Source: Kalaharituber pfeilii (taxonomy: Eukaryota; Ascomycota; Pezizomycetes; Pezizales; Pezizaceae). Taken from it: 64,000 nt of DNA. Below are positions 1 to 64,000 of the stretch, piece by piece. Made by a program: the position numbers and the translations under genes. The notes under the pieces are model-generated. The model was not told where the DNA came from. It made no database searches and saw only the letters and a program-made list of their open reading frames with translations. Each line of letters begins with the position of its first letter. The first letter of the stretch is position 1. The DNA is taken from assembly GCA_015179045.1 (NCBI GenBank), contig WHUZ01000080.1, positions 186,001-250,000 on the forward strand. The letters are read 5' to 3'.

Positions 1-2514
1 ATCCTTAGGTAGGTTTCAGCCAAGCTATGAGGCAACGTTTGCAACGCCTCTCGTATTGCTTCGTCATTGAGCTGCCTACAAATATCGAGTATTTGTGATT
101 TGACCCACAAAAACCTGAGTTAGGATATAGTATTTAGTACTTCACTATTAAGTATAGAAACCAGAGTTCAACTTATAAACTCACCTTCCTTCAACGCCGA
201 TCGTTAATGCCTTCTTGATTTCTTCAATCATTGTGGGGCTCTGCAGTTGTAATCTCCCATCATCCAAATGCTTCTTCAGCGTTTCATCAATATACGCCAC
301 AATCTCAGGGCGTAACTGAACATTGTCGAGGGATATTGAGATAGCAGTGGGAAGCTTCCTGGTTAAATATACCTCTTTGCGGCTCGAAAGATAGATCTTA
401 ATGCATCGTCGCAGACTCAATAAGTTCTCAAACAACTCAACTATCTTTGTTTGAACATCATCCGGACACTCGTCAATGCCATCAAATATCAGATATGAGC
501 AATTTGGTATTCTCAGAGTGCGAATGAGAAGATCTTGCCATGAAGTAAGAAGTGGAATACCGTTCCATCGCTGGAAGAAATCTGCTAACTGCTGTTCGAA
601 TTCAGTGGTACCATGGAAAACTGAGAGCGCCTGCTTAATCAAGCTTCTTATAATTACTTCGAACTTGAGTGATTTGTCATCCCAGAATGAACAGAAAAAG
701 TAGCCAATGAACGTTTTTCTTGATCTACTGGTACCACTGGTTTGGGTATCGAAGAGGTTATTCACAACTGAGGTCGCCAAAACTGATTTTCCTGATCCCG
801 CTATTGTAACGAATGAGTTGTATTGCCATTAGCCATTTGACCTGCACCAAAGAGAAGCCTAGTAATATTCAGATCGGGCGGCATATAACGAATATTAGAG
901 AAGTGGGGAAGAAATACAAAATGTAGGAAAGAAGGAAATAGGCAACAAATATTATACATACGTATTCCGTAGCACCATAGAAGTGAAGGTACTGAGGATT
1001 GAATCCATTCCTTATATTCATGCATTTCATACAGCCATTCCCCAGTACGTGGATGACTGGTGTTCGCGTAATCTAGGAATATTTCTGTATGATCGTAGTT
1101 GGATATCCGTTTGAGTAGCATTTGACGGTCATCGTCTGCCCATACATATTCCATCAATTCAGTGCCTTGTTAGCTTCGCTAAGGTAAAATGTAGTGATAA
1201 AAAAACCATGGTAAGAAGCGGCCCAACTTACACTTTTTTTGAGCGTCCCTCCTTCGTTCCAGTTGTTGCAGCTGACGTTCATTTCCTGATGCTCACAAAT
1301 AAGCACTTTGTAACATCTTCTAGACATGTCATGTGGAGTTACCATTTTCCCCTGCCTCTAGTCGCCTCAGGAGAGACACTCCTACATCGAACTTCCACTC
1401 CAATTTGGTGTTAAAAAGCACCTGTTGCTGCCTCGCCTTCCTTCCTTCATCCTCCTTCGCAAGAATAATTTGGTACTCCACAATTTTCTGCTGGAATAGG
1501 AGCTTTTTTTCCGCATCTTGGAACTCATTCTGCACTGGACGCAGCATCGCTTTGAGTACCATCCTGGCACCTAGATAAATAGCAAACTGTTAGCGCAATC
1601 GCTTGTCGTATTGTACAATTGGGTACTTGTGGGGTCTTACCTGAGCTACGCAGATATTCAATCGCATTTGCACAGAAATCCACTACCTGGGCATAGTACT
1701 CCAGGACTGCCTCTTGAAGAGGCTCAGATTGCGGCCATAGCTCTTGAAATTCTTTGAAAATGGGCCATCGCTGCCCCACCCTCTCCAATAACTCTGTGAG
1801 CTCACTGAAGTATTGAACGAAGTTCTGTGCTGTCTATTCCAAAATCTCAGCACTTGTGAAAGTTCTTCTGGCACACACAAAGTCGTACGGCGAATTCATG
1901 AGAAGGATAAGGTCTTTAATATACCATGAAGAGAAGTAGATAGGCAAGGCTCCGTTAGAGAAGCCAGAGGCGGGGAGGGAAGAAGAGAGGGCGGAGGCAC
2001 TAGGGGTAGGGGTAAGTGCACTGAGCTTTTTTCTTTTCCTTCCGTCCCTACTTCCTGTGTTCCTCGCCATAACCTATCGCAATAGATGCAAACAATAAAA
2101 AAAAAAATTTGAAGAAGTGCAAAGCATACATACCAATAACAAAATCTTGATACTTTCCCATACCAAGGCGGAAATGAACGGACTGTGCTGAATCATCGTA
2201 TCCACTATACCGGAAGATTGCTGGACTGCTTGCAAGAATGCTTCGCAGCGCTTAATGCTCTTCCCCGAAACTCTTTTGTCTTGCAAGGCTTTAGTCAGTC
2301 CCACAAAGCCGTCCCCGGTCTGCATGAGAGTAGTCCTCTCCTGCGGTGACAGCAAGTTGCTGAAATTATTAACAACAGCGAGGAGATGCTGTCGCCCGGT
2401 AATAGTCCCCCTAAGCAAAACGTTCTTATGAGTATTTTTGTCCAAATATGGCTCAGGCGGTCTAACGACATGATCATACATGGCTTGGGGTCCCGCCGAC
2501 GGTGGCTGGGCCAT
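1..2514 (-). CDS. DUF7708-like/NACHT STAND protein (NLR-like), C-terminus outside window
   Basis: Seven exons give one open frame on the minus strand: 2514-2134, 1833-1641, 1570-1343, 1285-1232, 1165-962, 800-185 and 114 to beyond 1. Exon phases agree at every junction and the introns are GT-AG. The short 1285-1232 exon and the 1165 acceptor are the least certain. Exon 1 holds an all-helical N-terminal domain ending in SALVWESIKILLL, typical of the DUF7708 domain at the front of fungal NACHT proteins. A coiled-coil linker follows. The Walker A motif GIPGSGKS is split by the 161-bp intron 961-801. Walker B (YLIFDGIDEC) and the winged-helix-like start (DICRQLNDEAIREALQTLP) follow. Proteins of this kind are cytosolic NTPase switches implicated in fungal non-self recognition and cell death. 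The repeat domain that would sense ligand lies beyond the left edge. No stop or frameshift is visible. The gene is paralogous to the one at 26271-30167, with the same phases and the same 193-nt second exon. Confidence 0.85.
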
Positions 2515-3048
2515 TACCCCTAACTGGTATAATATGCTCGCGCTGTTCCCTGTGTCTTTAGTTTTCCGTACAGTTCGGAAGGATTATGAGTACGTAAAAT
2601 TGAAGTTCGATATATCGCAGTTTCGCAGAATCTGCAGGAGTTTGTTGCGGCTCATCACTCAGCTTCTCGTGCTGAGTTGCATGCGTGCGGGGAGCAAGAG
2701 CGCTTAACCAAGATCGGATCCCCATTGCGAGTTATGGTACAGTGCTTGCCACATTGTCAGTCCTTTGTTCATTCGTTGTAGTCTGGTTCGAGACTGGGGT
2801 CAGCCTCCTTGTTCCTTGTTCTTTGTCAATGATCTGTATTCTCATACCTAGACCATTATTTTCGGCCTTTGTGGCCCCGTCTTTGCGCGTCTTGGCGACA
2901 TCCAGTGCCCGCCTAAGTATGAGAACGCTTGTTTTACAAGCGAGCATACATATACGGATAGTTGCCTGCAGGCCCACTCATATCCATGGTGGGTTAGCAT
3001 ATACTGTAAGGTGTGTGTATGCTCTTTTCCAAAACTTTGCCTATATAA
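2515..3048. other. Upstream region of the NACHT gene, no gene seen
   Basis: The reading frames here are short and show no recognisable protein. It probably contains the promoter and 5' leader of the minus-strand NACHT gene that starts at 2514. I see no clear TATA-like or operator motif. Confidence 0.3.
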
Positions 3049-3104
3049 TTTTTTTTTAAGTCACTTAACTCCGGATAGAGGTTGCCAACCTATGGCAGCG
3101 ATCC
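3049..3104 (-). mobile_element. Decayed family-B tail retroposon
   Basis: A T-tract is followed by TCACTTAACTCCGGATAGAG and GGTTGCCAACCTATGGCAGC. This matches the reverse complement of the family-B LINE tail (TCACATAACCCCGCATACAG...CTATGGCAGGG) with several substitutions. No target-site duplication is recognisable, which fits an old copy. Confidence 0.5.
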
Positions 3105-3119
3105 ACATACAGTTTGCGG

Positions 3120-3560
3120 CCATTCTATCGGGACCTCTCCGGACAGGCCAGACTGGCCTGCCCGGATGCAGGGTATCGACAGGGGACTGTAGACTAGTCT
3201 GCCCGGTTGCAGAGGTATCTACAGGGGGACGGCACAGGTCTTCAAATCGCATGCCAGGCTTATACATATGCGTGAGAGGCGAGGTATGTATACAGTATAT
3301 TGGCTCTATAGACAGCATACATACACCTTGAGTCTAGTATGCAATCTGAAGACCTGTGCCGTCCCCTGTGCTAGCCGAAAAATCAGTATCCGGACAGGGG
3401 ATAAATGCATATTATGCGATAAGCAGCATTTGGTCTAAACAAGCATATGTTAGTATGCTTGGCTATGGATATCTATGAGACTAGTCCAATTCGTGATAGA
3501 TTGTCCAAATTTTATTATGTTAGAAGTATCTGGACAGCTGACATAATGAATTTGGGCCTA
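3120..3560 (+). repeat. Left arm of a long inverted repeat
   Basis: From GACCTCTCCGGACAGGCCAG to CTGACATAATGAATTTGGG this segment is the diverged reverse complement of 6040-6360. It contains a short palindrome, CAGGCCAGACTGGCCTG. The arms enclose about 2.5 kb containing a LINE and a LINE tail. This could be the termini of an old DNA transposon or foldback element, or two inverted copies of one repeat. No transposase is visible between them. The left arm is longer because a 149-bp MITE sits inside it. Confidence 0.6.
3222..3370. mobile_element. 149-bp MITE with near-perfect 20-bp terminal inverted repeats
   Basis: The ends are CAGGGGGACGGCACAGGTC(TTCA) and its reverse complement, (TGAA)GACCTGTGCCGTCCCCTGTG. 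The element is flanked by CTA at 3219-3221 and 3371-3373, so the TSD is CTA or TA. A TA/CTA target with short inverted repeats fits a Tc1/mariner- or CACTA-type non-autonomous element, and I cannot choose between them. The matching site in the inverted paralogous arm near 6245 lacks the element but carries CTACTA. Confidence 0.7.
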
Positions 3561-3861
3561 TTATACAGCAGCAGAATGAACACAAGAGCAAGGTAGTATA
3601 TATAAGGACGGCAGGCAAAAAAGGTCAGGTAAAAAACTCAAGTATCATACTTAATAAGATAATAATATTCTCATAGGTGCTGAAATAACCCCCCAGATAA
3701 GAGTAGCTATTGGGGCCTACATTGAGATATTTGCATACCAAATAGCCCAATACTGTTTTTACTGCTATTGCAGTGCTCTTCTGTAGCCTGTTTCAGAGGC
3801 TTTTCTGGAAGCTTTTGCGGAGGCTGTTTGAGTAGCTGTTGACATGCTACGAGCAGCTGTT

Positions 3862-3997
3862 CGAGCACCTTTTTTTTTTTTTTTTTTTTTTTTAATTTCA
3901 GTACTCGCATGCCGCACTATGGGCTATGGCGAGGTTTTATTTAAACTAAAAACAAACACACCAATAATTAAGTACATGTATTACCCGCGTTGCTCAT
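3862..3997 (-). mobile_element. Family-A retroposon, longer copy with 3'-UTR sequence
   Basis: A T-tract (3870-3893) precedes the family-A tail in reverse complement (ACTCGCATGCCG...GGGCTATGGCGAG). About 70 bp more follows, including the reverse complement of a motif similar to the ORF1-element 3' UTR (GCGGGTAATACATGTACTTA). ACGAGCAGCTGTT occurs at 3849-3861 and 3998-4010 and may be the TSD. However, eight non-T bases separate it from the T-tract and the surroundings are repetitive, so the boundaries are tentative. Confidence 0.5.
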
Positions 3998-4639
3998 ACG
4001 AGCAGCTGTTTAAGAGGGTGTCCCAGAGGCTGTTCAGAGGCTGTTCAGAGGCTGTTCCGGATGTCGTTCCAGAGGTGGTTCTGGAGGCTACTTCGGAGGC
4101 CGTTTCGAAGGCCGTTTGAGCTCGAACAGCCTCTAGAACATTATTTCAATGGCCTCTAGAACAGCCTCTGGAACAGCTCTTGGAATATGTTACGGTGCCT
4201 GCGATTGCAGCGAAGTGTAGGTGTAACTTAGGACAACGCTTGGAACTTGACCTTTGTATAGAGGCCGTGGAGGCCTCTATATATAGGCGTCCAGCGTGTC
4301 GGTTATTTGCATTATTCTATTTAACATTGAGTGCTAACTAACAAGCTTCTCTCTCTTCACCATCATAACTATGAATGGCGTGATTATCACGCGTCATCTC
4401 TCATCGCTTATCATTGATACTTTGTTGGGTCACCCTGACAGAATAGCCTTGGAAAAGCTTCTAAAAAAGCCCTAAAGAGCAGTCTCGAAATCTTAGGACC
4501 TATCAAAATAGTAAGTTTTGATCATTATAATGCCTGAACCTGTGCTTATGAAGGTTGCCTGCAGTGCCATTTTTATGTTCCTAGTAGAGAACTTATATCT
4601 CGTCACGTCTTACGAAGATTCCACCAAGCAGAAGAAGAC

Positions 4640-5546
4640 AGTTATATACCAGTATAGCAAGAAACATCGCCACATAGGGCAGCTGGGCGTGGGCGGAATA
4701 CGCCAAGGGAGCACCGGTGGAGAAAAAGATGAGACAGTTAGAGAGCTGGCAATACACAGCAGCCAGAGGCATCATCGGGGCACCCTGGGGGACTCGAAGG
4801 GACGTGGTGGAAGGACTAACAAATCTCGAATCGGTGGAGACCTTCGTCTACGGGGAGAGAGACTGAGTCGAAGCCCGTACGCTGAGATTCCCATGGGAAC
4901 AGATTCGAGATCCACAGCCTAACACAAAATACCTCCGGGGCACGCTGACCTATCGGGACCCCCTACCATTACACATATTCCCCATCCAACCGAGTGACCT
5001 AAGCCAAGAAGAATGGGAAGCAATGATACGGAGAGAAGAAGAGGAGGGATGGGAGAGCGTGTACACCGATGGGAGTCGGATAGACAACTCTACGGGGGCG
5101 GGGACATACAGACAACAGACGGACCAAGCCTATTACCTAGGCAGACACAGTACGGTGAACGACGGGGAGATGATAGCCATCAGTCAGGCTCTCCAGCACG
5201 AGGGGGAGATTCTGATCGTCACGGACTCCCGCACTGCGATATCCAGGTTGCAAAGGATAGCCAGAGGGGACCCGACGGTGGATGGAGCGTCACAGGCAGT
5301 GCGAGAACAGTGGGAGAAGAGAGTGACAGAAGGCAACCTGGACCTGGCGATAACCTGGGTCAAAGGACACAAGGGAGTGAAGGGCAACACGGAGGCAGAC
5401 AGGGCAGCCAAAATTGGCACAGCATTACAGTGCGAGGACGAGATAGTGACAGAAGCAGGCATACGGCAGGAGGGGAGAGCTCTCAGAGCGGAGGAGAGAA
5501 ACTGACTGAAGCTCACATAATCGCCATAGCCCATAGGCCGGCATGC

Positions 5547-5583
<37 letters not shown>

Positions 5584-5804
5584 AGCTCACATACAGACCA
5601 CTACAGGAACTAGACAATCGCCGACTGGTGTCAACCCTGGCAGGGATTCTGGGGAACAAAGGACTCAAAGAATGGAGATACGGCATAGGCAAGGCGGAAT
5701 CCCCGGAATGCCGATGGTGCGGGAAGGCTCCCGAAAACTTCACTCACATAGCCACAGACTGTCAGCCTTGGAAAGAGAAAATAAAAAAGGGGCGGACGGA
5801 CTGA
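4640..5804 (+). pseudogene. LINE ORF2 C-terminal fragment with RNase H and CCHC motif
   Basis: The reading frame shifts several times. From 5023 the frame encodes an RNase H domain with all four acidic positions: YTDGS, the E of NDGEM, TDSR and the D of EADRAA. Where sister copies read EERNRL or ERGRL, this one has a stop (AAC TGA CTG), which is consistent with a CGA-to-TGA change. After the 5520-5581 insertion the frame resumes as LTYRPLQELDNRR and ends in CRWCGKAPENFTHIATDC (CX2CX8HX4C). Upstream, 4640-4922 matches the post-RT region of the LINE at 36219-37957 in shifted frames. The copy is inactive through 5' truncation, stops, frameshifts and the nested insertion. Confidence 0.85.
5520..5581 (+). 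mobile_element. Family-A tail-only retroposon, 62 bp, inside LINE ORF2
   Basis: The insert is only ATCGCCATAGCCCATAGGCC, GGCATGCGATTT and a poly(A) tract. It is flanked by perfect GAAGCTCACATA duplications at 5508-5519 and 5582-5593. It splits the LINE coding sequence at LKLT/YRPL. The inserted DNA begins exactly at the 5' base of the tail stem (ATCGC...GCGAT). Confidence 0.95.
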
Positions 5805-6039
5805 GACAGGTGAAGGGGGGGGGGAGTGGCCAAGGCCTTGGTGTGGGCAGGGAAGGATTGAGAACTGCCGGGTTGATATCCCTTATTTTCCTTTATTTAT
5901 CTTTCTCTCTTATATTATATCAATTATGTACTTAAACATCGCCATAGCCCTCCGGGCGGCACGCGATTAATGAAATAAAAAAAAAAAAAAGAGAACTTAT
6001 ATCTATTTTCCTTGTCCTCATACGTAGGTATAGGACTGT

Positions 6040-6360
6040 TAGTGTTGCAAGTCCCAAATTCATTGTCAGCAGTCCGGATACTTCTGACATAATAAAATTG
6101 GACACTATCTACAGAGTCTAGGCACGAGAACAACTATCCACGAAATTTGGACTGGTCTCATATGTAAACATCCACAGCCAAGCATACGACTACTGCATAG
6201 CGCATGATATGCGTTTATCCCCTGTCGGGATACTTATTTTTTCGGCTAGTAGATACCTCTGCAACCGGGCAGGCTAGTTTACAGTCCCCTATCGATACCC
6301 CTGCATGCGGGCAGGCCAGACTGGCCTGCCCGGAGAGGTCCGTTGCCATCCGTTGCCTTC
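6040..6360 (-). repeat. Right arm of long inverted repeat
   Basis: Diverged reverse complement of 3120-3560, recognisable from CCCAAATTCATTGTCAGCAG through to CTGCCCGGAGAGGTCC. It lacks the MITE present in the left arm and has CTACTA (reverse complement) at the corresponding site. Confidence 0.6.
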
Positions 6361-6519
6361 CAAGGCGCCTTCTCGTTTATAGATCCAGCTCATACAACAG
6401 TGACAATGATACTTCCTGTGCTATATTGCAGTAAAAATATAGTAAAAGTTCGAGATTTACAACATACAGTACTGTAGTACTGTATGTGCCTTTATCTATA
6501 TAGTCTAAATTCTATGTTT

Positions 6520-6800
6520 TTACCAGGTTTGCGCGCTCAACCACACCTACCTTCACTCCAACACTGGCAACCGCAATTCCAACCAAATTAGCTCTGAATT
6601 CAATTCCATAGGTGCCACGGCTTGTGTGGAGTCTGCTTCTCCTCTCCTAGATGCCTCTGGCAACTCTAGTTCTTACAAAAGTCAACTCCGCAGGCTCTGC
6701 ACTATATCCACCCCATGAACTTCAACCCTCCCCACCATGCATCCCTGTTCACGCCACTGACGCCGCGAGCACCATGCCGATACATTATAATACAATTCAT
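6520..6800 (-). pseudogene. Remnant related to the split gene at 32637-34423
   Basis: The reverse complement shares stretches such as GGAATTGAATTCAGAGCTAA and CTCCACACAAGCC with the C-terminal coding region near 32637-32760, whose protein ends ...ELNSEPAGS. No open frame of useful length survives. The function is unknown, and this looks like a second, decayed copy of a dispersed repeat-family gene. Confidence 0.35.
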
Positions 6801-7002
6801 AATACCGCTACGGTAACATTCCTTCACCTTTGGTCTGGAACCCTTTGTCAATGTATCTTATATCTCAAGGGGAGCAATGGGGCCTAGGTGCTTGGATGTA
6901 GGTTTCGTTTCGGTAAGGCATAGGAACACGTATTGACCTCAACTACTGAAGGCATTTATTTCACTAGTGATACTCTCCAAATATTGTGCTGAGTTCATTG
7001 TC

Positions 7003-7071
7003 CTGACCCTGCCATGGCCAAGTGCTACAAGCGGGGTTATGTGATTAAAAAAAAAAAAAAAAAAAAAAAAA
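7003..7071 (+). mobile_element. Family-B tail-only retroposon, 69 bp
   Basis: CTGACCCTGCCATGGCCAAG is followed by TGCTACAAGCGGGGTTATGT, then GATT and poly(A). The flanking duplications are GAGTTCATTGTC at 6991-7002 and 7072-7083, a perfect 12-bp match. It lies in otherwise gene-free DNA. Confidence 0.95.
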
Positions 7072-7730
7072 GAGTTCATTGTCATCCAGGTTCACTGTGC
7101 ACTTTCACATACAGTACTGCGAAATTCCCCCGATTGAAGTCTACGTATTTGGGTCAAATTTACTCAGATTGCAATCCCTTAATCACTTATATTAGTCTAG
7201 CAAAAATGTATACCAAGAAGCCAGATTTAGTGTGTGGATAATATTACGAGGACCATGATATCGAGAATACTCTTGGTTTAACCCCGATTAAAAGGACACA
7301 AATCTCTGTTGCGGTGGCTGGTTTAATAGTATGCATATAGCTTACTCGGCGCTATTTGAAATACATGTACTTGTGCTTTTGTGGATAAGTAAGTATTCGC
7401 GTTCGCTAAAATTCTGTCGACTACCTAATGGAGAAACATTCCGAGGAAGAGAGCGAGCAACAAGTTCTTATCACCAGGGTGACCGCACACATACTGTAAG
7501 AGACTGGTATATATGTTCCGAGCCGTTTGCAATGCGAGCCATTCGCAGCAGGATTATGCAATGAAATAAGGGCTTTTGCCATAACCAATTAGTTCAGTAC
7601 TTAGTTGCAAATCAAGGCAGTGAAAGAGAATGGTAATAATATTTCATGCTTAGGCAGGACTACTGTGCGACTTGTTTCGATGGAGAATGCAACAGTTTTG
7701 CGGAAAGTTAGGTGAGGGAGACACTTGTGC

Positions 7731-7792
7731 CTTTCTTTTTTTTCACATAACCCCGCATACAAGCTACAGTACAAGCCTACTGTATGGCAGGG
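7731..7792 (-). mobile_element. Family-B tail retroposon, diverged
   Basis: A T-rich tract is followed by CACATAACCCCGCATACAAG, then CTACAGTACAAGCCTACTGT and ATGGCAGGGAT, the family-B tail in reverse complement. Only weak flanking similarity (CTTGTG/CTTGAG) is seen, so the TSD is unproven. Confidence 0.65.
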
Positions 7793-7907
7793 ATCTTGAG
7801 CTGTTTGCCGAATGGCCACAATTGACCAATGGCCCCAGGCAGTTGGCGAACGGCCTTGATAGTATCGATGAACATATACTATACCTCAATTTCAGCGAAC
7901 AAGGTTG

Positions 7908-7988
7908 CCATGCCATGGTGAACAGCTGCAAGCGGAGTTATGTGATATTTACTTTATTTTATTTTATTTCATTTTTTTTTCCAAAGAA
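7908..7988 (+). mobile_element. Family-B tail retroposon, diverged, with degraded A/T tract
   Basis: CATGCCATGGTGAACAGCTG, CAAGCGGAGTTATGTGATA and then a long T/A-rich tract. The flanks AACAAGGTTGCC and AACGAGGTTTCC match at 10 of 12 positions and may be a decayed TSD. Confidence 0.6.
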
Positions 7989-7992
7989 ATAA

Positions 7993-9009
7993 GGCCAACG
8001 AGGTTTCCGTTGTACCTAATTGCCGATGTATACAAACACAAGAAACATTTCACTGATAGAAATATGGCACATGTCATTTGCCATGTACGTAGGACAATAA
8101 TGAATCTGATGCGAAGTTCGAATTGAAATTACCACAGCCGTGCGCACAGGGAACCACATTGAACTGGAGGAATAGGTGCAGTAGCTTACTAGAATTAATG
8201 GACGCGGCTCTTCTGGTTGCCTTAGAGAAGTGTACTGGAATTGGCTGCCACTACAGCCTATCTAGCAGCTGCCTGCAAGAGAATATGGATGCTAAGCCGC
8301 ACGATAACACATGATCATAACATATAGTCTGACATTATCAGCAGGGGGTAGTACAGCTGAAGCACATGTGAGCTATGCATTGTTGCAGTTGTCCAGTTGT
8401 GCAAGAGTTCGAAGACTATCGCGACGACGGGTGATTGATGTAACCATTCCTACTTTCCTCTCTCAGCCTCAGAGCGTCACATGCTGTAAGCGATATCATG
8501 TCGTTGACAAACAAATACTGCACTACTTGCCACCATCGAGGATTATGCGTAGTACCAATCACCCTATCGTCAACCAAAAACATCATGATTAACAGTTGCA
8601 TGGAGTTTGCATGGCACTAATGTGAACTCCAACTCAACGAAACCAAACATACGAAGTTGTGTATGGATTGGGTAAGGATTTGCCATGCCAAGGTACTGCT
8701 GCATTCGTACGTGGCTCTTAAATGCACATACTTGTACGACATACAAGTCAGTTCTGCACTGCAGAATCTAGCGTATGCCTACGTGAAACTAGACAAAGCC
8801 TACTAATTAACCAACAAGCAAAAGCATATACAAAATAATGAGAACTCATACCAGCATCGCTTGAAGTATGATAGACTTGTAATTTCTAGACTTTCTGAAG
8901 TCAAGCACTAGTCTCGGTTCGAAAGCAGCAAATTTTATGTACTGAATCTATTAGGTGAGCATATAATCCTCGAAATGGTATGATTGAGCCTGGATGGAAT
9001 ACTGTAGAG
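7993..9009. other. No gene recognised
   Basis: The open frames are short and overlap on both strands without recognisable motifs. I see no RNA gene and no repeat with clear boundaries here. Confidence 0.3.
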
Positions 9010-9059
9010 TTTTTTTTTTTATATCAATACTTGCATGCCACTCTAAGGGCCACGGCGAG
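9010..9059 (-). mobile_element. Family-A tail-only retroposon, 50 bp
   Basis: A T-tract and ATATCAATACTTGCATGCC, then ACTCTAAGGGCCACGGCGAG. It is flanked by ACTGTAGAG at 9001-9009 and 9060-9068. The sense strand begins CTCGCCGTGG, the usual family-A 5' boundary. Confidence 0.9.
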
Positions 9060-9068
9060 ACTGTAGAG

Positions 9069-10236
9069 CATTACTGGAACCTCTGCGGGCATGCAGATTC
9101 TGCCTGACGGTACTGAACCGAATTAGAATGATAAACTTCAAGTTATATGCAATGACATTGTGACAAAGTCACAATCTCGCGGGGACAGGAAGATCGATTC
9201 TTGATACAAGCATACTGGCTCGTTACTGGCATTGAGTGATGCAGGTGGGGGGGCAAGTTATAGGTCGTGCGAGAGGTCTATATGAGGTTAGAGTCTGTAT
9301 CTGATTTTGAGTGCAAAATTGTATGGGAATACAAATGCGATCTCAACAGCGGGCCTGTCAGTAACAATGTCCAGCTCCATCTCGTCATAGTGCACAGAGC
9401 GACATAAGACTGATAACAGTAATAGTATTAAAAAAATAAAAACGCCCGGCTCCGATCTGGCGGACTTTTCTCCTACGGCCATACCAGCCCCACTTGCATG
9501 CACCACTGCACTAAATGCCTGCAATCAGTATTATCTACCAATACGAGCTTCCATGTCACTACATGTTTAGACATTTGTTTGAATTGCAGCCACAAATTCC
9601 AATGATTTAATTCATTTTAGTTGGCTATTAACTGCATTAACCAAGCCTACAGTGTCAACGTTCCGAACTGCGTAACTGGATTATCCCATGGCCAAATAGC
9701 GATGGCTGGATCATCAACTTGGCAGATTCTGGTGAACTCATCCATTGAACTAGAGCAATCTATTTAGTAAGGAAGCAGAGCATGCCGTTTACCTTCAAGC
9801 CTATCAAACCGTTCAGCCCTTCTGGCAGTTCAGAATCGTCAGGTTATTGCAGGATAGTGGGATGTTTACAATCTACACCTGCACCTCGATTGCATACCCT
9901 CAAGAAGCTTGGCACAGCAAAAATGAACAAGCTCTTGTGGATCTGGAGCAGCGTACTACAAATATAATGGATAATAGCGCCTCACACCCTAAGAACAAGC
10001 GAACACATCATAAAAGCAAAAGACAGTGAAAAACAGAGGCTACCAGCAGTGCAACTAGAATCTGATAAGCGAGTGAGAGAGGTAGTTCAGGAGGCCCAAA
10101 GTTTCATTTTTGTTTCCTCATGTGCTCACTGGTTCGGATTGATTTTTCTTTTTTCTTTTCTTTGTCTTTTTTTTATTCAATTGAGCAATCCCGCATTCAA
10201 ACTAGTATGTCACAGTTTGGGTCGATATTTGGTAGC
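9069..10236. other. No gene recognised
   Basis: AT-rich sequence with only short, motif-free reading frames. A G-run (GGTGGGGGGGCAAG near 9246) is the only local compositional feature. Confidence 0.3.
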
Positions 10237-10302
10237 GGTCCCTGTCATAGGCTGGTGGCCTGTATGCGGAGTTACGTGACAAAAAAGAAAAAAAGAAAAA
10301 AG
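10237..10302 (+). mobile_element. Family-B tail-only retroposon, 66 bp
   Basis: GGTCCCTGTCATAGGCTGGT, GGCCTGTATGCGGAGTTACG and TGAC, followed by an A-rich tract with scattered G. The TSD GATATTTGGTAGC lies at 10224-10236 and 10303-10315 (13 of 13). The stem CATAGGCT/GGCCTGTATG is visible. Confidence 0.95.
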
Positions 10303-10719
10303 GATATTTGGTAGCAAGCAGGCCTGTATATACATTCTTGAGTCACTGTCCACTTTACTACCTGTGGTTCCATGTGCCTCTACCGACAATCGACATACAT
10401 CCCGCAATGATGTTGCCTGTCTCGCAATGTCATGGCATAAAAAGTGGTCTGATGCAGCCCTAAGAACTTCAGGAGCAGTGCCACACACAGCGGACAGTGG
10501 GCTTGATTACACAACATTGCCCTGAAACTTTACACACTCGTGCAAACCGCAGTGATGGAAGCTGAGTCCAATGCTTAGGTTAGGCAGAATGAACTCAATG
10601 CCTTTACAATGGAATTGAGAGTGCATTCTCATTCGGTCCTGATGCATCCATGGTACTTGGCAACCATCTCTTATGCTGGGCAACTGGGTTGAAGCACGAA
10701 CAGAATTGTCTCAGCTGGA

Positions 10720-11240
10720 GCCCCTTCTATTGCTTCTCCACCTCCGCCTTTCTACCTGCTGCTACCAACCTTCTGTCGCCAACTTCTCCCTCGCTCACCG
10801 CTTTTTCTCCCTGGCTCTCCTGTTGCTTCCGCCCATAATCACGATGTCTCTCTCACCCCCGCCTCTCCCGCTCCCGTCGTTTCCCCCCGCTTCCCCCGCT
10901 TCCCCCGCCTCCCCGCCTCTCCCCTTCACCCCCGTCCCTCCTATCTTCCCTCCTATCGCCTCTGCAACGATCTTTCTAACCGCCTCTCCGACACCCACCT
11001 GACAACCTCTGACAGCTGATGCGATAGTCCTCTCACCGCCCCTCCTCTCCCATCCTTCCACCTCTGCCTAGATGTCCTCAGTCCTTCGTACTTCGGCGAA
11101 TAACAGGATTGCGATGTACGATGAAAGATGAGCCTATGCGATAGTCGACTGGCAAGCGCCTAACTCCACCTATGCCACCTCCGCCGATGCTAGCTTCTCC
11201 TCTCCCCTCGCCTCTTTCCCCGCCTCACCCGAGTACATAC
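10720..11240. other. C/T-rich tract
   Basis: The plus strand is strongly C/T-rich, with runs such as CCCCGCTTCCCCCGCTTCCC. The short Pro/Ser-rich frames it creates on plus and Gly/Glu-rich frames on minus are compositional and show no domain. It may be a decayed LINE ORF1-type proline-rich segment, which is inference. Confidence 0.35.
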
Positions 11241-11757
11241 AATGTGCATTGCTGGCTGAACCTCTTGGACATCTTTATCCGGTGGATTGTAACCGATTTA
11301 GATTCACCAATGTCTGTCAGTGTTCCTTATGATTTTATTCCTTGGAGCAGCGCTAACCATTCGATTGCTAGAGCGATTATATGGATATACCATCAGTTCC
11401 GGGTGATGTCTATTGCACCAGTCAAGATGTCTTTCATATATGCTGAAAAGTGCTTATGACTCCAGTTTCTCCCAATAATGATTTCCAACATCACAGGGCT
11501 AACGTTAGACAATAATCACTGCGAAATAACCATTGAGCTTGGACAAAACCAATATCAGAGTGGCTAAATTTTTGTGGGCTTATCTACAGTGCGGCGATTC
11601 AGAGGCATGATTTCAGCAACCTGAATCATTCACCCGCTTGGAAAATATTCCTGAAGCTGAAAAATATGCAGGCACAGTTGGAACAATCTGCACGGTTGGG
11701 TCATATGAATATAATGTCGTGGCAGTGAGAGAGGATGAGGGGCACACAGTGTGATGG
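11241..11757. other. No gene recognised
   Basis: Short frames only. Nothing with a recognisable domain, RNA gene or repeat boundary. Confidence 0.25.
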
Positions 11758-11790
11758 GGTGGGGGGAGGGGGGAGGGGGGAGGGGGGAAA
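11758..11790 (+). other. G-quadruplex-forming G-run cluster
   Basis: GGGGTGGGGGGAGGGGGGAG, then two further GGGGGG runs spaced by single A or T bases. At least four closely spaced G runs on the plus strand meet the usual G4 pattern. No gene start is recognisable nearby, so a regulatory role cannot be argued. Confidence 0.6.
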
Positions 11791-11829
11791 GCAGCGTCGG
11801 AGGGGGCGTCGGAGGGGTGCGTTTGAGTG

Positions 11830-14234
11830 ATAGGGGAGAGTGAGTTGCTTGTTGTGGCTTGCGGAGGTGGGGTGGGACTGAGAAGTCGTAGTAGGAGGGG
11901 GAGGGGGGTACGATTTAGATTCAAAGTTGGTGGAGGGGGGAGACAATATTCAGCTGCAGGCCAATTAAGAGGCGTCAATTTTGAGGTAACAACAAGCACC
12001 ATGGAGAGGTATCGATTTGAGGTCACGGCTCGAGTGGGAAGAGAGTTATCGGACATCTTAGAAGGAAATAAGATAGACTGTATTATTCCGGCTCTAGCGG
12101 TGATCTCTTGTGTGTTAGAAATTCCAAGCAATGGTCAATCGGGAGTTGAAATAAGAGCGACTCGTTTTTTGACTTTGTGCATAAATTCTAGCAATTTCCA
12201 CATTGCCTTCTCAAGTCACCCTTGACTTCCCTCAGTAACTGGCTGCTTCACTGGTAAATGCAGTCGTTTCACGAGCGGACCAGAGCTTGTGTTGTAGATA
12301 AAAGTAATCCCATGTCCGTATGCAATAGATGTACTCTAAATATGTGTCACCACAACAAGACTCCCGACGCACGCTCTATACCAAAAGTGCCCCCGCGGAA
12401 GAGAATATACCTCAACAACCAAAGCAGATGTTTTTTCTCCCATATTGAAGTAACGCAATTCAAGGACTATTCTTCACATTCCGCATCTTTAATCCTTCAG
12501 AACTGCCTTTTGAGGGAATAGTGGCGATGCAAATTTTCGCACCATGTCTTGGAATACATTTTTGCTAAATATTGAATCTACTTTCTACAGCTGATATAAA
12601 GTTGATAAAACACTGGAATGCTTGAATATGACAATTTAATCTTGTTCAAGAATGGGAAATGCACATTGAGGAAATATCTGAACTAGTGGTGGATTTAGTT
12701 ACAAAATTCATATTCAAATAGAAACATAGCTACATTGACTATATAGAAAAATGTTTAGAGATGGTTTATGGTTGTATGAACTCAGCAGCTAACAACATTA
12801 AGCCAAATTAAGTATTATATACCAAGAACCGTATTTGAGAGGCCTCTAGCAACAATTCTATAGCCATTGTAGAGACATTCTACTTTCCGAAGCATTTCGT
12901 ATGGGCATTCCCTATAAATGCATACCAAGAAATCGAAAAATGTCATTGAAATCATTATTGGATGATGCTAAAATTTTCGAGACAATAGAAGTGGCAGATA
13001 TGACGAAGAACCTTTTATTTATCTCACCCCGAAAAGGGTACCGAACTCTGTTGTGGTTGTTGAGATGTCCGGCAAAGGCTGGCGAATTAGGGGGCGCCAA
13101 GGTACTCACATGCAGCTGCCAAGGTACCGTACCTTGATGTTGTGGTAGCTCAAAGTTAGTACACACACCAGTTAAGGGGGTGCTACATAAACAATGGACC
13201 ATATAATGAGATAACCACTCTTCATCAACTCAGTAGCCCTTCAACTATATTTCCAGCTTGGCAGCTACAGTTTCCTACAAGTTTAATAGTCCCTCCACAA
13301 TCTTGATAGCTTCCCGCAGGGTAGACCACTTCCACCGTCCCAGCTTGAGGCAACGCCTTATTAGTTTTCTACGTCTTGTATTATATTCATTATACAGTGT
13401 ATATTTACATCTTAGCTACAGCGACCTAAAAAAGTTAATATTAGGATAAGTGTATCATGCAATATGCAGATTGAGTCAAGCAAAAAGATCTCTTCTACAA
13501 AATGTGAGCCTACGATAAATGCAGACTCGACCTGTATATTGCAGGAAACACTAATCCCTATACAATTCCCAAGACTTTTTACGGGTCACTGTACAATTGC
13601 GAGAGTCTTTTGAGTAGATTTTGGTGATCGCTTTTTTATTCTTTCCAGATATGATTCTACCGAATTTCGGGTGTGAGAGTTGACAAAAAGGTCGCCAAAC
13701 TTTTGGCCACTAAACCATGTCATATTTTCGAGCTCCATAGCAACCGGTACGTGCTTGGACACTGCACGTGAGTACTGTTCCTTGGCGCTGCATTGCATAA
13801 TTCGCCAGACTTTTTGGCACCGAGTAGAGTACACTGGAAAAATGGGCGTATTACTAGGAATCGTACTCAGTACTCGACATTTTTAATCAGGCTAAACAGG
13901 CAGCTGGCGACTGGGGCTCGCAGCAAATGATCAGTCCCCATGCACCCCCAGGTTTAAGTCCTGATATACATATGATATACGGAGTACTAATATTGCCCTA
14001 CACCCACAGAATTCGGCATGACGCTGCCAGAAGTCGCGCCCTCCAGGGTGTTCTTTTTTTTGCGCTGTAACCGTCTAAAGCCCCCCGGTCTCCACGTGCC
14101 CACCCGCCATTGTGCACCTACTAATTAATCACAAGAAAGATGCTATTGGGATAAAACACTAATGGGCATATAAAAAGTGTAAATTGCCAGACCAAAAAAA
14201 ATACATATATACACCGAAAGCACATGTTAGTAGT
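11830..14234. other. No convincing gene
   Basis: A 132-codon plus frame at 11827-12225 is the longest, but its first half is read from the G-rich tract and it has no known motif. The remainder is AT-rich with short frames. Nothing here is supported as a gene. Confidence 0.25.
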
Positions 14235-14279
14235 GTTTTTTATATATTATTGATGTGCCGCCCTATGGGCTATGGCGAT
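14235..14279 (-). mobile_element. Family-A tail-only retroposon, 45 bp
   Basis: GTTTTTTATATATTATTGAT, GTGCCGCCCTATGGGCTATG and GCGAT. It is flanked by ATGTTAGTAGT at 14224-14234 and 14280-14290. The tail is short and AT-mixed. The outer stem has decayed on one side (ACATC where GCGAT is expected). Confidence 0.92.
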
Positions 14280-14629
14280 ATGTTAGTAGTCGGCTTATCG
14301 CCAAGAAGGATTAATTGGAGTTACCCTTGCTATACCAGATCGCTGAAGTCCCGCATTTTTCGCCTGGAATAGCAAGGGAGATTTGTGTGGGGAACAGTTG
14401 TCGCAGGCAGAGGCCATCCGGTATAGCAAAGGTAGACTTACGAGTAATGATATGAAAAAAAAAAAATAAAAAAATGGCGGGAGTGACTGCTGACGTGGGT
14501 GGAGATGCCGCTATTTCTGGTGGGGGGGGTGCGTTTGAGAGGCGACGGAGCGAGTTGGGGATGGACCGGTTCAAGAGGTCTATATTTAAAGTTCCGAACT
14601 GACCCCTGCCTTTGCTGGAATGGAACGCT

Positions 14630-14700
14630 TTATTTGATTTTATTTTCTTTGGGGGGAGTCACATAACCCCGCATACAGGCTACCGGCCTATGGCGGGGAC
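14630..14700 (-). mobile_element. Family-B tail-only retroposon, 71 bp
   Basis: A degraded T tract, then TCACATAACCCCGCATACAG, GCTACCGGCCTATGGCGGGG and AC. The TSD is AATGGAACGCT at 14619-14629 and 14701-14711. The interrupted T tract suggests an older insertion than the copies with homopolymer tails. Confidence 0.93.
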
Positions 14701-15020
14701 AATGGAACGCTGTTGTCGCTAGTGATGGAAGTAACAACAAGTACGTATAGCTCCTCTAGTACAGAAGAGGGTTGCAGATTCCTTGGGAGTTAGCAATGAT
14801 CAGTCGGGACTTAGAACTGGCGCAACTCATTCTCCATCTTTTGCATATACTATAGCACATCCATTTTACTGCTTCAATGTGTCCCCAGCTATCTTTTCTT
14901 AGAGAAAAATAATTCAATCCTTATATCCATCTCTAAGTACTTATATGCCACGATAAAGAGATATGTGACATCAGTATCATACGTTGCTACTGAACTCTAT
15001 CCACCAATTACTCGGTTGGG

Positions 15021-15090
15021 GTCCTGCCATGGCGAACAGCTGCACGCGGGGTCATGTGAAATTAAAAAAACAAAACAAAAAAAAAAACAA
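15021..15090 (+). mobile_element. Family-B tail-only retroposon, 70 bp
   Basis: GTCCTGCCATGGCGAACAGC, TGCACGCGGGGTCATGTGAA and ATT, followed by an A-rich tract. The TSD is ACTCGGTTGGG at 15010-15020 and 15091-15101. It belongs to the GAACAGCTGCA loop subtype, also seen at 33805-33865. Confidence 0.95.
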
Positions 15091-15101
15091 ACTCGGTTGG
15101 G

Positions 15102-15870
15102 TACATAACCCAGGTTGAAATGTCCCTAAGTGAAGGTCACTGCCTCTATCTGTCTAGTTGCAAACGGCAAAATGCTTGTTTTGTTGCATCTATCTTACAG
15201 GTGTCAACTCGACTTCTGTAAAAAGCCCATTCGTAACATTTGCCGTGCGTCATACAGTACCTACACTTGCAGTTCTGCCAAGCTAACTAGAGGAGGGGTA
15301 CAAAGGATGAAATTCCAGGGATCCCGAATAGCTGAGAGCCCGCATTTGACACTAGCGAATCGGAAGTAACCTTTCAATGACTGTTTATGAAACCAATTTG
15401 AACTATGTAAAATGGTCATGCTGTTAAGGCTGCGTAAGGTGAGGACTGGCACCATGCAGAAAGTCTTTTGTGAAAGCGGTAGGTTACTACAAAATTATTT
15501 AAGCTGAATGTCAGTACTATTCACGCCCTGGCCACTTTTGTGCGAATTCAGCTATCTTTAGCATGTGATTCCTCACCGGGATTTAAATGGATAATAGTAA
15601 TACCATTTTAACACGTCCGTACTATCTTATGTGCACATGAGCTTCACACTGGTGTATGTGTGTCTTGATATACTTGTGGTCTCACTTGCTGGAATCGAAT
15701 CTCAAATTTGAACTCTGGCTCTCGGAGTAAAGGGCTGCTGCTGATGATTTTGACTGTAGCGGCACAATCCATTCTCAGCATAAGTCCGATGTGCCGCGTA
15801 ATATGCGGCACTTTGCAGATCTTAACCCTGTGAAGTGGGGTTGCCATGTGTAACCAACTTTCCTGCAAGC
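15102..15870. other. Region upstream of the ANK-HET gene, no gene seen
   Basis: No frame with a recognisable product. It probably includes the promoter of the plus-strand gene starting at 16029, but no specific promoter element is evident. Confidence 0.25.
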
Positions 15871-15925
15871 TTTTTTTTTTTCCTTGTCGTCACATAACCC
15901 CCACATGCTGCCAGCTCTGGCAGGG
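15871..15925 (-). mobile_element. Family-B tail retroposon in the 5' leader of the ANK-HET gene
   Basis: A T-tract, CCTTGTCG, TCACATAACCCCCACATGCT, then GCCAGCTCTGGCAGGG. The related pseudogene leader at 23947-24006 aligns with 15961-16028 and lacks this insert, so it lies just upstream of the conserved leader. No clear TSD was found. It extends the open frame upstream to 15846, and I do not regard that extension as coding. Confidence 0.65.
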
Positions 15926-16028
15926 AGACTCCAAGGGCCTTTATGCACCTCGCTTCCAACTTGATCTGCCGTTATCCAGCCTCCAATCGACCAAAATAAC
16001 GTTAAATCGAGGAACCGAATTCAACACT

Positions 16029-19000
16029 ATGGCGAGTAGTCCTGAAAGGGAGCTGGTGTTCGCTGCATCTCGAGGGGATTGGAAGGCTGTGTTGATGCTG
16101 CTAGGTCATGGGGATATCGATAACAATGCTACACATCCTTTTTCAGGGACTCGCTTGGCGTGGCCCGCTATCTTGGTGGGGGCTGCATTTCGGGGACATG
16201 AGGAAGTTGTGTCGCTGCTGCTAGACCCAAGAGCAAATATCAGCATTGGGAGTGTTTATTACGGAACTGCCTTGGAAGCCGCTGCAAGGAAGGGACATGA
16301 GAAGGTTGTGTCGCTGCTGCTAGATCGAGGAGCCGACATCAACGTTGCGTGCGGTGAATATGGAACTGCCTTAGGGGCAGCTGCATATGCGGGACATGCG
16401 AAAGTTGTATCGTTGCTTCTGGATCGAGGAGCCGACATCAACGTTGCATGTGGTGAATATGGAACTGCCTTAGGAGCGGCTGCATATGCGGGACATGAGA
16501 AGGTTGTATCACTACTGGTGGATCGAGGGGCAACAATCTACATTGTGGGTGGTAAATTCGTTGCGTCGCTGGGAGTGGATATCAACATTGTGGGCGGTAA
16601 ATACGGAACTGCATTAGGGGCGGCTGTATATGCGGGACGTGAGAAGGTTGTGCCCCTTCTGTTGGAGCGAGGATCGAATGTCAACATTGTGGGTGGTGAT
16701 TACGCAACTGCCTTAGGGGCAGCTGCATATGCGGGATGTGCGGAAATTTTGTTGCTACTGCTAAACCAAGGGGCAGATATCAACATTGCGGGTCATCATG
16801 GAACCCCCTTGGTGGTGGCTGCACGTGAGGGACATGAGAGCATCGTGGCCCTGCTCCTAGATCGAGGCGCGGATATCAACATCGCGGGGGAGCATGGAAC
16901 TGCCTTGGTGGTGGCTGCACGTATGGGACATGAGAAGATTGTCGCGTTACTCCTAGATTACGGAGCGGATATCAACATCGCGTTGGTGGCAGTGGCACAT
17001 GAGGGATATGAGAAGGCTGTGGGACTACTACTCGATCATGGAGCAGATATCAACATTGCGATGGTGGCGGCTGCAGATGAGGGATATGAGAAGGCTGTGA
17101 CGCTGCTCCTCGACTGTGGAGCAGATACCAATATCGCGATGGCAATAGCTGCACATGAAGGTTATGAGAAGGCTATGGCACTGCTCTTCGATCGCGGAGC
17201 AGATATAAACATTGCAATGGTGGTGGCTACAGATGAGGGTTATGAGAAGGCTGTGACACTGTTCCTCGATCGCGGGGCAGATATCAACATTGCGGTAGTG
17301 GTGGCTGCAGATGAGGGCTATGAGAAGGCTGTGGCACTGCTCCTCGATCGCGGAGCAGATATCAACTTTGTTGGTGAGAACGGAACTGCCTTGGTAGCAG
17401 CTGCACATGAGGGACATGAGGGCGTTGTGGCACTGCTGCTAGACCGAGGTGCAGATATCAACATTGTGGGTGACCATGGACCTGCTCTGGTGGCAGCTGC
17501 ATATGGGGGACATGGGAACGTTGTTGTGCTGCTGCTAGGTCGCGGAGCGGATATCAACATTGCGGGTGAGCACGGAACTGCCTTGGTGGCAGCTGCACGC
17601 AAGGGACATGAGAAGGTTGTGGCACTGCTGTTGGATCGCGGAGCAGATATCAATATTGCGAGCGGGCACGGAACTGCCTTGGTGGCGGCTGCGCGTGAGG
17701 GACATGAGAAGGTTGTGGCACTGCTGCTAGGTCGAGGCGCAGATATCAATGTTGTGGGTTGCGATCACGGAACTGCCTTGGGAGCGGCTGCATACTGGGG
17801 ACATGAGAAGGTTGTGTCAGTGCTGTTAGATCAAGGAGCGGATATTAACATTGCGGGCGGCAAGCATGGGACTGCCCTGCGCGCAGCTATATCTGGCCCA
17901 AGCTCGTCGTATGATGTGGTAGTTATGCTGGAGCGAGCGATGAATCTCCGCAATGTGAGCTGTCGTGATGGAGACGACTATGCAGAAGCTACTAGTGCTG
18001 GTGCCCCTTCCGACGAGCGTCCCGCTTCCGTTACACCTCCATTCCCGATGCCCTATACCGAGTGCAGTACAACTTTCTCCGGCTATCGCAACCAGCAAGC
18101 ACACCGCAACAGGACCTTACCACCGACCACCGCTGACTCACAGTTCCGCCGTATATTCCACATAGGTAATATCCTTACCCCACAGGAGGCCGATGTTCCC
18201 TGCAAGCACCTCAGCGAGGAAATTCTGTTTCACTCCCTTACAGCCCTCATTGGGCTAAGCTCAGACTCAGCTGAAAGGCTTCAAAACTGGATCCGGGAAG
18301 ATATCCGATACTTCATTTCGAGAAATTTCGACTTTGGTTTAGCATATGCAGCTGCCCGTGTTGGATGGAAGCACTTCAATAAACCAGAGTTTGACGTGGT
18401 AGCACAAAGAGCCCTGTGGTTTCAGAAGGCAATGAAACTTGAGAAGGAGCGCAGCAGGGCAATTGACAAGGATAGCACTGGACAGGAACTTATTCACTCA
18501 CCATATTTGGTTATGCCACGGCGCATCTGGGATCTTAAGAGCAACCGCGTAGTGGATTTCACGATGTTGCATTCAGAAGCCCTGTCAATGGCGGTTGATC
18601 TTCCTACCTTTTGGGCTGTCTCTCACAGTTGGACGAGTGACATGGAACCAGTGGAGACGTCCGTTAACCAGTATCTATGGCCAGTTCCACTTCCTAAAGG
18701 AGTTAACCTATATTATAACCTACGGAAGGAGCTACTTGACTTTGGTGCAGAGTATGTCTGGCTCGATGTGCTCTGTCTCCGACAAACGGCCCCTTCTGGG
18801 TATGGTCACTACGCAATTAAGCAGCAGGAGTGGAAAATAGATGTCCCTACCATTGGTAACATATACCGTGCAGCAGCACATGTGGTTCGTTATTTTAATG
18901 GCCTTGGAAGGCTCTTTAGCAAGGATGGCTGGGATGACCATCGCCACTGGTTACGGCGAGCTTGGACATTGCAGGAGATCAGGACCGAGAAGGTGACCTT

Positions 19001-19874
19001 CAACGGAGGAGTATCATACAATGATGGGAATATCATTCTAAATGCCCATGGCAAAGTTGCAGGGCAGGTTGTCACACTGAGAGCTGCCATTCGCCCTGTT
19101 CTCAAGCTCGCCGCAGATGCAGACAGCCGTAGTGGGTGTAAAGTTTACGAACTTGCAAAAGAAATGGCCCATCGTTATGCATCAAACCCTACTGATAAAG
19201 TAGCTGGAATATTCTACCTTCTCCGCACAACACAGCTACCAACATACAATGAGAATCTCAGTGACGAAACTGCTTGGAGACAATGTTTTCATGTCCTGCC
19301 ATTCGAACGAAAAATTGAGATTTTATTCGACTTTCCCTATCGAGGAACAGAACACCAATGGTTCCCAACGTGGAAACAACTGATGGAATGGCCAGATCGT
19401 AATCCAGATTATGACCATTATACAACAAAATGGCCTCAAGGTTGCAGAACCCCAGAGCTGATCCACTTAGGGGTAGACCTAGAAAATAAACCATCGTTAT
19501 TTATCTCTGATATTTGGGCGATCCGTCATGTTCTCCTTCTTCCCAAGCCGAGCAATCATGAATATCAAGTCAAACGAGGGACGCAGCTTCTGGGCTTCTA
19601 TTGTCCCTACCTGTCTCAGGCAGCAATTGAGACGGATCATCGACTTTTCACCCTTGTCACCCTCGAGTTGGAACATACCCACAACTGGGTGGTATGTGAA
19701 GATCTTTATACGCAGCTTGAAAACTCGACGGCTGAAAATGGAGTTGACAGCGTGGTCAAATTAAGAGTTCTAAAGAAAGTTGGCGTCCTCAGGACCGATG
19801 CGATCAGCGGACTGCTAGCAGTGAAAGGAAACCGCGGCCCTACTGTCAAGAAGATACATGCCTTATTTGTGTAG
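16029..19874 (+). CDS. Ankyrin-repeat HET-domain protein
   Basis: Single-exon gene of 1281 codons. The ATG at 16029 (MASSPERELVF) is chosen over an in-frame ATG at 15846 because the upstream part is a retroposon. The pseudogene at 23940-24440 aligns through the leader and has its ATG at the same place. Residues about 15-630 are roughly 19 ankyrin repeats with the recurrent core DRGADINI, unusually alike at DNA level. Residues about 720-1281 form a HET module: PRRIWDLKSNRVVDF, FWAVSHSW, YVWLDVLCLRQ and RAWTLQE are the family signatures. HET domains trigger heterokaryon-incompatibility cell death, with ankyrin repeats as the probable recognition surface. The order here is ANK then HET with no NACHT between, the reverse of the common HET-first layout. 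The near-identical repeats suggest ongoing repeat exchange. Function is inferred from domains. Confidence 0.9.
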   Translation: MASSPERELVFAASRGDWKAVLMLLGHGDIDNNATHPFSGTRLAWPAILVGAAFRGHEEVVSLLLDPRANISIGSVYYGTALEAAARKGHEKVVSLLLDRGADINVACGEYGTALGAAAYAGHAKVVSLLLDRGADINVACGEYGTALGAAAYAGHEKVVSLLVDRGATIYIVGGKFVASLGVDINIVGGKYGTALGAAVYAGREKVVPLLLERGSNVNIVGGDYATALGAAAYAGCAEILLLLLNQGADINIAGHHGTPLVVAAREGHESIVALLLDRGADINIAGEHGTALVVAARMGHEKIVALLLDYGADINIALVAVAHEGYEKAVGLLLDHGADINIAMVAAADEGYEKAVTLLLDCGADTNIAMAIAAHEGYEKAMALLFDRGADINIAMVVATDEGYEKAVTLFLDRGADINIAVVVAADEGYEKAVALLLDRGADINFVGENGTALVAAAHEGHEGVVALLLDRGADINIVGDHGPALVAAAYGGHGNVVVLLLGRGADINIAGEHGTALVAAARKGHEKVVALLLDRGADINIASGHGTALVAAAREGHEKVVALLLGRGADINVVGCDHGTALGAAAYWGHEKVVSVLLDQGADINIAGGKHGTALRAAISGPSSSYDVVVMLERAMNLRNVSCRDGDDYAEATSAGAPSDERPASVTPPFPMPYTECSTTFSGYRNQQAHRNRTLPPTTADSQFRRIFHIGNILTPQEADVPCKHLSEEILFHSLTALIGLSSDSAERLQNWIREDIRYFISRNFDFGLAYAAARVGWKHFNKPEFDVVAQRALWFQKAMKLEKERSRAIDKDSTGQELIHSPYLVMPRRIWDLKSNRVVDFTMLHSEALSMAVDLPTFWAVSHSWTSDMEPVETSVNQYLWPVPLPKGVNLYYNLRKELLDFGAEYVWLDVLCLRQTAPSGYGHYAIKQQEWKIDVPTIGNIYRAAAHVVRYFNGLGRLFSKDGWDDHRHWLRRAWTLQEIRTEKVTFNGGVSYNDGNIILNAHGKVAGQVVTLRAAIRPVLKLAADADSRSGCKVYELAKEMAHRYASNPTDKVAGIFYLLRTTQLPTYNENLSDETAWRQCFHVLPFERKIEILFDFPYRGTEHQWFPTWKQLMEWPDRNPDYDHYTTKWPQGCRTPELIHLGVDLENKPSLFISDIWAIRHVLLLPKPSNHEYQVKRGTQLLGFYCPYLSQAAIETDHRLFTLVTLELEHTHNWVVCEDLYTQLENSTAENGVDSVVKLRVLKKVGVLRTDAISGLLAVKGNRGPTVKKIHALFV
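16979..17368 (+). repeat. Five tandem 78-bp ankyrin-like units lacking the usual loop
   Basis: Within the ankyrin array, five consecutive 26-residue units of the form A-x-VAADEGYEKAVxLLLDxGADINI replace the 32-33-residue units around them. Each lacks the short G-x-x-GTAL segment. They lie at residues about 317-446 of the protein at 16029-19874. The shared HEGYEKA/DEGYEKA core sets them apart from the flanking GHEKVV units. Confidence 0.85.
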
Positions 19875-20170
19875 GGAACTCGTGTTGACGTTCTCAAAAT
19901 TCTGTCAAATATACCGTGTTTTCGATATTATATTATTTCCTGCTTGATTTTCTTGATTTTCTTTCAAGTTGGTGGAATTTTAAAGTTGCCGTTCTCTATA
20001 TACGTAGGAGCTTTTTTCGGGGAGATCGGGTATTCACTCGAGAGACGTGGAAATGCTGGAAAAGTAGTTGTTGAATTATTAACGGAAATGGCGAGGGAAA
20101 CAGAGGTATTGAGATGAGATTATGTTGGCGGCGAAAAGTTGGTTTTCTGGCTGGAATTGTGCTGTTGATG
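19875..20170. other. 3' flank of the ANK-HET gene
   Basis: AT-rich DNA just after the TAG stop, probably containing the 3' UTR and polyadenylation site. No other gene seen. Confidence 0.3.
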
Positions 20171-20214
20171 TTCTTTTTTTTTTTTTTTCATATATATATC
20201 ATTACTCGCGCGCC
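20171..20214 (-). mobile_element. Family-A tail-only retroposon, 44 bp, truncated within the stem
   Basis: A T-tract, CATATATATATCATTACTCG and CGCGCC, flanked by GTTGATG at 20164-20170 and 20215-20221. Only the 3' half of the stem-loop was copied, so this is among the shortest copies in the window. Confidence 0.8.
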
Positions 20215-20221
20215 GTTGATG

Positions 20222-20580
20222 AAATGCGAAATATTGATTCTATTTTTGCCGTCTTCCTCTTTCGATAGTAGCCTTTCTGCTCCAATGCTAGTGCTGTATG
20301 GCAAGTATAAGATCTTAGGTCTTAAATAGCCCACGATATGTTTGTTCTGGTTTCCTCTAGAATTCAGTCCTCCCGGGAGTTGTATGTAGTTCCTGAGAGA
20401 GAGAGAGACAGGCCGCTCGAGAGTCCGGTTTTCCGCCGGGGGAATCAGTATTTTAAATAGCTCTGGAATTAAATACAGGCCAGGTTCTCCGTTAATTGAA
20501 AATGAACTATGTACATATTTTCGGGATGTAAGTATGATGTAAACGAAATACAAGATCCCGTATCAGTGTTCCCATCGCTC
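20222..20580. other. No gene recognised
   Basis: Short frames only and no domain. The retroposon copies on both sides are the only identifiable features. Confidence 0.25.
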
Positions 20581-20647
20581 TTTTTTTTCCTTTTCTTTTT
20601 TTTGTTTTACATCATTACTCGCATGCCGCCGTATGGGCTAAGGTGAG
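20581..20647 (-). mobile_element. Family-A tail retroposon at the edge of the LINE nest
   Basis: T-rich tract, CATCATTACTCGCATGCCGC, then CGTATGGGCTAAGGTGAG. Its sense 5' end is shared with the left TSD (GAGGCTAAATTATT) of the next LINE, so the LINE landed at its edge. Its own TSD is not visible. Confidence 0.75.
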
Positions 20648-20920
20648 GCTAAATTATTGTGGCGACACACGATAGGCAAAGCGGAAGGACCAGAATGCAC
20701 ATGGTGCGGAGAGGAGGAGGAGACGACGACGCACATTTGGGAAAGGTGCCGGGCGTGGAGAAGCGAATGGCCCGGGGGACGAGATGCAGTCATTAGCCCC
20801 CCGAAAGGCAGAGAAGGGGAAGGAGACCGACTGACGGCGCCGATGGATTGGGCGGAACGTTAAGGGCACGGGGTTTATATCATCTGTTGTAATCTCTTAT
20901 CTCAAACGTACCTGGAACAT

Positions 20921-21266
20921 TGTGTACCTGGGGAAGGAGATGGAGAAGGAGGGGAAAGTCAGGCTGAGCGGGAGATGGCTTGACGCGGTCCGTTATGAGC
21001 CGGGAAGGGGGAGGGAGTAGGGTCCATATCGGGCTCCACCCGCGCTATTGGAGATCCCGCGGGCAATACATGTAATTAGAAGTGTAAGGGGATGTTAGGT
21101 TTGGTGGATTAGGCTTGGTGTTTTTAGGCGGGCTGTTTCTGGAGGCGTGAATTTAACCTTTTTTCCTATGTATTTAGCACACCATCGCCATAGCCCTTAG
21201 GGCGGCACGCGATTACTGATATTAAAAAAAAAAAAAAAAAAAATAAAAATAAAAAAAAAAAAAAAA
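20921..21266 (+). mobile_element. 5'-truncated ORF1-only retroposon (type A tail), 346 bp
   Basis: The TSD GTACCTGGAACAT lies at 20908-20920 and 21267-21279. The insert encodes the end of ORF1 (VYLGKEMEKEGKVRLSGRWL...YEPGRGRE then stop), a 3' UTR with GCGGGCAATACATG, the family-A tail (ATCGCCATAGCCCTTAGGGC) and a long A-rich tract. It sits in the outer LINE 3' UTR, next to the reverse LINE insertion. Confidence 0.9.
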
Positions 21267-21459
21267 GTACCTGGAACATCGCCATATTTTTTTATTTTTT
21301 TATTTTTATTTTTTATATCATTTAATCGCTTGCCGCCCTAAGGGCTATGGCGATGTTGTGCTAGTTACATACGAAAAGGTTAGATATATATATCCCCTCC
21401 TCGCTCCCCCCTCCTCCCCCCCTCACTCCCCCAACATTTCTATAAGAGTCCCTAGCCTG

Positions 21460-23062
21460 TCTCTCTCCCCTTCCCTCCTCTTCGGAGGGTTCCTCACATG
21501 CTCTTCACCCCCTGGCCACCTCCTCTTCCATACCCTACACTCACCCAATAGATGGGCAGTCGTCTCCTCAGCTTCTCCACACCATCTGCATTCTGGCCCA
21601 TCCCCTTCCCCAATCTTCCACCTCCACGCCCTCAGCCCTTCCCTCCCAGGAGCCCCGCTAGTCGGCTAACTTCCCTGCCTAACCTTTCTAAAGGTCTGTA
21701 CGCCAAGTCTAACCTGTTCCTCTCTTCCGCTCTCTCTCTCCTGAGCATCTGTCTCTGCCCCGCCTCTGTAACCACCTCCGCCTTATATTGCAAGGCTGTC
21801 CCCCAACCCGCCACCCTGTCTGCCTCTTCGTTCCCCTGTATGCCTACGTGAGCCTTCACCCACATAACCGCCACGTCTATGTCCCCCCTCCCCATCCTCT
21901 CCTCCCATGCTTTTCTCAGCTTGTTCGTCGCACCGTCGTGTGTTGGGTCTCCCCTCGCTATCGCCTTCATCCTCCTGATCGCGTGCCTCGAGTCTGTCAA
22001 TATCAGCAACTCACCCTCCACCCTCCCCATCACCTCGCTTATCGCCACCAGCTCCGCATCATGCTAGGCTCACCGTACGAGCACTTCAGCCAGGCGAGCC
22101 CATACCCATAAAGCCCCCCAAGAGCACACAGCCACTGGGGCTCAGCCCCATCACGTGGGTACACACGGAGCCGATTGAGCCACCACCACCACCACCACCA
22201 CCACCACCACCGCCACCACCGCCACCAGTCCCACGGTTCAGCCCCATCACGTGGGTTGAAACACAACCGGAGGCACCGACTACGCCTCAGCAGACAATCC
22301 TGGGGTTCAGCCCCATCTCGCGCTTAGACACCCCACCGGCGGAAACGACGAACACGGAGAAGACACCCCGACCAGGAAAAGGAAGGGGAAGCAGCCGTCA
22401 GAGAAAACGCCATACGAGATTAAAAGGCGGCTGGACCAAAAAGAGGCGAAAAAGATAGCCAACTCGCCTCCGATCGGGACTCCGGCGACGGCAGTCGCCA
22501 CCACCACACCGACAGCCGAACCCCCGACACCGACACCGACACCGATACCGACACCGACACCCCCGACCCCCGCAGAGACAGCACCGGCACCGAAGCCGAA
22601 GCCCACAGGGAAAAGACAAAAGAACAGCAAGCCCTCCGATCCAACTCCCAAAACCGACGCCATCACCACTTCGAAAGCCGGCGTCGTCGTACACGGAATC
22701 TCCTTAAGGAAGGACTTGGGAAAGGTGAGGAAGTGGCTGGAGGCTGGGAATAAGACACTGGGCAAGACCGTGGGGATAAGGTGGTTGAGACGCAAGACTG
22801 AGCTGTTAGCCGAGGGCAAGAAGACAAGCTCGGTCGTGGTGTACTTGGAGGAGGAGAAAGAGATAGACAGAGTTAGGTTGGGAGGGAGGCTGTTGAGGAC
22901 CACTCAATACGAGCCGGACAGGCGGAGGAAGTAGGCCGTATTGACCCCCGCATCACACACGAGATCCGCGGGCCCCACATGTATTTAGGCATCAGTTAGT
23001 TTTTGTTTTTTCTTCTCAAATATACACCTCGCCATAGCCCACAGGGCGGCATGCGAGTACTG

Positions 23063-23096
<34 letters not shown>

Positions 23097-23250
23097 CCGC
23101 ATCATTCACTGTCGCCTCCTCCCCCAGGTACCACGGTTCCTTCTTTTGCCCCCAGCATGCTCCGGCTCCCGCTTCCCCCCCCTCAGACTCCCATCCGTGT
23201 AGACCGGAATCCATCCCTCCTCCGTATTTTGACCTATATGCCTCTCCCAC
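21460..23250 (-). pseudogene. LINE ORF2 RNase H fragment split by an ORF1 element
   Basis: The minus-strand coding runs from about 23250 (GLHGWESEG...YLGEEATVNDAEL), is interrupted at 23092-22063, and continues from 22048 (AISEVMGRVEGELLILTDSRHAIRRMK) through WVKAHVGIQGNEEADR to RLAGLLGGKG near 21632. Homology to other copies predicts a CCHC end further downstream in shifted frames. The YTDGS motif of RNase H is not intact in this copy. It is inactive because of 5' truncation, frameshifts and the nested element. Confidence 0.8.
22063..23092 (+). mobile_element. ORF1-only retroposon, 1030 bp, with 13-bp TSD
   Basis: AGCTCCGCATCAT flanks it at 22050-22062 and 23093-23105. The plus strand encodes a proline-rich segment (CCACCA triplet run near 22180) and then the ORF1 C-terminal domain (VVVHGISLRKDLGKVRKWLE...YEPDRRRK, stop at 22934). 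A short UTR, the family-A tail (CTCGCCATAGCCCACAGGGC) and poly(A) follow. The reading frame upstream of about 22400 is shifted. It has the same architecture as 24698-26001. Confidence 0.88.
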
Positions 23251-23662
23251 TCCTCTTTCTCCGCCCCTCGATGAACATCGCCATAGCCCGCAGGGCGGAA
23301 TGCGATTAATGATATATATATTTAAAAAAAAAAGAGGCTAAATTATTTACATAGGAAACTAAGGAATAACACTGAACAAGATAACGATTAAAACTCCTCA
23401 ACTCCAACGGGGCGGAAATTCTTCCTGCGAAAAAAGAAAGGTCCTGGCACATAACAACTTTTGGAATTTGACCTTTCTACTGTATATAACGGCGAAGCGG
23501 ACCACGACGCAGAAGCGAATCACCAAATCTTGCAAAATCAAAAATTAAATTTATTCCCCCTATGGTCTCATTGCTTTCGTATTGCTACTTTCTCCACTTC
23601 TTCTAAGTACTTTAATAGTGCGAGAGTGGAGTATTGGAGTTGGTAAGGCATGCGGAGTGTAG

Positions 23663-23850
23663 TGAGCAGCACGAGCTAGCTCGAGTCACGAGCCGAGCTG
23701 GAGGGTGAGCTCAAGCCAAGCTGGAGGGTGAGCTCGAGCCGAGCTGGAGGGTGAGCTCAAGCCAAGCTGGAGGGTGAGCTCGAGCCAAGTTGGAGGGTGA
23801 GTTCGAGTCAAGCTGGAAGGTGAGTTTGGGCTGAGCTAGTGGGTGAGTTG
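23663..23850 (+). repeat. 23-bp minisatellite, about seven units, beside a hAT-MITE-like end
   Basis: The unit is GAGCTGGAGGGTGAGCTCRA plus GCC, 23 bp long, with purine alternation between successive units and decay toward the right. It is preceded by TAGTGAGCAGCACGAGC, nearly the terminal sequence of the MITE at 48619-49083 (TAGTGAGCGGCACGAGC). It is probably a related element whose interior expanded and whose other end is lost. Confidence 0.75.
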
Positions 23851-23870
23851 TCGCTTGCAACCTGATCTGC

Positions 23871-23935
23871 TCCTCGCCATAGCCTACAAGGCGGCATGCG
23901 AGTAATGACAAAATAAAAAAAGCAAAAAAAAAAAA
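23871..23935 (+). mobile_element. Family-A tail-only retroposon, 65 bp
   Basis: TCCTCGCCATAGCCTACAAG, GCGGCATGCGAGTAATGAC, then an A-rich tract. The TSD is AACCTGATCTGC at 23859-23870 and 23936-23947. Both stems carry compensatory changes: CTCGC/GCGAG outside and GCCT/AGGC inside. It is inserted in the leader of the ANK-HET pseudogene. Confidence 0.95.
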
Positions 23936-23939
23936 AACC

Positions 23940-24440
23940 TGATCTGCGATTATCCAGCGTTCAATCGGCTGAAACAACATTAAATGGACAAACCGAAATC
24001 AGCATTATGATTAGTGGTCCTGACATAAAGCTCATGTTGGCTGCAGGTAAAGGAGATTGGAACTCTGTATCGCTTCTGCTAGATTATGGAGCTATTGATG
24101 TCAACGCTGAAATTACTTTTTCAGGGACTTCCTTGGTGAGGACTGCATTTGGAGCACATGAGAAAGTTGTCTCGTTACTGCTAGATGGATGAGCCAACAT
24201 CAACATCGAGTGTGGTAAATGGGGAACTGCCTTAGGGGTGGCTGCATATGCGGGACATGAGAACGTTGTAGCGCTGCTTCTAGATCGCGGAGCGGTATTA
24301 AAATTGTGTTCATGGCAGCTGCACGTGAAGGGCATGGAAACGCTGTGCCACTGCTCCTCAGACGCGGAGCAGATATCAACATTAGGACGGTGACAGCTGC
24401 ACATGAGGAGGGTGTGGCATTGCTGCCCTGTCGCCGAGAT
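23940..24440 (+). pseudogene. Broken paralogue of the ANK-HET gene
   Basis: The leader (GATCTGCGATTATCCAGC...) and start align with those of the gene at 16029. The frame opens at 24007 as MISGPDIKLMLAAGKGDWNSVSLLLDYGAIDVN. It meets a stop at 24190 (LLLDG*) in a position that in the intact gene encodes a repeat. Ankyrin-like sequence continues in shifted frames (WGTALGVAAYAGHENVVALLLDRGA) to about 24440, where it ends near a family-A insertion. The HET half is absent. It supports the start codon chosen for the intact gene. Confidence 0.85.
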
Positions 24441-24454
24441 ATATTCGTCACGTG

Positions 24455-24520
24455 TTCGCCATAGCCCCTAGGGCGGCACGCGAGTAATGATTATAAAAAA
24501 AATAAAAATAAAAAAATCCG
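24455..24520 (+). mobile_element. Family-A tail-only retroposon
   Basis: TTCGCCATAGCCCCTAGGGC, GGCACGCGAGTAATGATTAT, then A-rich. The core flank GTCACGTG occurs at 24447-24454 and 24521-24528. The three bases before it (TTC against CCG) do not match, so the TSD is short or slightly mutated. It lies at the end of the ANK-HET pseudogene. Confidence 0.85.
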
Positions 24521-24695
24521 GTCACGTGATACTGGTCGTGCTCCGGTTGTAAAGGTGTATCAGTCAATCTAAGCATGTATTGTAGTCCGACAGGGCTGTA
24601 CACGAGAGAGATGGAGTGGGAGGAGCAGCTGGAAGTATGTAGTTCTCTAGGGGAAAAACTAAGGGCCAACAAGGCTGTTTGTGGGGGAATGATAA

Positions 24696-24697
<2 letters not shown>

Positions 24698-24726
<29 letters not shown>

Positions 24727-26001
24727 CATTTATCGCAGGCCGCCCTAAGGGCTATGGCGATGTTATGCTAAGTAAATAAAAAGAAGGTTAAAAACAACGA
24801 CAGAAACCTTCCCGCCTAAAAGCACCAATCCTAACCCCAACCTAAATACATGTATTATTGCCCGCAGTCTCCTCCGTGATGCGGGTGGCGTCCGGTACTT
24901 CCTACTTCCTCCCCCTCTCCGGCTCATACCGGACGGATCTGAACCAGCGCCCACCTAGCCTCACCTTCTCGACCTCCGTCTCCTTGCCGACGTAAACAAC
25001 CACCGAGCTCGTCTTCTTCCCCTCCTCCTCGAGCAATGTCTTCCTCCTCAGCCAGCGAATCCCTTCTATTTTCCCCAACTCCCTGTTCGCTGTTTCCAGC
25101 CAATGTCTGATCTTCCCCAAGTCCCTTCGCAGGGGAATCCCGTGTATGACGACGCCGTGCTTCCCTTTGTTAGTGGAGGCGTCGGTTTTGACTGGTGGAG
25201 GTTTGACGGTGGGACCCTTTCCCTTCCGCTTATGTCGCTGGAAAGCCTCCTCCTGGCTAGGAAGAGACTCTCTCTTTGTGTTGGGTTTGGGTGGTGGTGG
25301 TGACGTGGGCTTCGGTGGTGAAGGCGTAGCCTCCTGCGATGGCCCTGGTGTTGGCGGTGATGGCGGTGATGGCGGTGGTGGCGGTGGTGGCGGTGGTGGT
25401 GGGGGTGGTGCTGCCATCGGTGGTGCCTCGCCGAGGCGGGGAGCCTTTCTCTTCCTCGTCCGGGTCGAGATCGGCGGTGACGCTGCCCGCTTCCCCTTCT
25501 CTTCGGCGGGTGGCGGTGGTGGCGCCGGAGCCGTCTCTACCCACGTGATGGGGCTGAACCCCAGATGTGGCAGTGGTGGCGGTGGTGGTGGCACCTCCCA
25601 AGTCTCTCCGTTCCATCGGGGCATCCTCTCAGCGGATGCCCCGTTCCCGTGGCTCAACGCCCACCGGCCCTCTGTGCGGACCGCTAAGAAGAAAGCTCCC
25701 TTCTCCCATCCCACAAACCTCCCAACATCGCCCATGAGCTTCTTCTTCGCCTCCATTGTCTTGGCGCGGCAGGGGTGGGGTTGATGTGCTGGCAACGGTG
25801 GTTGTGGGCTGATGGGTCCTCGAGAATTTTACCCCTCGGGGGAAAATCGCACGGTCGGGTGTTGGAGGTTAAAACTTAGATTAATAGACTCAGCTCGCCG
25901 AGCGCTATCGATCTATGTAGGTTTCAGCGGAGGGGACGTTGTGGTTGCGAAGTCGCTTCCAAACGCTCGTCCTGTGGTGGTTGTTGTCCTATTACCTCAG
26001 T
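24698..26001 (-). mobile_element. Apparently full-length ORF1-only retroposon, 1.3 kb, 12-bp TSD
   Basis: The TSD GGAATGATAATT lies at 24686-24697 and 26002-26013. On the minus strand it has a 5' leader (26001-25796), one intact ORF (25795-24902), a 3' UTR with GCGGGCAATAATACATG, the family-A stem-loop (CATCGCCATAGCCCTTAGGG) and poly(A). It has no reverse transcriptase or endonuclease, so it must be mobilised in trans. Confidence 0.92.
24902..25795 (-). CDS. Retroposon ORF1 protein (Tad-like, RNA-binding), intact
   Basis: A 297-residue intact frame. Residues 1-75 (MPAHQPHPCRAKTMEAKKKLMG...) are unique, about 75-190 are proline-rich with P-runs, and about 215-297 form a basic alpha/beta domain (HGVVIHGIPLRRDLGKIRHWLETANRELGKIEGIRWLRR...SSVVVYVGKETEVEKVRLGGRWF) resembling the RRM-like part of LINE ORF1 proteins. 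It stops at YEPERGRK, where Tad-type ORF1 proteins normally continue into CCHC zinc knuckles. The two other copies (22934 and about 21020) stop at the same point, so this short form is the propagating version. The protein probably coats the element RNA. RNA binding is inferred from the family. Confidence 0.8.
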   Translation of the reverse strand: MPAHQPHPCRAKTMEAKKKLMGDVGRFVGWEKGAFFLAVRTEGRWALSHGNGASAERMPRWNGETWEVPPPPPPLPHLGFSPITWVETAPAPPPPPAEEKGKRAASPPISTRTRKRKAPRLGEAPPMAAPPPPPPPPPPPPPSPPSPPTPGPSQEATPSPPKPTSPPPPKPNTKRESLPSQEEAFQRHKRKGKGPTVKPPPVKTDASTNKGKHGVVIHGIPLRRDLGKIRHWLETANRELGKIEGIRWLRRKTLLEEEGKKTSSVVVYVGKETEVEKVRLGGRWFRSVRYEPERGRK

Positions 26002-26084
26002 GGAATGATAATTGTAACTATATACTCATTAATACAACTACGCAATAGTATAACAAGCAATCCAGCGTGAATAACACCATATTA

Positions 26085-26270
26085 AAAAGCGCGGAAGGAA
26101 TAAGACAGGTGGAGAAAGACACGAATATAATGGAGATCCTGGAATGGGCAGCGGAGGAGTAGGGGGTTATCTATTTTTAGTTCATTACTTTCATATAGTT
26201 CATGTATCTACACATCGCCATAGCCCCAAGGGCGGCACGCGATTAATGAAATTAAAAAAAAAAAAAAAAA
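26085..26270 (+). mobile_element. 5'-truncated LINE tail abutting the NACHT gene stop codon
   Basis: It encodes the last residues of ORF2 (AEGIRQVEKDTNIMEILEWAAEE, stop at about 26161), then UTR, the family-A tail (ATCGCCATAGCCCCAAGGGC) and poly(A). The A-tract ends at 26270 and the NACHT gene stop codon (CTA on plus) begins at 26271. No convincing TSD was found, and the left boundary is approximate. Confidence 0.75.
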
Positions 26271-29200
26271 CTAAAATAGTGAATCTGGACCTAGCAGTTC
26301 TGCAATATCATCGTACCCACTGTACATGGCCGATGATCGTGCGGTGCGGCCATATTGGTCCTCCAAGTGGATGTCGACATTCTTGTGCTCAACAAGCAGC
26401 CCCACAACAGCCTCATGCCCGCCTTCAGCTGCCAATGACAGTGCGCTCTGGCCAGAATTGTCCTTCGAGTTGACATTGACATCCTTGCACTCAAGAAGCA
26501 GCCGCACAACAGCCTCATGGCCGCTTGCAGCTGCCAGTAACAGTGGGGTCTTGCCGCGGTGCATCCAGTTGACATCGACATCCTTGCGCTTAAGAAGCAG
26601 CTGCACAACACCCTCATGCCCACTTTCAGACGCCAATGTCAGTGGGGTCTTGCCTAAGTGCGTGCAGTTGACATCGACATCCTTGCGCTTAAGAAGCAGC
26701 TGCACAACACCCTTATGCCCGTGTTCAGACGCCAATGTCAGTGGGTTCTTGCCTGAGTCCGTGCAGTTGACATCGACATCCTGGCGCTCAAGAAGGAGCT
26801 GCACAATAGCCTCGTGGCCATTTTTCGCTGCCGATGAGAGTGCCGTTTGGCCAAAGTTGCGGACAGTGAGATCAACATTACGGCGGAGAATTACCTTGAC
26901 AAGTTCAAGATGCCCAAGCTCACAAGCGATTGATAGCGGAAGTTTTAAATCAATGGGGTAGGTGTCTAGAATTACCCTGCCATGGCCAAGTGCTACAAGC
27001 GGGGTTATGTGATTAAAAAAAAAAAAAAAAAAAAAAGGTGTCTAGAATTAATTCAAAGGCTTTCGCATATCCGCGCACGGTTGCTATCATAGCGGGGATT
27101 GCTGTCATAATGAAACTACCTTCGCCGGCGACAAACGGGTGGCCGCTATGGCGAGTAAACTCCTTAGGCAGCGCGAAGACTGTGCCATTATGAAGGGTCA
27201 CTGAACCAAGGTCCCAAGCGCTTTTCTTGCTGAAGATTTTTCTCTCAATTAGTCCCATAACAGTTTGATTTTGGTGTTCCACAGCCCATGTAAACGGACG
27301 CTGATAAGGGTCTCCGTTTGGGATGACACTCGGGTGTCATTTGGGAGCTGCCAAGGTAGATGTTGTTCTGGAAGCTGGAGATGGAAACAGAGGTCGGTAA
27401 GGTTGCTTTCCCACTTTTTATCGATTCTAAGCAAGGCAACATCCTCACAGTGGGCAAGCCAATGTGAGGTGAAGTATGAAAGCAACGCGTACTCGCGGTC
27501 CATTGTTTCCTTGGACACTAGGCGTACCTGTTGTGTAAGATGAGCCCTTGATGTTGAAGACTTTTGAGGTTGTCTTGCCATGAACTGAGAGATTCGGCTT
27601 CCTATCGTCCTAGAGCTCCCTTGCTTGAGAATCGCCGGTACCAATTGCATAGGATCGGGCAGTGCTTTGCACACAACTGTTTTCTGAGGCTCATCAGATA
27701 TAGCCTGACGGAGCTCAGGAAATGTTAGGTAGATAATGGAGATTTGCGCTATATAGGAATTGGCAAGTTCCAGATTCAGATAAAACATTTGGTGAGATGC
27801 TGATAGCATGTTTGATGACTGTAGGTACTTGTAGACAGAAGAATGAGCGAACTGAATTGTGCCATCGTCATTTACAACTACCATATTTGCACAATTTCCC
27901 AGAACTTTGAAGCTGTCTGTGGGATACTTCTTGCGCACATCATCCCATGTGGTGTCCTCCAACTCTATTGCCGTTGCCTCTGCCATCTCGCGCACGTTCA
28001 ATGGGCGCTTAGCACTAGCAACCCACTGGAATACCTTGATAGCGACCTTTGGATCACGAGTCTGTATCCTATCAAGGATTCTAGCATAAGTTTCATCTAG
28101 ACCCTTTGGTAATGATTTCAGCGCTGCGCGAATGGCATTATCATTGTTTCTTGAACAGATATCATCAATTTGGAAGAAAATCCAGAGAAACCTGTAGTAA
28201 CAAGTCATATATGAGTCAAAGATTTATACCCAGTGGTTGATGAATGCAATTTACTTACATTCCTTGTGCGCCCCCTAGCAGAGAGGTTGTTATTTCTTGC
28301 CTCATTGAATCATCGTAGAGTGTAAGTCTTCCCTGCCGAATACGTCTGTCGATTTCTTCCACAATATAATTTTCAATCTCCGGGCGACTTAGCTCAGGTG
28401 ATGATAAAGAAATCTCCATAAGTGATGAACTTGAGTTGTCGCGAGCGAGATTTCTCAATATCGGGATCTCAGGTCTGCAGGAAAGAAACAGTTTCCTGCA
28501 GTAGTCCTGTGCATGCCCACCCCCACTCACTGAAACTGAACTAGTAGCGGGTTGTGAGGTCACTAGTTTTTGGAGGTACTCAATGATCTGGCATTGATCT
28601 TCCTGCTCACATTCATCAACGCCATCTATGCAAATATATATATGCGATGGAACAGAGGCTGCTAGCTGCAGTAGATCGAACCACTTATCATTGCTGGGAG
28701 AGCCTTGGTACTCTAACTGTCCTTTGCAGAATTTCGACAACTCCTGCTCCATCTCTGGTGAGATTTTGTGAATAAAAGTGCGAAGTATTTGCTTTACTAG
28801 ACTCTGTAACAGTGTCTGAACCTTCAATGACTGACTGCGATGAAAGTCACAAAAGAAGTAGCCGATGAAAGTGCCATGGCTATTTTGCAACAACGGTCCA
28901 CAAAATAAGTGGTCGATTACCGCTGTTGTGAGAATTGTTTTACCTGATCCAGCTAAAATTCCAGCATAATAAGCAACTATTCATAACTATAGGACAAAAT
29001 GGTATTATTATATTAGGTTTACGTACGAATTCCATGACACCACATTATTGAAGGGCTATCTTTATGTTTTTTGACCCATTGTATAAACTCTGGTACCTCA
29101 AAGAGCCATCTCCCAGTACTGTCATGCCGCCTCCCACGTGCATTCGAGAAGGTTCTTGTATAGTCAAAATCGGAGATTGCATCCACTAATGCTAGGTGCC

Positions 29201-30167
29201 TTTGCTCTATAGATAACATCCGTATGTTAAATGTGAAACCATAAAGCTATACTAGTACGTTCTTCAGGATATAATGTGCAATTCACTAACCTTTGCTTGC
29301 TAAGTCCTGCTGTAGCATCCGTTGTTCACCCTTAGATTCGTAAAGTGATATCCGTTGAGACAGCTTACGATTTGCTTCTCCTAAAGCAACTTGCACAAGG
29401 TCTTGAATAACTGAGCGCTGAAAAGATAATGAGGCCTCAAGGTCTTGGAATTCAGCATTAAAAGGAAAAAACATGCAGTAGAAAAAACGCTTGTAGCCTA
29501 CGATACAGGATCAAGTTATCAACATGTATTTAAAGACATACTTGGAAGGCTAAGTAGCTTACCTTTCTTTTGTAAGAATGCGAATACCTTAGCTAAGATA
29601 GATATGACCAATGCCCAGAATTCGGCTATAGCATCCTTGAGTTCGAGATTGCTATCGAATAGCTCCTCAAGCTTGTCAAAAGTTGGTAGAAGTTTTCCAA
29701 TTCGCTCCATCAATACTGTTAGCTTTGAGAAAAACTGAAAGTAATTGAGTGCCATCTAAGGAATAGTCATTATTAGTTTTGTTTAACCGATGAAATGAAT
29801 AAGAACATATACTTACCAACATAAAAAGCTTCATCCCGCCCCAAACCAATGCAGCTGTCCTTGGCTCGCTTGAAACAAATGTATCTATAATGAGAGAATA
29901 TCGTTGAAGAATCTCAAAAAACTGCTGGATTCTAGAAACATATTTCTTCGCCTGGAACTTGAGGAGCATCCTATTGGCAATTTCAGTTGTCAATGCATGG
30001 ATCATTTCTCGCTCGGGAGATGGCCCATTTTGGATCATGGCTATTTGTTGCTGGGTGAGTAATTGGAGAAACTCATTGATGGCTTGAGTTAACATTTGCT
30101 GACCCTTCTTGTTATCGGTCAGAGGCCTGAAGGTACTGGTGGAAGCTGCGGCCGTTGGTGAGCTCAT
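26271..30167 (-). pseudogene. DUF7708-like/NACHT/ankyrin STAND gene, disrupted
   Basis: Six exons on the minus strand: 30167-29817, 29755-29563, 29497-29291, 29206-29027, 28952-28259 and 28191-26271. All introns are GT-AG and the phases agree. Exon 1 holds the DUF7708-like domain (TAALVWGGMKLFML). Walker A (GIPGSGKT) is split by intron 29026-28953, exactly as in the paralogue at 1-2514. Walker B is IYICIDGVDEC, and the FLWIFFQIDDIC winged-helix segment follows. Six or so ankyrin repeats (GHEAVVRLLLECKDVNVN and similar) end at LLGPDSLF, stop at 26271. Two defects break the last exon. One is an apparent 1-base loss near 27285, where LHGLWNT reads as LHWAVEH in the neighbouring frame. The other is a 62-bp retroposon at 26975-27036 with a 14-bp TSD. 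The encoded role would be a cytosolic non-self sensor. Either defect alone ends the protein before most of the ankyrin domain. Confidence 0.85.
26975..27036 (+). mobile_element. Family-B tail-only retroposon inside the NLR ankyrin exon
   Basis: CCCTGCCATGGCCAAGTGCT, ACAAGCGGGGTTATGTGATT, then poly(A). The TSD GGTGTCTAGAATTA lies at 26961-26974 and 27037-27050 (14 of 14). The net gain is 76 bp, which is not a multiple of three, so the frame (FELILDT / YPIDLKLPLS) is broken. No GT...AG boundaries fit its removal as an intron on the gene strand. Confidence 0.97.
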
Positions 30168-30841
30168 ACTGTGTGTATAACCTGGTTAGTCATTCTTTCA
30201 AGTCATGACAAAATTTTATTTCAACTTACTCGCCTCGTAAATAACCTTCACCCTCCGTTGGTGCTGTATGTCCTATGCTTTCGTTAGAGGAACAGTTTGC
30301 ATGCAGACTGTAAATTCTCGATGGTGGCAAGAAGCTTACCAGACCGCTCTTATGACGCATTTGAGGCTGAATCACAGTTGCAGGGGTTTTCAGACGAGGC
30401 GAACCGAAAAAAGCAAATCAAGGTCTGCGACTATAGCAACCTATCATGTATACAAATACCAAATCTAGAGACATTTCGCGAGAAGCTCTACTAATAGAGC
30501 TTCCCGACCCCTGCTGGACCGTACTCCTGCTAGTAATGAAATGTGGCGCAGCCGAAGCTCTAGCGAATAGCTTCACCCCCCGATTAAATCTCTACAGTTT
30601 TAACCTCAAATATCTCAACAACCATGATAGCTTTGGCACAGCGGAAGATCTCAAGAGAATTCTAGAAATTGATTAGTGGGTTTTTCGCAGGAAACTGGGC
30701 GTGTAGCTGCTCCTATTGGCGCTGAAGTTTCAGATGCAAAGTGGAGCTCATGGTCAATCACCAGTACCGCCTTTTTTCCTGGCGTCACTTTGCAAACCTG
30801 AAGATACAGAGCTATGCGAAAGTTGTTTTTGGCTACAAGGG
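30168..30841. other. Upstream flank of NACHT gene 2, possible gene fragment
   Basis: Two overlapping plus frames (30297-30494 and 30446-30676) read plausibly but have no known motif. The region is probably the promoter side of the minus-strand NACHT gene plus unidentified sequence. Confidence 0.25.
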
Positions 30842-30903
30842 CCTTTTTTTTTTTTTTTTTTTTTTTTGAGCCACGTAACCCCACATACAAAGAACCTGGG
30901 AGA
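30842..30903 (-). mobile_element. Family-B tail-only retroposon, 62 bp
   Basis: CC and a long T-tract, then GAGCCACGTAACCCCACATA and CAAAGAACCTGGGAGA. The TSD is GCTACAAGGG at 30832-30841 and 30904-30913. The stem is diverged relative to the consensus. Confidence 0.88.
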
Positions 30904-30913
30904 GCTACAAGGG

Positions 30914-31508
30914 TTGACACCCTGGTTTCTCGGCATCTGGGAAGTTCCATAGCTTCTTGACAGCATACGATCATAGATGACTGAAAGCACAATTCTGACA
31001 GAGGTCGAGAACGAGCATATTGCACAGCGCAGAATTCGTTGACAGTTTCATCTTTTCAAGTACATTAGATCATATATCAAGTATAGTAAATAAATCCCGT
31101 GTCTAGAATTTTTGTAAGGATATAAATGCGTATATCGCATTATTCCATTGTTTGACAGCTTTAGATACAAAGGGATGATGGCTGACAATCTTGCGTGATC
31201 TCAATCTTCTTATCTAGTGTCCTTTGTCAGCAATTATGATTGGCATCGTCGTGCCCAGACTCTGAAGCCTCTATGTGCAAATTTGACACGATTGCATAAT
31301 CGGCAGCCCTGTAGATTTGGCATGAGAGAAGGCAAGAGACTCGATTTTAAAGTGATAATCTAAAATGGCAACTCAATCGCTTGTTTCAACTCAAGTAATA
31401 CTACGCCTATTACAAGACTTCATTCAAATACCTAGAAATACACAGGAAACTTTATGATGTTTTGCAGTCGCAAAAAACTATAGTATGCAAGCAAGCCGAA
31501 CGCTTATT
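30914..31508. other. No gene recognised
   Basis: AT-rich, with short frames and no domain or repeat with clear ends. Confidence 0.25.
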
Positions 31509-31740
31509 TTTTTTATCTTAAGTATCATTACTCGTTTACTGCCCTGAGGGCTATGATGAGGATAAATACATAGGAGATAATGGGAAATACAAAGGTAACA
31601 GATAAGAGGTACAAAAACCCAGATAAAGCACAGATAAAGAAATGATAATCAGAGGAGATGGACTCCACCAGGGGGTCTGCTTCAAGGAGACGTACGCTTA
31701 TGGCAAACCACCATGAGCCATGTGTCCTCTTACAACGCAC
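31509..31740 (-). mobile_element. 5'-truncated LINE 3' end
   Basis: On the minus strand it encodes a remnant of the ORF2 end (RLLEADPLVESISS, compare EGDPLKRLVEMLG at 37780), followed by UTR and a diverged family-A tail (reverse complement TATCATTACTCGTTTACTGC then CCTGAGGGCTATGATGAGG). T-tract at 31506-31514. No TSD was recognised. Confidence 0.65.
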
Positions 31741-32636
31741 TAATCATGAGCGATATTCAGATTAGACTGCCTCCATAAAAATTGAAGTTCAGCGGGCAAC
31801 GGTTTTCATCCCGCCTCACTTCTATCATCACTCCTATCCGTGTATTGACACTCTTTGTACTATATGTAAATAGACTCTCCGCTCAACTAACCGCTCTTAA
31901 TAGATCTAGGGCGATATCAAATAAAAGGCTCGTCCCCGGTAATATCCAATGTGAGAGGTCCGACTGTATCTCGCGAGTCATGCTCTAGCACAGAGTTGCT
32001 TCTGGTGATAAAGAAATAATAATTCAAGTACTATTATTCTGCTCCATGTCTTTCAGTGGTTAGCCACTCATCACCCAGAGATCTATTCTCGATTTTACCA
32101 TACAGAACCAGCGTCGACCCTCTTTCAGAGTAGATTCACTCATCGGACTAACAGTTCCGTCAGGGTTGCTTAATACCTGGCTCGCTTGATTGACAACTGG
32201 CTGCTACGTTTGGATTGAAGAAGCGACCGGGATATTTCGCATGCCTAAATGGAGAACTATTTAATAATATCTCCAAGAATATTTAAGTTAAATATGCAAT
32301 AAATTGATTATAGGCTAAACTGCGTGCGCTGAGTCCGAATCTGAAGGGGGAAAAAAAGAAAGAGCAACATCTTCCGCATTTACAATTTTGTACATCTACC
32401 ACCTCTACGAAATAACCTCCCATAAGCTTATACCCATCACAAAGCACCTCCAATTACCACAGTACTACACACATGATATCTCCAAACACTGTGCTATGAC
32501 ATAGGATTAGCAGAAGCCCGAGATCTGTAGTATAGCACTGTACGCACCTTCAAATATACAGTCAAAATTCCATTTCTCGCACTAAAATGGCTGCCTCAAC
32601 CTCGTCAACCTCTGATTCTGACTCCAAAGGCTCCAA
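31741..32636. other. No gene recognised
   Basis: Short frames with no recognisable product, and no clear repeats. Confidence 0.25.
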
Positions 32637-32941
32637 TTACGACCCAGCTGGTTCTGAATTGAGCTCTATAGGTGTAGAGGCTTGTGTGGAAGCTGCCACT
32701 TCCCTTCCAAACACCTCCAGTAGCTGCAGTGCTACAGAATTTAATTCCAAAGGCTCTGCCACACCCCCCTCTACCATAAGATCCAACCCTCGCCCAACAC
32801 TAACCACAATAGGCCATCGTCTGTGACCTCGCCCACGTCCCTGCCCATGTCCCTGCCCATGTCCCCGCCCATGATTGGCACCTTTCTCAGCAGCTGCTGC
32901 GGCCTCTTTTTTTGGCTACAGCAGCTGCCTGTTTTTCAAGC

Positions 32942-33001
32942 TTTTTTTTTTTTTTTTTTTTTTATTTCATTACTCGCATGCCGCCCTATGGGCTATGGCG
33001 G
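32942..33001 (-). mobile_element. Family-A tail retroposon in the split gene
   Basis: T-tract, TATTTCATTACTCGCATGCC and GCCCTATGGGCTATGGCGGG. It lies between the ...KAASKLK and KEAAAAAEKG coding segments. The flanks (GTTTTTCAAGC and GTTTTAACTTACTTGC) are only loosely alike, so the TSD is uncertain. Confidence 0.8.
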
Positions 33002-33245
33002 GGTGTTTTAACTTACTTGCTGCCTTTGCTTCCTTTACTGTTGCAATCTTCTTCACATGTGCACCAAGCTTTTTAGCTGCATTCGAAGCCACCTCCTGTG
33101 TAGCCTTCTTGTGTTACCGGTTCACCGCAACCGTAGGGCGGGCGGTCGGTGGAAGCACGCGCGCATACGAAATGCGCATACGAAATGCGCATACAAGCGA
33201 TGTGTGACAGTCGGTGATGGTGTCGCAGTTGCATAAATGATTGCT

Positions 33246-33289
33246 TTTTTTTTTTTTTTTTAATTTCATTACTCGCATGCCGCCTGACA
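33246..33289 (-). mobile_element. Family-A tail-only retroposon in an LTR, truncated in the stem
   Basis: T-tract, AATTTCATTACTCGCATGCC and GCCTGACA. The TSD is ATAAATGATTGCT/ATAAATGAGAGCT (33233-33245 and 33290-33302). The other LTR shows the empty site ATAAATGAGTGCT at about 34012, an internal control proving insertion after LTR duplication. Confidence 0.88.
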
Positions 33290-33804
33290 ATAAATGAGAG
33301 CTATGAGTCATTTGGACCTGACAGACGGTAACTCTCTGCGTTTACCAGATCCGTCACAGTTGACTAGTGATAAACCGGTCACGAGCAATTCGATGCCTTA
33401 TCTCGCCATACCCCAATGGAATAATCAGAGAATGGCTCATAGGTCACCCATATGTGAGTGAGACGTACACGCGGCACCGGCCGCAGCCCGGCATGCCAAG
33501 TGGATGACGTGCACTGCCTATGGGAGAGCGGGATGGCCACACTTGAGCAATGTGGCAGGGCAGTGGCAGGGCAGCGGTACTGTATCCCGGTAAGCCAAGT
33601 GGGCAAGGCACCACAGCAATTGGGGGCAGCATGCGACTCGCGGCATGTCCACGTGGTTGGTGGGGTAGCTGCACGACGGGCTGGGGCAGATACTACTAAC
33701 TGGCTGGAAGGTCACGTCATGCGGGAAGCTGAAAATGGTATGTAAGCTGCAGCATGGAATAATTTACGACAGCCAGGGGTGGGGTCAGACTCATATGGCA
33801 ACCT

Positions 33805-33865
33805 TTTTTTTTTTTTTTTTTTTTTTTTCACATGACCCCGCGTGCAGCTGTTCGCCAAGGCAGGG
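33805..33865 (-). mobile_element. Family-B tail-only retroposon in the mini-LTR element
   Basis: T-tract, CACATGACCCCGCGTGCAGC and TGTTCGCCAAGGCAGGG. Perfect TSD CATATGGCAACCT at 33792-33804 and 33866-33878. Confidence 0.95.
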
Positions 33866-36218
33866 CATATGGCAACCTAGCGAAGGTGCCCCTGGAGTGG
33901 GGATACTGTTACATATGAGTTCACCGCAACCGTAGGGCAGGTAGTCGGTGGATGCACGCGCGCATACGAAATGCACATACAAGCGATATGCGACAGCCGT
34001 CGCAGTTGCATAAATGAGTGCTATATGAGCTACGCAGGGGACTAGCGAGCAATGTTAGTCACGTGTTTTTTTGACCTGGCGGACGGTAACTCTCTGCGTT
34101 TGCTAGATCCGTTACATCTTGTAGGCTGCCTTCTGTGCTGCTGCAAATATTCTTGATTTATATGAGTAACGATGAAAATGTGTTCTGACGTGAGGGTGTA
34201 CATTGACAACAACTTTTTCAGAACGAGCGCTTGGAAGAACTCCAACTTCCCGGCGCCTCCAGAACATGAAAGTTATATCAAAGCGAAGCTCAGGACCGCC
34301 TGAGAAAGAATATCCCATTTGATTTACAGAATTCAGAAGTTTAGGACTTGTTTCGTCAAGGTCAGGTTTTCTGAAGTTTTTCAGAGAATTCCCACACAAA
34401 TCTCGACAGGCAGGGACCTGCACCTAGGATCGTGCGATCACTTCAGAGATTGGCTGATTGGCTGCAGAAGGGGTGACTAAGAACAGCAACAGCCCAAACG
34501 CGCAATGACCTTTCCTTTTCAGTCTTAGCAACAAGAGCTAGGATCGAAGTAGTGCACAGCCAGAAAAGGCAGGACCAAGTGAAGGTCATGAGAAGACAAG
34601 GAAGTCAGGAAGCAGGATGTCGGTGGTGGAGGAAGTACCAAAGATGGAGTTCCTGGTACCAATAGGAGAGGGATAGACAGGGGAGGTATATGTAATGGAC
34701 AGGAATCTAGTATGGGAGATAGACACTATCCACACATAGAAGAGGAAGGATTGGTGGCTGGCAAGGCTGAGAGAGAGGGAGGATATGATCACAGTGAAAG
34801 AAAGAGTAAAGAGGGCATACAGAAAGGGGGAAGAATATAAAGGGAAGTTGGATATAATCGAAAAGATTAGAAAGGAGGCAATGGAGGCAGCAGTGAGAAT
34901 AGGAGTAGAAGAGGTGGAGTGGGTGAAGATGGAGGAGCTCACAGAGATTGCAAAGGTAGTGAGAGTCATGAAGCTCTAGAGCAAGGACGTGGCAATGTTC
35001 CGAAGGTATGTAAAGGAAAAGAATGGAATTGTAGTAGAAAGGGAGACAAAAGTTCTAAAGAATGCGACAAGGGAGTATATTATAGTTAAGAGGGGACCGT
35101 TGGTGGTTTTCCAGAGGCAGCAAAAGATTCCTAGGGTCACGAAGGTGATAATGAGTTGAGGAAGGAGAAGAGAGAGGAGAGATAGCAGAAGCAGGTCTCT
35201 ATGTGAGAGAAGGGGAGGAAGGGGGAAAGAATCCAGGGATAGGAGTGGAGGGAAATGAGAGATCGGGGATTCACAGCTGAACTTTAAGCTGGTAGCAGTG
35301 CCAGCGGCGGCGCCGGTACTAGCTAGGGTAGAGGAACGAGGAGAAGAGGAAGAGAAGGTGGGGGAAGCTTGGGGGGGAAGGAAGAAAAGGATGATGAGGA
35401 GATGGGAAAGAATGAGAAAGAGGAGGAAGAAGAAGAGGAGGAGGATGAAGAAGGAATAGGGAAGGAGGAGAAAGAGGTGCTAGTACTCATACATATGGCA
35501 CAGGTACTGGATGGGAGAACAGATAGGCTGAAGAAAGAAGGGAAGGAAAGAGAGGCGAAGAGGCTAGGGGCGGTATAGGTTTGGGTGACAGCAACTTTGG
35601 GAGAGGCTACCTTTAAGTCTTAAGAAAGGGTGGAAGGTACTGAGGGAGAAGGAGGGGGGAAGGGGAGAGGGTATTGGTATATAGGAGGAGGGCAAAGATG
35701 ACAGAGAAAGAGATAAAGGAGTGGAGAGAGGGGGTGAAAGAGGCCAGGAAGGAGTGGGAAGAGACCAGAGAGAGTAATATGGAGAAAAGAATGGGGAAGT
35801 TGGAGGGAGTAGTCCTGGAGATACATACAGTAATGTGACTGATGTCGGTAAAGGAGGAAAGAGCGCTGGAGAAGGAGAAGAAGAGGGAGGAAGAGAAGAG
35901 GGAGAAAGAGAAGAGGAGAAAGAGAAGAGGAGAAAAAGAGAAGCAGAGATTCGGGAGATCCAGAAGCTCCAGGAGAAGATGGAGAAGAGAAAGAAGAGGG
36001 AGGAGGAGAGATAGAGGAAAGCAGAAGCGGAGAGCAAGAAGAGGGTGGCGGAGGAGCAGAGGAAGGCAGTGGAAAGAGCACAGATGCTGAAGAAGGTAGC
36101 AGAGGTGATGGAGATGCTAGCAGGGTCACAAGAGGAGGTGGCAGCCCTAGAGGAGAAGGAGAGGAAGCTGAAGAAGAAGGAGAGAAGGTGGCAAAGGAGG
36201 CGGAGAAGAGGATCGAGG

Positions 36219-37957
36219 CAGGTGCAACATGATATGGGACGGGAAGAAACGGGCAGAATTTACGGTGACGGACGGGGCCCCTCAAGAGTCTCCATTGTCT
36301 CCAGTCTTGTTTCTAGTGGGCATAGCACCAGTGGCGAGGAAGACCGGGGAAAGGGATTTCACGAGATCGTACGTGGATGATTTTCACAGCGTACTATCAG
36401 ACAAGAGCATGACACGGTTGAAGAGAAGAATAAAGGAACACAGGGAGAGAATAACGAGAGATGCGGAGGAGGAGGACTTTCAGATTGACCCGAACAAGGC
36501 GGAGACGTTAGTGATCGGGGTCAAGGGTCCGACGTACCAAATGGTAGGACTGAGCGTGGACTGGGAGTTGAAGTTCGATGAGCACCATACACGCCGGCTA
36601 GCCTTGGGAAAGGCGGTGTGGGCAACGGTGGCACGACTCACAAAGATGGATCCAAAGAAAAGAAGACAGCTGTATACGAGCGTTGCGCGGAATGTTGCGA
36701 CATAGGGTGCATGGGCATGGTACGACTACGCACATGGGCGAAGAGGGAGAGGAAACTGAGAGAGTTGGAGAAGTGGCAATACATGGTGGCGCGTGGACTT
36801 ACCGGGGCCCGTGGGGCACAAGGCGCGATGTAGTAGAGGGTCTGGCGAATCTAGAATCGATGGACACGTTTGTAAGATGGGAAGCGACTCGTGTGGAGGC
36901 GAGGACGCTGAGGTTCCCGGAGGAGAGACTGAAAAGGACAGATGAAGAGGCAACATACATGAGGGGGCACTGACACACGGGAGGGAGCTACCTCTGGCAA
37001 TGTTACCAACACTACACCAAGATGCGGAGCAGACGGAGTGGATAAGACACGTGCAAGAGGTCACCGACGAGGGCTGGACGCCAGTTTACACAGGCGGGAG
37101 CATGAGGCAGGGCAAGGCAGGAGCGGGGTGGGTCCTAGGACGTCGAGCATCCTCAAAGTATCTGGGCGAACAGGCCACAGTGAACGACGCGGAGCTAATA
37201 GCGATAGGGGAGGCAATGGAGAGGGTGGAAGGGGAGCTACTGATCATAACCGACTCGAGGTACGCGATAAGCAGGATGAAGGCCACGGCTTCGGGAGACC
37301 CGACACACGACGGGGCGACAAAGCGGATGCGGGACGCCTGGGAAAGGAGGATAGCCCGAGGCGATTGGGACCTATCTGTATTATGGGTGAAAGCACACAA
37401 GGGGATTCCAGGAAACGAGGCAGCAGACGAGGCGGCCAAGATCGGAACAGCACTGCAATACGAAGCAGAGATAATAACGGAGGCGGGCATGAGACAAGGA
37501 GGAAGGAGGGAGAGAGCCAGAGAGAGGGGGCGGCTGGGGCTGTCGTACAGACCGTTGGAGAGACTGGGGCACCTGACGGGGAGGCTGGCAGGACTGCTAG
37601 GGGATAAGGGTTTAAGAGCGTGGAGATGGCGCGTGGGGGAAGGAGACAGCCCCGATTGCAGATGGTGCGGTGAGAAAGAGGAGACGATGACACACGTATT
37701 GGAAGAATACAGAGTATGGAAACGGAGATGGCCCGGGGGGGAAGAACACGTGAGGAGGCCACCCCGGGGTGGAGAAGGCGAAGGAGACCCACTGAAGAGG
37801 CTGGTAGAGATGTTGGGGAGTAATCGAGTTCACAGACACATTATTTCTTATTTTTTTTATTTTTCCTATCCGTATCTTATTCGTTATGTACTTACAATTC
37901 GCGATAGCCCTTAGGGCGGCATGCGAGGAATGATATTAAAAAAAAAAAAAAAAAAAA
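36219..37957 (+). mobile_element. 5'-truncated type-A LINE, about 1.7 kb
   Basis: It ends with the family-A tail (TTCGCGATAGCCCTTAGGGC, GGCATGCGAGGAATGATATT) and poly(A). The flanks AGGATCGAGG (36209-36218) and AGGATTGAGG (37958-37967) match at 9 of 10 and are the probable TSD. The coding region covers reverse transcriptase from motif B to the C-terminus, RNase H and the CCHC end. Confidence 0.85.
36229..37914 (+). pseudogene. LINE ORF2: partial reverse transcriptase plus RNase H
   Basis: 36229-36705 encodes the RT palm: TVTDGAPQESPLSPVLFLVG (PQGSPLSP-type motif) and the catalytic YVDDF. A stop at 36703 (NVAT*) and shifts lead through the 36720-36960 linker to an RNase H/C-terminal frame at 37000-37914. 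In RNase H the first catalytic Asp is lost (YTGGS instead of YTDGS). NDAEL, TDSR and GNEAADEAAK remain. The C-terminal knuckle CRWCGEKEETMTHVLEEY lacks its last Cys. RNase H would degrade RNA template during target-primed reverse transcription. The copy is dead through truncation and these changes. Confidence 0.88.
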
Positions 37958-38551
37958 AGGATTGAGGGGGAGAACTGGACAGTGGTAAGGGGGAAGAAGC
38001 TGTGGAAGAGGATGCTGAGGATGGTACATGCGAAGCCGGTACCATATGGAACAGAGGGGACAGAAGAGAGGAACATCCTCCTAAAGATGTGTGAATCTCT
38101 TTGAGAAACATCGGTGAAGGTGGAGGGGGAGAGGGAGTGGAGAGTGACACAGGTTATGAGAAATCCAGTGGTGTCGAAGTATGAGAGAGTCTGGCTGCTG
38201 GTGGATATTTGAAAGCAGGAGAAGGCAAAGGAGGTAATGGAGAAGTTTGGTGCATGGATGAGGCTGATCTTTGGCAAGGATCTCCTAAGGGTGGAGGCCC
38301 ACAATAAGGATGCGGTCCCTCTGGTGATGACGGGGGCAGATTACGAGGATGGGAGGGGAGAGGTGGAGGTGATGAGGAGGAAGCTGAGGGAGGAGAACCC
38401 AGATATTAGAGAGATTGCGAATTAAAGCTGGAGCTATTTCGGAAACAGCCGGAAGTGATATGACTCTAGAGGAGGCAAAAGAGGTTGCGAGATTGCAAGG
38501 GTAGACAGGGGTACAGCCAGGGGTATTTGTCGAGGCGGAGATCTTGTTTAC

Positions 38552-39522
38552 ATGTACACAAACAATACAATCAACAATCAACATAACCTGGTGAAGGAAA
38601 TCAAGATGCGTGCAATCAAAGCTCAACTAATACGGTCTATCCTCATGATGAGGTTGAAAAAGGTGCGAGAATTACACAAATTGAGAGAGCGTAGTGTAAG
38701 GAAGAGGGGGCTGCACCACAAGGTGGAAGAGTACGATTAGATGATCTCGAGGAAAGTTCATGGAAAGTATACTTTAGATTTACACGGGAAGAGATAGACC
38801 GCCTTGTCGAAGTACTTCAGCTACCACATCATATCAAATCTACAGAAAATGGGATAGTAGAGCTTGCCCGTGATGCTCTTTGCATGCTGCTTGCTCGCTT
38901 GACCTATCCAACTCGGTATGCAGATCTTCGGCTCAAATTTGGATGGGAAGTTAGCCGTACATCACGAATTTCTGGAGAAGTCCAAGATTTTATCTTGCAA
39001 AAATCGGAACATCTTTTAGAATTTGATGAGGAGAGGTTAACACCGCAGAAGTTAAAAGAGTATGCAGATGCAATATCATCTAAAATAGCAGGTAGAGTAT
39101 TGCGAAGTTGCTGGGGATTTGTTGATGGAACAGTACGCCCTATTTGCAAACCAGTACGACATCAACGTACTGTATATACTGGCTGGAAGCGTGTTCATGC
39201 TGTGAAGTATCATGCTATCGTTACACCTGACGGGCTAGTGGCACATCTATACGGACCTGTGGAAGGACGTCGACATGATAGAACAGTTTGGACGGATAGT
39301 CAGATTTTCCGATATCTTCAAATGTACGCTTATGATCCTAATGGTCAACCTTCACAAGTGTATGGAGACCCTGCTTATGGATGCAATCGATTTTTATGTG
39401 CACCATTTCTAGGTGCACGTCTGACCGAGCAAGAACAATTATTCAACAGACGCATGGCCAACGTCCGGATTGTGGTTGAATGGGTTTTCAAAGAAATTAT
39501 CAATCTTTTCCCTTCATTGGAC
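38552..39522 (+). pseudogene. PIF/Harbinger-type (DDE_Tnp_4) transposase, 3' end lost
   Basis: From about 38735 the frame reads RLDDLEESSWKVYFRFTREEIDRLVEVLQLP...LARLTYPTRYADLRLKFGWEVSRTSRI, the helix-turn-helix region. The catalytic core follows: CWGFVDGTVRPICKP (first Asp), HAVKYHAIVTPDGL, GRRHDRTVW, VYGDPAYGC (second Asp) and NVRIVVEWVF (Glu). The basic N-terminus (38606-38715) is in another frame, through an intron or a 1-base shift. Coding stops at INLFPSLD, where a family-A retroposon and then a LINE fragment were inserted at 39523. The enzyme would cut and paste elements at 3-bp TWA targets. No terminal inverted repeats were identified. Confidence 0.85.
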
Positions 39523-39582
39523 TTTTTTTTTTTTTTTTTTTTTATTTCATTAATCGCGTGCCGCCCTAAGGGCTATGGCGAT
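39523..39582 (-). mobile_element. Family-A tail retroposon ending the Harbinger ORF
   Basis: T-tract, TATTTCATTAATCGCGTGCC and GCCCTAAGGGCTATGGCGAT. It is a perfect outer stem type (ATCGC/GCGAT). The right flank is immediately LINE sequence, so no TSD can be read. Confidence 0.85.
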
Positions 39583-40021
39583 AAAAACTACCGACTTCTG
39601 CAGCGTTTAGGGAAGCACAAAGCCATGCTGGCAGATCTACTTGGCCTCAGTGCCTGGAGGTTCAGAGTGGGAAAGACGGAGAGCCTACAGTACCGATGGT
39701 ACAGAGAAGGGGAAGAGATGGCGGAGCACATCTGGGGAGAATGCAGAGTCTAGAGGCAGAAGTGGCTGGAGGGCCAAGAGGCTGTGAAAGAACCCCCCGT
39801 AGGCGAAGGAGGAAGACAGAGATCCATTGATAATGATGCTATCATAGAATGGGCGGGGCGATGAAATTTCTCTTTCCGCGAATTGACTTTTCAGAAAATT
39901 AGAGTTGAGGCGCCTATTTCTTTTATTTCCTTTATTTCATTCAATCCCGTAAGTAGCTAATCCCACCGTAGCCCGCAGGGCGGCATGCAAGTAATGATAT
40001 TTTTTTTTTTTTAAAAAAAAA
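39583..40021 (+). mobile_element. 5'-truncated LINE 3' end
   Basis: It encodes NYRLLQRLGKHKAMLADLLGLSAWRFRVGKTE...AEHIWGECRVW, matching the LINE ORF2 C-terminus (YRPLERLG...LLGDKGLRAWRWRVG), then stop, UTR, a diverged tail (CACCGTAGCCCGCAGGGCGG, CATGCAAGTAATGATATT) and a T/A tract. It sits directly against the reverse family-A copy. No TSD found. Confidence 0.75.
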
Positions 40022-41046
40022 GTCCGCCCGAAAGCCATAGTCTATCGGAAATCCATAATCGGGCACCATTATAGTTCATCGGAAAGTCATAGTCCGCCGC
40101 TATCACAGTCTCCCATAGTTTACCACTACTGAAAAGCCATAGTCCACTGCTATTATAATTTACCTAACTGCCATAGTCTGCTACTGCAGTTCTCGCTGAA
40201 ACTGCCGTAGACTGCCACCGCTAAACTGCTATGACTTTAGCTACATACTGAAGTTTACTAGTTCTCCATAGAAATTATATACTCTAACTGCTACTACTAT
40301 TCTACCTCTCAGGCACTTAGTTTCAAACAAATCGTTTATCAGCAAGTACAATTTCTATTCACAATGTTTCACCAAAGACAATTAAACTGAGTGGCGGAGG
40401 TAATGATGTTCAGAAATTAAGCGGAAAGGTAGTCTTTAGCGGAAAAGCTAGTTTTGTTGACGGAAAGCTAAGATTCGGACACCAGAAAGCCATTTTCCGC
40501 TAGCTGGTTGTACTTTCGCCGGCTTGTTTCCGCCCAGCAAAACTAAAACGGGGTCAAGACGGAGTCCAACAATTTTCCTGAAACTCTGCTTCGTCAGCGT
40601 CTGGTTACGAGACTAAAAGGTTACGGTAATTTCTGATAGCACTTCCTTGACTGAAAAATACGGTTGACATACTTGCTATTAGAATAATACACGTTACTAT
40701 AACTCTGAACCTGCCTTATCATAATAGTTTAAGCTACGAATTTCTAGAGACTGCAGGGAGTGGATGCCGTCAGGCCTTCGTATACGCTCACAGACTTATG
40801 AACGTCAGTGACTATGGAGCATCTCATGCTTTCGGGGTATATTGGACGACTGTCTGCTCTGCAGGAGCGAAATAGCTGTGTGTGGAACCCTGCGCGTGTG
40901 AGGGACCTTAGTCATTACGATTAACAGATGACGCGCATCTAGGGCGGAAAAGGCGCTTGAGTGGTTTTCAAGACCCCAGGTACTGCAGAGCAATTGATTT
41001 TTTTTTCTTTGCCAATGTGTCTATCTTACAACAGAGAGTTGGTTTA
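40022..41046. other. No gene; weak GCCATAGTC-like repetition
   Basis: From 40022 to about 40230 the sequence repeats loosely related words such as GCCATAGTC and GTCATAGTCCGCCGC, an imperfect short-period array. The rest to 41046 has no convincing frame. Confidence 0.35.
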
Positions 41047-41818
41047 CTCCTCCCGCCATTTCGACAACGAAAGTGGCCATTCATTCTGGAGTTCAAAGAA
41101 GCAGACTACCGCTGCCCGCTCATTAATGGTCAGGTCCTTACCCCCGATTACGATGTAGTCCTTGGTCATGTGGGTAATTTTTGGTACCCGATGGTAGAGG
41201 TGTGCGATCTGAGCCTCGATCTCTTTTTCGATCAGGTTACGTTCCTTAGCCACCCTCCGCAGGACCTTTTTAAAGTCGGGGGTATTGGACAAAGCAATGA
41301 GCTTGTCACTGGTTCCTCTTTTTTTTTCAATTTTTTGCAGGTATAGCGCTTCGTTACCAATCCACTCTGTCCGTGTAGATTAGTTAGCCAGTATACCATT
41401 TATCACGTGCACAGAGACATTTTCAGTACCCAAAGCCCCACGCAGATTGAACTTCCCCCTCAGCCGCATAGTGCCTTCCTGCATCTTGCTCAAATCTTCC
41501 TTCATGAAGAAACAGTCAGTTCATGCAGACATTGTGAAGCCTGAGACCATATACTTTGCCTGCGGCGATATCACTTAAAGCTTTCTCAATTAGCCACTCG
41601 TGATCTTTGAACTCAGTCCGCCAATATTCTGCCGCCCATTCAAAGAATTTGGAAACCCGAATTTTTTTTTCTTCTTGTGTATACGATGTTGACCCTGCGT
41701 CATCGTGTGGCTGGAGGGCTGAATAGCGAGCTCTGAACGGAGTTCTGAAGGCAAGTGCAGGAATGAGTAAACTAGTCTTTCCCCTACTTAGAAGGCGCCT
41801 GGTGATAGTTGAGTACAT
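41047..41818 (-). pseudogene. Unidentified gene with a mitochondrial-type N-terminus, probably broken
   Basis: The ATG at 41818 opens MYSTITRRLLSRGKTSLLIPALAFRTPFRARYSA, an Arg/Ser-rich, acid-free leader typical of mitochondrial presequences. It continues to FEWAAEYWRTEFKDHEWLIEKALSDIAAGKVYGLRLH near 41535. A second block in another frame reads FMKEDLSKMQEGTMRLRGKFNLRGALGTENVSVHVINGILAN, stop (about 41382). The same frame continues past the stop as STRTEWIGNEALYLQKIEKKRG...TPDFKKVLRRVAKERNLIEKEIEAQIAHLYHRVPKITHMTKDYIVIGGKDLTINERAAVVCFFELQNEW to 41047. An intron could explain the first frame change. The in-frame TAA suggests a pseudogene or a second intron. I do not recognise the family. Confidence 0.45.
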
Positions 41819-42145
41819 ATTTGTATTCGAAAGATTATACAGAGAGGAAAAGAGGAGAGTATCCTTTTGAAGCAGGGGAGAATGGTAGGAAAGGTGTAAA
41901 AATAGGTTGGGAGTCAAATGGAGGATGGGGTGTGAATGGGTGAGCGCTGTCGGGTAGGCGATCAGGCTCACGCTTATGCCAAGACCGTAAGCTTGTACAG
42001 GTTTGTAGGCACGCCAAGCCCGACTGGTCAGAATAGCACCAGATAGAGTTGGATGACATAATCCACTGTAATTAATGAACTGTTGTTGACTGCGTTGTAG
42101 TCTCATCCCACGTGTGTTGTATGCCAAATCCGGAAACCAGGTCGA

Positions 42146-43700
42146 GATTTTTTTTTTTTTTATTTTTTTTTTTTTTTGTTATTCACGTAACCCCGCATAC
42201 AGGCTACCAGCCTATGGCAGGGACCCATATACCCGGGCCAGGTTTGAGACAACTAACTACGGAATCTACATACACCCTTGAGCACCCAGTGCCCTCCGTC
42301 CCCCGGTCCCCGGCTACCCCAGATCGAGGCAGGCGAACCAGTACTCGACCGGGTCACCTTCCACGCCTTCTTGCTTCCATCCTTTCTCCTCTAGGTCCTC
42401 CCAGGACTGCCAGGTGACATGTGCCCCGTTTTTGTTCTTCCTCTGGGGCCGCTCCAGTTCTGTGCATCTGAACACCACATGCTCAGCACTCCATGCCTCA
42501 CCACATGTGCATTGTACCTCCTCGCCACTGACCATCCTCCTCCACATAGCTCCGCCTTTTCCAGTCCGCAGCCAAGTGTAATTTGTGAGTGCTCTCCTGC
42601 CCCACTTCACGAATTTGCCCTTCCCAAACCCTGCACGCTCCCTCTCCTCTTTTCTTTTTCGAACCAACTCTTGACGCAGCCCACCCTCAGTGGCCTGCCC
42701 ATCATACCTCATGCCCTTGGCCCCCTCTTTGGTCAACTCATCCGCCTTCTCATTGCCTTCTATCCCCACGTGGGCCTTGACCCATGCCAGCTTCACTGCA
42801 TCCGCCTTCCTTAGCCTCCGCCGCCTCTCTGCAATCAGCTCTATCACCCGCGCTAGGTCTGCGGTTCTTGCCTTGCCAGTTTTTCCTGCTTTCTGGATTG
42901 CACTGATAGCTGCCTGAGAATCTGCGAGTAGTAGTACTTTTGCACTGCCATCAACTGCTTCAAGGGCACCCCTCATTCCTGAGACCTCACCGTCCCACAC
43001 AGTTGCCTTTGTGCCTACCCACCGGGACCCCTCTGACTCACCTGCTACCACCTGCCTCCAGCACCATCCGCCACCAACACCGCCTTCCTCACTGCGGCTG
43101 CCATCTGTAAAAATAGCCACCGAGTCACCCTTAGCCTCATTGATGGCCTTTTCCCATTTGGCTGGGGCGTCTTCCTTGCACAGCTTGAGGTCAATGACCT
43201 CAATGCCTGTCTGTGGTAGGTGTACATCTCGTCCCCAGGACACTCTCTCCTCCTCATTGACCTCGAGAGTGCTGGCAATCCTTCCAGCTACTGACTCAAA
43301 CCCATCATATTTGTCTGTAGCATAACTCAAGCTAAAGCCTCTCCAGTCCCTCCCCCTTTCACCCTCTCTGTCTGGGTCTGGGGCTACCATTCCAGTGAAG
43401 CTTTCCGGCCATAAATCTCCGACTCCTGTAGGGTCCCTCACTGATCTTAGTGCATATCTTGCTTGGCCTTGATCGAGAATCGTCGTTACACTCTCTACTC
43501 CAGCAATGGCCTCGACTTTTACTCTCGCTGCCCCTCGCACTGCACCAGTGCATTTTGCGGAGTGCTTGATACTGCAACTTCTCAAACTCCTCTCCACTGC
43601 TTCTGGCCTCTCCATCCTTGACACGGAGTATAGTATGTAAAGTACTAGCAGTAACCGGTCTCCTGACCGTGAGGCGCGCCGGGTGAGGGGGTCGGGATTC
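42146..43700 (-). mobile_element. 5'-truncated LINE of type B, source of the family-B tail
   Basis: The minus strand carries an RNase H ORF (43624-42314), then about 95 bp of UTR, then the family-B stem-loop (GTCCCTGCCATAGGCTGGTA, GCCTGTATGCGGGGTTACGT, GAATAAC) and an A-rich tract (T-rich on plus, 42149-42177). The 5' boundary is not resolved and no clear TSD was found. CCAGGTCGAGA and CCAGGTTTGAGAC flank only the tail and are imperfect. Confidence 0.8.
42314..43624 (-). CDS. LINE ORF2 C-terminal fragment with intact RNase H (type B)
   Basis: An uninterrupted 436-codon frame. Residues about 165-310 are an RNase H domain: SVAIFTDGSRSEEGG (Asp), VWDGEVSGMRGALEAV (Glu), VLLLADSQAAI (Asp) and AWVKAHVGIEGNEKADELTKEG (His and Asp) keep all catalytic positions. 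The C-terminus has a zinc-knuckle-like segment (CTCGEAWSAEHVVFRC). The N-terminal about 160 residues correspond to the RT-RNase H linker. The endonuclease and reverse transcriptase are missing, so it is a 5'-truncated but little-mutated copy. Its RNase H differs clearly in sequence from the type-A LINEs in this window. Confidence 0.85.
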   Translation of the reverse strand: MSRMERPEAVERSLRSCSIKHSAKCTGAVRGAARVKVEAIAGVESVTTILDQGQARYALRSVRDPTGVGDLWPESFTGMVAPDPDREGERGRDWRGFSLSYATDKYDGFESVAGRIASTLEVNEEERVSWGRDVHLPQTGIEVIDLKLCKEDAPAKWEKAINEAKGDSVAIFTDGSRSEEGGVGGGWCWRQVVAGESEGSRWVGTKATVWDGEVSGMRGALEAVDGSAKVLLLADSQAAISAIQKAGKTGKARTADLARVIELIAERRRRLRKADAVKLAWVKAHVGIEGNEKADELTKEGAKGMRYDGQATEGGLRQELVRKRKEERERAGFGKGKFVKWGRRALTNYTWLRTGKGGAMWRRMVSGEEVQCTCGEAWSAEHVVFRCTELERPQRKNKNGAHVTWQSWEDLEEKGWKQEGVEGDPVEYWFACLDLG

Positions 43701-44211
43701 TATCCTACAGCAGCACCATACTGATGTCCAATAGAGATAGTTCCAGTGGGAGGGGCGAGTGGATGCCTTTTTTTCCCTTACTTCTTTCTTTCGGCTGACT
43801 TGCTTGATTACAGGCTTTGAGTTTCTGGCACCTTATGGCACGTGTTTAATGGACTCTGAAAGTCTCCGGAGGTTGTTTTTCTCTCCATTCGTCGCTTGAT
43901 TTTTTATACCTGGCTATTGGATGATGGTGATGTGGTCAAGAACCAGCTGATGAGAGTGAAAAATGACGTCCGGGGTGCCTCAGTCTGAGACAAACGAATT
44001 CATACGATTCAGAGTGGTCTGAAGCGTAGTTTCGCCGCTTGCTGCTAGCAGACAGCGGACAGACCATAAACACTAGCTGTTGGCGACGAGTTGAGGGATT
44101 GAGGAGAAATGGGGATAGTAGGTGGAGGTGTCAGAGGGGTAGAAGAATTAACTTCATCTCGTTGTTGTTGGGGTTCCTTCCCTCGCGATTGCTTTTCGTT
44201 TCTTGCTTTTT
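43701..44211. other. No gene recognised
   Basis: Short overlapping frames with no domain. The sequence is not obviously repetitive. Confidence 0.25.
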
Positions 44212-44631
44212 CTATTTGTTGCTGACAAAGAATCGATACAGGTTAGTGTACCTACTATTGATATCTATCACCAGGAAGTACCGTTATCAGCATATATCTT
44301 ACCGCCTCCACCATTCCCCAACCGCCTTCACTAGCCTCCCATCACCATCTCTGGTACCCATGCTCACAAGATCAAAAACATGTGAATTCGGCATAGAGAT
44401 GTATGGTAACGGGAATAGTGAGTCGTTGAATTTATTGGCAAAATCCCTATAAAGACTGATTTTGGGAGAGCGGTAATGTTTTCCATCCCTGTTCAAAGCA
44501 TCCCAAGGCAACTGTTTCTCCTCGAATGGAACAAATTTGAGAAGCATTCGGAATCGGAGTGGGAGTGAACACTGGACGAGAGTTGGGTTGAAGTCGGAGG
44601 TAATCACCTCCGGGGTTCGTTCGCAACACAA
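44212..44631 (-). CDS. Possible 3' exons of an unidentified gene
   Basis: The minus frame from 44631 reads VQCSLPLRFRMLLKFVPFEEKQLPWDALN...KISLYRDFANKFNDSLFPLPYISMPNSHVFDLVSMGTRDGDGRLVKAVGEWWRR to a GT donor (44302/44301, GTAAGATAT). A CAG acceptor at 44224-44222 would add two codons and a stop (TAG at 44214-44212). The composition is protein-like, but no family is recognised and the upstream exons were not resolved. Confidence 0.3.
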
Positions 44632-44675
44632 TCGTCATTATCTTCTTCCTCATCCTCAACCCACCGAAAGGTTGT

Positions 44676-45300
44676 ATGTCGAAGTCTAGTTCAAGAAGCG
44701 CAAGTTCCCAGTCAAGTTCCAGTTCAGGTTTGGATCCGGACTCAGATTTGCACTTGGTGTCCCCCTCGAGGGGCCCCCCAACAAAAGACTGGGGTGATCG
44801 ATATGCCGAGAATACGAAACCGAAGAAACTAAACACAGGGGTTTATAGGCTGAGAAACCTCCCACGAAAAAGGTTATGATTACGGACGTTGTGAAGGAGG
44901 TGAAAACCATAGTGCAGGAGGAAATCGAGATGATCGCATGCAGGTGGTGTGGGGTATTTGGACCTTTGGGCATTGTCTCTCCTAGTAGTTTTCACGTTAT
45001 ATTTGAGGATGGAGCCGGAGATATGAATCGAGTTGTGAGACTGATGAGCGAAGGAAATAGGTGGAAGAGGGTAAAAAGGAAGAGGAGGTAAGAAAAGAAT
45101 CAGCGGCAGGCAGAGCCAACGGGGGCGACGAAGTAGGTATCGAGATCGGAATTGAAGAGACGAATGGCAGCGGAGAGAAAGGTCCATCGTCGTCCTTGAA
45201 TCTGGAAAAAGTCTCCGAGGAGGAAGCTGTGATTGAATTCCATTACTCTCTACAACAACAAACTCCAGATGGAATAATTGTTGACTCTTCCCCCATATAA
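44676..45300 (+). CDS. Possible small Ser-rich gene, structure unresolved
   Basis: ATG at 44676 (MSKSSSRSASSQSSSSSGLDPDSDLHLV) runs to a stop at 44879. Overlapping or spliced frames continue (TDVVKEVKTIVQEEIEMIACRWCG..., then an acidic stretch to 45300). It overlaps the antisense candidate at 44212-44631 only in its upstream part. A donor-like GTTATG near 44872 and GTAAGA near 45089 would be needed. Weakly supported. Confidence 0.2.
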
Positions 45301-45919
45301 TCTTCCCTCTGCCCTATAGTTTCAGGAAACATATATCGTCCCCTAGTCTGTGCCAATTAATTTTCCAATTAAGGGGCTTGACCTCGTACCCGACCCTTCG
45401 CTCTTTGAATTCAAGGGCACCAACGTTTGGATATTTGTCTGAGGGTACTACGTACGGGGTGCCAGAGTGCGGGGAAAGCAGGATTTACGTTCAGTATTGT
45501 CTAGCATTTTCACTATCAGCATCAGCAAGACGGCAATCATCGCCATCACCGCCATCACAGCCATCACAACTATCACTCCCTCTCCTATCCTATCTACATT
45601 GCTCAACTTCCTCACCCCCTCTGGGATTTTCCCTCATTACTCCCATCACCCCCTCCCCTCCACAGATCGAGGCGGCGCCGGGGCCAACATAGACATTGAA
45701 TGTTCCCACTGCACACATAGAACTAAAACAGACAGGCAGTATAGCAAGCAGGGAAAACTGAATCTGGATGATAAATAAGTACTGACTCCCATCCTCCTCA
45801 AATCATACCATGCGAAGTAGCCGGGAATGAGGAAGGAGGGTCGAAAGGAGAAAAGGTTGGAAACGTCAAAATGCTGTGAGGAGCAAGGAAAGAGAAGGAA
45901 AAACTGGAGAATAAATCAA
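45301..45919. other. No gene; short ATC/ACC-rich triplet run
   Basis: A stretch near 45535-45590 repeats CATCACCGCCATCACAGCCA-like triplets, giving Ile/Thr- or Ser/Pro-rich translations by composition only. Nothing else identified. Confidence 0.3.
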
Positions 45920-46679
45920 CTAATCACGCAAAGAATCGAAAAAGCCAGTCGATATATTCCGAGCTGGAAATTGATGCATGTGCTGCCGCAGCTGCTGCAT
46001 ATAGGAATAACAGTGCCAGCGTCCCAATCCCCGCAGAGGGACCAGTCCCTTAATCAAGAAAGCAGAGAAAATTATTACCACAACTATTACCCACACTGGA
46101 GGCGGTGGCTTCTCCGATATCGCATTCTGCGCGCTTGCAGGTGGTTTTGGAGCCTTGCATGATGGTGGATTGTCGGCGGCACAAAAAGCACGATAATACA
46201 AAATCCACACCGCCAGCCTCCGTAATAAGCAAGATGTGAGAGTAGGTACTTTGCTCCCAGGATCTGCCAAGTTGGATGTTGAATCCAGTTTTGCTTTTTG
46301 GTGGGATGAATTAACCCGCTTAGAAAACCACCTATACCACCGATAACACCATCGCCGCCTCCTTGAAAAGCCCCAACAGTCGCAAACCACCCGCAGCCAT
46401 CACAACCATACCAAACCCGACCTTGCACTTTCTTGCCCACCCCCACTGCCATACCAAAGTCGCCTCTGCAACCAGAATCAGCAACGCCAAAATGTTCGTA
46501 TGCAAACGAATCCCCGACGATTGAGCACGGACACTCCGGGAAGATGGTAATGAAGGAGAGGAAATCGTTACAGTATCGCTGTCATGAGGGGCGCATTGAG
46601 CCCCAAGACGTTGGAAATACCAGGAGGGGATCGAGGAGGAGTGGGATATCGGAAATTGTTCAGGTCCCGCCGTTACCAT
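45920..46679 (-). CDS. Possible multi-exon membrane protein gene
   Basis: Three overlapping minus frames look like exons of one gene. The first is MVTAGPEQFPISH...HTNILALLILVAEATLVWQWG...KVGFGMVVMAAGGLRLLGLFKEAAMVLSVV (46679-46332). The next is a middle segment with LIHPTKKQNWIQHPTWQILGAKYLLSHLAYYGGWRCGFCIIVLFV. The last contains PPPPVWVIVVVIIFSAFLIKGLVPL. Three to four hydrophobic stretches suggest transmembrane helices. Splice sites were not worked out and no family is recognised. Confidence 0.3.
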
Positions 46680-48536
46680 CGTTGATTATGGAGTGTAATT
46701 ACGTCGGCACGACTCAAGCTCCGTAAGGTTCCCGCAAACCTTTCGCAAACACACACACTGTTACCAAATTAGACGTGTAACTCCGAACGGATACTGTACC
46801 AGTCCAAAGTCCATCCACCTCCGCGCTCGCGTTACTGTCTCCATGGAAACGCACACCCAAAGCACTACCTCACGAAGAATGGATCCAAATACCTTCAATA
46901 TCAACGGGTTATGCGCCAACCACCGCCAACACTAACAGTTCATTTCCCCATAGTACTCCGAGAAATTACACTACAGCAACACACCGCCGGGGGAAGATGG
47001 ACAAGGCGAAAGAATGGTGGAATGACACATGGTGAGGATGAAGATAAGATCGCTAGGGGGTCAAAATTCGTAACGCTAATGCAGAAAGGGAGAGAATGGA
47101 AGGTTCAGGTAGTGTTGGCAAAGGGCAGGTCGAGAAGGAGATGGGGGCGATTTGGTCACCGATGAGGAGGTCCGGGGATTTAAGTAGTGGAAGGGAATTG
47201 TATGAGGTGGACTTAAGCTTTTAGATGACGTGGGGATCTTAGCGACCCAGAGTTGCGGGTTTCTTTAGTGGGTGAGAATGTACTCTACAGGGATACTAGT
47301 CTCGTAACCAGCAGGGATGTGTGGGTAGGTAAGTAGGGGTGACATACCAGTTGCTTTTCCGTTTGCCCTTTACACCGTTGAGACGATAAATCTGTACACT
47401 AAGAATGGGGTGTCTTATCGGACATTTTAGCAACACGACCTGCCCTTCCTTTTCTTCCCGTCTCTCTCTTCTTCCTACTCTGTCCTCCCCAGACCCCTGT
47501 GCCACCCCCTCAGCTGCTGCCAAGCCTTCATCATTTCCCCGACACTGTCCTTCGCGGTCTACGATGACGCGTAATAATCACTGGTTACTCCATCTGTGGA
47601 TTTCGCACATTCGAATCTCTCCTCACTTTGCAAGAACCGGTTAGGTAACGCAACAACGTTGCACACCTACATAGATACGAACTTTTCTATTTATTTGTTT
47701 GCGTGTTTGGTATTCGTGTATCTTCGATTTTTTGATTGACGAAGGGAGCCGCAGAAAATGGTGACCATGTTGAAAAGGAAAAGAAAAATAAAGATAAGAA
47801 ATATGTTACAAAGAACAAAAAAACATCCTCCCAAAAAGGTATGCTCGAAGCAAACCATTCGCGATCCAACTGAAAAAATGCGAGTGCACCACTCAATTCG
47901 CTTCGTGAGCGGAGCGGAACATATCTCTATTCAGTTCTTTGCACGTAGTCTCATTCGGGTGAAGAGCCAGTAGGTGGGCACTAAAATTTGTATCATGCTT
48001 GGTGGAATGTTGGAGTCTGCAGCACTAATTTTTGTAACTCTCCTTTGGATTTTCAGTTGAAATAATTGGATTAAAAAAGCAATAAAACTGAGATCTAGTC
48101 TAACATCCAACTACAAGCCCTACGCGGAAGTGTGTAAAGCACAAGAGATTTGATCCCGACGGTAGCCATAATTATCTTTTGGTGCATTCATTCTAATGAT
48201 TCTGTTTACTACGGGTACACCTATCATGCCGAGCCAAGAAGAGGGCACCGAGAAGCTGAGAATTCCCCGCAAAATGTCAATCTTGGGAATCGGGGAAAAA
48301 TTTGTTCAGAAAGGAAATCAAGCCAAAAAAATCCTAGGGTGTTGAGACCACTCTACCTGGTAAGTTGCAGCAGGCGGGACATTGATTGCGAAGCTTCACA
48401 AAGGTAGTAAGGATATTTAGACTACAGACAAGTACTCGAGCCGATATCGTCGGATATGAAAATCGCGAATACTTTTTGGTCAAAATCTACACAAATCACC
48501 ATTAAGTCTTCAAGGGAGCCCTGCAATTTTTAAAGG
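46680..48536. other. No convincing gene
   Basis: Short frames on both strands, none with a domain. The longest (46911-47165 and 47687-47896) look compositional. No retroposon tails found here. Confidence 0.25.
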
Positions 48537-48550
48537 AACTCCATAGGATA

Positions 48551-48609
48551 TTTTTTTTTTTTTTTTTAAATCACATAACCCCGCTTGTAGCACGTGGCCA
48601 TGGCAGGGT
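48551..48609 (-). mobile_element. Family-B tail-only retroposon, 59 bp
   Basis: T-tract, AAATCACATAACCCCGCTTG and TAGCACGTGGCCATGGCAGG. The left TSD is AACTCCATAGGATA (48537-48550). The right copy starts at 48610 (AACTCCATA) and, after the MITE, ends with GGATA at 49092-49096. So this copy came first and its right TSD was split by the MITE. Confidence 0.93.
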
Positions 48610-48618
48610 AACTCCATA

Positions 48619-49083
48619 TTAGTGAGCGGCACGAGCCGAGCCAGCTCGAGCCAGCTCGAGCCCGAGCTCGCGCGAGCTAGCTCGAGCTCGACTGATCTTG
48701 AGCTCGAGCTGGCTCGAGCTGGCCTGGCATGGGCTCGAGCTGGCTCGAGCTCAAACGAGCCAAGATCATGCTTGTGTTTTTCTTGACAGCTCGCTAAAAT
48801 GCTTAGCCAGTGCAACGTTTCATAAACTGTAAATACCTACTATAGTAACAATTAGAGACTTGGAGCTCATTCTGACCTAACAACAACTTCGAAATGCACA
48901 ATTTAGCTGATAGTAGTGAGAAACATGAAAATTTAGCTTGGTTTAGTTTAGTTTGTCAATATTATGATCCAGGCTCGAGCTCATGCCACGCCAGCTCGAG
49001 CCAGCTCGAGCCGAGCTCACTTACTCACGAGCTGGCTCGAGCTCACCCTCCAGCTCGGCTCGAGCTAGCTCGTGCCGCTCACT
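48619..49083. mobile_element. hAT-like MITE, 465 bp, 8-bp TSD
   Basis: The left end is TTAGTGAGCGGCACGAGC and the right end, reverse-complemented, is AGTGAGCGGCACGAGC, so the inverted repeats are about 16 bp. The TSD ACTCCATA lies at 48611-48618 and 49084-49091. An 8-bp TSD and AGTG-type ends fit the hAT superfamily. The subterminal regions are packed with CAGCTCGAG/GAGCTCGAGC palindromes, and the centre is AT-rich without coding capacity. Confidence 0.88.
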
Positions 49084-49096
49084 ACTCCATAGGATA

Positions 49097-50053
49097 GAGA
49101 CTGGATACTGAGTTCGAGGTATCTGACATAATTACCAGATCTGGTATCTATGCCAATGCCTGTTCTGTATTTGGAAAATCTCTACATGCCGAAAAGCCTG
49201 TATCTATCCACAAGCCGATTGACCGTATATTACTCTTGGTGCCGTGCAAAAGCAAACCAGATCTCGTACATGTTTCCTGAATGTCCTCTTTTGCGTCTGG
49301 TCTTATTTCATCCACCTCCGCTTCAAATTCTAGGGTGTTCTGCCTGTAGGTTTCTTTTTACCCGATAGGAAAAACGGTTCATACTTTGCGAAGGGACGGT
49401 ATCGGGTATGATTGCGAGGATTGGTTTCGGTTATTATAGTGTTCGTGCGCTGCAACTAGCTTTTGGCTTAGGCTGCGAATAAGTCTGGCCAATTACGTAG
49501 CTAGAGTGATATGTCCGTACTGTTAGTTATATAAGAACCAGCGATTGTAACCAGTGCGTTGTGACTTTATCGTGGGGAGCAAACCAATGACTACAATAAA
49601 AACAGGAGCAGGATGAATAAGTACGCTTTAACACTGCGATTGATATGAAGGGTATTCAAACCGAGGGATGTCGGCTTTTGTCTTATCCAGATTCTTTAAG
49701 GCCATTTCGGTCTAAAAGTCTAATCATGAGTACCCCCTGGATATTTAAACCGAAATAAGGGAGTAGAATATCCATACGCCTCCCAAGAGTACGTATATAT
49801 GTCCTATTTTTTTTGACCCCTAGTACTGCAATTATTCTTTTCTGTATTCCCTTGTCTTTTGCGAGGTAAGCCTGAAGCAGAGAAAAACAAGGAGTGGAAA
49901 TCATATTCTACTTAAGGTCAATATTGAACTACATACTTCAATCGGGATGAAGAAGAAACGAAAGAGAAAGGAGAAAAAAAGGAAAAAACGGTACTATTGT
50001 TCTTCACTTCTTCACCAGCTGGTGGGTCAGACGCTGCCATTTTTATTTTGATC
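49097..50053. other. No gene recognised
   Basis: Short frames without domains and no repeats with clear ends. Confidence 0.25.
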
Positions 50054-50065
50054 ATGCGCGCAAGT

Positions 50066-50374
50066 TGCGAGGCATGGAAGAAGAGACTACCGGGAGGAGA
50101 GACGGGGCTGAAGATGCCAATAGGAGTGGAGAAAGGGAAGGGGAAGGGGAAGGAAGAGGGGGAGAAGAAGGGGATGAAAGAGGGGGAGAAGAAGGGGATG
50201 ACACTGGCCGGGGTGCTGGACTGGGCAGCGAGTTAGCTGTTTTTTATTCGACCATTATTTTTCCTTTACGCTCTTTTCTTATCTATCATCTGCGAATCAC
50301 ACATTCTGTACTTAACACCTCGCCGTAGCCTGATAGGCGGTATGCGAGTAATGAAATAAAAAATAAAAAAAAAA
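50066..50374 (+). mobile_element. 5'-truncated LINE 3' end, 309 bp, 12-bp TSD
   Basis: The TSD ATGCGCGCAAGT lies at 50054-50065 and 50375-50386. It encodes a decayed ORF2 end (CEAWKKRLPGGE, compare CRVWKRRWPGGE), Gly/Glu/Lys-rich codons and a final stop near 50236. UTR, the family-A tail with compensated stems (CTCGCCGTAGCCTGATAGGC, GGTATGCGAGTAATG) and an A-tract follow. Confidence 0.92.
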
Positions 50375-50605
50375 ATGCGCGCAAGTCTCCGTGCAGTGGA
50401 TTGAAAGTTGAGTGCGCACGATTGTGACAAGCTGCCAAGCTCCGACAGCCTACGGAGGACAGGTACTGTACCAAAAAGTGCTGTGTTATTACTTCGGTAT
50501 GCATCGTAGCTTAACGGAACTACCACATTACATTAGTGAATTTCAAATTCAAAAATGCCAGCCATAAATAAAGCCGACTTGGCGTACATACACTTTCCCC
50601 GAATT

Positions 50606-51036
50606 TGCCGCAGGCAGTCTGTTCGCTGTGGCGGGACTTCCCCATGTTGCCATCGGCAACATCCTAGCGCCAGCAAGACACGGATAAGAACATAGATATT
50701 GTTATGCTGCCTCGAATCATGCTGGTATGTTTGATGTTTATCTGCGGGTTGAGGACTGCGTAACTGCAAACAGAGGTCTTTTTTGGTTTTTTATATCATT
50801 ACTCGCGTGCCGCCCTGGGGGCTATGGCGAGGTAAACAGAGGTCTCTGTGGTAATTTATATTTCTTACCCCCCACTCATTTCCTAATGCTGAAAATGGTC
50901 GAAACATTTTTTGGTGATGAGACTACTTTTACTATGTGTGCCGCACGCACAGCGAGGATTGTTGATAACTCTGTTATTTCCTAATACTCGCTCACTACCA
51001 CTCCGCGGGTTAATTCAACGTAGGCGATGTGTGCAT
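50606..51036 (+). repeat. Left arm of a near-identical 430-bp inverted repeat
   Basis: Near-perfect reverse complement of 51302-51733, with one 1-bp indel near 50692 and few substitutions. The arms are separated by about 265 bp. Each arm contains the same family-A retroposon with the same TSD. No transposase is encoded, and no flanking TSD is evident at 50606 or 51733. Confidence 0.92.
50780..50833 (-). mobile_element. Family-A tail-only retroposon in left arm, 54 bp
   Basis: TTTTTGGTTTTTTATATCAT, TACTCGCGTGCCGCCCTGGG and GGCTATGGCGAGGT. TSD AAACAGAGGTCT at 50768-50779 and 50834-50845. Outer stem CTCGC/GCGAG. Confidence 0.95.
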
Positions 51037-51301
51037 TACCCTCAACTCTGTCGCCACCGCCGGTGAATCCACCCCCATTGTGAAATGTGCCCTCACCTAA
51101 CTCTCAGCCACTTTTCCCTACCACCCCCATGATCTATTAACTACCTCTCCGCCCACACCGGCGCACATATTGCCAATCCTAGGTAGTTTCTGCAAAGTAG
51201 CATAGTGGAGAGATGGTATATGTCAGTTCAGGGTAATGCTGCAGAACACATGAAACACATGGAAGAGAGCACGTTGAAATGTACGTTTATTGTAAATTGG
51301 G

Positions 51302-51733
51302 ATGCACACATCGCCTACGTTGAATTAACCCGCGGAGTGGTAGTGAGCGAGTATTAGGAAATAACAGAGTTATCAACAATCCTCGCTGTGCGTGCGGCAC
51401 ACATAGTAAAAGTAGTCTCATCACCAAAAAATGTTTCGACCATTTTCAGCATTAGGAAATGAGTGGGGGGTAAGAAATATAAATTACCACAGAGACCTCT
51501 GTTTACCTCGCCATAGCCCCCAGGGCGGCACGCGAGTAATGATATAAAAAAACAAAAAAGACCTCTGTTTGCAGTTACGCAGTCCTCAACCCGCAGATAA
51601 ACATCAAACATACCAGCATGATTCGAGGCAGCATAACAATATCTAATGTTCTTATCCGTGTCTTGCTGGCGCTAGGATGTTGCCGATGGCAACATGGGGA
51701 AGTCCCGCCACAGCGAACAGACTGCCTGCGGCA
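51302..51733 (-). repeat. Right arm of the near-identical inverted repeat
   Basis: Reverse-complement partner of 50606-51036. It starts ATGCACACATCGCCTACGTT and ends GACTGCCTGCGGCA. Confidence 0.92.
51505..51558 (+). mobile_element. Family-A tail-only retroposon in right arm, 54 bp
   Basis: ACCTCGCCATAGCCCCCAGG, GCGGCACGCGAGTAATGATA, then an A-rich tract with one C. TSD AGACCTCTGTTT at 51493-51504 and 51559-51570. It is the mirror copy of 50780-50833, so it was duplicated with the arm rather than inserted independently. Confidence 0.93.
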
Positions 51734-52122
51734 TACAAGCAAAGGAAAAAGGCACACGGGGACGAATCTCGGGGGGCTTCGGGGATTGTATTGAAAGGTC
51801 ACGTGTGTCGAGTTTGAAAAAATCAGACGATGGTAAACACATCCGACTGGACTGGCGGTATTGCATTCATTGATAGAGCAACGGACGGAGATGTATCCGC
51901 ATGATATTGCTTGCGGGTTCAATAGGGATAGTTCAGACGAATAGAGGGTAGCAGGGAAAAGATACATTGCAATTGCTGTTAACGTTTGAGAAAGTGAGCA
52001 GGTCCGCTGCATTAGACCACGAAGTTGGAGCCTGCACCCAGAGTGACATGAAACTTGCAAACAAAAAAACAAAGGAAAAAAATAAAAAAGACGAACAAAA
52101 GATATCCACTCCAACTCAACTA

Positions 52123-52692
52123 TTAGTATTTCCAATCAGGCATTTTCGCAGCCTGCTTTCCCTTGCGTCCTCCCACGTCCTTCCTACTTGCCGAAGTGCC
52201 CTCCTCAAGAGGTGTTGGCTCCACCTCCACAGGCACTCCCCATTCTATCCCCTCTGCCGGCGTACTTGGTCTCGATGGCACGGAGGATGGCGAACGCTGG
52301 CGCTGCAGCCGTGCAAGTTCCACCTCCAACCGCTTCAGCTCCAATTCCCGCTCCTGTTTTCTCTCTTCCCACTCCTTTTCCAGCTTCCATCTGTCCCACT
52401 CCCTCTGCAACCTTCTCTCTTCTGCTCTCTCCCTTCCCTCCTCTGCTTTCTCCTCCATCTTCACTTTCCCAAGCTGCGCCTCCAACTCCCGTTGCTGCTT
52501 TTGCAAAGCCAACTGATGCACGTGATCTCGCTGCCGGGTTTCGGCATGTCGCTCCCAAGCCCAAAATCGTATTTCCCGAGCCATAAACCAGAATCCAGCA
52601 GGAATAAATGCACCTATGAGAATCAGATGTGCTCTGCACGCCAAAAACGCCGCCAGTACATCTGCCGCTGCCGTCATGTGGCGGGAGATCAA
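52123..52692 (-). CDS. Small membrane-anchored coiled-coil protein, unidentified
   Basis: Single frame of 189 codons. Residues about 10-38 (VLAAFLACRAHLILIGAFIPAGFWFMA) form one or two hydrophobic helices. Residues about 55-125 are a long charged coiled coil (QRELEAQLGKVKMEEKAEEGRERAEERRLQREWDRWKLEKEWEERKQERELELKRLEVELARLQRQ, heptad-like). A Ser/Pro/Lys-rich tail ends MPDWKY. The layout suggests a membrane-anchored rod-like protein facing one compartment. No domain family is recognised. The clean length and strong composition make it a better gene candidate than its neighbours. Confidence 0.55.
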   Translation of the reverse strand: MISRHMTAAADVLAAFLACRAHLILIGAFIPAGFWFMAREIRFWAWERHAETRQRDHVHQLALQKQQRELEAQLGKVKMEEKAEEGRERAEERRLQREWDRWKLEKEWEERKQERELELKRLEVELARLQRQRSPSSVPSRPSTPAEGIEWGVPVEVEPTPLEEGTSASRKDVGGRKGKQAAKMPDWKY

Positions 52693-52744
52693 TATAGGGA
52701 CCCCCGCTGCATTGAGAAACCTAGAGACCCCTGCAGATTAGCCA

Positions 52745-53035
52745 CTAATTCTCGGAGAAGGGAAAGTTCGTCAACAACTTGTGAGGCAAGAAGAGGGGGG
52801 TTGCGCACAAAAAAAGCAGGGTGAGCAGGAGGATCGCTACGCTAACAACAAAGAGGTTGAGCAGGGTGTCCTCCACATGATCCCTCATGGGGAGCGAAGA
52901 AGCAGGTAGATTGGAGGTGTGAGGGTTCGATTTTAGGAGCGCCGATGATGAGCAGGACGGAAGACGAGGTTCCGGACCTGCCACTGGAGCGTGTACCCTG
53001 GGGTCCCCGGAGGAGGTAGTTGCAAGGGGATGCAC
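52745..53035 (-). CDS. Small single-pass membrane protein candidate
   Basis: A 96-codon frame on the same strand, 52 bp upstream of the coiled-coil ORF. A Ser/Pro-rich N-terminus is followed by MRDHVEDTLLNLFVVSVAILLLTLLFLCATPLFL, a convincing transmembrane segment near residues 55-83. An internal Met (MRDHV) could be the true start. It may be a separate small gene or a first exon of the 52692 gene. No family recognised. Confidence 0.35.
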   Translation of the reverse strand: MHPLATTSSGDPRVHAPVAGPEPRLPSCSSSALLKSNPHTSNLPASSLPMRDHVEDTLLNLFVVSVAILLLTLLFLCATPLFLPHKLLTNFPFSEN

Positions 53036-54632
53036 AGCTGAACAAGGAAAGTACAGGCAATAGGCACATGCAGCGAAAGAATACTAAAGATAATTGTAGT
53101 ACTACTTCAGTATGAGTTGGTAAGAGGCGGATGAGCAAAAGGCGACGTGGCCACCAACATAGTTAACAAGAGCATGCCATACGTAATCCTGAGCTTGGTC
53201 TCCCAAAGCCAATCCGATGCTTGGAAACTTTGGCTTAGCCGCGAAGCCAATTATCTCCGCAACCGGCAGGCCGTGAAAGTTTGTCATGAATTCGAAGGAC
53301 TTAAGATCGAAGAGTCAGCAGAGGTTAAGCTCAGTTCATATATAGAAGAGAGAGAGCGCTGACCGATATCTATGGCCTTGGGCCAAAAGAAAACGAGGCA
53401 TCCTGTCCGCTTTGGAATGTCAAAGTTTCACATCGCCAGAAGGCAGCCGCTTAGTGCTCAAGCCCGAACAAAGAAAGCGAGTGCTGCATTGATGATCACC
53501 TTAACTTTTCGTTGCCGAAAATGGGCTCTTCGTACTTTGGACAGGTACTGCCCTCCATCGCCGCACTTGAAATTGAAACGCTTTCATTCCCGTTTGGCAT
53601 TGAGCGAGAACCAAGTATGCTGCAAATACCATGTGAGTTTTCAAGTATTAGACATGCCCTTGTATATCTGGGGAACTCATCCGTGCACGAGACGAGGCGG
53701 TGCAAGTGAATGTGGTTGAGTGAAGGTGCAGCTGTAGCCGTGCCAGCGACGGATGCTGGGGGAGGAGCCAACGTGTGCACGGAGTTGAAGAAGCGGAAGA
53801 CTTGGCAGTCTCTCCAGGCGGAGACAGGAAATCCTCGCAGCTGAGGCGGCTGCCCAGGGAAGTAACAGGTTACTTCTAAGCCCGTCTGCTGCTACGCTGG
53901 CATTTCGACTACGACGCCTTGGCTACAATGGACTCACGAGAACAGAACGAACTCTGAAGGTGCTCACAAATGTCTTCCTCATTACGGGAGTCGCGGGTTA
54001 GTCGCAATGCCATGAGGAAGGTTGGGGGGACTCGCGCTCGAGGCGGAAAGACCTTCATGAGGCTTAAGAACACAAGCGTAGACATCTACGGCCATAGACT
54101 GAAGAAAACGAGGCATCCCGTCCGCTCTGCCATATCTAAACTTCAGATCGCCAACCTAGTACTACGGTGGGTGACCACGTGGGAATCCTTGGTGCTGTAG
54201 TTTTTTTTTCTTTTTCGCTTTTCTGGACCCAAGATAGGATAAACAAACAAATTGCTCACCGCACGGAACGCAAAATTACTGTGCGCGAGATGAGGCTCTG
54301 CCAAGCATTCAATTGCTGTGCATACACTGCGGCGTTATTCGGAAAGTCAGGTGACAGCGGTGCCGAGGGAAAATACCATATACAGTAGTGCGAGGGAAAC
54401 ATTCTGGTTGCAACCAGACTATGCGGATGCAGCTTGACGTTCAATGCCGCGTGTGGGCAGTAGAACCAGACCAATCTCAATAAAGAGTTAAATATTATCT
54501 GCAGTTGAATTGCGGCGAGCTCTTCAATATAATTGCTTGGCATGCATTTCTTTTCATTGCGCCATACCAATCAGAGTGGTAACATACCCACCAAGCTGCA
54601 AATAATTCCAACTTGGTGTGTATGAAGGTAAA
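53036..54632. other. No recognised gene; one duplicated segment
   Basis: The segments near 53377-53440 and 54090-54160 share GAAAACGAGGCATCC-GTCCGCT and a following TCTAAA/TCAAAG-CTTCA-ATCGCCA block. In plus translation both read KKTRHPVR...SK..IA. A small dispersed duplication or gene-family remnant is likely. No longer frame is recognisable. Confidence 0.35.
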
Positions 54633-55362
54633 GTGCCCGAAGTGGTAACGATCTGCCCCCTGTAACGATCCATTCTCTGGCCACTCCTCGTCATACATTC
54701 CTCGCTCTACTACTTATTTTGGATATATTGCAACTATAGAAATTGCTTAACATTATACCAATTTGACATCGCTGAATCAGAATTTGCTATCATAATGAGA
54801 AAAAAATCAAAATTCCATTATTTACAACCAAATTCATTATTATTCACCTAATTTGAGCTCTCCCTGTATAGAGTATAGCTCAACATCCTCGAAATCAGGA
54901 AAATTATATAGAAAACTAGTAATTCTCATCTATCTAGGGCCGGTCTTTTTATTAAAAGTCAATATTGCATATACAGATCATGTGGGATGCAATGCACCTT
55001 CAATTGTATAGAAGTAGTTCATATTCGTGAGCTAATCTCTATACCTTGATCTGACCTTCAGTGTTCCTAGACTCCTCAAGTGATTCAGGACTACTGGGAC
55101 TTGAAGTTGTAGTAGTTGAAGCACTAGGGGTGGTAACAGTAACTCCTTCTGAGGTGCCAGGTATGACAGAAGAGACCTATGGCTCAAATCTGCTATTGGA
55201 ACCTTCTTCTACCCACCCCCCCTTCTAGTATTCAGACCCTCCTATCTCATGAACTAAAGATCTTTCCCAGCCCCAGCCTTGCATATGAGTTCCTCTATGG
55301 TATCTTTTTGTAACTTGTTCAGCTGCAGCCATCTCTCTCTATTTTCGTTCTTCTTTTGCCTT
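54633..55362 (-). repeat. Left arm of a 730-bp inverted repeat
   Basis: Reverse complement of 55769-56499 with scattered differences. The outer end is GTGCCCGA and the inner end is CTTCTTTTGCCTT. The minus strand encodes a decayed retroelement gag-like segment (RERWLQLNKLQKDTIEELICKAG). Confidence 0.85.
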
Positions 55363-55369
55363 GCTGTCA

Positions 55370-55550
55370 TGGGTCACCTCGGGTGGCCGATGGAGCGTAT
55401 ATGTGACGTATGCGAAATGCAACAGCAAATATATGGGATGCAGGTGCGTATTGCTAAATGAGCTATGCAGAGGACTAGTAAACGTCACTAGTCAAGTGTT
55501 TTTTCACTGATCTGGTGGGATGCGGTTCTCTACCCAAGACGCCCAAGACG
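55370..55550. repeat. LTR-like segment in the loop between the inverted arms
   Basis: AAATGAGCTATGCAGAGGAC, TAGTAAACGTCACTAGTCAA and GTGTTTTTTCACTGATCTGG align with the 3' half of the mini-LTR element at 33907-34116 (ATGAGCTACGCAGGGGACTA...GTGTTTTTTTGACCTGGCGG). It is a diverged relative of that LTR. The ends were not resolved. Confidence 0.5.
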
Positions 55551-55768
55551 TTATATTCACTCACTTCCTCCTAAGCCGCCTCGAGCTGAAGTTAAAGCAA
55601 TACTGGAAATAGAAGGAAAAAAATAGTAGGAGATGTCGAAAAGGAAACAGAGAGTACCAGCGAAGGTCAGAAAGGAGGAAGAGAAACTTCAGAAGGTGCG
55701 AAAATAGTTTAGGATAAGAAAGAAGCCGCTGATATGCAAAGTAGTTAGCAGCGATGGATCGAGAAAGT

Positions 55769-56499
55769 AAGGCAAAAGAGGAACGAAAATAGAGAGAGAT
55801 GGCTGCAGCTGAACAAGTTACAAAAAGATACCATAGAGGAACTCATATGCAAGGCTGGGGCTGGGAAAGATCTTTAGTTCATGAGATAGGAGGGTCTGAA
55901 TACTAGAAGGGGGGGTGGGTAGAAGAAGGTTCCAATAGCAGATTTGAGCCATAGGTCTCTTCTGTCATACCTGGCACCTCAGAAGGAGTTACTGTTACCA
56001 CCCCTAGTGCTTCAACTACTACAACTTCAAGTCCCAGTAGTCCTGAATCACTTGAGGAGTCTAGGAACACTGAAGGTCAGATCAAGGTATAGAGATTAGC
56101 TCACGAATATAAACTACTTCTATACAATTGAAGGTGCATTGCATCCCACATGATCTGTATATGCAATATTGACTTTTAATAAAAAGACCGGCCCTAGATA
56201 GATGAGAATTACTAGTTTTCTATATAATTTTTCTGATTTCGAGAATGTTGAGCTATACTATATACAGGGAGGACTCAACTTAGGTAAATAATGATAAATT
56301 TAGTTGTAAATATTGGAATTTTGATTTTTTCCTCATTATAATAGCAAATTCTGATTCAGTGATGTCAAATTGGTATAATGTTAAGCAATTTCTATAGTTG
56401 CAATATATCCAAAATAAGTAGTAGAGCGAGGAATGCATGACGAGGAGTGCCCAGAGAGTGGATCGTTACAGGGGGGCAGATCGTTACCATATCGGGCAC
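55769..56499 (+). repeat. Right arm of the 730-bp inverted repeat
   Basis: Partner of 54633-55362. The plus strand carries the gag-like words RERWLQLNKLQKDTIEELICKAGAGKDL, broken by stops. It ends TCGGGCAC about 250 bp before the Ty3/Gypsy 5' LTR. Confidence 0.85.
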
Positions 56500-56751
56500 G
56501 CTAGAGGTTTCATTGATGCATTCATCCTGGAAACTGGCGACATGCAACATATTGTATTGACACCGCGTTTCAACTCGAATGCAGGGCTGTTCTTACACCA
56601 GAGAGGCTGCCAAGAGGTGCAAAGGCCCAGTTGCTGACGGGTCAAGTTTCGGAAACGTGTTGAAACACAACCATGGTGGCTCAAGTCTCCCACGAAGCAA
56701 CCGCACAGTGTGGAGTAAATTAGTCAGCCACTAAGCGGTCAAGATTGGCGC

Positions 56752-56919
56752 TGTGGCGGCGCGTGCAAGCATGTTACCGGAAGCAGGCTGATTGCCGAAA
56801 CCGGGAAGTGGGGGGTAGGTCATGTATGTATGAGAGGGGGGACGCACGAGAGATTCTGAGAAAATCAACCTACACTGAATAATACAAAATTTCTTGTTAA
56901 CGAAGAAAACCCTTCCACA
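56752..56919 (+). repeat. 5' LTR (168 bp)
   Basis: It starts TGTGGCGGCGC and ends CTTCCACA (TGTGG...CCACA inverted ends). The same 11 bases recur at 63989 after the polypurine tract. The 5 bp before it, GGCGC, would be the left TSD. The following GATTTGGCGGTCC is the probable primer-binding region. Confidence 0.85.
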
Positions 56920-57027
56920 GATTTGGCGGTCCTAGGAAGGCTTCTTCAAGACAAGAAACAGGGTAGGATAACAGCGTCGAATACCTTCGATTTCGATTTC
57001 GTTTCGGTTGAGCCTTTTGATCCCTGA

Positions 57028-58467
57028 TCTGATTACTCTGAAACTGCAACCCTGGAAAGTCCAAGGCAGCGTGAAGCTCTCAAACTATTTGAACAGGCAG
57101 TTCAAAGGAGAGATAAGATATTGGAACGAGAATATAGGACTAAGCAACCTCTAGAGTGGAAAGACTATAGGATCACTGGTAATCCATCCCAGCTACAGAG
57201 TGAAGCTAATAGTAGTCAAAATAATTATAGTTCCCAAATTCAACAAAGTCAAGATAAAACTACTAATTCAACTAATATCTCTCACATGAAACCTGAACCG
57301 ATGGAGAGAGGATCTACATCTAATCCTACCAATATGATTCGTCAAAATGATTCTCCAAGTACTGGTAATATGGGATATATGATGGAGTTGGCTAAACCAG
57401 AGAAGTTTGGTGGAAACCCAGGTGAATCAGTTACTGACTTTGTTGAGTCGGTAGAAGCATATTTTTCACTCATGGAAGGAAGTATAGGAATGGAAGGTAA
57501 TACTGCTTATTTGGAAAGAACAAAGCTGACTATATTAAAAAACCTACTTGAAGGGAAGGCTAAGCAGTGGTGGACTGAACTTCCTACTACAGCAAGGAAT
57601 ACAGTAGAAGCTGCTCTTGCATCAATAAAACGTCGATTTCCAGTGAGAAGAACAAGGGCATCTAATGAACTCACTAAGGCATGGAATGAAATGCAGCACC
57701 TAAACCAAGGACACCTTTCTGATGAAGAGTATATTGAAAAGACATATGAACTAAATGCTATCCTAGGAAATCAACATGATGAGACTCTAAGAACTAATTT
57801 TTTAGCAGGTATTGCTAATAGTATGGTGCGAATAGCTGTTAGCTCTACGTTGGAAGATGACTGTACCTTAGAGGAAGCTATTAGTGCTTTTCAGAAAAGT
57901 ATTAAAGGTAGAAGAGGACAAGACATGATAAAGACACCATCTCAAGAAAAGGATAGTCAGCTGGGAAGTGAGACAGATGGTATGGACTCATACAACTTGA
58001 AGGAGCTTATAAAATCACAGGAGCGAATGGAAAGAATGGCATCAATGATGATGGAAACTGTACAAGAATTAAAGAATGGAGGAAACTATAGAGGTAGACA
58101 GATGGGACCAGTTGGGCTCCAAGGATGGCAACAGAATAGAGATGAAAATAAAACTTGTACTCGATGTGGAGGAAAGGGGCACTTATCTTACTCATGCAAT
58201 GGTAACCCCTTACCTGAAGAAGAACAAGCTAAATTGCGAAATATTATCTCTAGAAATGCAGAACTTAGACGAGAGAGGATGGGACAGATAGGAGGACAAT
58301 TTGGAGCCAATAGTAGGCAAACGGGAGGATTACCTATGAGTGGTGTACAACCTCCTTCAGTACCAATAGCTGCAGCAGCAGCAGCAGTTAGCTATTACCA
58401 TGACTCAAAGGAGGCTAGAAGAAGGAAGTGGAAGAATGGAGGCAAATATGATAGAAATAATGGATAA
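57028..58467 (+). pseudogene. Gypsy gag with zinc knuckle
   Basis: The frame is open from 57028 to 58467 and in-frame upstream sequence is cut by a TGA at 57025. The first in-frame ATG is at about 57286. A retrotransposon gag core (AKPEKFGGNPGESVTDFVESVEAYFSLM...WWTELPTTARNTVEAALASIKRRF) covers about 57390-57660. The zinc knuckle CTRCGGKGHLSYSC (CX2CX4HX4C) is at 58156-58197. Gag packages the element RNA into virus-like particles. The upstream stop suggests a damaged N-terminus. Confidence 0.85.
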
Positions 58468-59659
58468 TAGAGAAAAATTGGTAAGTATGATCGATAGACT
58501 GACACTTGAAGAGAAAGCACAGCTGTTAGCCATGGTGGATAAACGACCAAGAGTGGAAGAGATAAGTGATGAAGAAGCCGGTCCAAATAGAAGAAGACAA
58601 AGAGTTGAGAGTCCAGAAAAGGAAAACCACTTTTCTCAAGTACTGAGACCGGGAGATCAAGTCCAACTGCCAGAAGGAAGACCTTTTATACCTGATCCTA
58701 GATATGAAAGACAATCTGAAAACATTAGAGAAGAAAAAGGAAAGGGGAAGAAGAACTTAAAGAGACTGGGAGAACGAAAGTCAATTAGGATGATGGAAGG
58801 ACAAATGAGGTGGAATCCTGTAGATGCATTGAGGAGTACCTTGGTACAAGGATTGAATTGGGGAAACTTGATTGATATTGCTCCTTCAGTACGATCTAAG
58901 GTAGCAAATGGTATGGGAATTGAACGGAAGAAGAAAGTGACAACAATCAATATGCTGGATATGGGTATAGTGGGAGAAACTAAATCAAGCAAGCGAGTAC
59001 CGATTCCAGAACCTAAGGGAGCAATTGTGAATTTCCATACTCAAGGAACTATGGTAAAGGAAACCGATAATGAGATAATAGTTCAAGTACTATTATCTCA
59101 AATACTGATAGATGGAGGATCTGTGGTCAACCTGATGTCATACTCAGTTATGAAGCAGTCCGGACTGGACTTGCAAGTCAATAATGACATTATTATAAAA
59201 ACAGCAACAGGAGAGCTAAGAGAAGTTGTTGGGTGTGTGGAGTTTAATATTGATATTGCAGGAGTTCTAGCAACAGTAAAGGTATATGTGGTAGATTTTA
59301 ATCTATCATATACACTATTATTGGGAAGAAGATGGTTACAACAGGTACGAGCAAAAGGAGACTATGAGACACATACCTACGTGATATTTGATATGGAAGG
59401 ACAAGCTCACCAAGTTCCTATGGTGACCGGCAAACCAACAGTAACAATTCCCGAAGTACTGGTGAATCCATCCAAAAGGAGAAGTGAAAGTACTCTGACA
59501 GACGAAGAGTATGAAGAGTTAGTTATGGGCCAAGAAGCAATACATGCAGTACTGAATGAGATTATTGAGGGAGCTGAATATGAAGAAAGAGAGTGGTATG
59601 AGAGTAACGATAATGATGAAAGTGAAGATGACTATGAGAAGGGAAACGAGAGAGGGTAA
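58400..59659 (+). CDS. Gypsy aspartic-protease ORF
   Basis: A 419-codon frame, in the +1 frame relative to gag and overlapping its end by 68 bp, which fits programmed frameshifting or a separate ORF. The protease motif is QILIDGGSVVNLMSYSVM (DGG instead of the usual DTG/DSG), with the flap region IIIKTATGELREVVG and YTLLLGRRWLQQVRAKGD, the retropepsin C-terminal motif. The C-terminal about 60 residues are acidic. The enzyme would cleave Gag-Pol. The frame itself is intact. Confidence 0.85.
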   Translation: MTQRRLEEGSGRMEANMIEIMDNREKLVSMIDRLTLEEKAQLLAMVDKRPRVEEISDEEAGPNRRRQRVESPEKENHFSQVLRPGDQVQLPEGRPFIPDPRYERQSENIREEKGKGKKNLKRLGERKSIRMMEGQMRWNPVDALRSTLVQGLNWGNLIDIAPSVRSKVANGMGIERKKKVTTINMLDMGIVGETKSSKRVPIPEPKGAIVNFHTQGTMVKETDNEIIVQVLLSQILIDGGSVVNLMSYSVMKQSGLDLQVNNDIIIKTATGELREVVGCVEFNIDIAGVLATVKVYVVDFNLSYTLLLGRRWLQQVRAKGDYETHTYVIFDMEGQAHQVPMVTGKPTVTIPEVLVNPSKRRSESTLTDEEYEELVMGQEAIHAVLNEIIEGAEYEEREWYESNDNDESEDDYEKGNERG

Positions 59660-59673
59660 TCAATGAAGGCCAA

Positions 59674-61455
59674 TTGAGTACCCAGAGAAGGATAGGCCTC
59701 AAAGAAAAGAATAAAAAGGAGAATATCGAGGAGTGGGAGGGAGTATATGAAGTAGTGGTAGTTGGAGAAAAGAGTGGGAACTGTATGATTTCTGATGAAC
59801 GAAAATGCCGAGTCATGAGGGGAGACTGTATTTGTTGTTTGGGAGGAAGTTGCTTCAATCTAGGGCATGTGGGGGAGTGTGAGTGTTGGTGTAGAAAAGG
59901 AGAAAGAAAATGGGATATAGAAGAACCAGCTTTGGAGATTGCAAAGGAGTTTAAAAGAGAGTATGTGAAGCAAGAGAGGAAATGGAGAGCTAGGAAATGG
60001 AATAAGGAAGAGGAAGATTCAAGTTGGTTGAAAGAAATAAAATCAGAGGAAGAAGAAGCTAGCAGAGTGAGAGATGAAGACAGCAGAGATTGCCGCCGAT
60101 TCTATGCAAAAGGGAGTGGGTATATTATTGAAGAAAAAAGTTGCCTTAGAAGGGAGTGTGAAAGATGCAAGTGGAGTTGGGGAGACAGGGAAGAGTTGTT
60201 TATACCCTTGCATAAACAACTGAGATGGACAAGAGAGTTTTTTGAAGGAGTGAACAAGGTTTGTACCAACTGGAAAAAGTCAGTGCCGGTGGTGGAAATG
60301 GTTACAGCTGTGAACGAAGAAGAAGATATATTTGGGTGGAAGGAGAGAGGTTTTCCAGTGAAAAGAAGGCCCCAAGAGTTTCGACGAGAAGTGGACTCAT
60401 CTAATCAAGAGATAATTGAGGAGTGGTTTGAGAAATGTGAAGTGAAAATCGGATCCCACTTGATGCCTGAGGAGGCAAGATATGCAAAACGAATACTCTA
60501 TACCTGGAGAGATCTGTTTGTTACCAGCCAAAGTGAAATGCCAAAAACAGACCTGGTAATTCACTCCATACCAACATACTGGGGAGCAAAACCACACCGG
60601 GCAAAGAGTCGAATCTGGACAGAAGAAGAGGCCAAATGGCAGCAGGAAAATATACCGAAACTGGAGAAAGCTGGGGTGATTATGAGATGTGAATCACCAT
60701 GGTCAGCAAAGACAACTCTGGTTAAGAAGAAAGAAGACCCATTGAGGGTATCTGGAGAAGGGGTTCCAGCCATGAGAATGGTACATACCTATTGCCAATT
60801 GAACCGAGCAACTATTAAGTCAAACTATCCAACAAAAAACATGGAAGATTTGTTCAATCTCCTGGGAAAGAGAACTCGCCGGTACTTCAGCCAAAGTGAT
60901 GCATTGAATGGATTTTATGCAATTGAAATGTATCCACCTCATGCTTATAAAACAGCATTCTCCTGTGCCTTGGGTCAGTATTGTTATACTCGAATGGGGC
61001 AAGGACTGACAGGTGCCCCTCACACTTATACAAAAATGAAAGATATAGCCTTTGGTCCAATTCCTCTGCCTGATGAAGAACCTGGGTTATGGGGAATCAC
61101 TTGGGACAGAGAAGGCCAAGAGAGATCATTTGGGTATTTTGTTGATGACGACCTCTGCTCTACTGACCTATTTATGGTTATGGTGAGACTATTGCATGAA
61201 GAATATTTTCCAAGAGTATCTTGGGCATACCTGACACTTAAGGCATCAAAAACGGGCTTCTTCCTGCCAGAGATAGGCCCACTTGGACAACGAATGGGAG
61301 TTGATTCAGATGGACATTGTGTGCGGACGCCTGCAAGGAAGAAAATGGATTTTATTCTTGAATTTCCCATCCCATCAACATGGCAAGAGTTGGAATCATT
61401 TATATACATGGTGACATACCTAAAGAACTTTGTCCAGGAAGAAGTGACCATATAA
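59674..61455 (+). CDS. Gypsy reverse-transcriptase segment
   Basis: An open frame of 593 codons beginning 15 bp after the protease stop. A Cys-rich, charged N-terminal region (CICCLGGSCFNLGHVGECECWC) precedes the RT. The RT has ESPWSAKTTLVKKK, AMRMVHTYCQLNRATIKSNYP, YFSQSDALNGFYAIEMYPPHAYKTAF, YTRMGQGLTGAPHTY and the catalytic FGYFVDDDL (FVDDD, a variant of YXDD with a third Asp). It ends TYLKNFVQEEVTI with a stop at 61455, after which RNase H continues in another frame. It copies element RNA into DNA. Confidence 0.88.
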   Translation: MSTQRRIGLKEKNKKENIEEWEGVYEVVVVGEKSGNCMISDERKCRVMRGDCICCLGGSCFNLGHVGECECWCRKGERKWDIEEPALEIAKEFKREYVKQERKWRARKWNKEEEDSSWLKEIKSEEEEASRVRDEDSRDCRRFYAKGSGYIIEEKSCLRRECERCKWSWGDREELFIPLHKQLRWTREFFEGVNKVCTNWKKSVPVVEMVTAVNEEEDIFGWKERGFPVKRRPQEFRREVDSSNQEIIEEWFEKCEVKIGSHLMPEEARYAKRILYTWRDLFVTSQSEMPKTDLVIHSIPTYWGAKPHRAKSRIWTEEEAKWQQENIPKLEKAGVIMRCESPWSAKTTLVKKKEDPLRVSGEGVPAMRMVHTYCQLNRATIKSNYPTKNMEDLFNLLGKRTRRYFSQSDALNGFYAIEMYPPHAYKTAFSCALGQYCYTRMGQGLTGAPHTYTKMKDIAFGPIPLPDEEPGLWGITWDREGQERSFGYFVDDDLCSTDLFMVMVRLLHEEYFPRVSWAYLTLKASKTGFFLPEIGPLGQRMGVDSDGHCVRTPARKKMDFILEFPIPSTWQELESFIYMVTYLKNFVQEEVTI

Positions 61456-62497
61456 AGATAATGAAGGAAGCAGCAGTATGGAAATGGGAAGAGATAGAGA
61501 GAGGAGGAAAAGTGAAGGGAAGAAGAGACCCAAAAAGAAGAAAGGTATTGGAAAAGTTTGAGTGGGGAGAAGAGCAGCAAAAATCCTTTGATTATATCAA
61601 ATCGGCGATTGGAGAAGTGAACTTATTTGGAACATCAAGAGATAAGAGGTTTTATCTGTCAGTTACAGTTTCTGAAAGAGGGTTGGGAGGAGTGCTATTT
61701 CAACTAGATGAGATAGATGAGATTGAACTGGATAAGGGGATGGAAAAAGGGATAAAGAATGGGAAAAAACTATACCCAAAAAGAAAAGAGTTAGTAATTG
61801 ATTATATCTCTGAGCCATATAAAGGAGCAGAAGGGAGATACCCAAGAGAGGAGAGAGAAGTATTGGGAGTGGTTAGGTGCTTGGAGAGTGTGAAGTGGCG
61901 TATCCTTGGTAGCATGTTTCCTATTGTTGTTTATACTGATTCCCAGCTATTTTGAGAGTGTTGTCAGGAGACGGAGTTAGAGGAAGATTGGCGGAGTGGC
62001 AAGAAATCCTTTCTGAATTTGATTTAGAAATAAGGCATGTAGACAGTGGAGATGTGAAGATAGCTGACGGATTGTCGAGACTGCCGGAGGGTGTACGGAG
62101 ATGGTTGGATCCAGGAAAGTATGCAGATCATGATGTTGGGAGAACTTCAATAACTGTGTCCATGGTTGAGGTGGTACAAAGAAATACTGGAGGTAGAAGG
62201 GTGAGTGATATTGTTAAGGGGAAAGGGGAAGAAAAAGAAGAGATGAGGATCCAAGAGGAGATAGAGAAATGGGGAAAATGGATCAGTGAGATATGGTATG
62301 GGGAGATTGTCTGGTATAAGCTAACAGGAACAATAAAAGAGAAGAGGATGGATGGAAGAAAGGAAAGGATGGTAAAAAAGAAGGCGTCGAAATTCTCATT
62401 AATAGAGAAGAAAGGAGAAGTGGGACTGGGGTACGTTGAGAAGAATGGCACTATCTCATGGTGTGTTCCTGAAGGGCAAGTGGATCAATTGTTGTAA
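61452..62497 (+). pseudogene. Gypsy RNase H region, frameshifted
   Basis: The first frame (to 61955) carries KKRRKVLEKFEWGEEQQKSFDYIKSAIGEV...FYLSVTVSERGLGGVLFQ and YPREEREVLGVVRCLESVKW...FPIVVYTDSQLF, ending at a stop. The frame starting 61952 continues RVLSGDGVRGRLAEWQEILSEFDLEIRHVDSGDVKIADGLSRLP. One missing base near 61943 would explain the break. The second frame stops at 62497 (VDQLL*), just before the integrase zinc-finger region. Confidence 0.85.
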
Positions 62498-63715
62498 AAA
62501 CTGCATGATGCACATGGATACTTCGCCAAAGGGCTTATGATGAGAAATATTGTTGGTAGATATTACTGGCCAACTCGGATGAAGGATATCGTGAATGGTG
62601 TGGTTCATGCGATGCTTGTCAGCGACTGGGACGATTCGGCGTTCAACAGAGCTGATACCAATCCTCCAACTTCAGCCAATGGATATGCTGGGCCTGGACT
62701 TCGCAGGTGTGATTCGGCCAATTGCAGAAGACTTTGGAGCCCGCTATATCATTCTGGCAGTAGATTATTTCTCAAGGTTTCTTTTCGCGAGGACAGCCAT
62801 CAGAAGCGATGGAGCCAGTGCTGCCAGATTCGTGCAAGAGGAGATTGGGCGGAAATTTGGTTGGCCTAGAGCTATGTATTTTGATAATGGGAGCCACTTT
62901 GTCAAAGGACCTCTTCAACAGCTGTTAAAGGAAAAGGGGGTAAAGGTATTCACTGCACCTATTACCAACCCACAAAGTGTGGGGCTTGCAGAGCGATATG
63001 TGCAGATGGTCTTGAAGGGTCTGAGGGCAGCGGTGTTGCATCATCCGGCAGACCTATCATACTGGGATCGCCATTTGGAAGACCTTGTCCTGTCAATTAA
63101 TAACCGGAAACTACCACATAGATACTCTCCTAGTCAACTATTTCTAGGGTTCGAGGCTCGAAGAGGAGAAGTAGATAATTTGGTCGATGATGTCCTTCGA
63201 AGCGAATCCTTGATTGAGAAACTGGATGAGCTGGGAGCCCAAAGTAACTTAGCGGTTGAAGAGAGAGAGTATTCATACCGGCTTGCGATGCTGGAGGAAA
63301 TGCGAGAGCGTGCTGTGGAACATGTGTTTCAAGCTCAGGAGGATCTGCTTCAAAGAGAGAGCCGGGCTAGGTATGCTATGCCACAAGAGGGAGATCTGGT
63401 ACTGCTCCGAAGGTTTATCATAGACAAGGAGTATGGAAGGAAATTAGAGCCGCGATGGAAGGCCCATACCTGCTGAAGCGGGTAAGCCGGTCTGGAGTGT
63501 CAGGAGACTTGGAGGAAGTAGAGAATGGGCAAAGGAAGGGGAGGTATGCTTTCGATTCCTTAAAGTTCTACGTACCGAGAGAGAGGAGAGGGGTGATAGT
63601 ACATCAAAGACAAAAGAGAGGAGTTGAAGATGTTGAAAGCGACAGTGGTGAGGGAGAAGTGTTGAAGGTGAATGGCGAATTGACAAAGGAGCGAGGTGGC
63701 GACAATTGGCGTTGA
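62498..63715 (+). pseudogene. Gypsy integrase, frameshifted
   Basis: The HHCC zinc finger is spread over two frames: LHDAHGYFAKGLMMRNIVGRYYWPTRMKDIV, then CDACQRLGRFG at about 62609. The catalytic core is open at 62595-63476 with LGLDFAG (Asp), MYFDNGSHF (Asp) and PQSVGLAERYVQ (Glu). After 63476 the C-terminal domain moves to another frame (EGPYLLKRVSRSG..., to 63715). Integrase would insert the cDNA. At least three breaks make this copy inactive, barring sequencing error. Confidence 0.87.
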
Positions 63716-63988
63716 GTGGTTGATGAATGGAGTGAAAGGACTGGATGGGTATAGAAGGCGACGGACACTGGCAAACGGGGGGGGGGGGGTGTCGACAGAC
63801 AGGAGTCACGGGGCGTTGAAAAGTTACGAAGAAGAGGTGGTGACAAGTGGTGAGAATGACAGTGGTTGATGAATTGGCGAAGAATTGGATGAGTGTGTAA
63901 GGCGATGAATAGGAGGGGTATAATTGGAGCCGTACACAGGTTCGACGATTTTGATTCCGCGGTTCAAAATTGTCGAAGGGGGGGAGTC
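63716..63988 (+). other. Gypsy 3' untranslated region and polypurine tract
   Basis: Non-coding sequence with a G10 run at 63778-63787. The polypurine tract GAAGGGGGGGAG at 63975-63986 directly precedes the 3' LTR. Confidence 0.7.
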
Positions 63989-64000
63989 TGTGGCGGCGCA
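63989..64000 (+). repeat. Start of 3' LTR
   Basis: TGTGGCGGCGCA repeats the first 11 bases of the 5' LTR at 56752, with the twelfth base differing (A versus G). The rest lies beyond the window. Confidence 0.85.

Follow-up and report, generated by a model that had tools for sequence, protein, structure and literature searches.

Can the tail of a LINE move without the LINE? This is the question raised by the 64-kb stretch of Kalaharituber pfeilii DNA analyzed here (hereafter the window; part of contig 340 in an assembly of 78.03 Mb and 360 contigs), in which eight short insertions had been predicted to hold only a LINE 3′ stem-loop and an A tract and to form a distinct tail-only retroposon family. 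We found that a LINE-tail hairpin of ~30 nt with an A run, lacking the rest of the LINE, is a frequent insert here, cut almost to the nucleotide at the hairpin foot, a pattern suggesting that RNA hairpins are trimmed and then copied into DNA as very small mobile units.

Hairpin-only inserts in the window

All eight predicted inserts, referred to as family A, are present and carry direct repeats on both sides (only 7–8 bp at three of them). Six begin at the hairpin foot or 2 nt outside it, and the other two (20171 and 33246) begin inside the hairpin. Inserts with the hairpin of a second LINE family (family B) were also identified, and are listed below together with LINE copies that carry the family A hairpin.

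5520–5581, plus strand: family A hairpin-only retroposon and its A tract; TSD GAAGCTCACATA; starts exactly at the outermost stem pair
9010–9059, minus strand: family A hairpin-only retroposon; TSD CTCTACAGT; starts exactly at the outermost pair
14235–14279, minus strand: family A hairpin-only retroposon; TSD ACTACTAACAT, hand-read; starts exactly at the outermost pair
20171–20214, minus strand: family A insert with the 3′ part of the hairpin only, beginning inside the hairpin; 7-bp repeat GTTGATG, hand-read, a weak TSD
23871–23935, plus strand: family A hairpin-only retroposon; TSD AACCTGATCTGC; starts 2 nt outside the stem
24455–24520, plus strand: family A hairpin-only retroposon; 8-bp TSD GTCACGTG, under the score cut (9) of the exact-hairpin scan described below; start exact, end hand-counted
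33241–33289, minus strand: family A insert beginning in the hairpin loop (predicted at 33246); 8-bp TSD TCATTTAT, hand-read
50780–50833, minus strand: family A hairpin-only retroposon within an inverted repeat; TSD AGACCTCTGTTT; starts 2 nt outside the stem
51505–51558, plus strand: copy of the 50780 insertion in the opposite arm of the inverted repeat, not independent
7003–7071, plus strand: family B hairpin-only retroposon; TSD GAGTTCATTGTC
10237–10301, plus strand: family B-type hairpin-only retroposon; TSD with one mismatch
14630–14700, minus strand: family B-type hairpin-only retroposon; TSD AGCGTTCCATT
15021–15090, plus strand: family B hairpin-only retroposon; TSD ACTCGGTTGGG
26975–27035, plus strand: family B hairpin-only retroposon; TSD AGGTGTCTAGAATTA
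33805–33865, minus strand: family B hairpin-only retroposon; TSD AGGTTGCCATATG
5938–5967, plus strand: family A hairpin closing a longer LINE copy
50319–50348, plus strand: family A hairpin closing a 5′-truncated LINE copy (insert from 50066); TSD ATGCGCGCAAGT
36946–37914, plus strand: 3′ coding end of a family A LINE; Pfam RNase_H (E = 5.5e-18); the frame runs into a hairpin starting near 37898

The insert at 51505, noted previously as a mirror of the one at 50780, is indeed the same insert, and it represents an inverted duplication of the 50780 copy rather than a second event: the arms at 50693–51036 and 51302–51645 (344 nt, plus 88 nt) are by computation 100% complementary, and their A tracts differ by a single base. 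The region as a whole (50606–51733) is a near-perfect inverted repeat with 344- and 88-nt arms and a 265-nt spacer, and carries one hairpin-only insert per arm; it has the appearance of a recently formed inverted duplication or else of an inverted-repeat element.

Profile matches give the window a fungal look, with HET and ankyrin domains alongside LINE frames that carry RNase H. A 1346-codon frame (15834–19874), internally repetitive, contains many ankyrin repeats and a HET domain, and the frames at 57028–63476 resemble by eye those of an LTR retrotransposon (gag-like with CCHC, FVDD reverse transcriptase, integrase-like). An Rfam search of the window returned a single 5S rRNA gene (54084–54203, 82.2 bits) and nothing beyond it. 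Elsewhere in the genome, 29 of the 32 family A hairpins among the matches listed for C1 (2.99 Mb) lie in its first 550 kb, a clustering that suggests a compartmented genome.

Distribution of 5′ ends

Exact family A hairpins (query CGCCATAGCCCNNRGGGCGGCAYGCGA, then mostly NTAATGAWAT and the A tract) numbered 2841 in the whole genome (1425 + 1416), compared to none for the reversed pattern. The distribution of 5′ ends was plotted on samples of the genome. The exact-hairpin sample covered the window, C2:1-200000, other listed places on contigs 1 and 2, and twenty on contigs 3–8, leaving out copies at locus edges, and yielded 125 distinct copies with enough flank. A TSD (score of at least 9) was found in 55 of these, compared to 9 of 372 when downstream flanks were exchanged (~3 per 125). 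The 70 copies with no TSD inside 420 nt, many of which have T-rich LINE-like sequence upstream, were left uncounted.

Relative to the first C of CGCC, 25 of the 55 resolved copies start at −10 to +3, a single copy at −50 to −11, and 29 at −420 to −51. The commonest near starts were −4 (7), −2 (6), 0 (4), and −1 (3), the outermost pair being at −2; starts at 0 or −1 are equally readable as −2 where the end bases of the target match the expected stem bases. The starts at −4, 2 nt outside the stem, include one site counted twice, and one start lacks the two outermost stem bases; both deviations count against the trimmed-RNA account given below. A few rows carry their own reading: L129 (+3) is better read as −4, the long copy at −364 depends on an A-rich match, and L056 and L124, one duplicated site among the 29 long rows, can also be read with a TSD at −9, probably as hairpin-only inserts carrying additional bases.

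The second scan was blind to the hairpin and took the A tracts of the window and C2:1-200000 as its starting point (264 kb, n = 236). TSDs flank 74 of the 236 tracts, compared to 1 of 236 with exchanged downstream flanks, and in 34 of the 74 the insert ahead of the A tract is 33–44 nt long. Read by eye, each of the 74 terminates in the tail of family A or of family B, in some cases reduced to a remnant; the regular expression missed two, a decayed B tail and an A tail of 10 nt. Among the 72 inserts placed by script, 38 start in the 8-nt stretch at the hairpin foot (0.35 expected from the density at −600 to −7), 3 at −50 to −7, 23 at −600 to −51, and 8 inside the hairpin. By family, these foot starts make up 25 of 53 inserts in A and 13 of 19 in B; the loose family expression also matched 75 of 400 random positions, and the labels are taken from the insert sequences. 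By eye, one insert scored as inside (C2 152502) starts at the foot and has an internal deletion, and one labelled B has a family A tail, giving 39 foot starts, with 13 of 18 in family B. As a stringent machine would lead one to expect, none of the 74 inserts looked by eye like a processed pseudogene derived from host mRNA.

Both scans together gave 63 hairpin-foot rows, which reduce to 58 distinct TSDs after subtracting three shared by both methods and two duplicates (50829/51509 and L077/L083, the two duplicated sites found); clustering of flanks by script gave 52 sites, but merged rows with different TSDs. Foot and long copies are alike in their A tracts (median 21.5 vs 24, P = 0.14) and TSD length (13 vs 13), and the inserts combine TSDs, a 3′ A tract, and 5′ truncation, as in target-primed reverse transcription.

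In these samples, then, the sharp peak at the stem base that had been proposed stands far above the longer truncations, marking a real hairpin-only class; the smooth spread of truncation lengths that would have spoken against it was looked for in the same samples, and an excess at the stem base was found instead. Chance matches are excluded by the reversed-pattern, exchanged-flank, and shuffle controls, ascertainment through the hairpin itself by the hairpin-blind scan, and the repeated copying of a single locus by the 58 distinct TSDs. Hairpin-only copies make up about half of the TSD-resolved inserts in the sampled stretch, a share not to be extrapolated genome-wide given that the sampled stretches are LINE-rich.

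Family B was followed up with a core query (TGCCATGGCN5GCTRCAMGCGGGG; 1218 + 1228 exact genome-wide matches, control 0) at the first 20 listed places, fetched after the peak had been seen. TSDs were found in 12 of these copies (null 1 of 185), of which 10 start at −1 to −5 from the T of TGCC, where the outermost pair is at −4, and two are long (−157 and −200). The eight copies without a TSD comprise five with LINE sequence upstream and three that are unclear.

The hairpins and their source LINEs

The family A hairpin folds into a 5-bp stem, an asymmetric internal loop (CAUA / GGCAY), a 4-bp stem, and a 3-nt loop. Covariation was analyzed in 76 distinct family A hairpins with up to 6 mismatches to the motif, a choice that favours pairing; standard pairs fill 92% of pair cells, compared to 33–48% with shifted partners. 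The outermost pair (C-G 38, A-U 25, U-G 5) is paired in 68 of 76 hairpins against a shuffle maximum of 51, and the inner pair 10/14 (C-G 58, U-A 12) in 73 against 69. Covariation of the kind seen in the 3′ stem-loop of stringent-type LINE tails thus exceeds the shuffles at two of the nine stem pairs, the other seven being near-invariant and not above shuffles. Each of the two closing pairs is combined with several different loops, evidence against a switch inherited only once.

Family B has a similar overall plan with a different outer stem and loop, and shares with family A the letters GCCAT and a GCAYGCG-like stretch. Three family B hairpin types fold at −13.5 to −14.8 kcal/mol as RNA, but at only −2 to −3 kcal/mol as cDNA. 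Two family A hairpins (L103 and L106) have an extra stretch between the arms that holds repeated hairpin-like motifs, and are possible larger variants of the hairpin.

The hairpins of the tail-only inserts also end LINE copies with reverse transcriptase and/or RNase H frames, the kind of tail sharing seen between a SINE and its partner LINE. In family B, a 981-aa frame on the minus strand (L010:4760-7702) combines RVT_1 (1.5e-23) and RNase_H (7.8e-11) and is followed by the family B hairpin. This union of both domains in one frame, a trait of the Tad1 clade, was found for family B, while family A showed RNase H only (the 36946–37914 frame listed above). Among the matches listed, the family B frame had 48 homologues, several with PF14529/PF03372 and some with ascomycete names. 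Judged by these frames, families A and B appear to be RNase H-bearing, Tad1-like LINEs.

If the tail-only copies formed an independent family, they might be expected to have subtypes of their own. In family A, 25 tail-only and 29 long copies look alike by eye in their loop, Y base, and post-hairpin subtypes, with no diagnostic subtype seen in the tail-only copies. Since they carry the subtypes of the LINEs, family A tail-only copies look, at the level of sequence, like LINE by-products. The distinct tail-only family of the original prediction was therefore not borne out for family A: its copies carry LINE subtypes, and a second LINE family shows the same class.

A related alternative is a headless SINE: transcription of one tail-only locus, or of several, would let the unit spread as a family in its own right. 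This is where family B differs. When its copies are sorted into subtypes by the bases that follow the hairpin, most TCA copies are hairpin-only (11 vs 2 LINE-attached, 6 unclear) and most TTA copies are LINE-attached (10 hairpin-only vs 21, 7 unclear; Fisher P = 0.0024, post hoc). However, LINE-attached copies of the TCA subtype do exist, family A shows no such split, and an insert of 30–45 nt leaves little room for a promoter. Neither a pol III promoter nor a tRNA, 5S, or 7SL head was seen in the inserts, which consist of hairpin, linker, and A tract only, and ARAGORN found no tRNA in the window. We regard a self-transcribed headless SINE as improbable; an independent tail-only lineage may exist within family B, with the TCA subtype as its best support.

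Origin of the hairpin-foot boundary

The reading we favour, with a confidence just short of even, is that the template is a LINE RNA already trimmed to its hairpin, making the inserts by-products of the LINEs. Family A and B LINEs would end in an RNA hairpin, presumably the handle of the ORF2 protein in a stringent type of recognition, and beyond it would come a short linker and poly(A); binding of the hairpin by the ORF2 protein is borrowed from other LINEs and may apply here. Part of the LINE mRNA pool would lose its 5′ side, either through 5′-3′ decay stalling at the hairpin, bare or protein-bound, or through cuts in exposed single strand, leaving a polyadenylated remnant that begins at the outermost base pair. 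Such a remnant would retain all that target-primed reverse transcription needs, and its insertion would leave a hairpin unit of ~30 bp that has a normal A tract and normal TSDs. We infer that the boundary is already on the RNA before reverse transcription, and likewise what makes it there. The account draws on the foot peak, its occurrence in two families, the two covarying pairs, the TSDs, and the shared family A subtypes, all of which are observed.

As the 5′ end falls at the foot of two hairpins with differing outer stems, structure is the likelier cue, although the letters that families A and B share leave sequence as a possible cue, against a structure-only reading. The level at which the structure acts bears on a further alternative, in which a long cDNA folds at the hairpin and the remainder is removed by hairpin-driven release or by a flap nuclease, Rad1-Rad10 being of this type. 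As DNA, the hairpin of family A has moderate stability (about −6 kcal/mol), and the rarer B-type hairpin (14700-like) is stable both as RNA and as DNA, so that such trimming is conceivable for these. Ordinary family B cDNA hairpins, in which G-U pairs become A-C mismatches, hardly form, yet 10 of 12 resolved copies start at the foot; the cue thus follows the RNA rather than the cDNA structure, and family B disfavours a cDNA-level hairpin to the point that we consider it very improbable.

A more serious alternative keeps a long LINE RNA as the template, with the reverse transcriptase melting and copying the hairpin it holds and then dropping off, so that the cDNA ends at the foot. If the enzyme let go right after the hairpin, identical foot junctions would result, which counts against the trimmed RNA, and the TSDs, A tracts, and family A subtypes are those of long copies. 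Early drop-off does occur, as by eye 7 of the 74 inserts of the blind scan start inside the hairpin and one just 3′ of it. However, the whole hairpin is copied in foot-start inserts, and a block imposed by structure would be expected at its 3′ foot, where that single insert starts, rather than past the last 5′ base. A block at the 3′ foot can accordingly be rejected, and single-nucleotide sharpness would, in our judgement, be unusual for drop-off.

Starts at the hairpin loop, which release of the enzyme does not predict, bear on the same choice. Genome-wide counts of the family A pattern were 957 with and 1179 without the 5′ arm core, and we read by eye all 21 listed places up to C12:164778 that lack the exact core. 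Five of these start inside the hairpin, four of them at the loop (one with a weak TSD); three others are hairpin-only with mutated stems, and most of the remaining 13 are longer copies whose hairpin is mutated or rearranged. With further loop starts at C2 108961, 128986, and 140344 and at 33246 in the window, the cluster is small (about eight cases, the weak TSD included) and suggests cuts in exposed RNA; as it fits nicking of exposed RNA, we count it for the trimmed template. Between the two mechanisms originally proposed, a processed RNA fits better and drop-off of the enzyme at the stem less well. We thus favour a trimmed RNA template, inferred as it is, and hold release of the reverse transcriptase to be unlikely.

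Stringent-type LINEs such as ZfL2-1, ZfL2-2, and UnaL2 are described as using a conserved 3′ tail hairpin as the reverse transcriptase handle, and stringent LINE/SINE pairs are included in the Tad1 clade (PMC4176376). The 3′ tail hairpin is common to these LINEs and those reported here; in the former it ends LINEs and SINEs, whereas here the hairpin alone, cut at its foot, makes up a large share of insertions. Fungal tRNA-headed SINEs include Mg-SINE, which shares its tail with MgL/MGR583, SINE2-1_BG with Tad1-24_BG (PMC3747384), and AfuSINE2-1a with a LINE-like tail (PMC5063351). They resemble the present inserts in being non-autonomous, with a LINE-like 3′ end and TSDs, but carry a tRNA-related head where ours are headless. 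In PMC3747384, ordinary LINE copies are described as 5′-truncated at various positions; such copies, also present here, have the same 3′ ends, TSDs, and A tracts as the hairpin-only inserts, but their 5′ ends are scattered while those of hairpin-only copies pile up within a few nucleotides. The same paper mentions tailless retropseudogenes derived from truncated tRNAs and SINE RNAs, likewise truncated structured RNAs that were retroposed, though these lack poly(A), which the present inserts, being LINE ends, retain.

Stringent 3′ stem-loop LINEs, including Tad1-clade pairs, and tail-sharing fungal tRNA SINEs are already known. Titles and abstract openings among the literature matches listed contained no description of a hairpin-only class of LINE insertions; against these matches, the hairpin alone as an insert, with a near nucleotide-sharp 5′ end, appears to be new. 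A bolder version, which we regard as possible though rather doubtful, is that a stable ~30-nt polyadenylated hairpin RNA, made by the fungus from the ends of two LINE families, serves the LINE machinery as a major substrate and would be a headless SINE and the smallest natural retroposon unit, with its 5′ end set by RNA structure alone.

At ~60 bp, hairpin-only inserts are easily missed by annotation. They give a near nucleotide-precise footprint of the template end, and bring two questions within reach of a test: whether decayed RNA or reverse transcriptase drop-off lies behind the 5′ truncation of LINEs, and what the minimal handle of a stringent LINE is. The hairpin and its A tail may be the smallest RNA mobilized by a LINE machine in nature.
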